Shown here: positions 1 to 64,000 of the stretch, in pieces
Layout of the letters: each line of letters begins with the position of its first letter
How positions within the stretch are numbered: position 1 is the first letter of the stretch
Source: a bacterium
GTDB lineage: Bacteria; Myxococcota_A; Bradymonadia; UBA7976; UBA1532
DNA: 64,000 nt
Assembly: GCA_030427205.1 (NCBI GenBank)
Contig: JAUHXC010000017.1
Coordinates: forward strand, 62,001 to 126,000
Direction: 5' to 3'
Translations under genes and position numbers: made by a program
The notes under the pieces: model-generated
The model's database searches: none
Told to the model about the DNA's origin: nothing
Seen by the model: only the letters and a program-made list of their open reading frames with translations

Positions 1-460
1 AGCCGGCGTCGCGGGCGACGAGCGGCACGTGGGAGTGCCCGCAGATGACCACGTCGGCGGCGAAGCCTTCGGCGAGGCGCCGGGCGTCGGCCTTCAGCTT
101 GGGCCCGCGCACGGCGATGTGGGTCAAGAGCACCCGCAGCTGGCTCTCGGCGCGGGTGATCGTCAGCTCGACCACGTCCGGCGGCCCGTCGCGGCCGTCG
201 ATGTTGCCGCGCACGGCGATCAGGGGCGCGATGGCCTCGAGATCGGTCAGCACGCCCAGGTCGCCGATGTCGCCGGCGTGCACGATCGCCGCCGGCGCCA
301 TCGCCCGCAGCAGCGGCAGCGCCTCGGGGTGCGGGTGGCTGTGGGTATCGGCGACCACCGCGAGGGTCCCGCCGGCGTCGGGCAGGGCCAGCGTGCGCTG
401 CTCGGTGCGCGGTGGGGTCAGCGGGGCGAAGCGGTTGGCTCGGGATCGACGGCGCGGCAT
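1..460 (-). CDS. YfcE/MJ0936-type metallophosphoesterase (3' end outside window)
   Basis: Calcineurin-like phosphoesterase, probably a small cytosolic two-metal phosphodiesterase of the YfcE/MJ0936 group. The metal-ligand motifs appear in the expected order: DTHSH near residue 38, GDIGD near residue 62, GNIDG near residue 81, a lone His in LLTHIA near residue 110, and GHSHVP near residue 140. The frame is still open at position 1, so the last residues lie outside the window; family members are usually 150-180 residues, so little is missing. The N-terminal 25 residues are basic and non-conserved, and a start further in is possible. It lies 55 bp downstream of the macroglobulin-like gene on the same strand. 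The natural substrate cannot be read from the sequence. Confidence 0.85.
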   Translation of the reverse strand, partial: MPRRRSRANRFAPLTPPRTEQRTLALPDAGGTLAVVADTHSHPHPEALPLLRAMAPAAIVHAGDIGDLGVLTDLEAIAPLIAVRGNIDGRDGPPDVVELTITRAESQLRVLLTHIAVRGPKLKADARRLAEGFAADVVICGHSHVPLVARDAG

Positions 461-515
461 GGCGCGCAGTATCCGGTGTCTGGCCCGCGTAACTCAACCG
501 CCCGCTGGCCTCTGC

Positions 516-3500
516 TCAGCGAACCTCGACCGCCAGCGGCGGGGCCCAGGCGGCGTCGGGGTTGGCGTAGCGATAGAGGCTCGACGCCGGCGCTTTGAAA
601 GTGCCTGGGTAGCGGGCGCGCATATCGAGCGCGAAGCGGCGCTCCTCGCCGCGGGCCAGCGCGTCGAGGTAGAGCACCACCTCGCCCGGCCGCGCCTCGG
701 CCAGCGCGACCGTGCCCCGCGCGGTCCAGTCGCGCAGCTGGTCGAGATCGGGCGCGAGGCCCGCGGGCAGGCCGATGCGCAGGACGGGCAGCGGCACCCG
801 CGCCGTGGCCCGCGCGGTGACCGTGAGGGTGGCCCGCTGGCCCACCGACAGCCGGCTCGGCTTCAGGGCCGTCGAGATGCGCAGCGGCGGCCGCTCGCGG
901 CCGGGGAACTGCTCGCTGAACCACGCCCCGTCGATGTGCCACGAGAGGTTGCCGCTCCCGCGCTGGCTGACGCGCAGCGCGCGCATACCGCGGCTGTACT
1001 CGGCGGGCAGGGTGAACTCGAGCTGACCGCGGCCGATCTCGGGCTGAGTGATCCGGCGGAGCGGCTCGCCGTCGACGCGCACCACGATCTCGCCCGTCGC
1101 CGACGGGCCCACGGGGGATGACTCGGTCAGCAGCGCCGCCGCCAGCTCGACCGACCGCTCGCCGAACCGGTGATGGGTGTCGCTGTTGTCGCCCATGAGG
1201 CGCCCGAGCGCACGGCGCCGCAGCGCGGGGGCCATATCGAGCGCGGCGAGCGCGCGCACGGCCAGGGCGGTGGCCTCGAAGCGCAGCCCGCGCGGCCAGT
1301 GTCCGCCGCGGCCGGCGTTCGGTTTGTCGGGCCAGGTATTCGCCCAGCGCCGATCGGTCTCGACCAGCTTCAGCAGCTGCTCGCCCAGAGCCTGCGCTTC
1401 GGCCCGGCGGTCGAGGTCGAGCAGCGTCAGGATCCGCTGACCGATCAGGTAGGGGCGCCCGCGGGTCTCGGCGGTGTACGGGCGCAGGTCGGGCTGGCGC
1501 CCGCCGATGGCCAGCGCGCGGTCGACGAGCGCCCGGGCCCGCGGCATCGCGTTGGGCATCTCCCGCGGCTCGCGGTTGGCGTCGAGCCAGGCCGCGGCCT
1601 CTGCGATGAGCTGCGCGTCGCCGCCGGTCTCGTGCAGCGCGATGATGGCCAGCGCCGTCGCCCGCGGGTCGGGCTTCTGGCCGATGATCGTGCCGAAGCC
1701 GCCGGTCTCGTGCCGATGGGCCGCGACAAAGCCGTGGCCCAGCCCGATCAGCTTGCGGGCGCGCTCGACGGCGCGCCGGGCGTGCCCCAGCGCGATGTCG
1801 TCGTGGCCTTCCAGCGATCGCGCGTGGCGCTCGAAGTGGCGCAGCGCGAGCCCGGCGGCCCGCAGGTGCAGCGCGTTTCGCTCGGCGGTGGACTTCGTCG
1901 CCCGGGGGCCGGTCGAGAAGCCCGAGGCCTTGCGGTAGAAGTGATGGTCCGACCCGCCGAGCAGGCTGCGGCGCATCATGCTGAGCTTGCTCTGGTCGAC
2001 CGACCAGATCCGCAGCTTCACCTCGGGGTCGATCGGCGCCTGCGGCAGCGGCAGGTCGAACGTGGCCTCGCCGTCGGGCTCGATGGGCAGGCTGCGGCGG
2101 ATCGTCTGGCGCCAACGGCGGCTGATGACCCGGATCGAGCGGCGCGTCGCGATGGGGCCGGCGTCGCCCTCCAACGTGATCTGCAGCGGTGTCTCGCCAG
2201 CGTCGACGGCCTCGAGCTCGATCGCGGCGCGGTATCGGCCTTCGCTCGTCGGCCCGAGCGCCCGCTCGCCGGATACGTTGCCCCAGCGCCAGCGCAGCGT
2301 GGTCGGCGCGGCCCCCGCGATGACGATCGGCACGGTGAACCGATCGCCGACGTGCACCGCGGCCGGCGCGTCGAGCTCGATCTGCGGCGTGGTCTGCAGC
2401 CGCACCTGCCCGTGGCCCACGGCGCCGTCGACCATGCCCACGACGGTGATCACGACGCGCGTCGGACGCTCGGGCAGGGCGAACCTCAGCCGGGCCTCGC
2501 CGGCGCTCACGGGGGTCCGCGGCTGCCAGAGCACCCGCGGATCGGGGGCGATGGGCGGCCGCGCGCGGGCTCGGCTCGGCGGGTAGCGGAACGCGTTGAA
2601 CTCGACCCGGCGGTTCTGAGCCGAGTCTTCGGGGTGGATGGGCATGGCATCGCCGAAGCCCCGGGCCACCAGCCGCTCGGGCGTGACCCCGCGCTCGATC
2701 AAAGCCGCGCGTACGGCCTCGGCCCGGGCCTGCGAAGCGCGCAGGTTGGCGGCGGGCGCGCCGCGATGGTCGCTATGACCCTCGAGCTCGACCCGCAGCA
2801 CGTCGGGGTGCCCGCGCAGGGTCGCCGCGACTTCGTCGAGGACCGGGTCGGCGCGGGACGGCACGGCCGTCGCGCCGGCGGGGAAGAAGACCATCTGCCG
2901 GAGCAGTCGATCGCGAGCGGGCGGCGGCGGCGCGTCGGGCAGCCCGGCCCGCCGCTCCGTGCCCACGTAGGGCACGTCGGCGGGGATCGGCGGCGCGCCG
3001 GGTGGCGGGGAGGGTCCGCGCGCCTTGCCCGATGCCGCGCGCGCGGGGCGGGCGAGCTGTCGGGCCAGGTCGAGGTGATGGTCGCCGACGGGCCCGGCGA
3101 TGGCTTCGTCGATGACCGCGATCGCGAAGCGGCCGCTCACCGGCTGGCCCGCGCTGTCGGTGACGGTGATGTCGATCGAGACCGTATCGCCCGGCGCGTA
3201 GGGGCCGGGGCTCGGGGTCAGCCGGACGGCGAGCGACGGCGGGCCGGCCGGGGCGTCGCGCGTCTCGGGGCGCTCGGTCTCGAGCGTCGGCGGCGCGGCG
3301 TCGACGACGATCGTGCGCTCGACGGTGCGCGCGCCGGCGGGCAGGCGCAGCCGGTAGTGGCCTGACGCGAAGTCCTGCGGCAGGTAGATCGCCGAGCCTT
3401 CGGGGCCGCCGGCGCGGGTCACGATCCGGTCCCAGCCGTCGATCAGGAGCGGCAGGCCGGTCCCGCCCCAGGTGCGCAGCTGGATCGTATCGCCCGGTCG

Positions 3501-3626
3501 GTAGCGGGGGCGGTCGGTGATCAGGGCCACCGGCCCCGCGGCCTGCGCCTCGGGCTCGGCGGGCGGCGCGCCGAAGGCAGGCGGCAGCGGCCCGAGCAGA
3601 GCCAGAATCAGCGGGTAGATGCGCAT
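516..3626 (-). CDS. Secreted alpha-2-macroglobulin-like protein with inserted OmpA domain
   Basis: A protein of 1,036 residues. It begins MRIYPLILALL with a signal peptide ending near AFGA, so this start is preferred to longer upstream extensions. Residues about 30-230 look like macroglobulin MG domains (PRYRPGDTIQLRTWG, YAPGDTVSIDITV, then AVIDEAI, the usual VDEA-type end of an MG domain). Residues about 232-345 are an OmpA/MotB-like peptidoglycan-binding domain (VFFPAG, VELEGHSDHRG, LVARGFGD, NRRVEFNAF). Macroglobulin beta domains follow, then a helical thioester-domain-like region (RATALAIIALHETGG, FEATALAVRALAAL). No CxEQ thioester is visible at its start, so covalent trapping of proteases is unlikely. 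The expected role is periplasmic protease inhibition or envelope protection, anchored to peptidoglycan. It is divergent from the cytochrome genes. Confidence 0.8.
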   Translation of the reverse strand: MRIYPLILALLGPLPPAFGAPPAEPEAQAAGPVALITDRPRYRPGDTIQLRTWGGTGLPLLIDGWDRIVTRAGGPEGSAIYLPQDFASGHYRLRLPAGARTVERTIVVDAAPPTLETERPETRDAPAGPPSLAVRLTPSPGPYAPGDTVSIDITVTDSAGQPVSGRFAIAVIDEAIAGPVGDHHLDLARQLARPARAASGKARGPSPPPGAPPIPADVPYVGTERRAGLPDAPPPPARDRLLRQMVFFPAGATAVPSRADPVLDEVAATLRGHPDVLRVELEGHSDHRGAPAANLRASQARAEAVRAALIERGVTPERLVARGFGDAMPIHPEDSAQNRRVEFNAFRYPPSRARARPPIAPDPRVLWQPRTPVSAGEARLRFALPERPTRVVITVVGMVDGAVGHGQVRLQTTPQIELDAPAAVHVGDRFTVPIVIAGAAPTTLRWRWGNVSGERALGPTSEGRYRAAIELEAVDAGETPLQITLEGDAGPIATRRSIRVISRRWRQTIRRSLPIEPDGEATFDLPLPQAPIDPEVKLRIWSVDQSKLSMMRRSLLGGSDHHFYRKASGFSTGPRATKSTAERNALHLRAAGLALRHFERHARSLEGHDDIALGHARRAVERARKLIGLGHGFVAAHRHETGGFGTIIGQKPDPRATALAIIALHETGGDAQLIAEAAAWLDANREPREMPNAMPRARALVDRALAIGGRQPDLRPYTAETRGRPYLIGQRILTLLDLDRRAEAQALGEQLLKLVETDRRWANTWPDKPNAGRGGHWPRGLRFEATALAVRALAALDMAPALRRRALGRLMGDNSDTHHRFGERSVELAAALLTESSPVGPSATGEIVVRVDGEPLRRITQPEIGRGQLEFTLPAEYSRGMRALRVSQRGSGNLSWHIDGAWFSEQFPGRERPPLRISTALKPSRLSVGQRATLTVTARATARVPLPVLRIGLPAGLAPDLDQLRDWTARGTVALAEARPGEVVLYLDALARGEERRFALDMRARYPGTFKAPASSLYRYANPDAAWAPPLAVEVR

Positions 3627-3660
3627 CTCGCCTCCGAACGCTGCTGTATCATGTCGCGAG

Positions 3661-3702
3661 GCTGCACCGAACGATCGCCGGGCGCCCGAACTCGGGTGCA
3701 GC
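3661..3702. promoter_or_regulatory. 8-bp inverted repeat in divergent promoter region, possible operator
   Basis: Perfect arms GCTGCACC (3661-3668) and GGTGCAGC (3695-3702) are separated by 26 bp that contain a further palindrome, CGGGCGCCCG. The repeat sits between the divergent macroglobulin-like and cytochrome genes. Its right arm lies where a -35 element would be for the -10-like TAGATT at 3720. It could be a repressor site or an mRNA hairpin; no regulator is identified. Confidence 0.35.
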
Positions 3703-3719
3703 GACCGGCGGTGGGACGG

Positions 3720-3725
3720 TAGATT
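3720..3725 (+). promoter_or_regulatory. -10-like TAGATT upstream of cytochrome operon
   Basis: TAGATT lies 22 bp before the GTG of the first cytochrome gene in otherwise GC-rich DNA, and a GGAGG ribosome-binding site (3739-3743) lies between. It resembles the TAGAC-type hexamers found before several other genes here. No convincing -35 is seen. Confidence 0.35.
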
Positions 3726-3747
3726 CGCCGGCAGCCCTGGAGGTGCC

Positions 3748-5570
<1,823 letters not shown>

Positions 5571-5574
<4 letters not shown>

Positions 5575-7352
5575 GCGCGCGGCGTGCCATCAAGCGCCTG
5601 CTGGCGGGTGGGCTGCTGGCGGGTGGGCTGCTGGCGCTGTCGGCCTGCGGCGAGGTCGAGACCGACGCGCCCGACGCGCCCGATGCATTGCCGCCTGCGG
5701 CCGAGCCCGCGGTCTGTCATTCGGGATTCGACCTCGACGAGGATTGCATATGCGATCGGGATGCCATCGACTGGCGGGCGCCCATCGAGCCGGGCAGCCA
5801 TCGGGGCGATGTCTTCGGCCTCGGCGAGCGGCTGCCGGCGGTGGTCGCCGCCGGTGAGCGCCACCTGGACGTCTGGCCGGTCGACGTCACCGGCGCCCTG
5901 CTGCCCTGGCGGCTGACCCGGGTCGCGCTCGATCCCGACACCGAGAACGAGACGCTGCTGCGCCTGCGCGGCGGGGCGAGCGCACTCGTCGGCTTCGATA
6001 CGCTGCCCGGCTTCTTCGACTGGCTCGGCCTGCCGCCGCACCCCGACCAGCGCCGCGCGCCGGCGGATTACGTCGGGGTCTGGCCGCTGGGCGCCGGCCT
6101 GATCGAGACCGAGGCCGGCCCGGCGCTGTCGTTCGGCTGCGCCGCCTGCCACGCCGGCCGCCTGCTGGGGCGCACGGTCATCGGCCTGCCCAACCGCCAG
6201 AGCCGGGCCAACGCCTTCTTCGGGGTCAGCAAGCAGCTGCTGCCGCTCTTGACGACGCCTTTCGTGCTCGACGCGTTGGGCGCCGAAGACGCGGAGGCGG
6301 CCCTGGCATTGCGCAGCGCCGCGGCGGCCCGCAGCATCGGCAGCCGCGCGCCCCAGGCCCGCGGGCTCGACAGCGCGCTGGCCCACATGAGCCTCAGCCT
6401 CGCCCGCCGGGGGGCCGACCCGTGGGCCGAGCCCGACCCGGCGCGGCAGGTGCGCCCCGAAGCGACCGCGCTCGAGACCCTGGTGGCCGACGTCAAGCCG
6501 CGGCCGCTGTGGACGACGAAGTACAAGACCCGCTGGACCGCCGACGGCTCGAACCGCGGGCACCCGGTGATCATCAACATCCTGTGGAACGAGATCGGCC
6601 GCGGCACCGACCTGCGCGCCTTCGGGCAGTGGCTGGCGGACAACGGGCAGATCGTCGACGAGATGACGGCCGCGGTGCTGGCCAACCGCGCGCCGCGCTG
6701 GACCGACTTCTTCCCGGCAGAGACCGTCGACCAAGAGGCGGCGCGGCGCGGCGCGCTCGAGTTCAGGCGCCGCTGCGCTGGCTGTCACGGCCACTACGAG
6801 AAAGCCTGGGCGCGGGCCGACGCCGACGGGCTCTCGCCCGCCGAGCTGCTGGAGACCACGCGGGTGGTCTATCACGCCGAGACGCCGGTCATGGACGTGG
6901 GCACCGACCCGCAGCGGCTGCAGGCGGTCGAGACCTTCGCCCGGCAGGTGGGGCGGCTGGCGCTGCTCGACGAGCACGGCATCAGCACCGCGCCGACGGG
7001 CGGCTATGTGCCGCCGCCGCTCGAAGGCATCTGGGCCCGTTATCCCTACCTGCACAACGGCAGCGTGCCGACCCTGTGCGCGCTGCTCAGCCCACCCGAC
7101 GAGCGGCCGACCACGTTCCGCATGGGGCCGTCGGAGGACGCGGCGACCGACTTCGACGCCGAGTGCGTCGGTTATCCCATCGGCGATGCCATCCCCGATG
7201 ACTGGCATGCCATCGAAGACAGCCTGATCGATACGACCACCCCCGGGCTGTCGAACGGCGGGCATCACACGATGCTCGACGGCGGCGACGGCAACCCGCC
7301 CCTCGACCGCGACGGGCGGCGCGATCTGATCGAGTTCCTCAAGACGCTCTGA
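5571..7352 (+). CDS. Di-haem c-type cytochrome lipoprotein, RoxA/MauG-like (copy 2)
   Basis: A 593-residue paralogue of the preceding gene with the same order: signal peptide with a repeated LLAGG element, lipobox LSAC (Cys26), an acidic Cys loop, haem site CAACH (190-194), haem site CAGCH (402-406) and the C-terminal GIWARYPYLHNGSVPTL. The stretches WNEIGRGTDL and RWTDFFPAE are nearly identical in both copies. The GTG start overlaps the upstream TGA as GTGA, which implies translational coupling and a shared transcript. It lacks the long Pro-Glu spacer of copy 1. The likely location is the outer face of a membrane; the function is inferred only from the RoxA/MauG-like signatures. Confidence 0.85.
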
Positions 7353-7405
7353 CGCGGCGTGCTATCGTCGCGCATCTCTTCTTCGGACGACGACGGATAC
7401 GCCGC

Positions 7406-8515
7406 ATGGCCGACTTCTCCAAAGCCATCCTCGCCATTCAGAGCGATACTCTCGCAAAGCTCGTCGTGCGCTTCTTCTACTTCGCCCAGCGGAGGATGAA
7501 ATGCATCCCGGTGGTGCCGCGCCGTGAGATCGACGGCACGACCGAAGAGCTGCTCGGATTCTATGAGAAGGTCGCCTACTGGAACATGAACCTGGACGCC
7601 ACCCGCAAGGCGGCCTATCGCCGGGCGGCGGCCTGCTTCGACGGCCTGCGCACCATCGACCTGGGCACGGGCGCGCACCTGCCGCAGGCGACGCTGGCCC
7701 TCGACGCGGGCGCCACCCACGTGCACGCCATCGAGGCGAAGGACGAGACCGCCGCCGCGGCCCGTGCCTTCCTCGCGCGGCCGGCGAACCCCTGGTCGGA
7801 GAAGGTGACCCTGTGGGAGGCGCTGTCGTTCGACGTCGAGCTGCCCGAGCGGGCCGAGGGCATGGTGCACGAGATCGTGGGCACCGTCGGCTCGGACGAG
7901 GGCTTCCCCATCTGCGTCGCCGACGCTCAGGCGCGGCTGCTCGAACCCGACGCGGTGATCGTCCCGCAGTGTGTTCAGACGCGGATGATGCCGATCGGAG
8001 AGATCGAGCCGGGCCGGCTGTCGCGGGTCTTGTCGGGCATGCTCGTCGGCGCGAGCCGGCCGGAGACCACGCCGGGCATCCAGCTGATCTACAACCCGCC
8101 GCGGGCGGTGTGGCTCGCCGAAGAGCCGCAGTTGATGGAGTCGTTCACGACGGGCCCGGGCGCGCCGCCGATGACCGAGCAGCTCCAGCAGACCCGCGAC
8201 CTCGAGTTCCGCTGCGTGCGCGGGGGCGAGTTCACCGGCTTTCTGCTGGGCTGCCGCGTCGTCACCCACCCCGACGCGCCGGTGATCGACGCCCTCACCT
8301 CGATCACCAGCTGGGGCAACGCCTGCGTGCGCATGGCCGAGCAGCCGCGCACGGTCTCGGCGGGCGAGACGCTGGCCGTCCGGGTCGCGGTCGACGCGCG
8401 CACGTTCGTGCCGCGCTACCAGATCGACGTCACCTTCGCCGACGGCGAGGCGTGGTCTGTCGTCTGGCGCGGGCCGGCCATCAGCCCGGTGAAGGGCGAC
8501 GCGCCGGCGGAGTGA
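7406..8515 (+). CDS. PRMT5-like S-adenosylmethionine methyltransferase
   Basis: A 369-residue class I methyltransferase. Motif I is TIDLGTGA (83-90), with the acidic ribose-binding residue in HAIEAKDE near 110. A double-Glu loop HEIVGTVGSDEG (155-166) resembles the SELLGSFxxNE loop of protein arginine methyltransferase 5. The C-terminal third is beta-rich, with a stretch SITSWGNACVR followed by a SAGETLAV turn, like the PRMT beta-barrel. Arginine or peptide methylation is therefore a reasonable guess; the substrate is unknown. The start is the ATG at 7406; a TATCGT -10-like hexamer lies at 7363. It is convergent with the CHAT gene. Eukaryote-like PRMTs are uncommon in bacteria. Confidence 0.7.
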   Translation: MADFSKAILAIQSDTLAKLVVRFFYFAQRRMKCIPVVPRREIDGTTEELLGFYEKVAYWNMNLDATRKAAYRRAAACFDGLRTIDLGTGAHLPQATLALDAGATHVHAIEAKDETAAAARAFLARPANPWSEKVTLWEALSFDVELPERAEGMVHEIVGTVGSDEGFPICVADAQARLLEPDAVIVPQCVQTRMMPIGEIEPGRLSRVLSGMLVGASRPETTPGIQLIYNPPRAVWLAEEPQLMESFTTGPGAPPMTEQLQQTRDLEFRCVRGGEFTGFLLGCRVVTHPDAPVIDALTSITSWGNACVRMAEQPRTVSAGETLAVRVAVDARTFVPRYQIDVTFADGEAWSVVWRGPAISPVKGDAPAE

Positions 8516-8545
8516 GCCGTCGAGCGTGATCATCGGCCGACGGGT

Positions 8546-11188
8546 CTACGGCCGCCCCACCAGCCGCCAGCCCTTCCAGCCGGGGTCGTCGGCGGCGATC
8601 GAGCCGGCCACCGCCGCGCGGAAGGCCTCACCGGGGGCCTCGACCCCGCCGGCGGCGTGGAAGCGCGCGACGAAGCGCCGGGCGGCGGCGTCGTCGAGCA
8701 GCACGTCGGCGGCCAGCACGCTGCGGGTGCCCAGGGCCACGAGCATCTCCGGCAGACCCCACGGCTCGGCGCTGGCCAGCGAGCCGGTGCGCACGGTGCG
8801 GCAGGCGCTGAGCACCGCGACCCGCGGCGCGGCGCGGGCCAGCATCAGCTCGACGGCGGTCAGCGAGACGCCGTCGGCCAGGGTCAGTCGGGCGTCCCAC
8901 GGGCCGTCCTCGCCGGGGCTGCCGTGGCCGGCGTAATGCAGCCAGCGGGCGTCGCGCAGCGCGTCGATCACCCGCGATTCGGTCGCCTCGCCGCCGGCGA
9001 TGAGGCGGGCGCCGGTCGCGGCGGCGAGCGCCCGGCCCTCGGCGCGGGCATGGGGCAGATCGCCGGTGGGATCGGCGATGACCACCGGCGGCGCCGCGCC
9101 GGCGATGTGGGGCCGCGGCAGCAGGCCGGCGGCGGGCAGCCAGCCGATGGCGATGTGCGCGGTCCACGGGCGGCCGTCGGGCGCCGGCGGCAGGTCGCGG
9201 GCGGCGGGCAGGCCGCCGTCGACGATCATCAGCCCCCCGAGGCCCGCGATCCGCTCGGCCCACGGGCCCAGCGGATCGGCCGGATCGACCGCGCGGGCTT
9301 CGAGGCGCTCGCCGTCGACGTAGACGCCGACCCAGCGCGCCGGTCCGCGGCGGGTGAAGGCGATCAGCGCCTGACCCGCCGGCAGCGCCGCCTGCACCGC
9401 GGCCGGCGTGACCGGTTCGGGGGTCTGCGGCACGGCGAGCACCGCTTCGGCGGCGTCGAAGAGGCGCTGGATGCGGCGCTGCTCGGCGGCGCGGCCCTGC
9501 ATCCAGCGGGTATGGGCGTCGGGCGCGAGGCCGTCGCCGCCGAAGCGATCGGCCTCGAAAGCATCCCGGGCGCGGCGCCACGCGGAGAGCGCCGCCGCCC
9601 AGCGGCGGGCGACGGCGGGGTCGAGGCGGTCGATGGCCAGCCGGGCCGCGGTGCCGCGCAGCACCTGCAAGCGGGCCTCGTCGGCGACGGCGAAGGCCCC
9701 GACGACGTCCTCCCGGGCGAGCCGCAGATCGACCAGCGCCTCGACGATGGCCTGGCGGTCGCTGAAGAACGCCGAGCGGCCGCGGGCGACGCCGACCCCG
9801 GACGCCTGCTCCCGGATCGCGTCGATGCCCGCCCGCCACGCGGCGTCGGCCCCGGCGGCGTCACCGAGCGCGGCGTGGGCCCGGCCTTCGAGCAGGAAGC
9901 GCCGCCAGCGCAGGTGGGCCGCGCCGGCGGCGATGCGCTCGGCGGAGGCCCGGCACAGATCGAGCGCGCGCCGCGGGTCGCCCTCGGCCAGGGCCAGCTC
10001 GATGGTGAGCAGATCGACGAAGGCCGCCGAGAAGCCCGTGGCGCGTGGGTCGGCCCGCCGGGCGCCGTCGAGCGCGGTCCGCGCCGACTGCAGCTCGCCC
10101 GCGCGCAGGGCGGCGAGCGCCAGGTTGGCCATGGCGTTGGCCCGCCGCGGGCCGGATGGCGCCTCGAGGGCGGCGAAGTGGGCCATCAGGCCCGGGTAGT
10201 CCGGCTCCAGATGACCGGCGATCATCGCCCGCAGGCGGATCCAGCCGGCGTCGACGTCGAAGTGCACCCGCAGCGCTCCCGGCTCGCCGAGGCGCTCGAG
10301 GTCACGGCCGGCGGCGTCGAGGCGGGCGAGCGCGGCGGCGTGGTGCCCCCGATCTTGAAGCAGGTTGGCCCGGGCCAGTTCGAAGCCCACCGCGTCGGCG
10401 TCCCGCCCGGCCGCCCGGACCCCGGCGGCGGCCCGCTCGAGGTGGGCCTCGGCGCGCCTGAAGCGGCCGAGCTGCTGGTCGACGAGGCCCAGGTAGTAGT
10501 GTCCGAGCGCGACGCCGACCGCGTGCCCGGCGGCGGCGGCGGCGCGCAGGGCGTCTTCGGCCAGCGCGCCGGCTTCGGGGTAGCGCTGGGCCCACAGCAG
10601 CCGGTGCGCGCCCAGGCGCAAGGCGCGGGCGGCGTCCAGCGGGCGGTGGGCGGCGGCCGCGGCGGCGGCGCGCCACGGCGCGGGGTCGGGATCGGCCAGG
10701 CGGGCCCGCTCGAGGGCCAGGGCCCAGGCCCGCGGTCCGCCCGGGTCGGCGGCGGCGGCGTCGATGAGGGCGTGGGCCTGTGGGCGATCGTCGGCGCGGC
10801 GGGCGGCGCCGATCGCGGCGAGCGCCGGGTGCGGCGGCGCGGCGCGCTGCACGGGCAGGTGGGCGACGACGTGGCCCCGCTGCACCAGGGCGATCTCGCC
10901 GCGCGCGCCGGGTTCGCCGCCGGGGCAGACGATCGTCGGGCGGTCGGCGGGCGCCGGATGAAACGCGGTCGTCGAGCCATCGGGGCAGCGCACCTGCAGC
11001 GCGTTCGGTGGGTCGTGCACCCGCAGCTTCGCGCCGTCGGGCCCGATCTCGGGGCGCCAGAGGCCGCGCACGCGGACGAGCCCGGCGGGGTCGACGACGC
11101 GCGCCGCGACCGGCGGCGGCGGCGGCTCGGCGCACTGCGCGAGGGTCAGCGGCGCGGTGAGCGCGAGCGCGAGCGACCCGCGCCTCAC
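8546..11188 (-). CDS. Exported TPR-CHAT caspase-like protease
   Basis: An 880-residue protein with an N-terminal hydrophobic signal (LALALTAPLTLAQC), a beta-rich region of about 100 residues, a long Ala-rich helical TPR array (about 130-520) and a C-terminal CHAT domain. The His-Cys dyad is visible as HYAGHG (His755) and LSACRT (Cys796), so it should be an active clan CD cysteine protease. The GTG start at 11188 overlaps the stop of the subtilase gene as GTGA; a much longer reading of this frame into the subtilase gene is a shadow. The signal suggests action outside the cytoplasm, but the box ending in Gln-Cys is a poor lipobox. It is the last gene of the sigma-factor operon. TPR-CHAT proteins elsewhere are peptide-sensing or nucleoprotein-activated proteases. 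Confidence 0.85.
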   Translation of the reverse strand: MRRGSLALALTAPLTLAQCAEPPPPPVAARVVDPAGLVRVRGLWRPEIGPDGAKLRVHDPPNALQVRCPDGSTTAFHPAPADRPTIVCPGGEPGARGEIALVQRGHVVAHLPVQRAAPPHPALAAIGAARRADDRPQAHALIDAAAADPGGPRAWALALERARLADPDPAPWRAAAAAAAHRPLDAARALRLGAHRLLWAQRYPEAGALAEDALRAAAAAGHAVGVALGHYYLGLVDQQLGRFRRAEAHLERAAAGVRAAGRDADAVGFELARANLLQDRGHHAAALARLDAAGRDLERLGEPGALRVHFDVDAGWIRLRAMIAGHLEPDYPGLMAHFAALEAPSGPRRANAMANLALAALRAGELQSARTALDGARRADPRATGFSAAFVDLLTIELALAEGDPRRALDLCRASAERIAAGAAHLRWRRFLLEGRAHAALGDAAGADAAWRAGIDAIREQASGVGVARGRSAFFSDRQAIVEALVDLRLAREDVVGAFAVADEARLQVLRGTAARLAIDRLDPAVARRWAAALSAWRRARDAFEADRFGGDGLAPDAHTRWMQGRAAEQRRIQRLFDAAEAVLAVPQTPEPVTPAAVQAALPAGQALIAFTRRGPARWVGVYVDGERLEARAVDPADPLGPWAERIAGLGGLMIVDGGLPAARDLPPAPDGRPWTAHIAIGWLPAAGLLPRPHIAGAAPPVVIADPTGDLPHARAEGRALAAATGARLIAGGEATESRVIDALRDARWLHYAGHGSPGEDGPWDARLTLADGVSLTAVELMLARAAPRVAVLSACRTVRTGSLASAEPWGLPEMLVALGTRSVLAADVLLDDAAARRFVARFHAAGGVEAPGEAFRAAVAGSIAADDPGWKGWRLVGRP

Positions 11189-13752
11189 CGCACGATCAGC
11201 CGCAGCGGGGAGACGTCGCGCACGATGGTCTTGCCGTCCGGCTGCTGCACGTACAGCACCAGCCGCGCGTCGAGCTTGGTCCACAGCACCGGGTCGTCGG
11301 GCACGCTGAGCTTGAGCCCGCTGATGGTGAAGCCGGCGCCCGGCTTCCAATAGCTGTGCGGCACGTAGTCGGCGAGGTTGACGTAGACGTCGGTGCCGCG
11401 CTCGGTCTCGACCCACAACAGCGGGCTGACGATCTCGGTATCGGCCGGCGCGTCGGGGTTGAGCGCGATGTCCAGCGAGCCGTAGGCGAGGCCGCCGCCG
11501 GGCGCGACCCGGGCGGTGAAGCGGCAGTCGGGGCACCACGGATCCTGCGGCTGCGGGCCGAGGCTGCCGACCGAGTAGCGATCGGGGGCCAGCGCGACGA
11601 AGGGACAGTCGCCGATGCAGGGCCGGCTCAGGTCGGGCGCGTCCGGGTCGTCGGGGCGCAGCGGCAGGCACTCGGCGTCGGCCCAGTCGGGCTCGGCGGG
11701 CGGGTCGGCGGCGCAGTCGGGCGCGGCGGGATCGGGGTCGACGCCGCATTGCACGAAGCGCGCGCGGCAGGCGGCGATGGTCTCGCTGATCAGCGCCGGC
11801 AGGTCGTCGTCCTGCGCGACCAGGCAGCCGAGCAGCGCCGGCAGGTCGTCGCACGCGGCGAGCGCCGCCATGCCGGGCCACCACAGCCCGCGGTATTGTA
11901 CCTCGGGGAAGACCCGGCGCCCCGGGCACAGCGGGCGGCCGCTGGCGTAGAGCAAGAACTCCAGCTGGCGCGGGGTGACCTCGTCGGGGTCGAGGTCGGG
12001 CCGATCGGGGATGTGGCCGAGCCAGCGCGCGGCGAGCCCGCTGGTCAGCGCGGTGGCCACCGAGGTGCCGCTGAGCGTGGCCGGCAGGCGCACGGCGAGG
12101 TCCGCGTCCACCGGCGGCGTCGTATCGCCGTCGACGCAGATCGACGCCCGCCGCGGCCGGGCGGGCCCGTCGACCATCACATGCTGTCCCGGCGCCATCA
12201 GGGTCGCGAAGCCGAAGTCCACGTGCAGCGTCGCCGCCCGATCGCGGCTGTCGTGGGCCCCGACCGGGATCGCCAGCCGCCGGCCGACGTCTTCGCCGGC
12301 CTCGCAGCTGCGCTCGAGGCCCCACTGCGCCGGATAGAACAGCTTCGGCGGCTGCCCGCGCACCTCGCCGCGCCAGTCGCGGGCGCAGACGTCGCGCTCG
12401 TCCTCGTCGAGCTCGAGCTGGTCGCCCAGCCAGCGCAGGTCGCTGCGGTTGCCGGCGGCGGTGAAGACGGGCACCTCCTGGTCGGCGGCGCGGGCCAGCA
12501 TGTGGCGCACGGGCGCGCCGGTGGGGGACTCGATCGTCAGACACTGCCCCGGTCGGCCGCCGAGCACGTCGCCGGCCAGATCGGTGAGGCCCCGGGCCTC
12601 GGGCGGCCAGCCCAGGCTGAGGTTGATGACCCGCGGCAGGCCGGCGGGCATCACCGCGAGCGCGTCGGCGATGGCCCGGGCCACGTCGCCCACCGGGCCG
12701 GTGTGGTCGACGCTCAGCGCCGGGAAGAGGTGCAGCCGGGCGTCGGGGGCCGCCTGCCGGATGAGCGCGGCCATCGCCGTGCCGTGGATCGCCGGGGTCG
12801 CGGTCGAGCCGGGGTGCACCTCGAGGTCGATCGACGCGGCCACCGCCGGATCGACCGCGGTGTCGATCAGCGCGACGTGCACCGGCACGACCGGCGCGCC
12901 GGGGCCGTCGAGCCCCATGCGATCGAGGTGCCAGCTCAGCATCTCGGGCGTCGGTCGGGCGGGGGACTGGGCCACCGCGTCGCAGGCGCGGGCGATGTTG
13001 GCCGCGAGCAGGTCGCCGTGGCTGTCGACCGCCGTGCGCAGCGCCGAGACGATGTCGCATTGCGCGCCGTCGCGGGCGGTGAGCCGCTCGCCGTCGAGTT
13101 CGAACCACAGCCGGTGGAAGCGGCCGGCGCTCTCGGGGCCGACCCGCTCGGGCGAGAGCAGCCGCTCGCCGACGGCGGTGACCCGGTCGGCGCCCGCGCA
13201 GGGCGCGCCGTCGACGCAGAACCAGGCGGCGAAGTCCCGGCGGGCGCGGGCCTGCATGTCAGCGACGACCGGCGCGAAGTCGGCGACCGGGGCCGACCCG
13301 CCGTGCACCGCGTCGACGACGTAGAGGTCGCCGCGGCACGGGCGGCCGTAGACCTCGAGCACCACCGCGTCGTCGGGCAGCCCGACCGGCGAGGGCTCGG
13401 CGGGCAGCGGATCGTCGAGCGCGGTCACCGGCGCCGGGCCGGGTATGGCGTCGGGGGATGCCATGTCGGCCGGCTGACTGTCGGTCATGCCATCGGCGAT
13501 GCCATCAGGTATGGCATCTGGCATGCCTGTCATGCCATCTGATGAGTCAGGTGTGCCATCTGATGAGTCAGGTATGCCATCTGGTGAGTCATGTGTGCCA
13601 TCTGGTGAGTCATGCGTGATGTCGGGCATGGCATCGGGCATGGCATCGACGGCGACGTCTGCCGCCACGCCGGCCACCTGGTCCTCGCAGCCGACGCAGA
13701 CGAGCGCCAGGGCCAGCGCCAGGCGGGCTCGGCGGAGGGCGCGCGGACTCAT
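11185..13752 (-). CDS. Subtilisin-family (S8) serine protease lipoprotein
   Basis: An 855-residue lipoprotein with lipobox VCVGC (Cys22). A low-complexity stretch of Met-Pro-Asp and Asp-Ser-Pro-Asp-Gly units (about 37-95) is followed by a Cys-containing region and an S8 domain. The catalytic triad is in order: Asp297 in ALIDTAV, His323 in HGTAMA, Ser564 in SGTSVATA; the oxyanion Asn435 is in TAAGN. The Cys-rich C-terminal region (about 620-855) ends in a beta-type domain. The start at 13752 overlaps the stop of the anti-sigma-like gene (ATGA), and the stop overlaps the CHAT gene (GTGA). Co-translation with a CHAT protease suggests a proteolytic cascade at the cell envelope, which is inference. 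Confidence 0.9.
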   Translation of the reverse strand: MSPRALRRARLALALALVCVGCEDQVAGVAADVAVDAMPDAMPDITHDSPDGTHDSPDGIPDSSDGTPDSSDGMTGMPDAIPDGIADGMTDSQPADMASPDAIPGPAPVTALDDPLPAEPSPVGLPDDAVVLEVYGRPCRGDLYVVDAVHGGSAPVADFAPVVADMQARARRDFAAWFCVDGAPCAGADRVTAVGERLLSPERVGPESAGRFHRLWFELDGERLTARDGAQCDIVSALRTAVDSHGDLLAANIARACDAVAQSPARPTPEMLSWHLDRMGLDGPGAPVVPVHVALIDTAVDPAVAASIDLEVHPGSTATPAIHGTAMAALIRQAAPDARLHLFPALSVDHTGPVGDVARAIADALAVMPAGLPRVINLSLGWPPEARGLTDLAGDVLGGRPGQCLTIESPTGAPVRHMLARAADQEVPVFTAAGNRSDLRWLGDQLELDEDERDVCARDWRGEVRGQPPKLFYPAQWGLERSCEAGEDVGRRLAIPVGAHDSRDRAATLHVDFGFATLMAPGQHVMVDGPARPRRASICVDGDTTPPVDADLAVRLPATLSGTSVATALTSGLAARWLGHIPDRPDLDPDEVTPRQLEFLLYASGRPLCPGRRVFPEVQYRGLWWPGMAALAACDDLPALLGCLVAQDDDLPALISETIAACRARFVQCGVDPDPAAPDCAADPPAEPDWADAECLPLRPDDPDAPDLSRPCIGDCPFVALAPDRYSVGSLGPQPQDPWCPDCRFTARVAPGGGLAYGSLDIALNPDAPADTEIVSPLLWVETERGTDVYVNLADYVPHSYWKPGAGFTISGLKLSVPDDPVLWTKLDARLVLYVQQPDGKTIVRDVSPLRLIVR
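13484..13660 (-). repeat. Degenerate short tandem repeats encoding Asp-Gly/Met-Pro-Asp units
   Basis: Repeated 15-18 bp units built on GCCATCTGATGAGTCA and GGCATGCCAT-like words encode the linker after the lipidated Cys of the subtilase. This stretch is clearly richer in A and T than its surroundings. That may reflect recent repeat expansion. Confidence 0.6.
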
Positions 13753-14522
13753 GGCGTCTCCCCGTCGGGCGTCGCCCGGTAGTCGACCGTCAGCGGCACC
13801 AGCTGCACCCCGCCGTCCTCGGCGGCGGTCGCCGGGTCCATGCCGTCGAGATCCGCGAGCGCGTCGGCGTCGGCCGCGAGCGCGATGGCGACGACGCAGC
13901 GCCCCGGCGCCTCGCCGAAGAGCGACCGGGCCGACGCCACCAGGGTCCACGCCCCGTCGGCGCCCGCTTCGAGGCCGTCGACCGCGCGGAAGGCCCCATC
14001 GTCGCACGCCGCGAACGCCCGGGCTGCGGCGGCGGTGCGCCCGGCGTCGGTCGGCCGCACCGTGAGCCGCAGGGTGCCATCGGGCACGAAGACGGCCGGC
14101 TCTCCGCTGCCCTGCGTTGGGGTCTGCGAGCGGGTGATCTTCACCGCGCCGCGCACCGCGCCGAGGGTATAGGCCGGCGCGTCGGGTGCGCCGGGGCGCA
14201 GCACGGCGAAGGTGAGCCCCGCCGCCAGCGCCAGCCCGGCCCCGGCCCAGACCAGCCGGCGGTTGCTCTGTGGTCGGGGCGTGGCGACGGCCATGCGATC
14301 GAGCAGCCCGGCGTCGACCGGCGCGGCGAGGTCGGCCAGCATCGCCCGATCGGCGGCGGAGCGGGCGAGCACCGCGTCCACCGCCGCCGCCTGCTCGGCG
14401 TCGAGGCGACCGCTGCGCCACGCCTGCAGATCGCCCGGATCGAGCTCGGGCTCGCCGATCGCCGGGTGCGGGGCCCGCGCGCGGAGCAGCGCGTCGAGGC
14501 CGTCGTCGTCCAACGCGCTCAT
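13749..14522 (-). CDS. Single-pass membrane anti-sigma-like protein
   Basis: A 257-residue protein. The N-terminal 90 residues are acidic and helical (DPGDLQAWRSGRLDAEQ, a layout typical of anti-sigma cytoplasmic domains), but the HxxxCxxC zinc motif is missing. A transmembrane segment follows at about 96-113 (LVWAGAGLALAAGLTFAVL). The C-terminal part is extracytoplasmic and beta-rich. Its start codon overlaps the stop of the sigma-factor gene (ATGA), and its stop overlaps the subtilase start (ATGA). By position and topology it should hold the sigma factor at the membrane until a signal arrives. No anti-sigma family motif is conclusive. Confidence 0.6.
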   Translation of the reverse strand: MSALDDDGLDALLRARAPHPAIGEPELDPGDLQAWRSGRLDAEQAAAVDAVLARSAADRAMLADLAAPVDAGLLDRMAVATPRPQSNRRLVWAGAGLALAAGLTFAVLRPGAPDAPAYTLGAVRGAVKITRSQTPTQGSGEPAVFVPDGTLRLTVRPTDAGRTAAAARAFAACDDGAFRAVDGLEAGADGAWTLVASARSLFGEAPGRCVVAIALAADADALADLDGMDPATAAEDGGVQLVPLTVDYRATPDGETP

Positions 14523-15151
14523 GCCGCCGCCATCCACTGCCGGGTCAGGCCCCGGATCTTGTGTTGCCAGTTGTAGACCACCTGCTTCTTGACCCCCATG
14601 CGCGCCGCCGCCTCGTCGACGGTCAGCCCGTCGGCGTAGACCAGCGCCAGCACCACCCGCCCGCGGTTCGAGAGCTGGTCTTCGAGGTGCTGCCACAGCG
14701 CGTCCTGCAGCTGCCGGCCGGCGGCCATCGACTCGGGGTCGGCCACCGGCGCGGGCACCGCCGCGGCCTCGCTCAGCTCGCCCTCACCGCCGGGCGCCTT
14801 GCGCTTGGCGGCGCCGTGCTTCTCGGCCATCGTGGCGATGAGCTGGCCGGTGATCATGCTGATGTAGCCCTCGAAGGACTTGCCCCTCGTCGGGTCGTAA
14901 TTGCGCAGGCGGCGGCCGTCGTCGGCCAGCAGCCGGCACCACGCCTCGTGCATGAGATCGTCGGTGTCGAGCCCACCCGGCCCGCGCCGCCCGCGGGTCA
15001 TGCGCAGCACGCGGGCCCGGATGACCGGCGCGACCCGCTCGGCCAGCCGCCGCCCGGCGCTGCGGTCACCGGCGAGGGCGGCGCGGATGGTGGCCGGCGC
15101 GTCGTCGGGCCGCCGCAGGCCGATGACTGTGGCCAGGAGCTGGATCAGCAC
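14519..15151 (-). CDS. ECF-type RNA polymerase sigma factor
   Basis: A 210-residue group IV sigma factor. Region 2 is at about 25-100 (LDTDDLMHEAWCRLL, YDPTRGKSFEGYI). The linker is at about 110-145. Region 4 with a helix-turn-helix is at about 150-205 (LVYADGLTVDEAAARMGV, KKQVVYNWQHKI). The GTG start is chosen because a GGGAGGA ribosome-binding site sits just upstream on the minus strand. It heads the chain sigma, anti-sigma-like, S8 protease, CHAT protease, all joined by 4-base overlaps. Such factors usually activate their own operon, so the upstream gap (15152-15231) probably carries the promoter, although no clear motif is seen. Confidence 0.85.
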   Translation of the reverse strand: MLIQLLATVIGLRRPDDAPATIRAALAGDRSAGRRLAERVAPVIRARVLRMTRGRRGPGGLDTDDLMHEAWCRLLADDGRRLRNYDPTRGKSFEGYISMITGQLIATMAEKHGAAKRKAPGGEGELSEAAAVPAPVADPESMAAGRQLQDALWQHLEDQLSNRGRVVLALVYADGLTVDEAAARMGVKKQVVYNWQHKIRGLTRQWMAAA

Positions 15152-15231
15152 GGTCTCCTCCCTCGTGGTGGACGGTCGCACACGGCGTTCAGCCACGTAA
15201 AGTCGTCGGATGGCGGGGCTGGGGGCGCCGA

Positions 15232-15993
15232 TCACGCCATCGCTCCGGCGGGCGCGAACGGGCCGGGGGCGGGCAGCGGACCGACCATCGGCAGGCACCA
15301 TTGGCGGAACTGCGGGCGGTACATCGGCCGGCTCAGCGGGCGGGCGTCGAACGCCCGGCGGTAGGCCTCGACGAGCCAGGGCGCCGGCGCCGGGCGGGCG
15401 TCTCCCGCGTCGGCGGTGCGCACGCCGGGCAGCGGGGCGGCGGTCCAGCCCCACTCACCGCGGGCGTCGAAGCCGGCGACCATCGCGCAGACCGCCGCGT
15501 CGTCGTCGATCGCGGTCCCCGAGATGAAGACGAGGTGATCGCCGACCCGGGCCGCTTCGGCCCGCACCCGGGCCCAGATCCGGCGGGAGAGCCCGCGACC
15601 GCGCCACTCGGGGGCGCAGGCGGCGTGGCTGCCCTGCACCAGCCGCAGGCCGCGGCGGCGGGCCGGGCCGAGGTCGTAGTGCTGCTCGATGGGCAGCGGG
15701 CCGGCGTCGTGCAGCCAGGCGGTCGCGACGACCCGGCCGTCGACCCGCGCGACGAAGATGCGCGCCCGGGCGAAGTGCTCATCCACCGGGAAGAGGTGCC
15801 GGTTGTCGGCCCATGGGCGGCCGAGGTGCTCTTCGCAGTAGATGCGGTTGGCCAGTTCGAAGGCCGCCTGCCGCTCGGCGGGGTCGCGGGTCTCGACGAC
15901 CTCGATGCCATCGGGCCGCTCGGGCCGAACAGGGCGGCGGGGCAGGCAGGCGGCGGACGGACGGCGGGTATGGGCGCTGATGGTGCGGTTCAT
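15232..15993 (-). CDS. GNAT-fold acyltransferase, FeeM/autoinducer-synthase-like
   Basis: A 253-residue protein. After a basic N-terminus of about 30 residues the core has the GNAT order: ARIFVARVDGRVVATAWL for beta 2-3, then HAACAPEWRGRGLSRRIW holding the acyl-CoA-binding R/Q-x-x-G-x-G turn, and AVCAMVAGFDARGEWGW near the end of the fold. The N-terminal RIYCEEHLG stretch resembles the N-acyl amino acid synthase branch of the fold, so synthesis of an acylated signal or lipid is possible. The start is the ATG at 15993. It lies between the sigma-factor operon and the CHAT-nSTAND gene on the same strand, but with gaps of about 80-95 bp on each side. Substrate unknown. Confidence 0.6.
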   Translation of the reverse strand: MNRTISAHTRRPSAACLPRRPVRPERPDGIEVVETRDPAERQAAFELANRIYCEEHLGRPWADNRHLFPVDEHFARARIFVARVDGRVVATAWLHDAGPLPIEQHYDLGPARRRGLRLVQGSHAACAPEWRGRGLSRRIWARVRAEAARVGDHLVFISGTAIDDDAAVCAMVAGFDARGEWGWTAAPLPGVRTADAGDARPAPAPWLVEAYRRAFDARPLSRPMYRPQFRQWCLPMVGPLPAPGPFAPAGAMA

Positions 15994-16088
15994 CGTGGGC
16001 TCCGGCGATGTCGGTGTTCGCCGGGATGTACCGGAGCGCGGCGCTCTGTTTTTTCGGGGCCGCGGTTTTTCGGCGGCGCGGGAGGCGC

Positions 16089-19000
16089 TCAGCGCGTCGG
16101 GTCCACCAGGAAGCTCTCCCAAGGCCGCAGCCAGCTCGAGCTGGTCTGCGGCGTCTCGCCCTGGCTGCACGTGCGCCACATCTGGAAGCCGGCCGACGTC
16201 GGATAGCGGGTCACTCGAGCGAAGGCTTCGGGGGAGGGGCAGCCGCGGGTCGCCGCGGTCAGCCGCGCCCGCAGCGCCGCCGCGTCGGCTTCGGCGGGCG
16301 CCGGCTCGGGCGGCGTCAGCGACCACAAGCGCACCGCGCCGAGCCGCAGCTCGGCCAGCCAGCGACCGGTCTCGTCGACGACCATGCGCGCGGCGAGCGG
16401 GTCGTCATCGGCCGCGCCCGGGAAGCCGACGGCGGTCGCGAGTTCGAGCAGGCTGCCGTCGCGGGTGTCGATGACGAGCACCGGTCCATCGGGCACGTTG
16501 ATCGCCACCCGATGCGGGTCGACGAAGCGCATCGTCGGCCGCTCGATGGTCGGTGGGATCGGCTGGGCGAGCACCTTCTCGAACCGCAGCGCCTGGTCCG
16601 GGTCAGCCTGATGGGCGGGCGTGAAGTCGAAGCGGTAGAGCCCATCGGTCAGCAGCACCGCACCGGTCGTATCGTCGGCGTTGAACGCCAGCGTCGGGCA
16701 GAACGGGCCGAGCGCACGTCGGAGCGGGTCGGTCTGCCAGACGCGGCCGACCCGGTCGCCGTCGCGGTAGACCCGCTCGGTGCCGGACAGCGTGGGCCAG
16801 GGCGGGCTCAGCTCGAGGGTCGTGCACAGGACCAGCGCTGGCCGCCACGGGTTGACGCCGGCCACCTCGCTGCTGCGCCCCGTGATGAGCCCGGCGAGGC
16901 CTTCGGGCGCCGACGGCGGCGCGGGGAACTCGATCGAGCGCCCGTGGCGATCGACCAGCCGCGGCTCGCCGGCGCAGGTGGCGGCGAAGAGCCAGCGGGG
17001 CGAGTCCACCCGGCGGGGGCGCGGCCGGGCGCAGGTGCTCGCCTCGCCGAGCCGCGACCCATCGGCGGTCCGCAGCTCGATGACTTCGGCGTCCAGCAGC
17101 GGGTCGGTGCCCGCGGGCGGCCCGTCGGCCACGCCATCCTCGGGCGCGTCGACGGGCACCAGCGCCACCACCCGCCCGCGCGCGTCGAGCGCCAGCGGCG
17201 CGCCGGGCCAGGGCGGCGCCGGCTCGACGACGCGGGCGCCGGTGTCGGGGTCGATCCGCGCGATGCCCTCGTCGTCGAGGACCACGAGCCGACCCTTGGG
17301 GTCGAAGCCGATGAGCCGGCGCGCCGGCCACCAGTCGTGGGCGATGGGCCGGCTCAGCGCGTGGCGGACGGCGTCGGACCAGCCGGGGGTCGCGTCGTCG
17401 GCCACCATGGCCAGCGCCGCCGCGGCGAGGCTGGCGTCGCCCGGGTTCTCGACGGCCTCGGCGAGCCAGCTCGAGTCCACCAGCTTCTGCGCCAGCGTAC
17501 GCTTCTCCTCGGCGAGCTCGGCCCGGCTCGCCGCCTGCTCGTCGATCGTGTAGCGCAGCACCAGGACGACGCTCAGCAGGATGAGCGTCACCACGACGCC
17601 GCCGATCATGAAGAGCCGGGTGCGCCGCGATCGATGCACGCCGGCCTCGCGGGCCGCGCGGCTGGCGTCCAGCAGGGCCTGCTCGTGGGCGCTCGGGCGG
17701 CGCATGGCGTGCAGGCCGCGCTCGATCTCGTCGAGCGGGCCGGCGGCCAGCAGCTTCGTATCCCGATCGGCCGCGCCGCGGATGGCCTCGAGGCCGCGCT
17801 CGATCTGCTCGCGGGGGTGGTCGCCGGTCTCCCGCTGCTCGGCGCTCCAGTCGCGGGCCTGCACCTCGAGCAGGCGCCGCGCGCGCTGCCCGGGGCGGTT
17901 CGAGCGGTGGAAGGCGTCGACCACCATCGGCCCCCACATGTCGTGGGCCAGCCGGGTGCCCCCGCGGGCGTCGCGCTCGCCGGTCCAGCGGCCGAGCAGG
18001 CGGTGGTCGATGGCCGCCTCGATCAGCGGCTCGATGGCGGCGTGGGCGTAGCGCTCGGCGAGGGCGTCGACGGTGTGGGCCGCGGCGGTGCCCTGGCGCG
18101 TCGTATGGAACTCGAGCAGATCGAGCAGCAGGCCGTCGGCGCCGCCGCGGGCCTCGGCGGCGTCGAGCTGCTTCTCGAAGACCTCGACCAGCTCGACCCC
18201 GCTGCGCCGCGCGCGGTCGTAGGCGGCGCCGTCGAAGACCGGCCGGCTCGGGTCGGTGTCCCACATCCGGCTGAGCAGCATCTGCAGGATGGGGGCGACC
18301 GCCGCGGGCTCGCCGGCGGTCAGATCGTCAGCGATGCGCTCGGCGAGGCCGTCCTGCAATTCCAGCTGGAAGTGCTCGCGCAGGCGACGGGTGCGGGTCG
18401 GGCCCTCGACGACCTCGATCACCGCGTTGCGGTCCAGCGGGCGCACGTAGGCCCGGCTCGCCGTCAGGCCCCGCGGCTCGAGCGCCGCCGCCAGCTCGGC
18501 GAGGTAGGCCTTGCGGAAGCCGAGCACCAGCTTGCCGGCGGGCGCGGCGCCGGTTTCGAAGATGGCCACCGCCGCGTCGAGCAGAGCGCCCAGGCCGCCG
18601 TCGCCTTCGCCGTCGAGCAGGGCCTCCTCCACCTGATCGACGATGGCCACGATCGGCCGCCCGCCGCGGGCTTCGGCCCCCTGCCAGTCGATGGGGCCCG
18701 TCGCGCCCGCCGCGAGGCCGAGGCAGGCCCGCAGCGCGCCGCTCAGGCCGGTGCTCGGGTCGCGCCGCCGCAGCGCGGTGCGGTAGCCCGCCGCCGTCAG
18801 CCGCGGGGTCAGGCCCGCTTCGAGCAGCGACGACTTGCCGACCCCCGACTCGCCGTACAGCAGGATGATCGGCGGGGTCTCGGGCTCGGTGATGAGCCGG
18901 TAGAGGCGCCGGATCTCGGGCCCGCGCCCGAAGAAGATCTCGGCGTCGGCGCTGCTGAAGCGCTGCACGTGGCGATAAGGGCTCGCCGGCAGCGGCGCCG

Positions 19001-19739
19001 GCGGCACCTCGGGCAGCCCGGCGAGCGGGTCGTCGAGCGCGTCGGCCAGCCGCCAGCCGCCGGCCTGCTCGGGCTCGTCGGCGTTTGTGGTCAGCTGCCA
19101 GGGCAGCGACGGGCCCTTCTTCTTGGTGCCCGCCCGGCGGACCATGCGCCACAGATCGGTCGGCGCCTCGCCGCGGTGGGTGCGCACCGCGTCGCGGGCG
19201 TGGTCGAAGGCCTGCTGCACCGAGCGCCCGCGCACCAGCCCCTGATAGAGCCAGTCGCTGAAGATGAGCGCCGCGTCGTCGGCGATGGCGTAGTCGGTGG
19301 CGATGACCGCCGGCACCCCGCTGGCCAGCAGCGTGCCCGCCTGCTCGCCGGTGCTGCAGCCGTTGAGCACCACCAGCCGCAGCGCGGGCAGGGCGCCGAG
19401 CATCTGCAGCACCCCCGCCGAGTGGGCCGCCGCCGAGCCGGCCTCGGCGTCGGGGGCGTGGGGGTGATCGGCGCGCATCATCCAGCGATCGGGGCCGGCG
19501 TGGCCGGCGAAGTGCACCCCGACGATGCGCTCGGTCAGCGCGGGATCGGTCAGCAGCCGGATGAGGTGGTCGCGGGTGGCGTCGGGCTCGAACTGCGGCT
19601 CGACGCCGGTGGCCTCGAGCATGCCGCGCCCGTGGCGGCGCAGGCGATCGAGCTCGGGGGCGAGGCCGCGCAGGTGCTCTTCGGTGCCCACGTCGGCGTT
19701 GGCGAAGAAGAAGAGGAAGACCGGGCGGGCGTCGCGCAT
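16089..19739 (-). CDS. CHAT protease-nSTAND1 ATPase-transmembrane-propeller protein
   Basis: A 1,216-residue multidomain protein. Domain 1 is an N-terminal CHAT protease (1-210) with His80 in VHFAGHAG and Cys128 in VVLNGCSTG. Domain 2 is an nSTAND1-type P-loop NTPase (about 258-600) with Walker A GESGVGKSS (296-304) and Walker B IVAIVDQVEE (363-372). A helical region follows, then a transmembrane helix at about 709-730 (IGGVVVTLILLSVVLVL). About 480 C-terminal residues follow, with recurring FDPKGRLVVLDDEG-like blades typical of WD40-like propellers. The layout matches NTP-driven signal proteins predicted to act in immunity or regulated cell death: a sensor domain, an oligomerising NTPase and a caspase-like effector. 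No ribosome-binding site precedes the ATG, and a TATAGA hexamer sits only about 9 bp upstream, so the mRNA may be leaderless. Confidence 0.85.
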   Translation of the reverse strand: MRDARPVFLFFFANADVGTEEHLRGLAPELDRLRRHGRGMLEATGVEPQFEPDATRDHLIRLLTDPALTERIVGVHFAGHAGPDRWMMRADHPHAPDAEAGSAAAHSAGVLQMLGALPALRLVVLNGCSTGEQAGTLLASGVPAVIATDYAIADDAALIFSDWLYQGLVRGRSVQQAFDHARDAVRTHRGEAPTDLWRMVRRAGTKKKGPSLPWQLTTNADEPEQAGGWRLADALDDPLAGLPEVPPAPLPASPYRHVQRFSSADAEIFFGRGPEIRRLYRLITEPETPPIILLYGESGVGKSSLLEAGLTPRLTAAGYRTALRRRDPSTGLSGALRACLGLAAGATGPIDWQGAEARGGRPIVAIVDQVEEALLDGEGDGGLGALLDAAVAIFETGAAPAGKLVLGFRKAYLAELAAALEPRGLTASRAYVRPLDRNAVIEVVEGPTRTRRLREHFQLELQDGLAERIADDLTAGEPAAVAPILQMLLSRMWDTDPSRPVFDGAAYDRARRSGVELVEVFEKQLDAAEARGGADGLLLDLLEFHTTRQGTAAAHTVDALAERYAHAAIEPLIEAAIDHRLLGRWTGERDARGGTRLAHDMWGPMVVDAFHRSNRPGQRARRLLEVQARDWSAEQRETGDHPREQIERGLEAIRGAADRDTKLLAAGPLDEIERGLHAMRRPSAHEQALLDASRAAREAGVHRSRRTRLFMIGGVVVTLILLSVVLVLRYTIDEQAASRAELAEEKRTLAQKLVDSSWLAEAVENPGDASLAAAALAMVADDATPGWSDAVRHALSRPIAHDWWPARRLIGFDPKGRLVVLDDEGIARIDPDTGARVVEPAPPWPGAPLALDARGRVVALVPVDAPEDGVADGPPAGTDPLLDAEVIELRTADGSRLGEASTCARPRPRRVDSPRWLFAATCAGEPRLVDRHGRSIEFPAPPSAPEGLAGLITGRSSEVAGVNPWRPALVLCTTLELSPPWPTLSGTERVYRDGDRVGRVWQTDPLRRALGPFCPTLAFNADDTTGAVLLTDGLYRFDFTPAHQADPDQALRFEKVLAQPIPPTIERPTMRFVDPHRVAINVPDGPVLVIDTRDGSLLELATAVGFPGAADDDPLAARMVVDETGRWLAELRLGAVRLWSLTPPEPAPAEADAAALRARLTAATRGCPSPEAFARVTRYPTSAGFQMWRTCSQGETPQTSSSWLRPWESFLVDPTR

Positions 19740-19828
19740 GGCGCAGATTCTATATGCGGTAGACGCTACGCGGCCATTCGGGCGGATGGTCGCTTGCGCT
19801 GCGCCCGGCGTTGGCCCATTTTGCCGCC

Positions 19829-20635
19829 ATGTGCACCTTGATCGTGATCCACCGGGTGGTGCCCGGCCTGCCGGCGGTCTTCGCCGCCAACCGCGACGAG
19901 TTCTTCGCCCGACCGTCCGCCGGCCCGCAGGTGCTCGATCGGCAGACCGGGATCGTCGGCGGCCGCGATCTGGTGGCCGGCGGCACCTGGATGGGGCTCA
20001 CCCCGGGCGGGTTCTTCGCCGGGCTCACCAACCAGCGGCAGGTCGGCGGGGCCGATCGCGCGCGGCGGTCGCGGGGCGAGGTCGTGCTCGAGACGCTGCG
20101 CGCCGGCGCCGTGGGCGGCGTCCCGGCGGCGCGGGCGTACCTCGACGGGCTCGATGGCCGGGACTACAACCCGTTCAACCTGATCTTCGGCACCGCCGAG
20201 GCGCTGTGGGCGGCCTACGGGCGCAGCGCCGGCGACGGGCGGCTGCGGTTCGAAGTGGTGCCGCCGGGGGTGCACGTCTTGCCCAACGACGTGCTCGACT
20301 CGACGGCGTTCCCCAAGGTGCGGCGCATCCGCGCGCGGCTGACCGACTTGCCCGAGAGCTGGCCGGCGCTCGAGGCGCGGCTGATCGCGGTGCTCGCCGA
20401 CGAGACCCCGCCCGAGGCCCTGCCCGAGACCGGCGACGGCGGCCTGCCGCTGCCCGTCCGGCGCGCGCTGCACGCGGTGAAGGTGGTCCTGCCCGAGTAC
20501 GGCACCCGCACGAGCAGCCTCGCCGCGCTGGTGCCCGGCGGCGTCGCCCGCTACGCCTTCGCCGACGGGCCGCCCGGCGAGACCGCGTTCGTCGACCATC
20601 TGCCGCTGTTGGCCGCCGCCGAGGAGGCGCGATGA
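19829..20635 (+). CDS. NRDE/TANGO2-like Ntn-hydrolase-fold protein
   Basis: A 268-residue protein of the NRDE family (bacterial homologues of TANGO2/Ser-rich C21orf29-type proteins). The family name motif is visible as AANRDEFFARP (Asn21-Glu24), followed by GGRDLVAGGTWMG and FFAGLTNQR. The ATG at 19829 is preferred to an upstream TTG because it places Cys2 directly after Met, the expected N-terminal nucleophile of the fold. Its biochemical role is unsettled in the family; TANGO2 relatives have been linked to haem handling. The stop overlaps the ATG of the MNIO gene (ATGA), so the two are translated together. A TAGACG -10-like hexamer lies at 19760-19765. Confidence 0.85.
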   Translation: MCTLIVIHRVVPGLPAVFAANRDEFFARPSAGPQVLDRQTGIVGGRDLVAGGTWMGLTPGGFFAGLTNQRQVGGADRARRSRGEVVLETLRAGAVGGVPAARAYLDGLDGRDYNPFNLIFGTAEALWAAYGRSAGDGRLRFEVVPPGVHVLPNDVLDSTAFPKVRRIRARLTDLPESWPALEARLIAVLADETPPEALPETGDGGLPLPVRRALHAVKVVLPEYGTRTSSLAALVPGGVARYAFADGPPGETAFVDHLPLLAAAEEAR

Positions 20636-21531
20636 GCTTCTCCGAGCGGGTCGTCGATCTGCCCTTCCTGGGCATCGGCGTCTCGACCGAGTACGGCGCG
20701 GGCGCGCAGACCGGCGCGCTCGACCTCGAAGCGCTGCACGCCCGGCACCCGGCGTACGGGGCCTTCCTCGAGCTGGGCATCGAGGTGGCCAAGGGGCTCG
20801 ACGCCGACGCCCGTCGCTGGATCGCCGCCGGGCGGCCGACCACCTATCACTTCCTCGACGTCAACCTCGACGAGCCCGAAGACCTCGACCCGGCCTGGCT
20901 GGCCGAGGTGAAGCGCCTGGTCGGCGAGATCGGCCCGGCGTGGCTCTGCGGCGACGCCGGGCTGTGGCATTTTGGTCCCCGCGAGCGGGGGCACATGCTG
21001 CTGCTGCCGCCGATCCTGACCGACGAGGCGGCCCGGGAGATGGCCGAGGGCATCATCGCGCTGCGCGAGGCGACCGGGCTCGAGGTGCTGCCCGAGAACC
21101 CGCCCGGCGCGGTCTACCTCGGCGATCTGCACCTGCTCGACTTCTACGCCCGGCTGGCGGACTACGCCGACACCGGCCTGCTGCTCGACGCGGCCCACCT
21201 CGCGATCTACCAGCGCACCTGCGGCCATCGACCGACCACCGCGCTGGACGGTTTGCCCGCCGAGCGTATCGTCGAGCTGCACGTGGCCGGGGCGAGCAGC
21301 CGCGAGGTGCAGGGGCTGAGCATCGTCGAAGACGACCACACCCCGGCGGTGCTGCCCGATACCTGGCAGATCATCGACGCGGTGGGCCCGCGGGCCACGG
21401 CGCTGCGGGCGGTGGTCTTCGAATGCGAGCGCAACCCGCTCGACGCCTGCCTGCCGGGCTTCCGCCGCATCGAGCGCAGCCTCGCCGAGACGCCGTTCGG
21501 TCGGCGTCGGGCCGCGCGGACCGCGCGATGA
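20632..21531 (+). CDS. MNIO (DUF692) multinuclear non-haem iron oxidase
   Basis: A 299-residue TIM-barrel protein of the DUF692/MNIO family (MbnB, TglH, ChrH), which modifies cysteine or other residues in ribosomally made peptides. Positions that match family iron ligands are His73 (TTYHFLDVN), Glu155 (PENPPG), Asp186 (LLLDAAH), His217 (ELHVAG), Asp234 and His236 (VEDDHTPAV) and Glu264 (VFECERNP). The usual SDH ligand appears altered to GDA (108-109), with a His a few residues later (His113). This may mark a divergent subfamily. Both ends overlap neighbours by ATGA: the NRDE gene upstream and the partner gene downstream. The substrate peptide is not obvious; Cys-rich lipoproteins follow in the same direction. 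Confidence 0.8.
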
Positions 21532-22343
21532 GCGCCCGGGCCCTGCAGCGGGTGGTGGTGCGCATGCTCTACGACCCGGCCCTGGTCGCGGCGGTCTACG
21601 CCGATGCGTCCGCGGCGCTGGCCGACGTGCCGCTGACGCCGGCCGAGCGGCGCTGGCTCGTCGCGCCCGACCGCCGCCGCTGGGCCGCCGACCCCCTGCG
21701 GCGCACCCGCGGGCTGCAGGCGCTGCTCGAAGAGTACCCGGTGTCCGCCGCGCTGGCGGCGCCCGGCGACGTGGCGCGGCTCGACCGGTTCTTCTCGGCG
21801 GCCGCGTTTCACGACTGTATTCAGCACCGCGGGTCGCTGGCCGACGCGTTCGGCGCCTGGCTGGCCGACGGCCGCGGGCCCGTCGTCGGCGCGCTCGCCG
21901 GCCTCGAACGGGGCATCGCCCGGGTGCGCCGGGCGCCGCCGCCCAGCCCGTGCACCGCCGCGGGCGAGCGCTGGCAGACGACGCCATGGGTCGTCGCGCT
22001 GACGCCGCCGCAGGGCACGCTGGCGGCGTGGCAGCGCGCGCGGGCCGCGCTGAACCGCCACCCCGACGGACCGGTGGCCGCGCTGCTCGACCCGGCGTGG
22101 GCGCCGGTGCCGTCGCCGACGCTCGGTGACGGCCGAGAGGGGCTCATCGTCGAGCGTGACGCCGCGGGCGACGTGGGCGCCGGCGAGTGCCCGACCGCGC
22201 TCGCCGACCTGCTGCGTCGCCTCGAGACGCCGCACGAGACCGCCGGCCTGCTGAGCGCGCTCGAGGCGTTGGGGGCCGACGCGGACGAGGCGCCGGGCGT
22301 GATCGCATCGCTCGTCGAGGACGGCCTGCTGACAGCCGGCTGA
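21528..22343 (+). CDS. MNIO partner protein (MbnC/DUF2063-like)
   Basis: A 271-residue protein whose first 125 residues follow the pattern of proteins that accompany MNIO enzymes: LYDPALVAAVYAD, then LTPAERRWLVAPDRRRW with a short gap to RRTRGLQALLEEYP, and later FHDCIQHRGSLADAFGAWL. Such partners bind the precursor peptide leader and help the oxidase. The second half (about 150-271) is Ala/Leu-rich and may be an extra binding domain. The ATG overlaps the MNIO stop (ATGA). Assignment rests on position and general pattern rather than on a strict motif, so confidence is moderate. No small precursor gene is seen in the following 197 bp. Confidence 0.65.
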   Translation: MSARALQRVVVRMLYDPALVAAVYADASAALADVPLTPAERRWLVAPDRRRWAADPLRRTRGLQALLEEYPVSAALAAPGDVARLDRFFSAAAFHDCIQHRGSLADAFGAWLADGRGPVVGALAGLERGIARVRRAPPPSPCTAAGERWQTTPWVVALTPPQGTLAAWQRARAALNRHPDGPVAALLDPAWAPVPSPTLGDGREGLIVERDAAGDVGAGECPTALADLLRRLETPHETAGLLSALEALGADADEAPGVIASLVEDGLLTAG

Positions 22344-22540
22344 GGTTTTCGACACCGGTCGGCGCGCATTTCGTCCATGAACTTGATCCGAACCCGACAG
22401 ACCGGTGACGATCACGCTTCGGACAGCCCCTGTCCGGCGCGTGGCGGCATCGCGGCGGCGGGGCAGCATTTTGCACTGGATGGTCGACGGCACCCTGCAC
22501 CAAGGTCGTCGGCCCTGACCGATGACCTGGGGAGACCTGA

Positions 22541-23959
22541 ATGCGTCACTTCATCGTGTCCGCCTCGATGGCGGCCTTCTGTATGTTCGGCTTGACCGGC
22601 TGCCCGTCCGACGGCGGCAGCGGCGACGGGGCCGGGCTCGGCGAAGCCTGCACCAGCGGCGGCGACTGCGAGAGCGAGATCTGCGCCACCGCCGCGGTCG
22701 GCGAAGAGGGCGTCTGCTCGCAGGAGTGCAACGTCGACGACAACCCGTGTCCGGCCGGCTACTTCTGCTTGGCGGGCAGCCCCTCGCTCTGCATCGCCGA
22801 GGGCGGCGAAGGTGAAGGCGAGGGCGAAGGTGAGGGTGAAGGCGAGGGTGAGGGCGAAGGAGAGGGCGAGGGTGAAGGTGAGGGCGAAGGCGAAGGTGAG
22901 GGCGAAGGTGAGGGTGAGGGCGAAGCGGGCTGCATGACCGACGACGACTGCACGGGCACCGACGTCTGCGTCGACGGCATGTGCACGGAGGCCGGGCCCT
23001 TCGAGCCGGGCGTCCAGGCCTGCCGCGACCTCAACGCCTGCCTCGGCGGCTGCCAGGATCAGGCCTGCCAGCAGGCGTGCCTGGCCAACGCGCCGCCCGT
23101 CGGTCAGCAGCGCTTCCAGGCGCTGATCGACTGCCTCAACGGCAACGGCTGCTTCGACTTCAACAACAACCTCGACTTCGAGTGCTACTACGTCGAGTGC
23201 GGCGACGCGAACCGCGAGTGCTTCGGCCAGAGCCCCGGCCAGGGCGACGGCAGCTGCAGCGAGTTCAACCAGTGCGCCGGCGCCTGCCCCGAGAACGACG
23301 AGCGGTGCCAGGCCGACTGCGTCAACAACACCTCGGTCGAGGCCTTCCTCGACTACAACGACATCTTCGAGTGCTTCGATCAGGTCGCGGCCGACGGCAT
23401 CTGCAACCGCCAGGACGGCCCCTGCCTGGAGGAGGCCTGCGCCGAGACCATCGGCATCTGCCTCTTCCCCAACGATGGTGTCTGCGGCGCGCTCATCGAC
23501 TGCGCGTTCGCCTGCCAGGACGCCGAGTGCGTGCAGGACTGCCGCTCGGCGGCCGACCTCGAGGCCAACGGGCTGTTCGACGACTACGTCGGCTGCATCA
23601 ACGACAACATGTGCATGGACCCGATGATGTGCCCGGCCTGCGCTGACGCCGAGGCCGCCTGCCGCGCGGACGAGATGGGCGGCGGTGAGGGCGAGGGCGA
23701 GGGCGAAGGTGAGGGCGAAGGTGAGGGCGAGGGCGAAGGCGAAGGTGAGGGCGAAGGCGAAGGTGAGGGTGAGGGCGAAGGTGAGGGCGAAGGTGAGGGC
23801 GAAGGCGAAGGCGAAGGTGAGGGCGAAGGTGAGGGCGAAGGCGAAGGTGAGGGCGAAGGTGAGGGCGAAGGCGAAGGTGAGGGCGAAGGCGAAGGCGAAG
23901 GCGAGGGCGAGGGTGAAGGCGAGGGCGAGGGCGAGATGCCCCCGATGCCGCCGAACTGA
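22541..23959 (+). CDS. Cys-rich repeat lipoprotein with two Glu-Gly tracts
   Basis: A 472-residue lipoprotein (lipobox LTGC, Cys21). After an N-terminal Cys module ([16 protein letters not shown]) comes a first Glu-Gly tract, then a second small module ([13 protein letters not shown]). Three or four Cys-rich repeats of about 40-90 residues follow ([57 protein letters not shown]). A second, longer Glu-Gly tract ends in EMPPMPPN. The ribosome-binding site GGGGAG lies 7 bp before the ATG. It is probably a surface-exposed structural or binding protein. The same repeat type recurs in the lipoprotein gene at 24654. It starts 197 bp after the MNIO operon, and a link is possible but unproved. Confidence 0.85.
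22803..22924 (+). repeat. Glu-Gly hexanucleotide repeat tract 1
   Basis: About 20 tandem units of GGy-GAr encode alternating Gly and Glu between two Cys modules of the lipoprotein. Codons alternate irregularly between GGC/GGT and GAA/GAG. The tract is acidic, probably an extended linker, and prone to length change. Confidence 0.9.
23681..23935 (+). repeat. Glu-Gly hexanucleotide repeat tract 2 (C-terminal)
   Basis: About 42 tandem Gly-Glu pairs form most of the C-terminal tail of the same lipoprotein. Longer words such as GGCGAAGGTGAG recur, which indicates growth by slippage. Unlike the other tracts it is terminal rather than a linker. Confidence 0.9.
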
Positions 23960-24033
23960 GCATACTGCGCTAGACCTGCCCGCGCGCCGACGCCCGTCGG
24001 CGCGCCCACCTCTCCTCTTCCGACCGGCCTGAC

Positions 24034-24561
24034 GTGAGACGACTGCTCGATTCGCTGCGGCCGATATTCACCGTCCGCTTCCTCAAGTTCTGCGTCGTCG
24101 GCGCCAGCGGGGTGCTCGTCAACCTCGGCGCCCTCTGGCTGCTGACCCAGGCCGACGTGCGGGCCAGCTACGCCTCGGCGTGGGCGATCGAGATCTCCAT
24201 CCTCTCGAACTTCGCGATCAACGAGCGCTGGACGTTCGCCGATCGCAGCCAGGGCTCACTGCTCGGCCGGGCGGTGCGCTTTCAGCTCGTCTCGCTCGTC
24301 GGTGGCATCCTGCAATGGCTCGTCTTCCTGGCCAGCATCGTCGCGCTCTTGCGGCTGATGCACGGGCCGGGCGCCATCGAGCAGTACTTCGCCGGCGAGG
24401 GCCCGTCGTTTCAGCACTACGTGCAGCGGCTGGTGCGCGAGCCGCCGGATGTCGGCGCGGGGGTCTATCCGGCCCAGCTCGTCGGCATCGCCGCGGCCAC
24501 CGGGTGGAACTTCCTGGCCAACTTCTACTGGACGTGGCGCCGCGGCGAAGCGCAGGGCTGA
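24034..24561 (+). CDS. GtrA-family small membrane protein
   Basis: A 175-residue integral membrane protein with four hydrophobic segments and the GtrA-family opening [18 protein letters not shown], followed by [14 protein letters not shown] and the closing [13 protein letters not shown], all diagnostic of the family. Members flip or present lipid-linked sugars (bactoprenol-linked glucose, arabinan precursors) for surface glycosylation. A longer loop between helices 3 and 4 (about 105-145) is unusual. The GTG start at 24034 follows a TAGACC -10-like hexamer (23971-23976). No glycosyltransferase partner gene is adjacent. Confidence 0.85.
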
Positions 24562-24653
24562 TACGCCCGGGATGGCGCGCTTCCAGGCGCGCGAACCTGG
24601 ACGCCACCTGCCCCGACCGGGTATGCCCAAGGGGCATCGGCCGGGAGTCACCC

Positions 24654-25919
24654 ATGTCTTCGAGATCTGCCCTCTTGGTGGTCGCGGGATCACTCGCCCT
24701 GCTGGCCATCGGTCCGCTGTCCGGCTGCGCGGGCGGCACCATCGATGACCTCGACGGCGGCGAGGACGCGGCGCGCATCGACTTCGGCTTCGTCACCCCG
24801 CCGCCGGGCGGTGAGCCGGGCGGCCCCGGCGGGGCGGGCGGCTCACCGGGCCAGCTGCCCGATCAGGGCCCGATCAACTTCGGCGGGGCCGGGGGCCAGC
24901 CGGGTCCGGGCGGCATGGGCGGTGAGCCGGGGCCGGGCGGCATGGGCGGTGAGCCGGGTCCGGGCGGTATGGGCGGTGAGCCGGGTCCGGGCGGCATGGG
25001 CGGGGCCGGCGGTGAGCCCGGCGCCCTGCCGGCGGGCGCGCCGTGTCAGAGCGAAGAGCAGTGCGCCGGCGACGACTGCGTCGACTTCAATACCGGGCAG
25101 GGCCGTATCTGCGTCGAGTTCTGCCGGGGCAACGGGGTGTGCCCGGCCGGCTTCTTCTGCCACCCGGCCAACTACTGCGTGCCCGAAGGCGGCGGTGAGG
25201 GCGAAGGCGAGGGTGAAGGAGAAGGCGAGGGCGAGGGCGAGGGAGAAGGCGAAGGCGAAGGCGAGGTCGGGTTGGACTGCGCGGCGCTCGACAGCTGCAT
25301 CGTGGGCTGCGGCAACGATCTGGCCTGCGGCGCCGACTGTCAGGCGAGCGCCGAAGGCAACGCCCGGGTGACCCACGACGCCTATCGCAACTGCGCCACG
25401 CTCGAAGGCTGCCAGCCCGCCGACCGGGTCTGCGTGCTCTTCCAATGCGCCGCCGAGCACGACGCGTGCTACGGCGCGCGGCCCCAGGCTCAGCTCACCT
25501 GCGACGGGCTCAATACCTGCCTCGGCGAGTGCGAAGACAACAACGCCAGCTGCCGCCGCGACTGCGCGCTCGATACGCCGCCCGCCGTGCTCGAGCAGTG
25601 GGACGGCATCTTCGAGTGCATCGAAGACAACGCCTGTGGCGCCGACGGCCGCTGTCAGGCGGCCCGCTGCGGCGCGGTGATCGCCGCCTGCCTCGACGGC
25701 TTCGTCTACCCCCACGGCAACCTGACCTGCCGTCAGTTCGATACCTGCCTGGCCAACTGCAACGGCAATCAGGCCTGCGAACAGCAGTGCATCGAGAACG
25801 CCTCGCCCGATGGCTACCTGCAGCTCATCGCGGCCATCGACTGCATCAACGCGACGCAGTGCAACGTCACCGGCAACTGCCCGCAGGTCTGCGGCGCCGA
25901 GCTCGACGCCTGCATTTGA
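24654..25919 (+). CDS. Cys-rich repeat lipoprotein with Gly-Met-Gly and Glu-Gly repeats
   Basis: A 421-residue lipoprotein (lipobox LSGC near residue 24; GGGAG ribosome-binding site 6 bp before the ATG). Order: a Gly/Pro-rich spacer with four nine-residue GPGGMGGEP repeats, a Cys module (CQSEEQCAGDDC, CPAGFFCHPANYC), a Glu-Gly tract, then Cys-rich repeats (CAALDSCIVGCGNDLACGADC, CDGLNTCLGECEDNNASC, CRQFDTCLANCNGNQACEQQ) like those of the gene at 22541. The repeat spacing is roughly C-x6-C-x3-C-x4/5-C-x3-C followed by a helix ending in C. It is probably exported and held by disulfides. Function unknown; it is a paralogue of the 22541 product. Confidence 0.85.
   Translation: MSSRSALLVVAGSLALLAIGPLSGCAGGTIDDLDGGEDAARIDFGFVTPPPGGEPGGPGGAGGSPGQLPDQGPINFGGAGGQPGPGGMGGEPGPGGMGGEPGPGGMGGEPGPGGMGGAGGEPGALPAGAPCQSEEQCAGDDCVDFNTGQGRICVEFCRGNGVCPAGFFCHPANYCVPEGGGEGEGEGEGEGEGEGEGEGEGEGEVGLDCAALDSCIVGCGNDLACGADCQASAEGNARVTHDAYRNCATLEGCQPADRVCVLFQCAAEHDACYGARPQAQLTCDGLNTCLGECEDNNASCRRDCALDTPPAVLEQWDGIFECIEDNACGADGRCQAARCGAVIAACLDGFVYPHGNLTCRQFDTCLANCNGNQACEQQCIENASPDGYLQLIAAIDCINATQCNVTGNCPQVCGAELDACI
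24903..25010 (+). repeat. Four tandem 27-bp repeats (Gly-Pro-Gly-Gly-Met unit)
   Basis: Four in-frame copies of a 27-bp unit encode GPGGMGGEP in the spacer of the lipoprotein. The copies differ at only a few synonymous sites, so expansion looks recent. Confidence 0.85.
25191..25266 (+). repeat. Glu-Gly hexanucleotide repeat tract 3
   Basis: About 12 Gly-Glu pairs separate the N-terminal Cys module from the Cys-rich repeat region of the lipoprotein at 24654. Confidence 0.9.
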
Positions 25920-25937
25920 GCGTCGAGCCGCCGATCT

Positions 25938-26138
25938 TCAGTCGGGCTCGATCATCAGCGGGTCGTTCTCGGCGTCGATCTGATCGCGCAGCGCGTCGAG
26001 CGCCCGCTGAAGCGTCTCGATCAGCGCGTACTGATCGCGCACGACGTCGCTGAGCGTCTGCACCGTCGCCTCCTGGTGGGTGTAGCGGATCTCCAACTCG
26101 ACGATCCGCGCTTCGAGCGCGCTGATATCGTGGGCCAT
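25938..26138 (-). CDS. slyX: SlyX family protein
   Basis: A 66-residue coiled-coil protein. The pattern LEARIVELEIRYTHQEATVQ, then LSDVVRDQYALIETLQRAL, matches SlyX, a small cytosolic protein of unknown function. It is far shorter than the frame that contains it; the ATG at 26138 is chosen because GGAGGAG stands directly upstream. An alternative Met 21 residues earlier (MSATRP) lacks a ribosome-binding site. It is convergent with the lipoprotein gene at 24654 and divergent from the Kazal lipoprotein gene. The C-terminus is acidic (ENDPLMIEPD). Confidence 0.75.
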   Translation of the reverse strand: MAHDISALEARIVELEIRYTHQEATVQTLSDVVRDQYALIETLQRALDALRDQIDAENDPLMIEPD

Positions 26139-26268
26139 GTTCTCCTCCTCGCTGCCGGATGCCCGATCGACCGGTCGGGTTGCGCTCATGGAAACGTTCT
26201 GCCGAGTCCGGCCATAGTGGAGACGCGCCGGGGGGCGCGAAAGCGAACCAGACATACGGGAGGACCCG

Positions 26269-28336
<2,068 letters not shown>

Positions 28337-28338
<2 letters not shown>

Positions 28339-28374
28339 CCGGTGGCAGCGAGCGCCCGCGCTGCGGGGTCGGTC
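28337..28374. terminator. Possible bidirectional hairpin terminator
   Basis: Between two convergent stop codons, an outer stem GACCG/CGGTC (28337-28341 with 28370-28374) encloses an inner stem GCAGCG/CGCTGC (28345-28350 with 28359-28364). No U-tract follows, so termination is only a possibility. Confidence 0.35.
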
Positions 28375-28693
28375 AGATCTGATCCCGCAGCGCGATCAAC
28401 TCCCCGAGCGCCTTGACGGCGCCGTCCTGCTCGGCCCGGCGGATGCCGGCGTCGAGCACCGCCTCCGCCTCATCCTCCCGCCCGTCGGCGATCAGCAGCT
28501 CGCCGAGCTGGTAGTGGCCATAGTGATGCCCCGGGTCGAGCACCAGCAGCCGTCGCAGCAGCGGCTCGGCCGCCTCGAGGGCGTCGAGCGCCTTGTGCTC
28601 CATCGCCAGCCCGTAGAGCGCGAAGCCGTCGTCGGGGTCGGCGTCGAGCATCGCGTTGAGCGCCGCGATGCGCTGCGCCCGCGCGTCGCTCAC
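28373..28693 (-). CDS. Small TPR protein coupled to serA
   Basis: A 106-residue cytosolic protein of two or three tetratricopeptide repeats (DGFALYGLAMEHKALDALEA, then HHYGHYQLGELLIADGREDE). The first GTG that overlaps the serA stop (GTGA at 28690-28693) is taken as the start. Small TPR proteins of this kind often follow unrelated enzymes in this lineage. Nothing in it points to a catalytic role; binding to a partner is likely. Loss of coupling would give little expression, since no separate ribosome-binding site is visible. Confidence 0.75.
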   Translation of the reverse strand: MSDARAQRIAALNAMLDADPDDGFALYGLAMEHKALDALEAAEPLLRRLLVLDPGHHYGHYQLGELLIADGREDEAEAVLDAGIRRAEQDGAVKALGELIALRDQI

Positions 28694-29925
28694 CACAGCA
28701 CCCGGGCGCGGATGGTCTGGGGGATGGCCTCCACCGCCTCCATCAGCGCGATCTCTTCGGCGGCGTCGTTGGTGGTGAAGTCGACGATGGCGTAGGCCAG
28801 CGCCTGATTCGACTGGGAGAACTGCGCCGAGATGTTCACCGCGTGCTCGGCGAAGATCGCGTTGAGCTTGCTGAGCACGCCGGGCACGTTGCGGTGGAAG
28901 TACAGCAGCCGGTGGTCCTCCTCCCGCAGCCGGGGCAGGGCCACCTCGGGCACGTTGACCGCGGTGGCCGTCGTGCCGTTGTTCATCATCTTCACCAGCC
29001 GGGCCGAGGCCGACTCGGCGATGTTCATCTGGGCCTCGATGGTCGAGCCGCCGATGTGCGGGGTGAGGATGACGTTCTCCAGCCCCTGCAGCGGGCTCTC
29101 GAAGGGCTCGGCGTTGGACGAGGGCTCCTTGGGGAAGACGTCGACCGCCGCGCCGCCGACGTGCCCGCTCTTCAGCGCCGCCGCGAGGGCCTCGATGTCG
29201 ACCACCGTGCCCCGGGCGTTGTTGAGCAGGAAGGCCCCCGGCTTCATCTGCGCCAGCCGCTCGGCGGTGATCATCATGTGGGTCGTCGGGTTGGCCGGCA
29301 CGTGCAGCGTCACCACATCGGACGCGCCGAGCAGCTCTTCGAGGCTGCCGGCCTGCCGCGCGTTGCCCAGCGGCAGCACGTCGAGCACGTCGTAGTACAG
29401 CACGTTGAGGCCCATCGCCTCGGCGAGCACCGAGACCTGGGAGCCGATGCGCCCGTAGCCGACGATGCCCAGGGTGCGCCCGCGGATCTCGTGGCTGCCC
29501 TTGGCGCTCTTGCGCCACTTGCCCTGGTGCATCAGCGACGAGCGATCGAAGAGCTTGCGATACAGGATCACGATCTCGCTGATGACCAGCTCGGCCACCG
29601 AGCGGGTATTCTGATACGGCGCGTTGAAGACCGGGATGCCCCGGGACGCCGCCTCGCCCAGGTCGACCTGATTGGTGCCGATGCAGAAGCAGCCGACGCC
29701 CCACAGCCGCTTGGCCGCGGCGAAGAACTCGGCCGTGAGGTGGGTCTTCGAACGGATGCCGATGATCGACGCGTCCCCGGCGACCTCGATGAGCTCATCA
29801 CCGTTGTAGGCCCGGTCGTGCAGCTCGACGGTGTAGCCCGCCTTCTCGAAGCGCTCGACGGCCAGCGGGTGGATGTTCTCGAGCAGGACGACCTTGATCT
29901 TGTGCAGCGGATACGACGTGGTCAT
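28690..29925 (-). CDS. serA: D-3-phosphoglycerate dehydrogenase
   Basis: A 411-residue enzyme that oxidises 3-phosphoglycerate with NAD in the first step of serine synthesis. The length and layout match the E. coli type: substrate domain, NAD-binding Rossmann fold with LGIVGYGRIGSQV (about 158-170), catalytic Arg in LNNARGTVVD, Glu in FPKEPSS and His in LTPHIGGST. A C-terminal ACT domain (about 335-411, HRNVPGVLSKLNAIFAEH) should give serine feedback control. The ATG at 29925 is the natural start. It is followed by a coupled small TPR gene. Relatives that reduce 2-ketoglutarate share the fold, but the assignment is firm. Confidence 0.95.
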   Translation of the reverse strand: MTTSYPLHKIKVVLLENIHPLAVERFEKAGYTVELHDRAYNGDELIEVAGDASIIGIRSKTHLTAEFFAAAKRLWGVGCFCIGTNQVDLGEAASRGIPVFNAPYQNTRSVAELVISEIVILYRKLFDRSSLMHQGKWRKSAKGSHEIRGRTLGIVGYGRIGSQVSVLAEAMGLNVLYYDVLDVLPLGNARQAGSLEELLGASDVVTLHVPANPTTHMMITAERLAQMKPGAFLLNNARGTVVDIEALAAALKSGHVGGAAVDVFPKEPSSNAEPFESPLQGLENVILTPHIGGSTIEAQMNIAESASARLVKMMNNGTTATAVNVPEVALPRLREEDHRLLYFHRNVPGVLSKLNAIFAEHAVNISAQFSQSNQALAYAIVDFTTNDAAEEIALMEAVEAIPQTIRARVLW

Positions 29926-30006
29926 GGGGGCTCCGATGGGCGGGGGTGCGCGATGGGCGGCACCTTAACAGCCCGGCCCGAACAGGTCATGCCCCCCCGT
30001 GACCCA

Positions 30007-30984
30007 TCACCGAGCGACCGCCGCATCACCCAGCGACTCTGCCATCACCCGCGCGCCCAGCAGCCCCGGATCGGGGTGGTTGACCAACCGGATGGGCACC
30101 GTCTTCGTCCACGTCGAGTAGCGCCCCTTGGTATCGAACGACCGCCGGATGCCCGCCCGGATCAGCGGCGCGATGCGCGGCGGGATGCCCCCGGTGAGGT
30201 AGACCACCCCCGCGTTGCACTTCAGCGCCAGGCTCGCCGCCTCGTCGCCGAGCACGCCGATGAAGATGTCGACCGTCGCGCAGCAGTCGGGATCGCCGCC
30301 GGCCAGCGCCTCGCGGGTGATCACCGCCGCCGGGTCCTCGGCGGCCATCGCCGGCAGCCGCGGGCGGTCGCCGCGCAGATGATCGTAGACCGTCACCAGC
30401 CCCGGGCCGCTGACCACCCGCTCGACGCTGACGTGGCTCGGGAAGCGCGTCATCAGATGGCGCAGCAGCGCGATCTCCCGGGCATCCCGCGGCGCGAAGC
30501 GGGTATGGGCCCCCTCGCCGGGCACCGCGATCCAGCCCGCGGGCCCGCGCACCAGGAACGCCTCGCCCAGCCCGGTGCCCGGACCGATGACCACCCGCGG
30601 CGCGTCGTCTTCGACCCGCGACTCGTCGCCGCCGATGGTCTCGTACTCGTCGGCGCGCAGCCGCGGCATCGCCAGGGCCTGGGCGTGGAAGTCGTTGATC
30701 AGCCGGCAGCGGGCGCCGATGGCGGCGCTCATCTCGGCCTCGTCGGTGCGCCAGCCGAGGTTGGTCATCTCCACCGCGCCCCGCCGGACCGGCCCGGCGA
30801 TGCCGATGCACGCCGCCTGGGGCCGCCCGTGGCGGTCGGCGTGCGCGGCCACGAACGCGCGGGCGATCTGCGCCAGCCCGTCGTGCCCGGCGTTGTGCAC
30901 CTTCTCGACGACCACCGCATCGGGCCCGTCGTACAGCGCCAGCCGGGTATTGGTGCCGCCGACGTCTCCCACCAGAATGCGCAT
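30007..30984 (-). CDS. glk: Glucokinase
   Basis: A 325-residue ATP-dependent glucokinase of the Glk (E. coli) family. It shows the phosphate-binding loop GDVGGTNTRLALYDG near the N-terminus, the catalytic Asp in LINDFHAQA, the sugar contact VIGPGTGLGEAF and the family stretch VPGEGAHTRFAP. GGGAGG lies 7 bp before the ATG at 30984, so a longer in-frame start (20 extra residues) is rejected. It phosphorylates glucose for glycolysis in the cytoplasm. It lies about 60 bp downstream of a secreted-protein gene on the same strand and may share its transcript. Confidence 0.92.
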   Translation of the reverse strand: MRILVGDVGGTNTRLALYDGPDAVVVEKVHNAGHDGLAQIARAFVAAHADRHGRPQAACIGIAGPVRRGAVEMTNLGWRTDEAEMSAAIGARCRLINDFHAQALAMPRLRADEYETIGGDESRVEDDAPRVVIGPGTGLGEAFLVRGPAGWIAVPGEGAHTRFAPRDAREIALLRHLMTRFPSHVSVERVVSGPGLVTVYDHLRGDRPRLPAMAAEDPAAVITREALAGGDPDCCATVDIFIGVLGDEAASLALKCNAGVVYLTGGIPPRIAPLIRAGIRRSFDTKGRYSTWTKTVPIRLVNHPDPGLLGARVMAESLGDAAVAR

Positions 30985-31044
30985 CGCGCCGCCTCCCTGC
31001 GTTGCTTCGGGCCGCACCATGCCGCAGGTGACGGCCGAATGCAC

Positions 31045-32037
31045 CTAGCCCCGCGGGCCGTCGATGCGCACCGCGGGGCCGGTCCAGCCGCAGATGCGGG
31101 CCTCGGGCGGCAGCTTCACCGGCTCGCCGTCGAAGCGGCCGAGCGCGGCCCACGAGGCGTACGCCGCGCCGCTCGGCGAGATGGACAGGCCCTCGACGCT
31201 CTGCCCGCCGGTGAGTGGTGTGGGCGAGCGCTTGGGCGGGGTCGACAGGTCGAAGAAGGTCTTCGAGCGTGGATCGTAGAGCTGCTCGTCCTGGTGGTAG
31301 AAGTCGCCGCGGTCGTTGGCCACGATCACCCGCCAGAACGGCGTGCCGGGCAGCGCGCGGGCCACGCCGCAGTCTTCGGGGGCCGCCTGACAGCGCTCGG
31401 CGGGCACTTCGACCTTCGGCAGCGCCGGCCCCGCCTTCACCGCTTTGGTCAGCGGCCGCGCGGCGCCGCGCTTCACGATCGTCGCCAGCCACCGGGCGTC
31501 GAGCAGCGTCAGCTTCGCGACGGCGTCCCGCCGGGCGGCGTACTCGGGCAGCAGCGTCGGCTTCGGCTTGTCGAGGGTCTGCTCGTCGTAGCAGTACCAC
31601 GCCGCGTCGCCCTCGCAGCCGATCTCCGGTTCGACCGCCGGCTTCGCGCCCATGCGCACGGCCACGCCCACCCGCAGCTCGACCCGATCGTGCCCGCCGA
31701 TACGCCCCGCCTCGCCGTAGTCGACGATCACCTCCTCCAGCTCGGCGGGGATCCCGCGGACCACCGGCCGGCTCTCGCCGGTCTGCAGGTCGACGAAGTG
31801 CAGCGTATCGGGCGCCTCACCCGGCCCGTCTTCGAGCACCCACACGCCGTTGGCCCGCGGGTCGGTGCTGCACCAGCCCAGCGTGCCCTTCGGCGCGGGC
31901 AGGGCCTTGGGCGGCGCGCCGTCGGTCGTGACGCGGAACAGGCCGTCGGCGGTCCGGGCGATGGCGACGTCGGCCGGTGTCGCGGCGTGGGCCGAGGCGA
32001 ACAGCAGGCACGACGCGATGATGGGTGACCAGCGCAT
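31045..32037 (-). CDS. Secreted protein of unknown function
   Basis: A 330-residue protein with a clear signal peptide (MRWSPIIASCLLFASAHA). The start is fixed by a GGAGGAGG ribosome-binding site. Short repeats resembling propeller blades (DGLFRVTTDG, NGVWVLEDGPG, LHFVDLQTGESRPV, ALGRFDGEPVKL) suggest a beta-propeller or a periplasmic sensor domain. Six or more Cys residues imply disulfides (IGCEGDAAWYCYDE, ERCQAAPEDCG). No catalytic motif was recognised. It precedes glk on the same strand. Confidence 0.65.
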   Translation of the reverse strand: MRWSPIIASCLLFASAHAATPADVAIARTADGLFRVTTDGAPPKALPAPKGTLGWCSTDPRANGVWVLEDGPGEAPDTLHFVDLQTGESRPVVRGIPAELEEVIVDYGEAGRIGGHDRVELRVGVAVRMGAKPAVEPEIGCEGDAAWYCYDEQTLDKPKPTLLPEYAARRDAVAKLTLLDARWLATIVKRGAARPLTKAVKAGPALPKVEVPAERCQAAPEDCGVARALPGTPFWRVIVANDRGDFYHQDEQLYDPRSKTFFDLSTPPKRSPTPLTGGQSVEGLSISPSGAAYASWAALGRFDGEPVKLPPEARICGWTGPAVRIDGPRG

Positions 32038-32168
32038 GGATCCTCCTCCGGCGAGCGAGGCCACCAGCGTGGATCGCGCCCCCGACGACCGCAAGCCCGT
32101 CGGTGCCGACGCGGCCATCAGCCATCAGCCGCCTGGGCAATCGCCGCGACACTTGCTGTAATGGCCCG

Positions 32169-32606
32169 GTGAACGCCGACCGCATCATCGCCGACGTCAG
32201 CTTGTGGCACGCCGCGCTCGACGGCCGCCTCGGATCGCGGCAGGCGATCTTCACCCGCTTGCGTCAGCAGAAGCGCCTGATCGCGCCCGCGGCGGTCTTC
32301 GGCCGGCTGCTCGGGCTCGTCGAGCGCGAGGGGCAGGCGGAGACGGTGCGGGTCTGGGCGGTGGAGACCCCGACGCTGGTCGAGGGCGTCGGCGCGTGGC
32401 TGGCGGCGGGTGATCTGGGCGGGCATCTGCGGGGGCACGGCGTCGAGTTGGATCCGTTCGGTCAGCTGGTCGCCGCGGTGGCGGTCCGTGAGGCGCTGCC
32501 GGTCTGGAGCCTCGATCCGGCGTGGCAGGCGGTGGTGAAGCATCTCCCGATCCGTCGATTCGACCCGGGCGAGCCCGACGGGTCGCCCTTCGTGCACGGG
32601 CGCTGA
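32169..32606 (+). CDS. PIN-like domain protein
   Basis: A 145-residue protein that looks like a divergent PIN nuclease fold: an N-terminal Asp in IIADVSLW, a central acidic cluster, and a C-terminal DPFGQLVAAVAVREAL followed by VWSLDPAWQAV, which fits the PIN pattern D-x2-hAA-A-x3-hxhhT/S-x-D. PIN proteins cleave RNA, often as VapC toxins, but no antitoxin gene is adjacent, so this may be an orphan. The GTG start at 32169 lacks a strong ribosome-binding site. It borders the 85-bp repeat array and the split nuclease gene, an accessory-looking neighbourhood. Confidence 0.5.
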   Translation: MNADRIIADVSLWHAALDGRLGSRQAIFTRLRQQKRLIAPAAVFGRLLGLVEREGQAETVRVWAVETPTLVEGVGAWLAAGDLGGHLRGHGVELDPFGQLVAAVAVREALPVWSLDPAWQAVVKHLPIRRFDPGEPDGSPFVHGR

Positions 32607-32643
32607 TCGGGCGTCGGCTCTCGGGCTTCGGCGATCACCACGC

Positions 32644-33334
32644 GAGCGACCCCCGCCGGCATCTCGCCTGTCGGGAAACAGCTCGCGAGGGACCGGCGAG
32701 CGATCTGGATCGGTGGAGATCGCCTCGGGAGCGACCCCCGGCAGTATCTCGCCTGTCGAGAAACAGCTCGCGAGGGGCCGGCGGGCGATCTGGATCGGTC
32801 GAGATCGCCTCGGGAGCGACCCCCGGCAGTATCTCGCTTGGCGAGAAACAGCTCGCGAGGGACCGGCGAGCGATCTGGATCGGTGGAGATCGCCTCGGGA
32901 GCGACCCCCGGCAGTATCTCGCTTGTCGAGAAACAGCTCGCGAGGGACCGGCGAGCGATCTGGATCGGTGGAGATCGCCTCGGGAGCGACCCCCGGCAGT
33001 ATCTCGCTTGTCGAGAAACAGCTCGCGAGGGACCGGCGAGCGATCTGGATCGGTGGAGATCGCCTCGGGAGCGACCCCCGGCAGTATCTCGCCCGTCGGG
33101 AAACAGCTCGCGAGGGACGGGCGAGCGATCTCGACTTCCCGAGACCGCCTCGGGAGCGACCCCCGGCAGTATCTCGCCCGTCGGGAAACAGCTCGCGAGG
33201 GACGGGCGAGCGATCTCGACTTCCCGAGACCGCCTCGGGAGCGACCCCCGGCAGTATCTCGCTTGTCGAGAAACAGCTCGCGAGGGACCGGCGAGCGATC
33301 TCGACTTCCCGAGACCGCCTCGGGAGCAACTCTG
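32644..33334. repeat. Array of about eight 85-bp tandem repeats
   Basis: The anchor word GATCT recurs at 32702, 32787, 32872, 32957, 33042, 33127, 33212 and 33297, exactly 85 bp apart, with units 85-99 percent alike. Each unit carries the palindrome CTCGCGAG and a TCTCG/CGAGA hairpin. The three last units also hold the hairpin TCCCGAG-accgc-CTCGGGA. Because 85 is not a multiple of three, every strand stays open in shifting frames, so the long reading frames here are artefacts. There are no spacers, so this is not CRISPR. No gene is seen from 32607 to 33669. Confidence 0.9.
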
Positions 33335-33345
33335 GTGGTTTCGAG

Positions 33346-33520
33346 ATCAAGGCGGGGGTCGCCTCGGAGGCGATCTGCATCAAATCGGCTCCGCGACCGG
33401 CCCTCGCGAGCAGATGTCGCCGGTGGCCGATCCTGGCGGGGGTCGCGCCGGAGGCAATTGGCGCGAAGTCGGCGGCGCGGTGTCCCCGCGCGGATGGCCT
33501 ATCCCGCAACGCTCGCCGCG
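33346..33520. repeat. Two decayed inverted copies of the 85-bp unit
   Basis: GCGGGGGTC occurs at 33352 and 33436, 84 bp apart. The surrounding sequence (for example CTCGCGAGCAGATG and GAGGCGATCTGC) matches the reverse complement of the 85-bp unit with many changes. The array therefore turns over at about 33340 and the inverted copies are older. Confidence 0.6.
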
Positions 33521-33669
33521 GAGGCGGCGCGGCCGACCCCGCGCCGAGCATCTCCCGTATGAGCGGGAGGCCTCCGCATCCGACATCGCCCCGAGCGCGC
33601 GTTGCTGTCGCGAACGCCCTGCCAGAAACCGGCGCGCCGGACACTCGCGGCCGGTCGTCCCCTATTCCC

Positions 33670-34898
33670 ATGGTGAGCCATACCCACGACGCCGTCTTCA
33701 AGCGCATCTTCGGTCGGCCCGAGCTGGCGGCCGACCTGATGCGCCGCCGCCTGCCGCCCGAGCTGATCGCGGCGCTCGACCTCGATCGCTGCGAGCCGGT
33801 CACCGCCGAGTATCTCGATCGCAAGCTGCGCAACCGACGGGCCGATCTGGATGCCCTCGTCGAAATTGCCAATACGGCTGCGACGGCCGATCTCGCCGAT
33901 GCCGGCGTTGCTCGCTGGCGCGAGCGGGCTACGCCCCGTGGGGCTCGCGGGCTTGCCCGTCCTCGACGTGCCCCTGGCACGCCTTCGTCGTCGCGCCGGG
34001 CTACGCCCGAGCCTACGCCCCGTGGGGCTCGCGGGCTTGGCTCCCTCGACGACCTCGGCTCGCCGCCCCCGTATCGTCACTTCCGCCGCGGACATCGGTC
34101 TTCCGCGTGCCGCTCGTCGACCGCGAGGGCGAGGCCTTCGTCTTCATCCTCGTCGAGCATCAGTCGACGCCTGATCCGCTCATGGCCGTCCGGGTGTTGA
34201 TCTACGCCGTCGGGACGTCGAGCCGCTTCATCGAGCGCCACCGGGCGAAGACGGGCCGCGCGCCGCGGCGGCTGCCGGCGGCGATCCCGCTGGTGGTGCA
34301 TCAGGGCCGCCGGCCGTGGTCGGGCCCCCGCTCGCTGGCCGAGGCCTTCGACCTGTCGCCGGCGCTGCAGGCGGTGCTCGGCGAACACCTGCCGCGGCTG
34401 ACGCTGCTCATCGACGATCTGGCCGTGCCTGACGGCGAGCGCGGCGGGCGCACACAGCGGGCGCTGACGGCGGCGGCCCTGCTGGCGATGCGCGCCGCCC
34501 GAACACCCGCGACAGAAGGGCTCGCCGAGCGACCTGCGGCGCTGATCTCGGCGTCGCTCGACGAGCCGGGGCGAGCGGAGGTGGTCGCGACGGTTGTCGA
34601 GTATTTGTACACTCAGGTCGATCAATTCTCGCCGTCGCGGTTGCTCGAGACGATCGACGCGACCGACGCAGAGACCAAGGAGGTGCTGATGACCGTCGCC
34701 GATCGCTTGCGCGCCGAGGGCCGAGTCGAGGGGCGGGCCGACGCGATCCTGGAGCTCATCCGGCAGCGCCTCGGCGAGCCGAGCGCGTCGCTGGCCGCCC
34801 GGGTCGTCGCCGACGCGGGCGAGGGCACGGGCCCCTGGTTCGAGCGGATCCTCGCCGCGTCCGATCTCGCCGATCTCGAAGCCCGCCTCCCGGACTGA
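33670..34898 (+). pseudogene. Rpn/YhgA-type PD-(D/E)XK nuclease gene, split by an insertion
   Basis: This is a recombination-promoting nuclease (transposase_31-like) gene. The N-terminal part reads in one frame: HTHDAVFKRIFGRPELAADL, then LDRKLRNRRADL up to 33850. The rest reads in another frame from 34098: VFRVPLVDREGEAFVFILVE, then HQSTPDPLMAVRVL, LIYAVGTSSRF and a typical C-terminal helical region ending in RLPD. Removing 33851-34098 (248 bp) joins the halves as RRADL-VFRVPLVDREG, restoring the family pattern including the catalytic D and the E-x-Q. The break falls between these catalytic residues, so the product should be inactive. Rpn proteins are DNA endonucleases spread by transfer. 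Confidence 0.8.
33851..34095. mobile_element. 245-bp MITE-like insertion with imperfect terminal inverted repeats
   Basis: The insert that splits the Rpn gene has ends that match in inverted orientation at about 24 of 34 positions (left end 33851 onward ATGCCCTCGTCGAAATTGCC; right end, reverse strand from 34095, ATGTCCGCGGCGGAAGTGAC). Three flanking bases (TGG on the left, CGG on the right) may be a small target duplication. Inside are two direct 27-bp copies (33929-33955 and 34013-34039) centred on the palindrome GCCCCGTGGGGC. No transposase gene is present, so movement would need one in trans. Confidence 0.6.
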
Positions 34899-34929
34899 CG
34901 GCCCCGTCGCGTCCGGCGCGACGCTCGGG

Positions 34930-34935
34930 TAGACT
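34930..34935 (+). promoter_or_regulatory. -10-like TAGACT upstream of aldehyde dehydrogenase gene
   Basis: TAGACT lies 38 bp before the GTG start in GC-rich DNA. It matches the hexamer theme seen before several other genes in the window. No -35 is evident. Confidence 0.35.
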
Positions 34936-34973
34936 GCCGCGTCGAATAGCCCGCCCGAGCGCATGGAGGCCCC

Positions 34974-36662
34974 GTGGACACCGCGAAGATCGATCAGAAG
35001 CTCATCGAGCTGCACCAGTCGAAGGCCCATTGGGCCGGCATGCCGCTCGAGCGGCGCATCGACTATCTGCGCGGCGTGCTCAAGGGCGTCGGCGCCGCGG
35101 GCGCGCGCATGGCGCTGGCCGGGGTCGAGGCCAAGGGCATCGATCCGAACTCGGCGCAGGTCGGCGAGGAGTTCTTCGGCGGGCCGGTGGTGACCGCGCG
35201 CACCGTGCGGTTGTTGCTCAATACGCTGGAGGATATTCAGAAGCACGGCACGCCGCGGCTGCCCAAGAAGGCGGTGCGCACCCGGCCCGACGGGCAGGTG
35301 GCGGTGAAGGTCTTCCCGACCGATGCCTTCGACGCGGTGCTGTTCTCCGGCTTCTCCGCTGAGGTCTGGCAGCAGAGCGGGGTGACCGCGGACAACCTCT
35401 CGGAGCACATGGCCGAGTTCTATCGCCGCGAGAAGCCGCCCGAGGGCCACGTCGCGCTGGTGCTCGCGGCGGGCAACGTGGCGTCGATCGGTCCGCTGGA
35501 CATGGTCTACAAGCTCTTCGTCGAGGGGCAGGTGGTCCTGTGCAAGTTCAACCCGGTCAACGACTATACCGGGCCGTTCATCGAAGAGATGTTCGCCGAG
35601 CTCATCCGCGATGGCTTCGTGCGCACCGAGTACGGCGGGGCCGACGTGGGGGACTACCTCTGCCAGCACCCGCAGGTGGACGAGATCCACATCACCGGCA
35701 GCGATCGGACCCACGACATCATCGTCTTCGGGCCGGGTGAGGCGGGCGCGAAGCGCAAGGCGGAGAATACGCCGCGCACCGACAAGCGCATCACCAGCGA
35801 GCTGGGCAACGTCAGCCCGATCATCGTGATGCCGGGGCATTGGACGGAGAGCGAGCTGCGCTTCCAGGCGGAGAACGTGGCGACGCAGCTGGCCAATAAC
35901 GCCGGCTTCAACTGCAACGCGGCGCGGGTGATCATCCTGCACGAGGGCTGGACCCAGAAGCGGGCCTTCCTCGACATGCTGCGGGCGGTCTTCGCGGCGC
36001 TGCCCCAGCGCAAGGCCTACTACCCGGGGGCCGACCGCAAGTACGCGAAGTTCGTGCAGGATCATCCCCAGGCGCAGCCGGTGGGGCCGCGCAGCGAGGG
36101 GGTGCTGCCGTGGACGATCATCCCCGACGTGCCGGCCTCCGAGGAGAACGCGACGGCGTTCAAGGAAGAGGCGTGGTGCAGCATCGTGGCCCAGACGGCG
36201 CTGCCCGGCGCCGACGCGGGGGAGTATCTGCGAAACGCCGTGCGCTTCTGCAACGAGACGGTGTGGGGCACGCTCAACGCGTGCATCATCATCCACCCCA
36301 AGGTGCGCAAGGCCATCGGTGAGGCGGCGCTCGAGCGGGCGATCGGCGATCTGAAGTACGGCAGCGTCGCCGTCAACCACTGGCCGGGGCTGTGCTACGG
36401 CTTCGGCAGCACGACCTGGGGCGCGTATCCGGGGCATACGCTCGACGACATCCAGAGCGGCATCGGCGTCGTGCACAATACCTATCTCTTCGACAAGCCC
36501 GAGAAGACGGTGCTGCAGGGGCCGTTCACGGTCTTCCCCAAGCCGCCGTGGTTCGTGACCCACAAGCGCAGCGACAAGGTGGCGCGCAAGATGCTCGAGT
36601 TCGAGGTGGAGCACGCGATCGGCGCCCTGCCGGGTATCGTCTTCAACGCCGTGCGCGGCTGA
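34974..36662 (+). CDS. Aldehyde dehydrogenase family protein
   Basis: A 562-residue NAD(P)-dependent dehydrogenase-fold protein, longer than the usual 480-500. Motifs include the nucleotide-binding stretch ALVLAAGNVASIGPLDMVY, DEIHITGSDRTHDI, the Glu of SELGNVSP and a catalytic Cys314 in NNAGFNCNAARV. The Cys context differs from the common GQxC form, so this is a divergent branch, perhaps a fatty-aldehyde or acyl-reductase type. The GTG start at 34974 follows GGAGG. It stands alone, convergent with the GDSL lipoprotein gene. Substrate not predictable. Confidence 0.8.
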   Translation: MDTAKIDQKLIELHQSKAHWAGMPLERRIDYLRGVLKGVGAAGARMALAGVEAKGIDPNSAQVGEEFFGGPVVTARTVRLLLNTLEDIQKHGTPRLPKKAVRTRPDGQVAVKVFPTDAFDAVLFSGFSAEVWQQSGVTADNLSEHMAEFYRREKPPEGHVALVLAAGNVASIGPLDMVYKLFVEGQVVLCKFNPVNDYTGPFIEEMFAELIRDGFVRTEYGGADVGDYLCQHPQVDEIHITGSDRTHDIIVFGPGEAGAKRKAENTPRTDKRITSELGNVSPIIVMPGHWTESELRFQAENVATQLANNAGFNCNAARVIILHEGWTQKRAFLDMLRAVFAALPQRKAYYPGADRKYAKFVQDHPQAQPVGPRSEGVLPWTIIPDVPASEENATAFKEEAWCSIVAQTALPGADAGEYLRNAVRFCNETVWGTLNACIIIHPKVRKAIGEAALERAIGDLKYGSVAVNHWPGLCYGFGSTTWGAYPGHTLDDIQSGIGVVHNTYLFDKPEKTVLQGPFTVFPKPPWFVTHKRSDKVARKMLEFEVEHAIGALPGIVFNAVRG

Positions 36663-36674
36663 GGGCCGCCGGTA

Positions 36675-38246
36675 CTACCTGAGGCAGTCGTCGATGGGCA
36701 CGCCGGCTTCGACGAAGGCGGCGGTGCTCTCGCGGTCGGCGGCGAGGACCGGCGCCAGATCGACGAGCGGCACGTCGAGCCCGAGGGCCTCGTTCATCAC
36801 GGCGATGACCAGGTTGGCGGTGTGCGCGCTGCCGGTGTCGGTGAAGTGCACCCCGTCGAGGCCGACGAGCCCGCCGAACATCTCGATGGTCAGGCGCTCG
36901 CCGTCGACGACCAGCGGCTCGTCGATGATGTCGAGCACCGCCTGCGCGGTGGGCACCCGATGCACGTTGTCGAAGCGGGCGGCGGCGGCGTAGAGCGCCT
37001 CGTTGGCGATGCGGGTGCGCTCGTCGACGATGGCGACCTCGGCGTCGAGTCGCGCGGCGGTCGCGTCCTGCTCTTCGGGCGGGGCGGCGGCGATCTCGAC
37101 CCCGCGCTGCAGGCGCCACTCGGGCATGACCGACGTCGGCGGGATGTCGCCGACGAAGACCTCGGCGCCCATCCCGGCCATGCGCTCGACGGCGGCGGTG
37201 ATGTCTTCGACGAGCAGCGCCCGCAAGGCCTCTTCTTCTGCCATGTCGTCGGGCGGCTCCTCGAGCAGCACGTCGTTGCCGTAGAAGTCGATCGCCAGCA
37301 GGATGTCGGGCGCGAGGGCCTCGGCCCGGTCGAGCGGGGACGTGGTCACCGGGTCGAAGATGGTCGCGTAGGGCTCGTAGACCAGGTGGCCGATGACCGT
37401 CGATCCGCCGCCCATCGGGCCGTAGAGCACGTCGGCGACGGTGGAGCCGGAGATCGCGAGGTGCGAGGGGATCAGCGTCGGGTCGACCCGCCCGCCGGCG
37501 GCGATGGGCAGGTTGTCTTCGTTGACGGCGGTCAGCTTGGGCACCAGCTGGCCCACCGAGCGGGTGACCCAGCCGGTGACGTCGGGGGTATCGCACAGCG
37601 GCGGCGCGTTGAGGTCGTCGAGGGTGATCGCCGGGAAGAGCCCGTCGGTGACCAGCGGCAAGCCGATGTGGGCGCCGAGCTGGCGGGCGACCCACGTCGG
37701 CGGTGAGCCCAGTGTGCCATGGGCGGTGATCGCGCCCGATTGGAAGCCCTGGCTGATGCTGGCCCCGACCGCGGCGATGCGCTGGATGCCGGCGACCCGC
37801 GGCGGGTCGTAGGTGAAGGCGTCGGGTACGGTCTGCTCGCCGCCGGGGGTCTGCACCACGAGCGGGACCGCGCCCGGCTCGGGGTGCCCCTGCACCATGA
37901 AGCGCAGGCCGTCGCCCTCGGGCGTGAGGTAGATGCCGGCGAGGCCGCCGAGCTCGACCCGCTGCACGTCTTCGGGGCCGTAGGCCTGCTCGGAGAGGTC
38001 GAGGCGGACCTCGAAGTAGCCGCTCATCGGGCCGCTCGCCGGGCTGAGGGTCGGGGCCGGGGCCTGCACGCCGGCGTCGCTGCCGGTCGCGGCGTCCGCC
38101 GGCCCGATGTCCATCGGCGGCGCGAGGGGAGGCAGCTCGCGCGGTTCGCAGCCGAGCGCCACGAAGGTCAGGGCGAGCAGCGCGGCGCCGGTGTAGCCGG
38201 GCCGACGGTGCGGGCGGAGGCTGTCGCGGGGGGCGTCGTATCGCAT
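36675..38246 (-). CDS. SGNH/GDSL hydrolase lipoprotein
   Basis: A 523-residue lipoprotein (lipobox VALGC, Cys33). An IPT/TIG-like beta domain (about 60-155, LSPASGPMSGYFEVRLDL) precedes a GDSL-type esterase domain. The catalytic Ser is in AAVGASISQGF, block III is the Asn of FYGNDVL, and block V is LDGVHFTDTG with the Asp and His of the triad. The role is probably hydrolysis of an ester outside the cell, such as a lipid or polysaccharide acetyl group. The start is set by the Met before a twin-Arg-containing basic leader. It is convergent with the aldehyde dehydrogenase gene. Confidence 0.85.
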   Translation of the reverse strand: MRYDAPRDSLRPHRRPGYTGAALLALTFVALGCEPRELPPLAPPMDIGPADAATGSDAGVQAPAPTLSPASGPMSGYFEVRLDLSEQAYGPEDVQRVELGGLAGIYLTPEGDGLRFMVQGHPEPGAVPLVVQTPGGEQTVPDAFTYDPPRVAGIQRIAAVGASISQGFQSGAITAHGTLGSPPTWVARQLGAHIGLPLVTDGLFPAITLDDLNAPPLCDTPDVTGWVTRSVGQLVPKLTAVNEDNLPIAAGGRVDPTLIPSHLAISGSTVADVLYGPMGGGSTVIGHLVYEPYATIFDPVTTSPLDRAEALAPDILLAIDFYGNDVLLEEPPDDMAEEEALRALLVEDITAAVERMAGMGAEVFVGDIPPTSVMPEWRLQRGVEIAAAPPEEQDATAARLDAEVAIVDERTRIANEALYAAAARFDNVHRVPTAQAVLDIIDEPLVVDGERLTIEMFGGLVGLDGVHFTDTGSAHTANLVIAVMNEALGLDVPLVDLAPVLAADRESTAAFVEAGVPIDDCLR

Positions 38247-38312
38247 GCCACCATCATCGACAGGGGGTGATGGTGACGCAACCACCGGAGGTATGCCGTG
38301 TGCGGCTGCGCT

Positions 38313-39071
38313 TCAGCTCGGCTGCCGGGTCGGCCGCAGCAGGATATCGTGGATCTGGCTGTGCGGCGGGCGGGTCAGCGCAAAAAGCACCGCGTCGGCC
38401 ACGTCGTGGGGCTGCAGGCAGGGGAAGCGGCCGTAGGCCTCTTCGACGATGTCGGGGCCGCCCATCACCTCGGCGAACTCGGTCTCGACCATGCCCGGCG
38501 AGATGGCGCAGACCCGGATCGCGCTGTCGGCCGCGCGCAGCTCGCGGCGCAGGGCCTCGGTCAGCCCCTTCACCGCATGCTTGGTGGCCGCGTAGAAGCC
38601 GCCGCTGTCGCCGGGCACCCGGTGGCCGGCCATCGACGAGATGTGGATGATCTGGCCGGCGTCGCCCCGGGCGCGCATGTCGCCGATGGCTTCGCGGGTG
38701 CAGATCGAGAGGGCGAGCACGTTGACCTCGAACATCTCGCGCCAGGCGGCGGTCTCGCCGTCGCACAAAGAGTCCATGCGGCCCAGGCCGGCGTTGTTGA
38801 TCATCACGTCGACCCCGCCCCACTCGGCGCGGATCCGGGCGAAGACGTCGAGCAGCGCGGCTTCGTCGCGGGCGTCGGCGGGCAGCGCCAGCGCTTCGCC
38901 GCCCCGCTCGCGGATGCGGGCGGCGAGGGCCTCGAGGCGCTCGGCGCGACGGGCGGTGAGGGCCACCTTGAGCCCGGCGTCGGCGAGCTGCTCGGCGACG
39001 GCTCGGCCGATGCCGGCCGAGGCGCCGGTCACCAGGGCCACCCGGCCCTTCCAACGGTCGATGCTCTGCAT
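38313..39071 (-). CDS. Short-chain dehydrogenase/reductase
   Basis: A 252-residue classical SDR. NAD(P) binding uses TGASAGIG (15-22); the ALTARRAERLE stretch with Arg residues after beta 2 favours NADPH. The NNAG motif is at about 91-94, and the catalytic Ser-Tyr-Lys are in HISSMAG, FYAATKHAVKG. The C-terminal FPCLQPHDVADAVLFAL and LLRPTRQ resemble the YdfG-like branch. It reduces a small carbonyl or oxidises an alcohol, substrate unknown. It lies downstream of the large 5'-nucleotidase-like gene on the other side of an intergenic gap of 43 bp and may be independent. Confidence 0.9.
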   Translation of the reverse strand: MQSIDRWKGRVALVTGASAGIGRAVAEQLADAGLKVALTARRAERLEALAARIRERGGEALALPADARDEAALLDVFARIRAEWGGVDVMINNAGLGRMDSLCDGETAAWREMFEVNVLALSICTREAIGDMRARGDAGQIIHISSMAGHRVPGDSGGFYAATKHAVKGLTEALRRELRAADSAIRVCAISPGMVETEFAEVMGGPDIVEEAYGRFPCLQPHDVADAVLFALTRPPHSQIHDILLRPTRQPS

Positions 39072-39114
39072 GGGTCTCCTCCTCCGGGCGCGGCGCTTGG
39101 GGCGCTGCGGGCGC

Positions 39115-42084
39115 TCACCACCAGGCGCCGGCCAGCTTCAGCCGATGATCGTACTTGAGCGAGAGCCCCGAGATGATGCTCGCCCCGGGGTCGTGGGTCG
39201 CGGGCACCTGGCCGCGGTAGGCGAAGAGGTCGACGTACAGCCCCAGCGAGAGCCGGGCGAACAGCGGCACCGCCAGGGTGGTGCGGGCCTTGGCCACGAT
39301 GCCCAGCTCGCTGGGGTCGTCGACGCCGATGCCCGGGATGAAGTAGCGCAGCTCGCCCTCGGCGGTCCATACGCTCGACGGCAGGTCGACCCGCAGCCCC
39401 AGCGCGGCGAGGGCGCCGAGCTGCGGGTCGGGCACGTCGGTGGAGAAGTCGTGCACCACCAGCGCCGCGCCGCGGGCCTGGGTGATGATGCCGCCCTTCC
39501 ACAGCAGGCCGATGGTGCCCTCGACCTGCTTCTTGCGCGGGTTGCCCTCGGTGGGGCTGACCTCGGTGGCGAAGGCCAGGTTGACGAAGGGCACCCCGTT
39601 GATACCCGGCACGGTCAGCGGCGGCACCTGCAGCTCGGTCGACAGGCGCACGTCGTCGGCGGTCTCCTGGTCTTCGGCGTCGTCGTAGTCCCCCTTGCCG
39701 AACTCGAGGTGCAGCCGGTTGACCCAGTCGACGTCGATGCCCTCGCGGGTCAGGTAGGCGTCGCCGCGAGCGGTGACCAGCCGGTGGCTCAGGGTGCGCA
39801 CCCGGGTCTCGCGCACCTCGGCGTAGTCGTCGCCGGTGCCGGCGCCGGCGACGCTGTAGAGGCTGCCCTCGAAGCCGAGCTGCTGCAGATCGAGCACCCA
39901 GCGGGCGCGTTTGGCGGCGCCGGTGGGGTGCATCAGCCCGGCCACCGCGTCGGCGCCACCGGCGCGGGCCCGGGCGCCGAGGGCGTCGACCGCCAGATCG
40001 CGCAGGGGCAGCACTCGGCCCTGGGTCGCGTTCGGGGGCAGGGGGGTGTAGGCCCCGTCGTCCGCTTCGAAGCGCTCGCTGGCGCCGGCGCCGAGCAGCG
40101 CGGCGAACTCCGGCTCGGCGACGAGCCCGTCGGCGAACGCGACCCGGTAGACCTCGCGGTCGTCCAGCGGTCGCCCGTGCACCATCGGCCCGTCGGCGGT
40201 GAGCGTGATGCCGGCGGTGGCCAGCCGACCGAACGCGGCGGTCGCCGTCAGCGCCTTCAGCTCGGCGGCGCTCAGCTTGCGCGCCCGCAGGCGGTCGGGC
40301 GTATTGAGGTTGGCCACCGCCTGCAGGGTGGTGACCGGGCCGTCGAGGCTCCACGGGAAAGGGATCGGCGGCAGCAGGACCACCTCGGCGTCGAGCTGAT
40401 CGGCGACCACATTGGCGACCGCGGTGCGCCACAGATCGGCGGTCACCCGGGCCGGGATCCGACCGCCGCGGCCGATCCGACGCACCCGATCGCTGGCCAG
40501 GAACCGCGCGTAGAGCACCGGGTCGCCGCCGATCGCCGGGCCGAGGTCGGGCAGAAGCTGCACCTGGGCCGGCCCATAGACCGACTGGCGGACGTCCTGC
40601 ACCGCCGCGGCGATGAACGGCTCGGCGGGCATGTCGCCGCTCACCGGCACCGCTTGACTCTCGACGGCGGCCACGTGCCAGCGGCGGCCGTCGCCCACCA
40701 GCTGCACCTCGGCCAGCCCCAGCCGGGTCGAGCCGGCCGGCGCGAGCGGCAGCGGGTGGCGCTCGCGGGCCCGGGCGGCTTGTTGCTCGGGGGTCGCCAG
40801 CGCCGCGGTCAGCGCCTCGCGGTGCAGGCCGTGGTCGGCGAAGTCGGCGAGCAGCAGATCGATCTCGCCGGAGTTGCGCAGCAGCCGGCCGCGGGTCGAC
40901 GGGTCGAGGTGCCCGATAGCGACGACCAGATCGGGCCGCCGGCCGATGCGCCGACGGGCGGCGCGCACCGCCTCGTCGACCGCGGCCGCCTCGTCGCCGA
41001 AGATCCGATCGCCGAAGCCCCGCCGGCGGTCGGCGGGCCGCATGCGCGGATCGATGATGCCCACCAGCAGCACCTGGATCGGGCCGGCGGCGACCAGGCG
41101 CCATCCGGCGAACGGCAGCCGATCGACGTTGGCCCCCAGCAGGGTGACCTCGTGCTCCTGCGCCTCGCGCTGCAGCCGGTCGAGGCCGAAGGCGGCCTCG
41201 GCGCCGCCGGGCACCAGCGCGGTCAGGCCCATGCGGCGGAACGACTCCCAGGTATTGGGCCGCTGATGGTCGGGCTGGCCGGCGGCGGTGAAGCTGAAGG
41301 TCTCGATGTCGTCGCCGGCGGCCAGCACCAGGGTCCGGGTCGGGTCTTCGCTGCGCAGTTGCTGGATCAGGGCCAGCCGGCGCGCGCCGTCGTGCAGCGG
41401 GCGCCCCACGTTGAAGAGGATGCGCGGGGCCCCGCCGGTGGGCGTCACCGCGGCCTGGAACGCCCAGCGGATCTCCCAGACCGCCGGGTCGGACGGCAGC
41501 GCGTCGAGCGGCGCGGCGTCGGGCGGCTCGAGCAGGTCGATGGTCGCGCCGTCGGCGGCGGTGTAGCGCACCCAGCGCAGCGCAGAGGCGTGCAGTCCGG
41601 GCAGCAGCGCGTCGGGGCCGAGGTAGAGATCGAGCACCGGGCCCGGCTCATCGCCCTCGGCGGCGTCGCCGGGCGCGCCGTCGGTCGGCAGCTCGAGCAG
41701 CAACTCGAACGGGCTCTCGACCACCGGCATGCGCGCGCGGACCACCCGGCGCGTATGCGGGCCGGCACCGAGGACCTGGTGGAACGTCGCGACGTCCAGC
41801 CCGCCGGGCGCGAACGCGATGCGGTCGCGCCAGACGAAGACCCGCGGGCCCTCGAAGAGCGGCGTGATGCGCTCGAGGCCGTCGCCCAGGCGGTCGTACA
41901 GCGCGAGGTGGGCCCGGTTGCGGCCGACCTGGCCCGAGACCCCGCCCGTGCGCCCGAACCAGATCAGCCGGACGGCGGCGGTATCGCCCGCGGCCGGGGG
42001 GACGTCGACGGCGCGGGCCGGCGGGGCGAGGGCGGCCAGGGCGGCCGCCGCCAACAGCAGCGACGCGAGCGGGTGAAGGGGCAC
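39115..42084 (-). CDS. UshA-like 5'-nucleotidase protein fused to outer-membrane beta-barrel
   Basis: A 989-residue exported protein with a signal peptide to about residue 25. Residues about 220-450 follow the UshA metallophosphatase order (LVLAAGDDIETF, LLGANVDRLPF, LLVGIIDPRM, LVVAIGHLDP, IDLLLADFADHGLH), but several metal ligands (the GNHEFD motif) are lost. Residues about 520-690 look like the UshA C-terminal domain (PWSLDGPVTTLQAVANL, RKLSAAELKALTA). The last about 300 residues alternate polar and hydrophobic positions like barrel strands and end SLKYDHRLKLAGAWW, a Bam-type C-terminal signal. The GTG start follows GGGAGG. It is probably outer-membrane anchored and catalytically weak or inactive. 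The barrel call is inference. Confidence 0.65.
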   Translation of the reverse strand: MPLHPLASLLLAAAALAALAPPARAVDVPPAAGDTAAVRLIWFGRTGGVSGQVGRNRAHLALYDRLGDGLERITPLFEGPRVFVWRDRIAFAPGGLDVATFHQVLGAGPHTRRVVRARMPVVESPFELLLELPTDGAPGDAAEGDEPGPVLDLYLGPDALLPGLHASALRWVRYTAADGATIDLLEPPDAAPLDALPSDPAVWEIRWAFQAAVTPTGGAPRILFNVGRPLHDGARRLALIQQLRSEDPTRTLVLAAGDDIETFSFTAAGQPDHQRPNTWESFRRMGLTALVPGGAEAAFGLDRLQREAQEHEVTLLGANVDRLPFAGWRLVAAGPIQVLLVGIIDPRMRPADRRRGFGDRIFGDEAAAVDEAVRAARRRIGRRPDLVVAIGHLDPSTRGRLLRNSGEIDLLLADFADHGLHREALTAALATPEQQAARARERHPLPLAPAGSTRLGLAEVQLVGDGRRWHVAAVESQAVPVSGDMPAEPFIAAAVQDVRQSVYGPAQVQLLPDLGPAIGGDPVLYARFLASDRVRRIGRGGRIPARVTADLWRTAVANVVADQLDAEVVLLPPIPFPWSLDGPVTTLQAVANLNTPDRLRARKLSAAELKALTATAAFGRLATAGITLTADGPMVHGRPLDDREVYRVAFADGLVAEPEFAALLGAGASERFEADDGAYTPLPPNATQGRVLPLRDLAVDALGARARAGGADAVAGLMHPTGAAKRARWVLDLQQLGFEGSLYSVAGAGTGDDYAEVRETRVRTLSHRLVTARGDAYLTREGIDVDWVNRLHLEFGKGDYDDAEDQETADDVRLSTELQVPPLTVPGINGVPFVNLAFATEVSPTEGNPRKKQVEGTIGLLWKGGIITQARGAALVVHDFSTDVPDPQLGALAALGLRVDLPSSVWTAEGELRYFIPGIGVDDPSELGIVAKARTTLAVPLFARLSLGLYVDLFAYRGQVPATHDPGASIISGLSLKYDHRLKLAGAWW

Positions 42085-42272
42085 GATGGCCTCCCGAGGG
42101 GGGTGACGGCAGGCACGTTCATAGACCCGGCGCCCGGCGGATTCAACGGCTGTGCGCGCCCGGCTCTCTCTGCGCGCCGCGGCGACGGCAGAGCACGTTG
42201 GGTCGGCGGCGCGGCTGATCTATGGTGGCTGCCATGAACGGCGGAGCGCAGGCTCGTCGAGGGGGGAAGTCG

Positions 42273-43859
42273 ATGCTCAGCCTGACCGAGATGTTGCGGA
42301 TGCTCACCGGCACCGGCGCCGACTCGCTGCAGTTCAGGCCGGGGCAGGCGCCCTTGCTGTTCAGCGGCGGTGAGCCGCGCAGCCTGGGCGGCGCGCCTCT
42401 GTCGCCGGCGGCGCTGTCCAAGCTGATGGACGCGGTCGTCGGCGCCGACCAGCTGGCGACGCTCGTGGCCCGCGGACAGGCCGACGGGATCTACGAGGAC
42501 GAGGCCGGGGCCTTCCACTACCGGGTCCGCCGCCTGCCAGAAGGCCTGGCGGTGGCGTTTCGGCCCGCCCCGCGCGCGACGGCGCCGTCCGCCGCGCCGC
42601 GGATCCCGGCCCCGCAGCCCGCCGCCGTCGCCCCCGCGGACGCGCCGCCGCCGCGCAGAGCGCCGAGCCCGCCCAAGCGTACCCGGCCGGCCGCGCCGTC
42701 GACCGCGAGCGGGCCGACGGCTGTGGTCCCGGCCGACGATGGCCTTCAAGCCATCGACGAGCCGCCGTGGCTCAGCCGATTCCGCCAGTGCCGCTCGCTG
42801 ACCGACATGCTGCGCCTGATGATCGTCGAGCGGGCGTCGGACCTCGTCCTGTCTTCGGGGCGCGCGCCGCGGGTGCGCAAGATCGGCGACTACCGCGCCG
42901 TCGGTGGGCACACCGTGCGCGAGAAGGCGTTGCTCGACACCCTCGGCGACGTGATGACGCCGGCCCGCATGGCCCGCCTCGAAGAGAGCGGCAGCGTCGA
43001 CCTCGGCTTCGAGTTGCCCGCCGACGGCGCCGAGCGGCATCGATTCCGGGTCAACATCTTCCGCTCGATGAGCGGGCTGGCGGCCGCCTTCCGGCCGGTC
43101 TGGGGCGAGGTGCCCAGCCTCGAAGAGCTGCGGCTGCCGGCCCAGATCGCCGATCTGGCGGATTTTCCCTACGGCCTGGTGCTCGTCTGCGGCCCGACCG
43201 GCTCGGGCAAGTCGACGACGCTCTCGGCGCTCGTCGAGCACATCAACGGCGAGAAGCGGCGCCACATCCTGACGCTGGAAGACCCCGTCGAGTACCTCTT
43301 CGCCGACAAGCTGAGCATCATCCATCAGCGCGAGGTCGGGGTGCACGTCGACTCCTTCGCCGCGGGGCTGCGCGACGCGCTGCGCGAGGCGCCCGACGTG
43401 ATCCTCGTCGGCGAGATGCGCGATCTGGAGACCATCGCCGCCGCCGTTACCGCCGCCGAGACCGGCCACCTGGTGATCTCGACGCTGCACAGCGGCAGCG
43501 CGAGTCAGGCCATCGACCGCATGATCGACATCTTCCCCGAGCATCAGCAGCAGCAGGTGCGCCAGCAGGTGGCCGACGTGCTGCGGGCGGTGGTGACCCA
43601 GCGGCTGCTGCCGACCCAGGACGGCGGCGGGCGGGTGCCGGTGGTCGAGGTGGTGCGGGTCAACTACGCCATCGCCAACATGATCCGCGAGCGGCGGACC
43701 CACCACTTCGCCACGGCGATCCAGAGCGGCCGCAAGGACGGCATGCTGCCGTTCGATACCAGCCTCGCCGAGCTCGTCCGGCGGGGCGAGCTGAGCCGCG
43801 AGGCGGCGCTGCGGGTGGCCCGGGACGCCAACCACCTGCGCACCATCCTCGACGGATGA
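42273..43859 (+). CDS. PilT/PilU-like type IV pilus ATPase with extra N-terminal domain
   Basis: A 528-residue secretion ATPase. The C-terminal 350 residues are PilT-like: Walker A GPTGSGKST (about 307-315), the Asp box LEDPVEYLF, Walker B VILVGEMRD (about 376-384), the His box STLHSGSA, and a C-terminal IANMIRERRTHHFATAIQSG in place of the AIRNLIRE motif. Before this, a Pro/Ala-rich linker follows an N-terminal domain (about 1-95, LTEMLRMLTGTGADSLQFRP) that looks like a second, degenerate PilT N-terminal domain. It probably powers pilus retraction for gliding or uptake. The ATG at 42273 has a GGGGGGAAG ribosome-binding site; an ATG at 42234 is the alternative. Confidence 0.88.
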   Translation: MLSLTEMLRMLTGTGADSLQFRPGQAPLLFSGGEPRSLGGAPLSPAALSKLMDAVVGADQLATLVARGQADGIYEDEAGAFHYRVRRLPEGLAVAFRPAPRATAPSAAPRIPAPQPAAVAPADAPPPRRAPSPPKRTRPAAPSTASGPTAVVPADDGLQAIDEPPWLSRFRQCRSLTDMLRLMIVERASDLVLSSGRAPRVRKIGDYRAVGGHTVREKALLDTLGDVMTPARMARLEESGSVDLGFELPADGAERHRFRVNIFRSMSGLAAAFRPVWGEVPSLEELRLPAQIADLADFPYGLVLVCGPTGSGKSTTLSALVEHINGEKRRHILTLEDPVEYLFADKLSIIHQREVGVHVDSFAAGLRDALREAPDVILVGEMRDLETIAAAVTAAETGHLVISTLHSGSASQAIDRMIDIFPEHQQQQVRQQVADVLRAVVTQRLLPTQDGGGRVPVVEVVRVNYAIANMIRERRTHHFATAIQSGRKDGMLPFDTSLAELVRRGELSREAALRVARDANHLRTILDG

Positions 43860-43893
43860 AGGCCTGGCCGCTGTAATCCGCGGCGGCATCTGC

Positions 43894-43899
43894 TAGACA
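43894..43899 (+). promoter_or_regulatory. -10-like TAGACA six bases before rnhA, leaderless start likely
   Basis: TGCTAGACA is followed by only six bases before the rnhA ATG, so transcription from it would begin at or next to the start codon. No ribosome-binding site is present, which fits a leaderless mRNA. Confidence 0.4.
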
Positions 43900-43905
43900 G
43901 GCCCC

Positions 43906-44343
43906 ATGAGCGAACCGGTCATCATCTATACCGACGGCGCCTGCTCGGGTAACCCCGGCCCCGGAGGCTGGGGCGCGGTCATGTCGTGGCGCGGCCACGA
44001 GAAGACCATCTGCGGCGGCGAGGCCCACACCACCAACAACCGCATGGAGTTGATGGCCGCCATCCAGGCGCTGTCGACCCTCAAGCGCCGTGTGCCGGTC
44101 GTGGTCTACACCGACTCGACCTACGTGCGCGACGGCATCACCCGCTGGATCAAGGGCTGGAAGCGCAACGGCTGGAAGACCCGCTCGGGCGGCGCGGTCA
44201 AGAACGCCGATCTCTGGCAGACGCTCGACGGCCTGTCGAGCCGACTCGGCGTGGACTGGCGCTGGATCAAGGGCCACGCGGGGCATCCGGGCAACGAGCG
44301 CGCCGACGCGCTCGCCCGCCAGGGCATCCCGGGCCGCGGCTGA
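43906..44343 (+). CDS. rnhA: Ribonuclease HI
   Basis: A 145-residue enzyme that removes RNA from RNA-DNA hybrids in the cytoplasm. The catalytic carboxylates are all present at canonical positions: Asp10 ([17 protein letters not shown]), Glu48 (NNRMELMA), Asp70 ([12 protein letters not shown]) and Asp134 (ERADALA), with His124 in KGHAGHPGN. The length matches E. coli RNase HI (155). The basic handle [11 protein letters not shown] is retained. Directly upstream is a TAGACA hexamer and no ribosome-binding site. Downstream begins a 620-bp stretch without a recognised large gene. Confidence 0.97.
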
Positions 44344-44551
44344 GGTGTTCTGGGGCTGTTCGGGGCTCTGCAGCGCTCTGCGGGGCTCTGCGGGGCATCC
44401 CGCCGGTCACGATTCGTTTTCTCGGGACACGTTGCGTAGCCGACGCCCGCCCGAGCTGCGCCAGCAGATCGTCATCCGACCCGACACCGATGTCGCTGCG
44501 CCCGTTGCCGCAGCCTCCGCGCCCGGATCCCGACATCGAGGTCAGCGTGCC

Positions 44552-44578
44552 GTGGAGCGTGGGGCACATCTGCTCCAC
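44552..44578 (+). other. Hairpin, 7-bp stem, in rnhA-kinase intergenic region
   Basis: GTGGAGC (44552-44558) pairs with GCTCCAC (44572-44578) across a 13-nt loop. It is the first of several strong stems in the 44344-44963 stretch; the first 200 bases of that stretch hold only G-rich words such as GGGGCTCTGC. Confidence 0.4.
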
Positions 44579-44599
44579 AGCATGCTCGAACGAAGCGGC

Positions 44600-44664
44600 G
44601 AACCGCCCGCCATACCGCTGGCGCGGCGTTTGCTTTGCCAGCGGGGTGCGCGGCGGGGCGGTTC
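44600..44664 (+). ncRNA. Candidate structured RNA leader with long two-part stem
   Basis: The outer arm GAACCGCCCGCC (44600-44611) pairs with GGCGGGGCGGTTC (44652-44664), giving 12 pairs with one bulged G. An inner stem CCGCTGGC/GCCAGCGG (44615-44622 with 44637-44644) closes a 14-nt loop. It ends 8 bases before a perfect AGGAGG site (44673-44678) that serves a 19-codon gene, so it may be a regulatory leader. A reading frame crossing it from 44489 is possible but does not look conserved. Confidence 0.45.
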
Positions 44665-44683
44665 CCGTCCGCAGGAGGTCACC

Positions 44684-44743
44684 ATGCGCGACGTCGCCTT
44701 CCTGGTCCTGCTGGCCATCGGCGCGATGTGGCTCTTGATCTGA
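44684..44743 (+). CDS. 19-residue hydrophobic membrane micropeptide
   Basis: The peptide MRDVAFLVLLAIGAMWLLI is a single hydrophobic helix with a charged start (RD). The ribosome-binding site AGGAGG sits 5 bases before the ATG, the best in the neighbourhood. All 19 sense codons end in G or C, as in real genes here. It would insert in the inner membrane and may regulate a membrane protein or, like a leader peptide, control downstream expression. It lies after the structured hairpins and about 220 bp before the Ser/Thr kinase gene. Too short to compare with any family by eye. Confidence 0.5.
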   Translation: MRDVAFLVLLAIGAMWLLI

Positions 44744-44832
44744 GCCGAGCCCGCCAGCACATCACCTCGCCGCCGCGCGCGGCGCACCGTCGAACCTGAC
44801 CCGGACCGCCCGCCCGGCGCCGGTTGTCGATG

Positions 44833-44851
44833 CCCGGATACCGCATCCGGG
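44833..44851 (+). other. Hairpin, perfect 7-bp stem
   Basis: CCCGGAT (44833-44839) pairs with ATCCGGG (44845-44851) with loop ACCGC. It lies 90 bp after the micropeptide gene and could terminate it; there is no U-tract. Confidence 0.4.
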
Positions 44852-44919
44852 ACCCGCCGCAGCGCCCCGTACGCATTGTCTCAGAGCCATTGTTGTGCCG
44901 AGCACCCCGGCGCAGGATA

Positions 44920-44938
44920 ATGGGGCCTCGCGCCCCAT
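44920..44938 (+). other. Hairpin upstream of Ser/Thr kinase gene
   Basis: ATGGGGC (44920-44926) pairs perfectly with GCCCCAT (44932-44938) with a 5-nt loop, 26 bp before the kinase start. It may influence kinase translation or be an operator. Confidence 0.4.
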
Positions 44939-44963
44939 ACGCGCCGCTCGCTGGGAGTCGTCA

Positions 44964-46451
44964 ATGGCCGCCTCGTCCGATACGGGTGTCTGCCCTCATC
45001 CCGGATGCACAACGCGCCACCGCTTCGTGCCCGGCACGCGGTGCCCGGAGCACCAGCGGCCGCTCGTGCCCGAGGCGGTGCTGGCCCGGCACGCAGACGA
45101 CCCTCTGCTCGGCTCGACGATCAATGGCGACTTCGACCTGATCGGCATCATCGGCCGCGGGGCGATGGGCGCGGTCTATCGCGGCTGGCAGCTGTCCCAC
45201 GGGCGGGCGGTGGCGGTGAAGGTCATCTCGGGCAAGGCGGTGCAGGCCCTCGACGAGCCGGTGAAGCGGTTCATCATGGAGGCCCGCGCGCTGGCGGCGA
45301 TGCCCCAGCACCCCGCCATCGTCGGCATCTACGACTACGGCGAAGACGAAGGCCTGCTCTACATGGTGCTGGAGCTGGTCGAGGGCCCGTCGCTCAAGGC
45401 CTTCAGCAGCGGACGCTGCCTGCCGGGCTGGCAGGTGGCCGACATCGCGATGGCGGTGCTCGGCGCGCTCGGCGAGGCCCACGAGGCGGGGGTCGTGCAC
45501 CGCGATCTCAAGCCGAGCAACGTGGTCATGTGCTCGCCCGATCCCGACGAGACCCGGGCCAAGGTGCTCGACTTCGGCGTGGCCAAGGTCTTCTGGCCCG
45601 ACGACCAGCTCGTTCAAGAGGTGGTCACCCGGGCCGGTATGGCCCTCGGCACGCCCAAGTACATGTCCCCCGAGCAGGCCCGCGGCAAGACCGTCGGCCC
45701 GGGCAGCGATCTCTACGCCCTCGGGGTGATGCTCTACCGCCTGCTGGCGGGCAAGCTGCCGTTCGAGGGCGACAACGACCTCAAGATCCTCAAGGCCCAT
45801 ATCCTCAAGGCGCCGCCGCCGTGGCCCGAGGGCGTCGAGGTCGATCCGCAGCTCGACGCGTTCGTGCGGCGGCTGCTCGAGAAGCGCCCCGCCGATCGGT
45901 TCCCCGACGCGCCCTCGGCGGCGCGGGCGCTGTCGGCCTTCCGGGCGGCGCTGGGCGGCCCGGGGCCTCGGCGCAGCGGGGCGGGCTGGCCCGGCGCGCC
46001 CGAGGTCGATCGAGCCCGCGAGCCGAGCACCCAGCAGGTCGCCGCCGAGATGGGCGTCGATCCGCGACCGCCGGGCGATCGACGCAGCCTCAAGACCGGC
46101 CTGTTCGTGGTCGCGGCCATCGCGTTGGGCGTCGGCGTCGGCCTGCTGGCGCTGTCGCTCGCGCCCGAGCCCGCCGCGCCGGTGGCCGAGGCCGAGCAGG
46201 TCGAGGAGCCGGTGCGGGTCTCGGTGGGCGCCGCTCCGGTCCGCACCGCCGACGACGCCCTGCGCGAAGCCCGGGCAGCGGCCGGTCGCGGGGACGCCGA
46301 CCAGGCTTTCGAGTTGCTGAGTGAAGCCCTCGGCGCCACCGATGACCCCGCCGCGATGCGCCAGGCGGTCATTGGCGACCTGGGCTTCGAAGACGTGCGC
46401 GGCGACCCGCGCATCGCCGCGCTGTTGAAGGGCGAACCATCCAAACCGTGA
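44964..46451 (+). CDS. Membrane-bound Ser/Thr protein kinase
   Basis: A 495-residue Hanks-type kinase. A short Cys/His knuckle (CPHPGC, RCPEH) precedes the kinase domain (about 57-335): Gly loop GRGAMGAVYRG (64-74), VAVK Lys86, catalytic HRDLKPSN (179-186), DFG at 203-205 and SPEQARGK. After a Pro/Arg-rich linker, a transmembrane helix at about 387-407 (VVAAIALGVGVGLLALSLA) leads to a short extracytoplasmic helical tail (DDALREARAAAGRGDADQAF, one TPR-like unit). The kinase is intact. The ATG at 44964 has GGGAG upstream. Downstream are a TPR membrane protein, a metal-binding lipoprotein and a pseudokinase fusion, suggesting a signalling group. Confidence 0.93.
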   Translation: MAASSDTGVCPHPGCTTRHRFVPGTRCPEHQRPLVPEAVLARHADDPLLGSTINGDFDLIGIIGRGAMGAVYRGWQLSHGRAVAVKVISGKAVQALDEPVKRFIMEARALAAMPQHPAIVGIYDYGEDEGLLYMVLELVEGPSLKAFSSGRCLPGWQVADIAMAVLGALGEAHEAGVVHRDLKPSNVVMCSPDPDETRAKVLDFGVAKVFWPDDQLVQEVVTRAGMALGTPKYMSPEQARGKTVGPGSDLYALGVMLYRLLAGKLPFEGDNDLKILKAHILKAPPPWPEGVEVDPQLDAFVRRLLEKRPADRFPDAPSAARALSAFRAALGGPGPRRSGAGWPGAPEVDRAREPSTQQVAAEMGVDPRPPGDRRSLKTGLFVVAAIALGVGVGLLALSLAPEPAAPVAEAEQVEEPVRVSVGAAPVRTADDALREARAAAGRGDADQAFELLSEALGATDDPAAMRQAVIGDLGFEDVRGDPRIAALLKGEPSKP

Positions 46452-46518
46452 CAGCGGCGGCCGGATGCACCATCATCCGCCCGAACGCGATGATCTCGCC
46501 CCCGCCGAGGAGTGCCCG

Positions 46519-47420
46519 TTGATTCGATCCACGCCGCGCCGCGCCTTGATCCCGCTCGCGCTGGTTCTGGCCGTCGTATCGGCCGGTCCGGCCGCGGCCC
46601 AGGTCGAGCAGGCGGAGGCAGCCTACAAACAGGCGCGGGCGGCCTACAAAGCCGGCGCCTACGAGGAGGCCGTGCGCCACCTCGAGACCGCCTGGGCCGC
46701 GCAGCAGGAGCCGATCTTCCGCTTTCACATGGCGCGCAGCTACGAGGCGGCGGGCAAGTCGGCCGAGGCCATGCAGGCCGCGCTGACCTTCATCTCGCTG
46801 ATGGCCGAGAAGGGCGCCGACGGGTCGATCTACATCGAGCCGCTGACCGAGTCGTGGGCCATCGTCGCCCGCATGCGGGCCAAGACCGAGGCCGGGCCCT
46901 TCGAATTGGCGCTGCCCCAGGCCAACGTCTGCCCCAAGCCGGTGGTGACCGCCCGCGGCAAGCAGCTCGAGCCGCGGCTCGAGGGGCTGTACTGGCAGGT
47001 CACCGTGCCGTCGATGGCCGGCGGTGATCTGAGCGTGCGCTGCGAGGGCCTCGCGCCGCCGCCGTCCGCGCCGTCCGGGGCCGGCACCGCGGCGACCTTC
47101 CTCATGGGGGCCGGGGCTGCCGGCGTCGCGGCCGGCGCGTACTTCGGCGTGCGCTGGTTCCTCGCCGACGGCGAGTTGGCCGACATGGCGCCGGTGGCCG
47201 ACGCCGACGAGCTGCCCGGCGCAGCCCGCGAGCGCACCCGCGCCCGCCAGAAGAAGGACGACTTCGCCGAGTCGGGGCTCATCGTCGGCGGCGCGGGCGC
47301 TGCGCTGCTCTTGACGGGCACCATCCTGTGGCTCGCGGCCGACGACGACCAGGCCTCGACGGCGCTCGTCCCGGCGGTCACCGCCGACGGCGCGGCGGTG
47401 TGGTGGCAGGGGCGCTTCTG

Positions 47421-47421
<1 letters not shown>
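46519..47421 (+). CDS. Exported TPR membrane protein
   Basis: A 300-residue protein. The TTG start at 46519 is preferred: GAGGAG lies six bases upstream and it begins a clean signal peptide (IPLALVLAVVSAGPAAAQ). An ATG at 46465 is the alternative. A TPR region (about 30-110: AYKAGAYEEAVRHLETAWAA, FRFHMARSYEAAGKSAEAMQ) is followed by a beta domain and two hydrophobic segments at the C-terminus (MGAGAAGVAAGAYFGV and GLIVGGAGAALLLTGTIL). This layout (TPR plus PEGA-like part plus two helices) is common in Myxococcota next to kinases. Its stop overlaps the next ATG (TGATG). Confidence 0.75.
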
Positions 47422-49235
<1,814 letters not shown>

Positions 49236-49395
49236 GGCGTGACTCGAACGGCGCAGAGCGGCGCCGACCATCGCAATCGGCCGCGGGTCCTGGCAAAACA
49301 GATCGCGAGCCGACACGGGGTCGGCGGGCCCGGCCCGAGTGGGGGGCGGCCCCAGGGGACGACGCCGGTGGATGGCGCCGCTGCGAGGGGAAGCT

Positions 49396-52300
49396 ATGTC
49401 AGTCCAGACCGAGGCCTTGCGCTGCCCGGCGTGCGACCATCGCGAGGTCGCGCCGGTGGGCGCCCGCTGCCCCCGGGACGGCAAGGTGCTCGTCGTCGAC
49501 GACGGCCCGGCCGACCCGCTCGTCGGGCGGACCCTCGACGGTCGCTACGTCATCGTGGGGCTGCTCGGCCGCGGCCGGGCCGGGCGCATCTACCGGGCGC
49601 TCATCCTCGCCTCGGGCCGTGAGGTCGCGCTGCGGGTGCTGCGCCCGGCGCTGGCCCGCGGCGCCGGTCTGGCCGACCGACTCTCCAAGGCCGCCCCGCG
49701 ACTGGCCACCGTCGATCACCCCGGCGTCGTGGTGCCCTTCGCCAACTGGGTCAGCGCCAACCTGCACTGCCAGGCCACCGAGAAGGTGCCCGGCGGGGCC
49801 CTCGAGACCCTGTTCGGCGCCGACCCCCGGCGGTGGGTGCTCGTCACCGCCGAGATCCTGGCCACGCTGGCCGCCGCCGCGCGCAAGGGGCTGGTGCACC
49901 TGCACCTGACCCCGCAGAAGATCCGCATCGTCGAGCTGCCCGACGGCGGGTTGCTGCCCCGGGTGCTCGACTTCGGGCTGTCGAAGGTCCAGCTCTCGGT
50001 GTGGCAGGCGCTGGGCGTGCTCAGCCCGCTGGCCCGCAAGTTCATGGCCCCCGAGCTCGCCGAGACCGACGGCGATACCCGGGCCGATGTCTACGCGGTG
50101 GGCCAGCTGTTGTGGTGGATGATGACCGACGGCCGGCCCGACGAGCCGGAGCGACGTCAGGCGACCCCGCCGGGGTTGGCCGCCGTCGCCCGCCGGGCCA
50201 CCGCCGACGAGCCCGGCGAGCGCTATGCGACCGCCGACGAGATGCGGCGGGCGCTGCTCGCGCTCTTGCGCACCCCCGAGGCGCTCTGGCGGGCCCCCGA
50301 CGACGACGCCGAGACCCAAGCGAGCATCCGGGTCGCCTGCACCGCGTGCGCGTGGTCGCTGCACGGGCCGGGGCCGGCGTTCGACACCGCGCTCGACCGG
50401 CTCGTCGACCGGCTCGTCGACGAGGGCGATCTGGAGGCCGGCCGGGCGCGGGTCTTCCGCCGGCTGGTGGCCCGCTCCGACGTCCTGCTGTGCGAGACCC
50501 CCGATACCCCGCCCCACGTGGCCCGCATCTGCCCGGCGTGCGGCTCGGCCCATTCGGTGCGCCTGACGGCCATCGGCGCCATGGCGCACTGCGTCACCTG
50601 CGGCTATCGCCTGCCCGAGAGCAAGCTCGACGCCGTCGTGCCCCAGCGCTCGGCGCTGCGCGGCGCGGCGGCGTTCAGCCCGGCCGACGGCACGCTGCTC
50701 ATCGAAGAAGGCTCCATCTCCGCGCGCCTCGAAGCCGGCGACCTCGGGGTCCCGCTGCCCCGCCGCCCGGCCTCGTTCCACTACGCCGGCAACCTCGACG
50801 CGCCGCTGCGGGTCACCGTCTCGCCGCGCCATCCGCCGGCCCTGCCCGCCGGCTTCGTCTACTGCGGCCTGCTCGACGGCCCGCCGATGCCCGACCGCAC
50901 GCCGCGCCCGCTCGTCGAGCCGGGCCACGTCGCCGAGGTCGACCTGCGCGGCTGGCCGCCGGCGCTCGACGACCCCGAGGGCGCCCGCTACGGCGTCGTC
51001 TTCGAAGGCCGCGGCGCGCGCCGGGTCTTGCGCACCTTCACCATCCGCCCGCTGCCGCGGGTCAAGATCTCGCTGGTCTTCGAAGGCGAAGCCCCCCGCG
51101 AGATGGGCCAGTCGCTGCTCACCGTCGCGCGCGGCGCGCCGTTCAGCCTGACGCTGATGGCCGACGCCACGCTGCCGCCGCTCGAGGGCATCGAGATCAT
51201 CCTCGACGGCCGCGACGAGCAGTGGCGGGTGCCGCTCGAGCTCAAGAGCGCCGAGCGTAAGCAGACCGGCGCCCTGCCGCGCATCCCCGCCGGGCCGGCG
51301 CTGTCGTTCTCCGGGCTCGTGCCGCGCGACCTGCCGGTGGGCCGCGACGTGCGGGTCACGCTCACCGCGCGCTTCCAGCGCACGCTGGGCCAGCTCAACC
51401 TGCTCGGGCGCTGGCGCATCACCGCGTTGTCGGCCTCGGGCACCGAGATGCCCGCTGCGATGCTCGAGCTCGTCGTCGGCGAGCAGTCGCCGGTGCCGCT
51501 CGCCGCCGATCGCGCGGTGCTCGTCGAGCTGCGCGGCGGCGTCGAGCGCACCGTCGGCCTCGAGGTCCGCGCCCGCGATCTGCCCGCCGCCTGCGACCTC
51601 GCGCTGCGGGCAGAGGGCGCCACCGTCGACGAGCGGCTGACCTGCACCCACCGCGAGGGCAGCCTGTCGATCTGGAAGGCGCGGGCCACCTTCGGCCCCG
51701 ACGGCCCGGGGCCGGTGACCGTCTTCCTCGAGATCGGCCGCTCGCGCATCGCCTATCCGGTCACCGTCGTCGCGCCGCCGCGCATCCAGGCCACCGTGCT
51801 GTGGGACGTGCGCGACGAGCTGCCCTTCGTGCACCTGCTCGGCCCCGATCGGCCGATCGTGGCCGCCCGGCCGTGGCCCGGCGCACAGCAGGCCCGGGTT
51901 CACTTGCGGGCGATCGGCTACCCGGTCGACGTCGAGGTCATCGACGCGCCCGACCGCGGCACGCCGACCGATCTGGGCGCGCTGCGGCTCGAGCCGTCGA
52001 CCCATCAGGCGCTGACCCTCGACATCGGCGGTGAGTTGCGCCTGCGGGTGGCCGGCGTCGACGGCGGCGCGCCGGCGATCTATATCGTGCGCCTCGCCTC
52101 GCCGGTCACCGACGTGCAGCCGCTGCAGCTCGTCGAAGGCGACGTGGTGGCCATCGACCGGGTGGTCGCCGGCCACGTCGAGACCCGGGTGCTGCACGTC
52201 TCCAACGCGCTGCCCGAGCCGCTCGAGGTCGCCGCGGTCGAAGCCGAGGGCATCCCGTGGATGCAGATCGTGCGGGCCGAAGCGGCCGGCGGCGGCGCGA

Positions 52301-53658
52301 TCACCAGCCGGCATCCCCAGCGCCTCGACCCCAGCGGCCATACGCCGCTGGTCCTGCACATCGCGCCGCCGGCGGCGCTGCCCGCCTCCGAAGACCCGGT
52401 CGAAGGCAACCTGCTGCTGTGGGTGCCGGGCCTCGCCGCGCCGGTGCGGGTGCCGGTGGGCGTGCGCCAGATCGTCGCCGTCGAGACGCTGCCCGGCCCG
52501 CTGGCCCTCGATCTGGGCGCGATGCGCATCGTCGCCCGGGTCGCAACCCCCGACGGCCCGCAGACCTGGCGTGGACGGCTGGGCCTCGACGAGATGGGCC
52601 GCGCCGATCCGGCCCAGGGCGTGCGGGCCATCGCCCGCCGGCTCAGCCGCGGGTTGGGCATGCGCCCCGGCCAGATCCACCTCGTCTGCCCCACCGGATC
52701 GCCGTTCAGCGAGCGGCAGCAGCTCGCGGTCATGCTCACCGAGAGCTTCGGCGGGGTCGAGGTCGACATCACGCTCGACCAGGCCACCGCCTCGGCGCTG
52801 GGCGCGCTCGAAGCGCAGATCAAGGACGACCCCGACTACGCCACCCAGGAGCTGCTCTCGGTCGACATCGGCGCCCGGACCACCGACATCGCCCGGATCC
52901 AGGCGGCGATGGGCGTCGACGGCCGCTGGCAGGTCTGGGTCCGCAGCCGCGCGGTCAGCCACGACGCCGGCGACAGCTTCACCCGGCTGCTGGCCGACGA
53001 GGTCATGCGCCCGGTCGTCGCCGAGGCGCTGAGCGAGCTGGCCGGCGACGCGGGCAAGAAAGGGGCCTGGTACAGCCGGGCCCGCAGCCGGCGCAATACC
53101 ACCGGCAAGGTGGGCGGCTGGTACGCTCGCGCCCGCACCGGCGCCCGTCAGATGGAGCTGGTCAACGCCGCCGACCACCCCGGCGACCTGCGGGTGGCGC
53201 GCAGCGAGCGGGCCTTCCATCGCATCGTCGAGGGCGTCAAGCGGGCGTTCGGCGAGAACGACGTCGTCGAGCTCGAGATGCTCGATACCTTCCAGGGCGC
53301 GCTCGACGACCTGCTCGTCACCACGCCGCGCGGCCTCGAAGCGCTGACCCCCGAAGCCCGCGAGCGCCTCGGCCGGGTGGAGATCGACCGGGCGGCCTAC
53401 GCCCCGCTGGTCCAGAAGGCCCTCGACGCGCTCTTCACCCGCATCGGCCGGCTCATCGCCGACGGCGGCGTGCAGCGGGTGGTGCTCTGCGGCTACTCGG
53501 TGCACCTGCCGGCGCTGCTCGAGGCGGCCCAGAGCGTCTTCAGCGGCCAGCACCTGCGCATCGTGCCCGAGTCCCTCGCCGCCCGCGGCGCCTTCTGGGC
53601 CGCGTCGGGCAAGGCCGGCGTGCGCTGGGTGGGCGAACCGGTCGAACTCGACGGTTAA
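49396..53658 (+). CDS. Pseudokinase fused to Hsp70/actin-like ATPase domain
   Basis: A 1,420-residue protein. Order: zinc-ribbon (CPACD, RCPRD; 10-27), a kinase-fold domain (about 50-290), a second zinc ribbon (CPACGSAH, CVTCGY; about 375-410), a long beta-rich region (about 430-1060), and an Hsp70/actin-like ATPase half (about 1070-1415: PGQIHLVCPTGSPFSERQQ, LLSVDIGARTTDIARI, RVVLCGYSVHLPALLEAAQ). The kinase has GRGRAG but VALR (Lys replaced by Arg80) and HLHLTPQK (168-175) in place of HRDLKPxN, although DFG (192-194) stays. It is therefore probably catalytically dead. The ATG at 49396 is the best start. No transmembrane helix was noticed. It may act as an ATP-responsive scaffold. Confidence 0.78.
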   Translation: MSVQTEALRCPACDHREVAPVGARCPRDGKVLVVDDGPADPLVGRTLDGRYVIVGLLGRGRAGRIYRALILASGREVALRVLRPALARGAGLADRLSKAAPRLATVDHPGVVVPFANWVSANLHCQATEKVPGGALETLFGADPRRWVLVTAEILATLAAAARKGLVHLHLTPQKIRIVELPDGGLLPRVLDFGLSKVQLSVWQALGVLSPLARKFMAPELAETDGDTRADVYAVGQLLWWMMTDGRPDEPERRQATPPGLAAVARRATADEPGERYATADEMRRALLALLRTPEALWRAPDDDAETQASIRVACTACAWSLHGPGPAFDTALDRLVDRLVDEGDLEAGRARVFRRLVARSDVLLCETPDTPPHVARICPACGSAHSVRLTAIGAMAHCVTCGYRLPESKLDAVVPQRSALRGAAAFSPADGTLLIEEGSISARLEAGDLGVPLPRRPASFHYAGNLDAPLRVTVSPRHPPALPAGFVYCGLLDGPPMPDRTPRPLVEPGHVAEVDLRGWPPALDDPEGARYGVVFEGRGARRVLRTFTIRPLPRVKISLVFEGEAPREMGQSLLTVARGAPFSLTLMADATLPPLEGIEIILDGRDEQWRVPLELKSAERKQTGALPRIPAGPALSFSGLVPRDLPVGRDVRVTLTARFQRTLGQLNLLGRWRITALSASGTEMPAAMLELVVGEQSPVPLAADRAVLVELRGGVERTVGLEVRARDLPAACDLALRAEGATVDERLTCTHREGSLSIWKARATFGPDGPGPVTVFLEIGRSRIAYPVTVVAPPRIQATVLWDVRDELPFVHLLGPDRPIVAARPWPGAQQARVHLRAIGYPVDVEVIDAPDRGTPTDLGALRLEPSTHQALTLDIGGELRLRVAGVDGGAPAIYIVRLASPVTDVQPLQLVEGDVVAIDRVVAGHVETRVLHVSNALPEPLEVAAVEAEGIPWMQIVRAEAAGGGAITSRHPQRLDPSGHTPLVLHIAPPAALPASEDPVEGNLLLWVPGLAAPVRVPVGVRQIVAVETLPGPLALDLGAMRIVARVATPDGPQTWRGRLGLDEMGRADPAQGVRAIARRLSRGLGMRPGQIHLVCPTGSPFSERQQLAVMLTESFGGVEVDITLDQATASALGALEAQIKDDPDYATQELLSVDIGARTTDIARIQAAMGVDGRWQVWVRSRAVSHDAGDSFTRLLADEVMRPVVAEALSELAGDAGKKGAWYSRARSRRNTTGKVGGWYARARTGARQMELVNAADHPGDLRVARSERAFHRIVEGVKRAFGENDVVELEMLDTFQGALDDLLVTTPRGLEALTPEARERLGRVEIDRAAYAPLVQKALDALFTRIGRLIADGGVQRVVLCGYSVHLPALLEAAQSVFSGQHLRIVPESLAARGAFWAASGKAGVRWVGEPVELDG

Positions 53659-53754
53659 CTCCTAATCGCCGTCGCGGCCCGCCGGCGCCGCGCTTGCGCA
53701 GCGCCTGCGGCGAACCCTTGACCGCCGCCGCCCGGCGATCCACCCTGCGCGGCC

Positions 53755-55889
<2,135 letters not shown>

Positions 55890-56056
55890 CCGGGCTCGGC
55901 GGGCCCGGAAGGCCACCGAATGGCCCGCGGGCTTGATTCGCCGGGGCCGGTCTGATATTCCCTGCCGACTTTCGACCGCGGTCCCCGCCCCCGCGGCACG
56001 ATGCGCCGGATCCTTCGGCGTCTACGGGCCGCGGCCGGACACCGAACGAGAATGCC

Positions 56057-56395
56057 GTGAACGAGCTGATCCTCCTCGCCATCAACCAAGAGGGACAAGC
56101 CCCCGGGGGCACCTTGGGGGCATTGATGCCCCTCGTCCTGATGTTCGTGATCTTCTACTTCCTGCTCATTCGTCCGCAGCGCAAGCGGATGAAGGAGCAC
56201 GAAGAGATGATCAAGCGGCTCAAGAAAGGCGATCGAGTCGTGACCAACGGCGGGCTGATCGGCAGCATCCACGCGCTGACCGACGGCGAGCTGACCATCG
56301 ACCTGGACGGCAAGACCAAGGTCCGGGTGGTGCGCAGTCAGGTCAATCTGTACGCCGCCAGCGGCGACGCCGCGCCGGCCGAGAAGGGGAAGTAG
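56057..56395 (+). CDS. yajC: Sec translocase accessory subunit YajC
   Basis: A 112-residue single-pass inner-membrane protein. The helix is LGALMPLVLMFVIFYFLLI; the family signature is RPQRKRMKEHEEMIKRLKKG, then DRVVTNGGLIGSI. It assembles with SecD and SecF at the SecYEG channel. The GTG start at 56057 is in frame; an ATG at 56052 is out of frame. It is followed after three bases by secD. A TGATAT-like hexamer near 55954 could be its promoter. Confidence 0.93.
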   Translation: MNELILLAINQEGQAPGGTLGALMPLVLMFVIFYFLLIRPQRKRMKEHEEMIKRLKKGDRVVTNGGLIGSIHALTDGELTIDLDGKTKVRVVRSQVNLYAASGDAAPAEKGK

Positions 56396-56398
56396 GCG

Positions 56399-58297
56399 AT
56401 GGGACACAATACCCCCCGAGCGCTCGCGCTCTTCGCGCTCGTTGCCGCCAGCGTGCTCATGCTGGTGCCGACGGTCGCCGAATTCACCGCCGAAGACCCC
56501 ACGGTCGAGACGCTGCCCGAGTGGTACACCGACATCTTCGACCAGAAGATGGTGCTCGGCCTCGACCTGCAGGGCGGCATCCACCTGCAGTACAAGGTCG
56601 ACATCGAGCAGGCGCTCAAGCGCAAGGCCGTTCAGATCGCCGGCACCATCGAGGTGCAGATGAAGGCCGAGCGCGAGGTGGATGTCACCGCCAAGCCCGG
56701 CACCGGCGAGACCGTCGACGAGATCACCACCGTCACGGTGGAGTTTCCCGACGAGGCCTCGACCGACAAGCTCGATCAAGAGTTCGTGCAGCGCTACATC
56801 GGCAGCTACGAGGTCGCCGACGTCAGCGGCACCACGATGACCCTGGTCATGAGCGACCAGAGCATCGAAGAGTTCCGCACCGGCGCGGTCGATCAGGCCA
56901 TCGAGACCATCGAGCGCCGGATCAACGCCTTCGGCGTCGCCGAGAGCACCATCAGCCGCCGCGGTGAGAGCGAGCTGGTCGTGCAGCTGCCCGGCATCAA
57001 GGAAGAAGACTTCGCCGCGGCGAAGGAGAAGCTGGCCCAGACCGGGCAGCTGCGCTTCCAGATCGTCGACCGCAGCCCGGCCCAGGCCGAGTTCTACCGC
57101 AAGATCGGGACCCGCAAGCCCGACGCGGCCGCCTGGCCCGAAGAGCTGGCCGGCATCTCGACCGCGCACAAGGTGGTCGCCGTCGGGCCCACCTCGCTGC
57201 GCAGCACGAGCCGCGAGATCATCGAGTACATGGTCAAGGACCAGTACGACGCCGAGCACATGATCGGCATCCAGAGCAGCTTCGGCCGGGTCGGCGACGC
57301 CAGCCTGCGGGAGATCAACAACCTCTCCGAGCTGCAGGAAGACGCGATCAACAAGCTCAAGGGCAACCAGGAAGAGCTGCTCAAGGCGCTCGAAGACGAC
57401 GACGCGATCGTGCCGGTCTACGAGCCCGTCTTCCTCTTCCGCAAGGCCGGCATGAGCGGTGAGAACGTCACCGACGCCTCGGTGGGCTACGACCAGTTCA
57501 ACAAGCCGGTCGTGAACATGGCCTTCGACCAAGTCGACGCCGATCGCTTCTACAAGATGACCCAGCAGTACACCAAAGAGCTGATGGCCATCATGATCGA
57601 CGACGAGGTGTACAGCGCCCCGCGGATCAAGGAGCCCATCCCCGGTGGCCGGGTGCAGATCGAGATGGGCAACGCCGGCGGCACCGCCTTCAAGGAGGCC
57701 AAGGCCCTCGTCGCCGTGCTCAAGTCCGGCGCGCTTCAGGCCCCGCTGCGCAAGCTCTACGACACCCAGGTCGGCCCGTCGCTCGGCGCCGACTCGGTGG
57801 CCGCCGGCCGGCTGTCGATCATCATTGGCTTCTCGGCGGTGGTCGTCTTCATGGCGTTCTACTACAAGGCCGCGGGCCTCGTGGCCAACATCGCCCTGCT
57901 GCTCAACCTGCTGTTCGTCATGGCCGGCCTGACCGCCTTCGGCGCCACGCTGACCCTGCCCGGCATCGCCGGGATCGTCCTGACGGTGGGTATGGCGGTC
58001 GACGCCAACGTGATCATCTTCGAGCGCATCCGCGAAGAGCTGCGGGTGGGCAAGGCGGTGAGGGCGGCGATAGACGCCGGCTACGAGAAGGCGTTCAGCG
58101 CCATCTTCGACGCCAACGTGACCACCGCCATCGCGGCGGTGGTGCTCTACCAGTTCGGCTCGGGGCCCATCCGGGGCTTCGCGGTCACGCTGGGTATCGG
58201 CATCGTCTGCTCGCTGTACACGGCGCTGATGGTGACGCGACTGGTCTTCGACCGCATGTACGGGCGCGGCGCCGAGCCGGCCCGGATGAGCATCTGA
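56399..58297 (+). CDS. secD: Protein translocase subunit SecD
   Basis: A 632-residue inner-membrane RND-type protein. An N-terminal helix precedes a large periplasmic P1 domain (about 30-440) with LGLDLQGGIHLQYKVD, INAFGVAEST, and LVVQLPGI. Five further helices follow (TLPGIAGIVLTVGMAVDANV and IFERIREEL carry the conserved proton-path Asp). It uses the proton gradient to pull exported proteins through the channel. The P1 domain has a 60-residue extra stretch (about 255-320) versus E. coli-like lengths. It sits between yajC and secF. Confidence 0.96.
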   Translation: MGHNTPRALALFALVAASVLMLVPTVAEFTAEDPTVETLPEWYTDIFDQKMVLGLDLQGGIHLQYKVDIEQALKRKAVQIAGTIEVQMKAEREVDVTAKPGTGETVDEITTVTVEFPDEASTDKLDQEFVQRYIGSYEVADVSGTTMTLVMSDQSIEEFRTGAVDQAIETIERRINAFGVAESTISRRGESELVVQLPGIKEEDFAAAKEKLAQTGQLRFQIVDRSPAQAEFYRKIGTRKPDAAAWPEELAGISTAHKVVAVGPTSLRSTSREIIEYMVKDQYDAEHMIGIQSSFGRVGDASLREINNLSELQEDAINKLKGNQEELLKALEDDDAIVPVYEPVFLFRKAGMSGENVTDASVGYDQFNKPVVNMAFDQVDADRFYKMTQQYTKELMAIMIDDEVYSAPRIKEPIPGGRVQIEMGNAGGTAFKEAKALVAVLKSGALQAPLRKLYDTQVGPSLGADSVAAGRLSIIIGFSAVVVFMAFYYKAAGLVANIALLLNLLFVMAGLTAFGATLTLPGIAGIVLTVGMAVDANVIIFERIREELRVGKAVRAAIDAGYEKAFSAIFDANVTTAIAAVVLYQFGSGPIRGFAVTLGIGIVCSLYTALMVTRLVFDRMYGRGAEPARMSI

Positions 58298-58312
58298 GGC
58301 GGGGGGAGAACC

Positions 58313-59482
58313 ATGGAATTCTTCAAGCCGGGCGTACGCTACAACTTCCTGGGCGCCGCCAAGCCGCTGATCATGATGAGCATCGTGCTCGTCCTCGGAT
58401 CGTGGGCGCTGGTCTTCACCAAGGGCCTCAACTTCGGCATCGACTTCGCCGGCGGCACCGAGGTGCTGCTCGCGTTCGAGTCGCCGCAAGACGTCGGCCA
58501 GCTGCGTGATCGCACCGCAGAGGTCTTCGGCGAAGAGCCCGAGGTCGTGACCTACGGGCTGACCGACGAAGGCCGCTACTTCGTGCGCAGCCGGGTGCAG
58601 GGGCTCTTGAGTCAGGCCGAGGTCGACGCCCTGCGCGCGGCGATCGTCGCCGAGCTGGGCGAGCCCGAGCTGTGGGACGCGTCGGACGAGGCCGGCGAAG
58701 AGGTGCGGGTCAAGTTCGGCGAGACCACCGCCGAGACTCGCGACAAGCTCGCCGCCGCGCTCAAGGCGGCCAACCAGCCCGAAGCGGTGGTCAGCGCGCA
58801 GACCCAGGCCCAGAACCCGGTCTACATCCTGCGTATCCCCGGCGTGCGCGAGCAGATCAACCAGGCGATGAGCGCCCAGTACGGCGAGGCCTACAAGGGC
58901 ATCGACCGGCTCGAGTCGGTGGGCTCGGCGGTGGGCAAGCAGATGCGCAACCAGGGGGCGCTGGCGGTGCTCTACGCGCTGCTCGCCATCCTGCTCTACA
59001 TCAGCTTCCGCTTCGACCTGCGCTACAGCCCGGGCGCGGTGCTGGCCCTCGTGCACGACGTCAGCATCACGCTCGGCATCTTTGCGATCACCGGCATGGA
59101 GTTCAACCTGCCGATCATCGCGGCGCTGCTGGCCATCGTCGGTTACTCGCTCAACGACACCATCGTCGTCTACGACCGCATCCGCGAGTCGATCGACATG
59201 GGCCTGGGCAAAGACCTCGTCGAAAACATCAACATCAGCATCAGCGACTGCCTCTCGCGGACGGTGCTGACCTCGGTCACGACGTTTCTCGCGGTGCTGT
59301 CGATCTACCTGTTCGGCGGCGGCATCATCCAGAACTTCGCCTTCGCCATGCTCATCGGCGTCGTCGTCGGGACCTACTCGTCGATGTACGTCGCGAGCCC
59401 GGCGGTCGTCGGTATGGACCGCTACCTCAGCCAGCGGCGGGCCGACGCCGCCGCCGCCGCGAAGCTCACCGCCGAGAGCTGA
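58313..59482 (+). CDS. secF: Protein translocase subunit SecF
   Basis: A 389-residue partner of SecD. Six helices are visible, with KGLNFGIDFAGGTEV near the N-terminus and VGYSLNDTIVVYDRIRES, then MGLGKDL, which carry the family motif and the Asp of the proton path. Length is slightly above the usual 310-325 because of a longer periplasmic domain (about 45-200). The ATG follows GGGGGGAG by a few bases. It lies 15 bases after secD. Confidence 0.96.
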   Translation: MEFFKPGVRYNFLGAAKPLIMMSIVLVLGSWALVFTKGLNFGIDFAGGTEVLLAFESPQDVGQLRDRTAEVFGEEPEVVTYGLTDEGRYFVRSRVQGLLSQAEVDALRAAIVAELGEPELWDASDEAGEEVRVKFGETTAETRDKLAAALKAANQPEAVVSAQTQAQNPVYILRIPGVREQINQAMSAQYGEAYKGIDRLESVGSAVGKQMRNQGALAVLYALLAILLYISFRFDLRYSPGAVLALVHDVSITLGIFAITGMEFNLPIIAALLAIVGYSLNDTIVVYDRIRESIDMGLGKDLVENINISISDCLSRTVLTSVTTFLAVLSIYLFGGGIIQNFAFAMLIGVVVGTYSSMYVASPAVVGMDRYLSQRRADAAAAAKLTAES

Positions 59483-59571
59483 GCCTGATCCGGCGCCCGG
59501 GCCCGGCCCGTCGGCGCCGATCCCCGCGGGTCGTCCGCGGCCCGCCGCGCCCGCGAACGGAGCCGCGCCCC

Positions 59572-61338
59572 GTGCAGACCGTCCCTTCGTCTCCCGCCGA
59601 TACCTCCGCTCGGGCCCCGACCGAGCCGGTCGAGCGCCCCTGGCGGGTCGCCGAGGTCGACGAGGCCCACGCCGCACAGCTCGCCGAGCAGCTCGCGCTG
59701 CCGCCGATCGTCGCTCGCATACTCGCTCTGCGTGGGGTCGAGGCCGCCGAGGCCGAAGCCTTCATGCGGGCCAGCCTGGCCGACATGCCCGACCCGGCGC
59801 TCATGGCCGACATCGACGCCGCCGCCCGGCGCATCGTCGAGGCCCTGCGCGACGGCGAGAAGATCACGATCTACGGCGACTACGACGTCGACGGCGTGAC
59901 CAGCACCGCCGTGCTGTGGCTGTTCTTCCGCGACCACCTCGGCGTCGAGCTGGACTACTACATCCCCCACCGGCTGCGGGAGGGCTACGGGCTCAATACG
60001 GACGCCATCGATACGCTCGCCGAGCGCGGCACCCGGGTACTGGTCACGGTCGACAACGGCTCGTCCGCGGTGAAGGAGATCCGCCACGCCGCCGAGCGCG
60101 GCATGGACACCATCATCATCGACCACCACCAGATCAGCGACCCCGAACCCCAGGCGTTCGCGCACCTCAACCCTCACCGGGGCAGCTGCGGGTTCCCGTA
60201 CAAGGGGCTGGCGGCGGTGGGGGTGGCGTTCATCCTGCTCGTGCAGGTGCGGCGCCACCTGCGTGAAGCGGCGTTCTACAGCGGGCCAGAGCCGCGCCCC
60301 GATCGCTACCTCGACCTCGTCGCCCTGGGCACGGTCGCCGACGTGGCGCCGCTCACCGGGCTCAACCGGGCGCTGGTGCGCTATGGGGTCCGGGTGATGA
60401 AGGCCCGGCCGCGGGTCGGCATCACCGCGCTGCTCGACGTGACCCGCACCGCCATCGAAGGCATCTCGGCCCGGGACTTCGGCTTCCGGCTCGGCCCGCG
60501 GATCAACGCCGCCGGGCGCATCGACGACGCCGCCCGTGGGCTGCGCCTGCTCATCGGCGACGACCCCGGCGAGGCGGCGGCGCTCGCGCAGTACGTCGAG
60601 GGCCAGAACCGCGAGCGGCGGACGATCCAGGCGCGCATGGTCGAAGAGGCCGCGGTCATGGCCGAGAAGGCCGTCGCCGAGGGCTCGCCGGTGCTGGTAT
60701 TGGCCGGCGAAGACTGGCACCCCGGCGTCGTGGGCATCGTCGCGGCCCGCATGGTCGAGACCTTCCATCGCCCGGCGATCATGCTCGCCCGGGACGGCGG
60801 TATCCTCAAGGGCAGCGCGCGCAGCACCGGGGACGTCGACATCAAGCGGGCGCTCGATCGCTGCGCGGCGCACCTGATGCGCTACGGCGGCCACCCGGCG
60901 GCGGCGGGCATGACGCTGCGCGAAGACGCGCTCGAGGCTTTCCGCACGGCGCTGGCCGAAGCGGTGGTCGCGCTGCGTGACGGCCCGCCCGGTCCGCCGG
61001 CGCTCGTCGCTGACGCCGAGCTCGACCTGCAGAGCTTCTCGAGCAGCGACCTCGAAGCGCTGCAGGCGGTGGGCCCCTTCGGCCATCACAACCCGGCGCC
61101 CAGCTTCATCAGCCGCGGGGTGCGCGGCCGGGCCAGCGTGCTGCGCGGCGGTCACCTCAAGGTGTTCACCCGCATCGCCGACGGCCCGTGCGAAGCGCTC
61201 GCGTGGAACAAAGAGCACCTCGCGCCGATGTGGGACGGGCCGGTGGACGTCTTCCACAGCCCGCGGTTCGAGACCTGGCGCGGCCGGCGCAAGGTGGTGC
61301 TGCGCATCACCGACATGCGGCCCTCGCGCCTGCCATGA
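59572..61338 (+). CDS. recJ: Single-stranded DNA exonuclease RecJ
   Basis: A 588-residue 5'-3' exonuclease of DHH type for recombination and mismatch repair. Motifs: YGDYDVDGVTS (motif I), VDNGSS, IDHHQIS (motif III, DHH), HLNPHR, LGTVADVAPL, GPRINAAGR, and the DHHA1 end RYGGHPAAAGM. The GTG at 59572 follows a GGAG; the N-terminal 20 residues are a poorly conserved extension. It lies 89 bases after secF and its stop overlaps the following small gene (ATGA). Likely cytoplasmic. Confidence 0.95.
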   Translation: MQTVPSSPADTSARAPTEPVERPWRVAEVDEAHAAQLAEQLALPPIVARILALRGVEAAEAEAFMRASLADMPDPALMADIDAAARRIVEALRDGEKITIYGDYDVDGVTSTAVLWLFFRDHLGVELDYYIPHRLREGYGLNTDAIDTLAERGTRVLVTVDNGSSAVKEIRHAAERGMDTIIIDHHQISDPEPQAFAHLNPHRGSCGFPYKGLAAVGVAFILLVQVRRHLREAAFYSGPEPRPDRYLDLVALGTVADVAPLTGLNRALVRYGVRVMKARPRVGITALLDVTRTAIEGISARDFGFRLGPRINAAGRIDDAARGLRLLIGDDPGEAAALAQYVEGQNRERRTIQARMVEEAAVMAEKAVAEGSPVLVLAGEDWHPGVVGIVAARMVETFHRPAIMLARDGGILKGSARSTGDVDIKRALDRCAAHLMRYGGHPAAAGMTLREDALEAFRTALAEAVVALRDGPPGPPALVADAELDLQSFSSSDLEALQAVGPFGHHNPAPSFISRGVRGRASVLRGGHLKVFTRIADGPCEALAWNKEHLAPMWDGPVDVFHSPRFETWRGRRKVVLRITDMRPSRLP

Positions 61339-61727
61339 GCCGCCGCCGCCAGCGGCGCCGAGCGAGCGACATCGCCGATGTGCGCCCCAAGCGCGGGCTG
61401 GGCGCCGCCTTCGTGCTGGCGATCGGGCTGGGGCTGGTCATCCTGTACAAGGTCGGGGTGGGGGAGGAGACCGCCGGCTTCATCGCCCAGGTCACCGGTG
61501 ACCCCGAGCTCGAGCTGCCGCCCAGCGTGCTCGACCTGCTCGACTACGGCGCCGACGACGGGCCGGCGGCTCTGGGCAATACGCACCCGTCGGCCGAGCC
61601 CGACGCCGGTCTGCCCGCCGCCGATCTGGCGGATGCCGACCGGCCCGACGCAGGCCCACCCGGCGCCGCGCTCGACGGAACAGCGGTGCCCGACGGAACA
61701 GCGGCGACCGACGGCGCTGCCGATTGA
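61335..61727 (+). CDS. Small single-pass membrane protein
   Basis: A 130-residue protein. A basic N-terminus (SRRRQRRRASD) precedes a transmembrane helix at about 25-42 (GAAFVLAIGLGLVILYKVGV), then an acidic Ala/Pro/Asp-rich tail of about 85 residues (ADLADADRPDAGPP). The ATG overlaps the recJ stop, so it is translated with RecJ. Positive-inside rule: N-terminus in the cytoplasm. No family recognised; the tail has low complexity and may be disordered. Confidence 0.65.
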   Translation: MSRRRQRRRASDIADVRPKRGLGAAFVLAIGLGLVILYKVGVGEETAGFIAQVTGDPELELPPSVLDLLDYGADDGPAALGNTHPSAEPDAGLPAADLADADRPDAGPPGAALDGTAVPDGTAATDGAAD

Positions 61728-61803
61728 CAGCGGGTCCGGCCCCCGGTAGACGGCCCCTTTCGCCCAGCACCTCTTCGCCACCACCTCATCACAGGAGGCG
61801 CCC

Positions 61804-62484
61804 GTGCCCCGGCTGCGTGGTCCGACAATCACCCTGCCCGAAGGCGAGAACGCCTGGCCGCTGCTCAACGCGCACTTGTTCGGGGGCAACCACATCGGCG
61901 GGCACAACGTCGTGCCCCGCGCCGAGGTCCTGCCCGTCGACTGGGCCGCGATCTACGGCCGCGCCGCGCCGCTGCACCTCGAGATCGGCTACAACCGCGG
62001 CAAGTTCCTCGTCGCGCTCGCCGAGCGCATGCCCGCAGCCAACGTGATCGGGATCGAGATCCGCCGGCGCTACTGCTGGCGGCTCGCCAATATGCTCGGC
62101 CCCGATCCCGAAGCCCCGCGCAACCTGCGCTTCGTCTGGGCCGACGCCCGGGCGACCTCGCGGGTGCTGTTCGGCCCCGACAGCCTGGCCGGGGTCTACA
62201 TCAACTTCCCCGACCCGTGGTGGAAGAAGCGGCACGCCAAGCGCCGGCTGGTCAACGTGGGCTTCGCGCACGAGCTGGCCGAGATGCTGGCCCCCGGCGG
62301 TCGGATCTGGGTGAAGTCCGACGTGCCGGCCATCGCCGACGAGTTCGCCGAGGCCTTCGCCGAGGTGCCGGCGCTCTCGGCGCCGACGCCGTTCGAGCAG
62401 GGCACGTTGCCGCCGACCCATCGCGAGATGTCGTGCATGGCGCAGGGGCTGCCCATCGTCCGCTACCACGTCGACCGGCGCTAG
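61804..62484 (+). CDS. trmB: tRNA (guanine-N7)-methyltransferase
   Basis: A 226-residue SAM enzyme that makes m7G46 in tRNA. SAM site: LHLEIGYNRGKFLVALAERM; the family motif INFPDPWWKKRHAKRR is intact, and PTHREMSCMAQGLPIV ends the protein in place of the usual T-x-Y/FE. The opening LPEGENAWPLLNAHLFG is atypical but fits a short N-terminus. The GTG at 61804 follows AGGAGG by a few bases; a TAGACG hexamer lies at 61747. Its stop shares a CTAG palindrome with the convergent decayed gene. Confidence 0.88.
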   Translation: MPRLRGPTITLPEGENAWPLLNAHLFGGNHIGGHNVVPRAEVLPVDWAAIYGRAAPLHLEIGYNRGKFLVALAERMPAANVIGIEIRRRYCWRLANMLGPDPEAPRNLRFVWADARATSRVLFGPDSLAGVYINFPDPWWKKRHAKRRLVNVGFAHELAEMLAPGGRIWVKSDVPAIADEFAEAFAEVPALSAPTPFEQGTLPPTHREMSCMAQGLPIVRYHVDRR

Positions 62485-63914
62485 TTCTGCTTCACAGGGA
62501 TTCTGATCGGTTCGCCGGGCGTCGGAGGATGGGCAACGCCTCCGGCTCGACGAGCAACTCGATGCTCCGCGCCTGACGCGGCACTGCACTCGCGGTGCGG
62601 CATGCCGTCGATGGCGTCATAGGCCACCACCTGCGCGGCCGCCCTCTGCCCGGCGACGACGTCGAGCAGCGCGTGCTCCTCCGCTCGGAAGATCCCCTGG
62701 TTGCTGCTCATCCAGAGCAACCCCCGGCCGTCGGGCAGGATCTGGCGCACATGGTCGGCGGCGAGGCCGTGCGCGCTGTTCAGCTCGACGGCGCGCACCC
62801 GCCTGTCGGTGAAGCGGGCGTGGATCAGGCCGCGATCTTCGGTCCCGAGCCACAGCCCGCCACTCGACGCGGGGCGGATCGCCCCGATGCGTCGGCTCGG
62901 CAGCCCCTGGTCGGGGCCGTAGCGCCGCACGGCGTCGGTCGTGAGCCCGGCCGCGTGACCTGTTCGGTGAGCACACCGTCTTCGAATCGCAGCAAGCCCC
63001 GCCCGAGGCTGGCCGCCCAGACGGCGCCGGTCGACGTCTGGTGCAGCCCGTAGACGTTGCCCTGCCCGGCTGCGCCGCCCAGGCGCTCGATCTCGCGGGG
63101 GCGCAGGCGGGCCAGGGTGCCCCGGCTGGTGGTCGCCCACAGCCCGTCGTCGTCGGCGAGGACCGCGGTCGATGGGCCCGTCATCAGCCGCTGGCCGTCG
63201 AGCCACAGCCCGTCGCGCCGCTGCACCGCGAGCGATCCGCGAAACGCGGCCGTCGCCGGCTGATCGGGCAGGGCCGTATCGTCGGAGTCGGCGTGGCGGC
63301 GGGCCCCCTGCACGGGGCCGATGTGCCACAGGCCGCAGGACGACGTGGCCATCAGCCCATGGCCGGGCGGCGAGACGAAGTAGAACACGGCCGGTGAAGG
63401 GCAGTCCGGCAGCGGTGACCGCGCCGCCAGGAACCGGAGGCCCGATGGGCACGAAGCCGTCACCCGCCGGCTGCAGAAGGCCGCGCTCGGCGCCGATCCA
63501 CAGTGCATCGCCCCGGCGGGTGAGGCCGACGACGCTCAGCCGATGGGCGACGACGCCATCCGCGCCGATGACGTAGAGCACGTCCTCCGCCGAGACGGCG
63601 TACAGCCGCCCGTCGGGGCCGACCTCGAGCCGCAGGAGCCGCGCGTTGGCGATCGGCCCGTCCATGGTCTTCAACTCGACGCCATCGAACCGCACCAGCC
63701 CGCCGCTGGTGGCGATCCACAGGAAGCCGTCGGGGGTCCGAGCGAGGCCGGTCAAGCCGTTGACCGGCAGGCCGTCGTCGGTGCTCCACATGCGCAGCGA
63801 CCAGCCGGGCGCAGCGACCCGAGCGCTGGCGGCGTGCGCCCACCAGCTCGGCGCGACCGCCGCGGCGACGACCCAGCGGCGCCGGCCGGCGCGGGCATCG
63901 GAGATGCGGGTCAT
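62481..63914 (-). pseudogene. Decayed two-component regulator propeller (Reg_prop) sensor gene
   Basis: It starts with a signal-like peptide, then Reg_prop blades (WSTDDGLPVNGLTGLARTPD, GFLWIATSGGLVRFDG). At about 63395 the propeller reading moves to another frame (VFYFVSPPGHGLMATSSCGL through RGLLRFEDGVLTEQVTR), and at about 62960 it returns to the first frame (GLTTDAVRRYGPDQGLPSRR, GLLWMSSNQGIF, YDAIDGMPHRECSAA). Coding homology stops there; the Y_Y_Y domain, membrane helix and kinase or GGDEF part expected next are missing, and an unrelated tail follows. Two opposite frameshifts plus a C-terminal loss indicate a pseudogene, unless base-calling errors caused them. The remaining 63915-64000 bases show nothing. 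Confidence 0.75.
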
Positions 63915-64000
63915 GGCCGACGTTGATCCAACGACGCGGTGCCGGTCAAGCCACGTCGACAGCAGAGCGGCGATCGAGGCCGACGCCGGGCATTGGCCCC

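Follow-up and report, generated by a model that had tools for sequence, protein, structure and literature searches.

The window, by which we mean the whole 64,000-nucleotide stretch of DNA analysed, carries a minus-strand operon of four overlapping genes encoding an ECF sigma factor, a one-transmembrane protein (P2), an S8 subtilase and a TPR-CHAT protease. The operon is one of about 13 related copies in a single genome, each coupling a sigma factor and membrane anti-sigma switch to envelope-exported proteins, in most cases a subtilisin-like and a caspase-like protease. It thus looks like a recurrent envelope control-and-proteolysis system as opposed to a one-off. We read it as a pair of pairs, in which a sigma-P2 regulator would drive an exported S8-CHAT effector pair, and assign this reading a probability of about 0.5.

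A fully coupled four-gene operon

The genes run from 15151 to 8546, and each overlaps its neighbor by 4 nt. The sigma-P2, P2-S8 and S8-CHAT junctions are GCATGAGC, CCATGAGT and CGGTGAGG, respectively, confirming the ATGA, ATGA and GTGA overlaps and the gene positions reported in a first-pass annotation of this DNA. The features are as follows.

15155..15162, minus strand: Shine-Dalgarno-like GGGAGGAG before the sigma gene, also present in orthologue L074
14519..15151, minus strand: ECF sigma factor, 210 aa, GTG start, sigma regions 2 and 4
15116..15148, minus strand: hydrophobic N-terminal segment of the sigma factor, LIQLLATVIGL, residues 2-12; hydrophobicity retained in the orthologue
13749..14522, minus strand: P2, probable anti-sigma factor of ZAS ancestry without zinc ligands, single transmembrane segment, 257 aa
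14268..14522, minus strand: cytoplasmic anti-sigma domain of P2, residues 1-85, with family profile matches to RslA and ChrR
14199..14258, minus strand: transmembrane helix of P2, approximately residues 89-108, from hydropathy and sequence
13773..14081, minus strand: periplasmic β-sandwich domain of P2, residues 148-250, from an AlphaFold2 model built on 2 sequences
11185..13752, minus strand: exported S8 subtilase, 855 aa, with a conserved C-terminal GPQPxDPxCPxC region
8546..11188, minus strand: exported TPR-CHAT caspase-like protease, 880 aa

The GTG start of the sigma gene is supported by a strong Shine-Dalgarno sequence, GGGAGGAG, just upstream. Its product matches TIGR02937 above the cut-off (1.9e-17), as well as Sigma70_r2 and Sigma70_ECF, in Pfam/NCBIfam, and consists of regions 2 and 4 only within roughly 200 residues, as is typical of ECF sigma factors, so the first-pass call of an ECF-type sigma stands.

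P2 very probably descends from zinc-binding anti-sigma factors

P2 of the window matched no family in Pfam or NCBIfam, and the Hx3Cx2C signature by which ZAS (zf-HC2) anti-sigmas are recognized is absent from it, with all zinc ligands lost. The first-pass annotation had described the protein as placed like an anti-sigma but lacking the zinc motif, which holds for the window protein but not for its family. Hx3Cx2C is retained in 11 of 48 P2 relatives, one of which (L011) aligns the motif exactly at the window's VLARSAAD, and five of 41 family members match zf-HC2. When a P2 family profile was compared with the PDB, the top matches were the anti-sigmas RslA (3hug_B, 2e-4) and ChrR (2q1z, 1.3e-3), over profile positions 13-94, corresponding to the N-terminal domain. 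P2 thus resembles ZAS anti-sigmas in an N-terminal domain detectable by profile and in the zinc motif of its relatives, and differs from them in that the window protein has no zinc ligand at all. Homology therefore supports an anti-sigma role for the second gene, and its ZAS derivation led us to reject an unknown protein type for P2. The combination of a related anti-sigma domain, an adjacent sigma gene, and a transmembrane segment with an extracytoplasmic domain is that of an anti-sigma recognized by homology. P2 is, as judged from sequence, very probably an anti-sigma factor whose zinc ligands were lost.

An RR pair precedes the transmembrane helix, which indicates an N-in/C-out topology with the N-terminal domain in the cytoplasm. 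Residues 148-250 form a β-sandwich in the AlphaFold2 model, with pLDDT values mostly between 70 and 89; its structural matches are Ig-like but weak, none falling below E=1e-3. In its layout P2 is comparable to RseA, RsiW and RsiV, single-pass anti-sigmas with cytoplasmic sigma-binding and periplasmic domains that are controlled by regulated intramembrane proteolysis. Unlike those systems, the module encodes an exported S8 and an exported CHAT protease in the anti-sigma's own operon.

Both proteases are intact and carry export signals

The two protease genes were assigned by Pfam/NCBIfam matches to Peptidase_S8 (4.6e-6) and CHAT (2.8e-19), and the catalytic residues lie at the positions named in the first-pass annotation (D297, H323 and S564 of the subtilase; H755 and C796 of the CHAT protein). 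The S8 triad and the oxyanion residue N435 are invariant in 33/33 relatives, as expected of the S8 family, and the CHAT dyad is invariant in 41/41 complete P2-type relatives, in keeping with a TPR-CHAT protease of clan CD. This invariance rules out decayed or pseudo-enzymes. The N-terminal TPR matches of the CHAT protein fall below the Pfam cut-off, and a helical solenoid is modeled at approximately residues 121-460, in an AlphaFold model that is poor overall (pLDDT 55, two sequences used).

The lipoboxes of the window proteins are unorthodox (CVGC in S8, LAQC in CHAT), whereas those of the orthologue (VSGC and LLAC) and of many relatives are canonical. The earlier description of the subtilase as a lipoprotein with an intact triad accordingly holds for export and triad, the lipobox of the window protein itself being unorthodox. 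S8 relatives carry a lipobox in some cases and an ordinary signal peptide in others. Many P2-linked CHAT proteins have a lipobox signal sequence and others an N-terminal hydrophobic anchor; the few CHAT calls with neither are probably start errors. These signals, with the conserved H755 and C796, agree with the earlier proposal that the CHAT enzyme is exported with an intact dyad. Bacterial CHAT (caspase-like) proteases have mainly been described as enzymes of the cytoplasm, or as linked to CRISPR or to conflict. The present CHAT family seems as a whole to be exported, with a co-evolving subtilase as its partner and a sigma/anti-sigma switch to which it is linked.

The module recurs within one genome and one family

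The genome carrying the window (11.4 Mb, 100 contigs) was searched with each of the four proteins and yielded many paralogues. Their neighborhoods were annotated by means of profiles built in-house and a gene caller based on codon usage; this simple caller sets some starts wrongly, leaving family counts uncertain by a few. Thirteen strong sigma+P2 loci were found in this genome, with CHAT in 11/13 and S8 in 9/13. The P2 profile gave matches in 11 of 28 genomes, the strong ones confined to the same family, where seven genomes hold 47 strong P2 loci (CHAT in 32, S8 in 26, both in 24). The sigma and P2 genes are same-strand neighbors in 36 cases and overlap in 21. Gene order is otherwise shuffled among the 47 loci, and the exact order sigma-P2-S8-CHAT appears again at L011 in the same genome, L074 in the same genus and L094 in another genus. 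Chance clustering is ruled out by enrichment: the 13 P2 loci hold 12 of the genome's 31 CHAT genes, against an expectation of 0.70 (p=1.8e-12), and 8 of its 12 Pfam subtilase genes, against an expectation of 0.27 (p=3e-11).

One same-genus locus (L074/L114, from "bacterium isolate 3_bin.88") retains the four genes and each of their three overlaps, at identities to the window operon of 79% for sigma, 56% for P2, 63% for S8 and 65% for CHAT. Genes flanking L074 match window 3748-7352 at 83 and 75%, marking it as the positional orthologue, and it was the sole match when the collection was searched with the single S8 protein. The gene-neighborhood comparison suggested with the first-pass annotation, of whether homologues stay together, thus came out positive, in that the four families co-occur in other loci and other genomes.

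A proposed regulator pair and effector pair

Gene-tree distances (maximum-likelihood trees) were correlated over loci for every pair of families. The S8-CHAT correlation was highest (r=0.90, n=23), followed by sigma-P2 (0.67, n=39), with the other pairs at 0.28-0.53; within the window's own genome the values were 0.75 for S8-CHAT and 0.72 for sigma-P2. Because S8 and CHAT are long, the comparison was redone with equal column numbers. S8-CHAT remained highest at 0.66, while sigma-P2 fell to 0.39, no longer distinguishable from the remaining pairs (0.29-0.48), and a special tree coupling of sigma with P2 was withdrawn. Each pair also occurs alone. S8-CHAT pairs with no sigma or P2 seen nearby are present at L115, L116, L119, L120 and L121, several of these stretches stopping at contig ends, and sigma-P2 pairs without S8 or CHAT at L038, L039, L075, L091, L093, L095, L098, L106 and L107. 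Together, the strong S8-CHAT coupling and the separate occurrence of each pair make a division into a regulator pair and an effector pair the best reading of the module, and we favor sigma-P2 as the sensor and regulator of an exported S8-CHAT pair. Two of the solitary sigma-P2 pairs, L091 and L098 (genomes G003 and G010), lie near a 63% orthologue of window gene 20632-21531 and are possibly the same site as the window operon minus its protease pair.

Under the favored regulator-effector reading, P2 would hold the ECF sigma as a single-pass anti-sigma through its cytoplasmic helical domain, itself likely derived from a zinc anti-sigma domain, and its periplasmic β-sandwich would be the likely sensor. 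An envelope signal acting on P2 would free the sigma factor and raise expression of the operon and of the protease pair. S8 and CHAT would cooperate in the envelope. The simplest options are that the subtilase matures or activates CHAT, or the reverse, or that both share one substrate. The proteases may also feed back by cutting P2.

The first-pass annotation had proposed the opposite direction, with a protease sensing or cleaving at the envelope and the anti-sigma relaying the signal. In its explicit form, S8 and/or CHAT would be the site-1 protease that cuts the periplasmic domain of P2, a site-2 M50 protease would finish the cleavage, and the released sigma would amplify the operon. S8 and CHAT do share operon and compartment with P2, P2 is single-pass with a periplasmic domain, M50 homologues are present in the genome, and there is a precedent in the TPR-CHAT protein Csx29, which cleaves the sigma inhibitor Csx30 (PMC10028731). 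However, sigma-P2 pairs exist without the proteases and S8-CHAT pairs without P2, and in the tree correlations P2 is not the best-tracked partner of either protease, S8 and CHAT being coupled more strongly to each other than to P2. The direction is thus unsupported as it was put, and these observations are fitted at least as well by a regulator that drives its effectors; a site-1 role for the proteases, and with it an envelope counterpart of Craspase or CalpL, is a minority reading that we consider rather unlikely. More speculative still is a full envelope Craspase counterpart, in which an exported subtilase and TPR-CHAT relay would release an ECF sigma, itself tethered to the membrane, from an anti-sigma devoid of zinc, with some 13 copies of diverging sensor and protease specificities serving as parallel alarm lines.

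The module could instead be an ordinary regulon, in which an ECF sigma/anti-sigma switch controls proteases secreted for nutrition or to turn over the envelope and S8 and CHAT are not special partners. Secreted enzymes are commonly linked to sigma factors, and the operon at L109, which combines an ECF sigma, a P2-like protein and a secreted C14 caspase, indicates that ECF control of exported clan CD proteases is a recurring arrangement. Yet no other pair is coupled as strongly as S8-CHAT, whose coupling persists without sigma-P2, and CHAT enzymes are usually specific regulatory rather than digestive proteases, making this explanation improbable. The first-pass suggestion of a role in defense, predation or programmed death found nothing pointing to it; a PADLOC search of the module proteins gave no convincing match, and known phage-defense systems were rejected as candidates.

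A hydrophobic N-terminus on half of the module sigma factors

A hydrophobic segment before region 2 opens 21 of the 41 module sigmas with a usable start, the window's included (L078, whose start is uncertain, is excluded from the 21), as compared to 0/7 control ECFs. Its hydrophobicity is preserved in the orthologue (PFAVLGAVLGL against LIQLLATVIGL) despite many changes in codons 2-12, and in the sigmas of L010, L091 and L098 the N-terminal stretch holds at least 18 uncharged residues. Sigmas with the segment tend to have a zinc-bearing P2 partner (10 versus 1, p=0.004, L078 included). A limited literature search found no precedent on ECF sigmas, and from sequence comparison the segment appears to be a new observation. 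It resembles the hydrophobic N-terminal segment before region 2 in pro-sigmaK and pro-sigmaE of Bacillus, which are not ECF sigmas, a likeness read from sequence and with a short segment in the window. That the segment tethers the sigma to the membrane beside P2 for release by proteolysis of the sigma itself, as in pro-sigmaK, would fit its frequency in module sigmas against the seven control ECFs, its persistence in orthologues and its link to zinc-bearing P2, but is very unlikely given that the window segment has just 11 residues, short for a membrane span, that about half of the module sigmas lack it, and that several sigma starts, the window's not among them, have no clear Shine-Dalgarno sequence.

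A candidate promoter element

Upstream of separately transcribed S8 genes, mostly 55-70 bp before the start, GTCAG[AG] was found in 8/14 cases as compared to 11/336 other genes (p=3.7e-8), the eight including orthologue pairs and so representing about five independent cases. The motif resembles an ECF -10 element but lies at variable distances from the A/T-rich tract before it; it occurs exclusively at loci where the sigma has no hydrophobic N-terminus. As a promoter element of these S8 genes it is a lead, not proof. Neither GTCAGA nor another shared promoter was found upstream of the window sigma or its orthologue, and an autoregulatory promoter of the window sigma was dropped.

Relation to known systems

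One of the closest described contexts is that of the actinobacterial ECF54 sigmas, which, in the account given in PMC8999054 (summarizing Huang 2015 and Casas-Pastor 2021, with a model member from Geodermatophilus), have carboxypeptidase, subtilase and CHAT neighbors, no anti-sigma, and a proposed proteolytic control. The module shares with ECF54, so described, an ECF sigma with subtilase and CHAT proteins in its gene neighborhood. It differs from that description, which includes a carboxypeptidase and no anti-sigma, in having a one-TM anti-sigma of ZAS descent at nearly every well-covered locus, including next to the window sigma.

The type III-E CRISPR system Craspase/CASP (Cas7-11, the TPR-CHAT protein Csx29, Csx30 and CASP-sigma) likewise has, at a single locus, an ECF sigma, a sigma inhibitor and a TPR-CHAT protease that cleaves this inhibitor (PMC10028731). 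The module CHAT profile matches Craspase TPR-CHAT 7x8a over the CHAT domain (E=5.3e-6), identifying the CHAT domains as homologous. In contrast to Craspase, the module has no Cas protein, its CHAT is exported, its inhibitor is a membrane ZAS-derived anti-sigma, and a co-evolving subtilase is added. No CRISPR array was present in the window, and PADLOC gave no Csx30 or Cas7-11 (gRAMP) match among the module proteins; a lone Cas7_IIIh match to S8 (E=1.5e-4) is implausible and was judged spurious. By its sequence features the module thus appears to share parts with ECF54 and Craspase and to fall within the definition of neither. If our reading of the module is true, the loose context observation made for ECF54 would become a defined system with an identified anti-sigma, and the 13 natural paralogues in one genome would make the targets of exported caspase-like proteases, and their activation by a subtilase, directly testable.

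Neighboring and related loci

Several further observations were made in and around these loci. A FeeM/GNAT-type acyltransferase gene (window 15232-15993, minus strand; PF21926, 2.5e-8) lies 80 bp upstream of sigma, and a CHAT-nSTAND1 protein with a TM segment (window 16089-19739, minus strand; CHAT 2.5e-10, nSTAND1 4e-32) is encoded two genes upstream of the operon; both are absent next to the same-genus orthologous operon. Elsewhere in the window's own genome, L109:8287-11202 (C52, ~124.8-127.7 kb) encodes an ECF sigma together with a P2-like anti-sigma and a Peptidase_C14 caspase (PF00656, 1.7e-14) that is exported; the anti-sigma and caspase genes overlap by 4 nt. L034:14116-17976 (C89) has two caspase-like genes, one a Peptidase_C14 match at 2e-23, and a Ser/Thr kinase beside a sigma-P2-CHAT locus. 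At L037, L040 and L041 (C87, C91 and C98), the ECF sigma is accompanied by a classical zinc-finger anti-sigma, and the opposite strand encodes a CHAT protein of 1300 aa. An 85-bp tandem repeat at window 32633-33301 (7.9 copies, 94% matches) appears CRISPR-like to a naive spacing search; this minisatellite is the only spaced repeat in the window, and a CRISPR locus at 32.6-33.3 kb was rejected. Finally, window 49396-53658 (plus strand) encodes a 1420-aa protein with an N-terminal kinase-like domain that matches many PADLOC kinase models (PD-T4-6, 6.7e-31) and is probably a Hanks kinase.

What the first reader, a model, noticed from the sequence alone, without database searches (positions are those of the whole stretch)
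33851..34095. 245-bp MITE-like element with 34-bp imperfect terminal inverted repeats
The two ends match at about 24 of 34 positions in inverted orientation, and mismatches in the first 19 bases fall every third base. The unit has no gene but carries two direct copies of a 27-bp palindrome-centred sequence. The period-3 pattern is odd for a non-coding repeat and may mean the ends derive from a coding sequence.
Basis: seen in the sequence. Interest (0 to 1): 0.52.

Follow-up and report, generated by a model that had tools for sequence, protein, structure and literature searches.

The report
Mobile palindrome with conserved central hairpin
A short non-coding piece of mobile DNA has jumped into and broken a nuclease gene; it belongs to a large, little-noticed group of elements whose ends differ widely while a small hairpin in the middle stays the same across distantly related bacteria.

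Summary
The element is real. Window 33851-34095 has 34-bp ends matching at 24/34, mismatches at positions 4,7,10,13,16,19, and two identical 27-bp repeats. It interrupts an Rpn/YhgA-like nuclease gene (PF04754). An intact paralog in the same genome shows the empty site; a second paralog carries the same insertion. Thirteen copies with these ends lie in the genome. So it is a dispersed MITE-like element, not a one-off.

The larger finding lies at its centre. A 66-nt core holding a hairpin was found in 80 fetched loci; 71 have matching inverted ends, of eight different types. In 76 distinct sequences, 96.0% of pair cells are paired and 67 cells changed on both sides (0/500 shuffles). 38 of 282 genomes of the phylum have the core. 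A 2009 Geobacter paper noted 24 'predicted short RNA elements' with nearly the same central palindrome (PMC2700814, file legend only).

Most likely the elements move by their ends through IS5-like transposases, while the hairpin is kept by selection. No autonomous partner was found in the same genome.

The parts
33670..34898 (+). Rpn/YhgA-like nuclease gene (PF04754) broken by the element; 5' part 33670-33850, 3' part about 34095-34898 in another frame
   Evidence: Pfam PF04754 profile positions 2-57 in the 5' part and 64-186 in the 3' part; intact 420-aa paralog in L128 6083-7345; alignment of three paralogs
33851..34095 (+). MITE-like element, family A, long form (245 bp)
   Evidence: core matched by model R1 at G000:C4:95943-96006 = window 33943-34006
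33847..33850 (+). left flank CTGG (target sequence as in the empty paralog)
34096..34098 (+). right flank CGG: CTGG target copy lacking one base
33851..33884 (+). left terminal inverted repeat (34 bp, imperfect)
34062..34095 (-). right terminal inverted repeat (34 bp, imperfect)
33929..33955 (+). optional palindromic module, copy 1 (27 bp), 5' of the core hairpin
   Evidence: absent from compact copies such as L004
34013..34039 (+). optional palindromic module, copy 2 (27 bp), 3' of the core hairpin
   Evidence: absent from the filled paralog in contig C52
33964..33987 (+). conserved central hairpin: CGA/TCG and CGTGC/GCACG helices (33964-33966 with 33985-33987; 33967-33971 with 33977-33981)
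   Evidence: covarying pairs in alignments A1, A2 and A3

Best explanation
This is a non-autonomous, MITE-like mobile element that was cut and pasted into a CTGG site of an Rpn nuclease gene and destroyed that gene copy. It belongs to a superfamily of elements (about 160 bp in the compact form, up to about 250 bp with extra palindromic modules) built as: terminal inverted repeat, inner arm, conserved core with a hairpin, inner arm, terminal inverted repeat. The ends are most likely recognised in trans by DDE transposases of the IS5 kind that prefer CTAG-like targets (inferred). The ends have diverged into many types while the core hairpin was kept by compensatory changes (shown). I think the hairpin acts as folded single-stranded DNA, as a cis-acting signal for the element's own propagation (inferred). 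Shown: copies, empty site, gene disruption, shared core, covariation, many end types. Inferred: the transposase family, the DNA rather than RNA level, the function.
For: Thirteen family-A copies in the genome. Intact paralog with a clean junction and a second paralog with the same insertion. PF04754 split by the element. 71 of 80 fetched core loci carry one known end type at both ends, 5 at one end, 4 at none. Covariation: A1 4 of 8 pairs with double changes; A2 96.0% paired, 67 double-changed cells, 0/500 shuffles, slid controls 10-58%; A3, mainly other families and classes, 96.9% paired, 40 double-changed cells, 0/500. Outside the genus 12 of 21 core loci have an 18-nt inverted repeat with at least 15 matches, against 1.75% in swapped flanks. 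Helix 2 holds 0 G-U of 362 standard pairs in A2 and 3 of 134 in A3 (added up), which speaks for pairing in DNA. An IS5-like transposase (PF05598, PF01609, PF13751) in relative G003 has CTAGCAGGTTGCTGAAAAAC ends, like the family-G elements of G006.
Against: No autonomous copy with family-A ends (own genome) or family-C ends (seven unpaired ends checked) was found, though these are fragmented assemblies. The IS in G003 lies in a genome without detected core elements. Flanks are equal in only 10 of 26 elements (shuffle mean 6.0, P = 0.017), so a simple 4-bp duplication does not explain the flanks. Family-C elements of 58-76 bp without the core exist, so a pair of ends can lie in the genome without it. 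RNA and DNA folding of the whole element is no better than shuffles (z -1.06 and -0.55). Core loci were found by the core, which biases core-versus-end comparisons.
Confidence: 0.6

Rival explanations
1. The hairpin core works as RNA: elements are transcribed from neighbouring genes and the hairpin ends, protects or processes the transcript, which makes insertions tolerable downstream of genes.
For: By a GC3 heuristic, of 47 loci with both flanks called, 14 lie between convergent genes, 31 between tandem genes and 2 between divergent genes (76 loci examined). The Geobacter authors called 24 sequences with nearly the same central palindrome predicted short RNA elements (PMC2700814, supplementary-file legend).
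Against: No clear strand preference in tandem contexts (18 sense, 13 antisense). Almost no G-U pairs in helix 2. No T-run terminator was seen beside the core. No Rfam match at the core in 18 loci. The scarcity between divergent genes could simply be loss of promoter-breaking insertions.
Confidence: 0.22
2. The core has no function: all elements descend from one ancestral transposon, and the centre looks conserved only because loci were collected by their core.
For: Loci were selected with models of the core, so end similarity had no chance to be favoured; ends are close to random between types (0.433 against 0.399 shuffled).
Against: Compensatory double changes across families and classes (0/500 shuffles) are not expected from selection of hits on sequence alone; the stem sequence differs between types while pairing is kept.
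Confidence: 0.1
3. The period-3 mismatches mean that the ends come from, or are still read as, coding sequence, as in translated palindromic elements.
For: In the outward frame both family-A ends read a peptide like HFRRGHL with mostly synonymous differences, also in two solitary end-like sequences (L067, L074; sequences; translated by eye); pooled test P = 0.043.
Against: No period 3 over the whole element (A 0.775, E 0.887); the insertion shifts the frame of the gene it sits in; the same peptide on both strands at both ends is hard to select.
Confidence: 0.05
4. A one-off rearrangement inside the nuclease gene.
Against: Thirteen copies in the genome, relatives in others.
Confidence: 0.01

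Closest known systems
Prokaryotic MITEs (review PMC10969869, passages read; e.g. Chunjie of Geobacter uraniireducens, 178-235 bp, as described there)
   Same: Short, no transposase gene, terminal inverted repeats, dispersed copies, size variants, one copy interrupting a gene or operon.
   Different: The review's passages describe terminal repeats and direct repeats as the conserved structural features; here the centre is conserved between types and the ends are not. Whether Chunjie carries this core could not be checked (the primary paper is not held).
24 predicted short RNA elements of Geobacter metallireducens (PMC2700814, legend of Additional file 4)
   Same: Multicopy, intergenic, central palindrome GRCGTAGCGCTGCTACGCC, nearly the same as the core hairpin in L276 (GACGTAGCCCTGCTACGCC); also reported in G. 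sulfurreducens, G. uraniireducens and Desulfotalea psychrophila.
   Different: The legend names no terminal repeats, no mobility and no interrupted gene; the alignment itself was not available.
IS5-type insertion sequences (PF05598 plus PF01609; L161 and L174 in relative G003)
   Same: CTAG-like flanks and CTAGCAGG.TG.TGAAA ends, like the family-G elements in G006.
   Different: Codes for a transposase; no core hairpin seen; not found with matching ends in the window's genome. That this protein type is called IS5-like is recalled, not from a call.
Rickettsia palindromic elements (from the review PMC10969869, passage read)
   Same: About 150 bp palindromic elements found inside genes.
   Different: Those encode a peptide and can fuse in frame; this one breaks the frame and shows no coding signal over its length.

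Membership tests
MITE | Short (under 500 bp) without a transposase gene | tested here: met
   245 bp; compact relatives about 160 bp; no gene inside
MITE | Terminal inverted repeats shared by the copies | tested here: met
   71 of 80 core loci with one end type at both ends
MITE | Several dispersed copies and an empty site | tested here: met
   Thirteen family-A copies; empty paralog
MITE | Target-site duplication | tested here: inconclusive
   CTGG / C-GG here; flanks equal in 10 of 26 elements, P = 0.017 against shuffled pairs
MITE | Autonomous element with matching ends in the same genome | tested here: inconclusive
   None found for family A or C; assemblies of 100 and 180 contigs, in which insertion sequences are often missing, so absence is weak
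IS5-mobilised MITE | IS5-type transposase flanked by the same ends | tested here: inconclusive
   Only for family-G-like ends, in relative G003; one DDE_Tnp_1 hit in the own genome, a protein with PF13701 and other ends
Rickettsia palindromic element type | Translated in frame, coding signal across the element | tested here: not met
REP / REPIN mobilised by RAYT | Y1 (HUH) transposase partner and 5' tetranucleotide-hairpin units | not tested
   No search with a Y1 transposase model was made
Geobacter predicted short RNA element family | Central palindrome GRCGTAGCGCTGCTACGCC and full-length alignment | not testable with these tools
Known Rfam RNA family | Match to a covariance model | tested here: not met
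   0 matches in 11 loci; 1 match below the gathering score, outside the core, in 7 loci

The most novel reading that the evidence does not exclude
A superfamily of mobile elements spread over a phylum, and probably beyond, is defined by its centre and not by its ends: a hairpin kept by compensatory change at the DNA level is the element's essential signal, while the ends are exchanged or remade to follow whichever IS5-like transposase is available.
Probability: 0.3. Interest if true: 0.78.

Novelty: new variant of a known kind. Interest (0 to 1): 0.56.

Why it matters
MITEs are thought to need only their ends. A group in which the centre outlives the ends, with a hairpin maintained by compensatory changes across families and classes, suggests an unknown cis-acting role that can be tested directly. 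It also gives one search model that unites elements so far seen, if at all, as unrelated repeats, possibly including the 'predicted short RNA elements' of Geobacter.

Tried and rejected
Coding origin of the ends: period-3 tests on families A, C, E and on pooled ends; rejected for the element as a whole. Solitary family-A-like ends L067 and L074 as ends of an autonomous element: no inverted partner within the 16 kb and 14 kb stretches. Both lie just upstream of an open reading frame; an outward promoter is possible but not tested. DDE_Tnp_1 and DUF772 transposases found by Pfam search (L122-L125, L161-L165): none carries any of the typed end motifs within its locus at the threshold used; the right end of L161 was found by eye. 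Seven unpaired family-C ends in G001: no convincing transposase homology nearby (best E 0.59). Plasmid search with a G029 element: no match. Viral contigs: a loose pattern gave 120 stretches, of which I searched the 80 listed (0 with the core at E up to 0.1); tighter patterns gave 0, 1 and 0; the single locus L417 was not examined. Plasmid and phage searches with a core query were mostly chance; two stretches score with model R2: L413, a human faecal contig labelled bacteriophage (43.6 bits), and L414, a Novosphingobium plasmid (33.7 bits). The Klebsiella and Methylobacterium stretches did not score. Literature: eight searches listed no paper that, by title or abstract start, unites such elements by a central hairpin; most subscription papers are not held.

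Rows left out: one search listed 32, 36 and 26 hits in G000, G001 and G005; I fetched 31, 33 and 16 stretches (80 in all). One search was given 78 of these 80 (L213 and L264 left out) plus 8 others. orientation used 76 of 80 (stretches under 860 bases left out); its end test used 21 of 23 loci (two at contig ends). One search left L042 out of the family-A counts. In one search the window element itself was left out of the count, A_L003 was entered by hand, and L002 was not entered.

Full report
Observation. The features described are present at the given coordinates: a 245-bp unit with 34-bp ends matching at 24 positions, mismatches at 4, 7, 10, 13, 16 and 19, and two identical 27-bp repeats. 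The unit lies inside a gene. The bases before it (33670-33849) match Pfam PF04754 (YhgA-like; the name Rpn nuclease is recalled) at profile positions 2-57, and those after it match positions 64-186 in another frame.

Empty site. The genome holds a paralog of this gene in contig C52 (position 42422) in which the flanks are directly joined (GATCTGGTCTTCC); its frame is open (420 aa). A second paralog in C52 (40662) carries the element at the same place with the same right flank and lacks the second 27-bp module. Gene identities between the three are 0.90-0.91 and the two elements are 97% identical over 212 compared positions. So 248 bases were gained at a CTGG site; the right copy of the target lacks one base. 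The insertion presumably predates a duplication of the gene.

Family. Thirteen copies with the same ends lie in the genome (L001-L007, L014, L020, L021, L022, L027, L042). Most are compact, about 162 bp plus flanks. Flanking tetramers are CTAG or a few bases away from it. They are identical on both sides in 10 of 26 elements (families A, C and E; shuffle mean 6.0, P = 0.017). CTAG occurs only 4 times in the window against 154 expected from base composition. The unequal flanks remain unexplained.

Shared centre. Searches with the centre found elements with other ends but the same centre. I built a covariance model from 26 cores (A1; R1). In the order it found hits in 6 of 16 genomes: 32, 36, 26, 8, 3 and 3. 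Of 80 stretches fetched (31 of 32, 33 of 36 and 16 of 26 hits in G000, G001 and G005), 71 carry one of eight end types (A-F, I, J) at both ends, 5 at one end and 4 at none; two of these four (L194, L195) are diverged family A by eye. Types G (G006) and H (G005) were seen in further loci. In the class 11 of 57 genomes, and in the phylum 38 of 282 genomes (model R2), have hits. Among these outside loci 12 of 21 have an 18-nt inverted repeat with at least 15 matches around the core, against 1.75% when flanks are swapped. New end types appear, several with CTAG (L269, L276, L283).

Hairpin. In alignment A2 (76 distinct sequences) 96.0% of the pair cells are paired, 5 of 8 pairs show changes on both sides, 67 cells are double changes, and no shuffle of 500 reaches the covariation score; slid structures pair 10-58%. 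A3, mainly other families and classes, gives 96.9%, 6 of 8 pairs and 40 cells; of its 35 rows eight are weak matches (E 0.12-0.69), which were not removed. Both alignments were fitted to the model, which leans towards the structure. Helix 2 holds no G-U pair among 362 standard pairs in A2 and 3 among 134 in A3 (added up). I read this as a hint of pairing in DNA rather than RNA; the sequences are related, so it is not a test. Whole-element folding is not better than shuffles.

Ends against centre. For 19 end types, with one locus each, end similarity between types is near that of shuffled ends (0.433 against 0.399), while the two halves of the core reach 0.62 and 0.55 against 0.44 shuffled. The loci were collected by their core, so this comparison is biased in favour of the core; the covariation is the stronger argument.

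How it moves. In relative G003 a 357-aa transposase with PF05598, PF01609 and PF13751 lies between ends CTAGCAGGTTGCTGAAAAAC (L174) and CTAACAGGTTGCTGAAGAAC (read from L161). The two ends come from two contigs and may belong to different copies. Family-G core elements in G006 have CTAGCAGGSTGTTGAAA ends. That makes IS5-like transposases the likely movers. No such partner was found for families A or C in the genus; insertion sequences are often missing from fragmented assemblies.

Location. By a GC3 heuristic, 47 of 76 loci have both flanks called: 14 convergent, 31 tandem, 2 divergent. Elements are thus rarely kept between divergent genes. In tandem contexts the core is sense in 18 and antisense in 13, so a strand-specific RNA role is not indicated.

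Known work. The legend of Additional file 4 of the Geobacter metallireducens genome paper (PMC2700814, passages read) describes 24 intergenic predicted short RNA elements with a central palindrome GRCGTAGCGCTGCTACGCC, also seen in three other genomes. This is nearly the core hairpin of L276. Its alignment was not available. A review of prokaryotic MITEs (PMC10969869, passages read) does not mention an internal hairpin or central conservation in the passages seen. The eight literature searches listed no paper that unites such elements. From memory, not from any call, similar repeats occur in several other phyla. Two records outside the phylum-level search score with R2: a human faecal contig and a Novosphingobium plasmid.

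Period 3. Over family A (9 sequences) substitutions fall evenly on the three phases (P = 0.775), likewise in E (P = 0.887); C shows a weak excess (P = 0.035); the pooled first 24 end positions give P = 0.043, chosen after the fact. A coding origin is therefore not supported, although the outermost bases remain odd.

Verdict. An ordinary MITE insertion by itself, but a member of a wide group with an unusual conservation pattern.

Noticed in passing
window 33000-33345: Tandem repeats of roughly 90-100 bp lie just upstream of the broken nuclease gene (seen by eye).
   Followed up: no
window, whole: CTAG occurs 4 times in 64 kb against 154 expected from base composition, while many of these elements are flanked by CTAG.
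   Followed up: partly
L126 8299 (G000:C35) and L127 7024 (G000:C97:99023): Two solitary sequences like one end of the element lie just upstream of minus-strand open reading frames; possibly old ends or a promoter-like sequence.
   Followed up: partly
G000:C100:5148-5205; G001:C71:17768-17826, C84:26083-26151, C163:6842-6917 (L439, L436, L438, L440): Family-C ends only 58-76 bp apart without the core, each with its own breakpoints, as if the centre had been deleted.
   Followed up: partly
G003 L167, L171 and G002 L170: Another MITE-like repeat with AGCAGG..G.TGAAAAAG ends and a different interior without the core.
   Followed up: no
L198 (G000:C81): A family-C and a family-E element lie side by side, sharing the tetramer CTCG at their junction.
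   Followed up: no
L017 (G000:C49): A family-B element sits between two tRNA-like sequences (seen by eye, not scanned).
   Followed up: no
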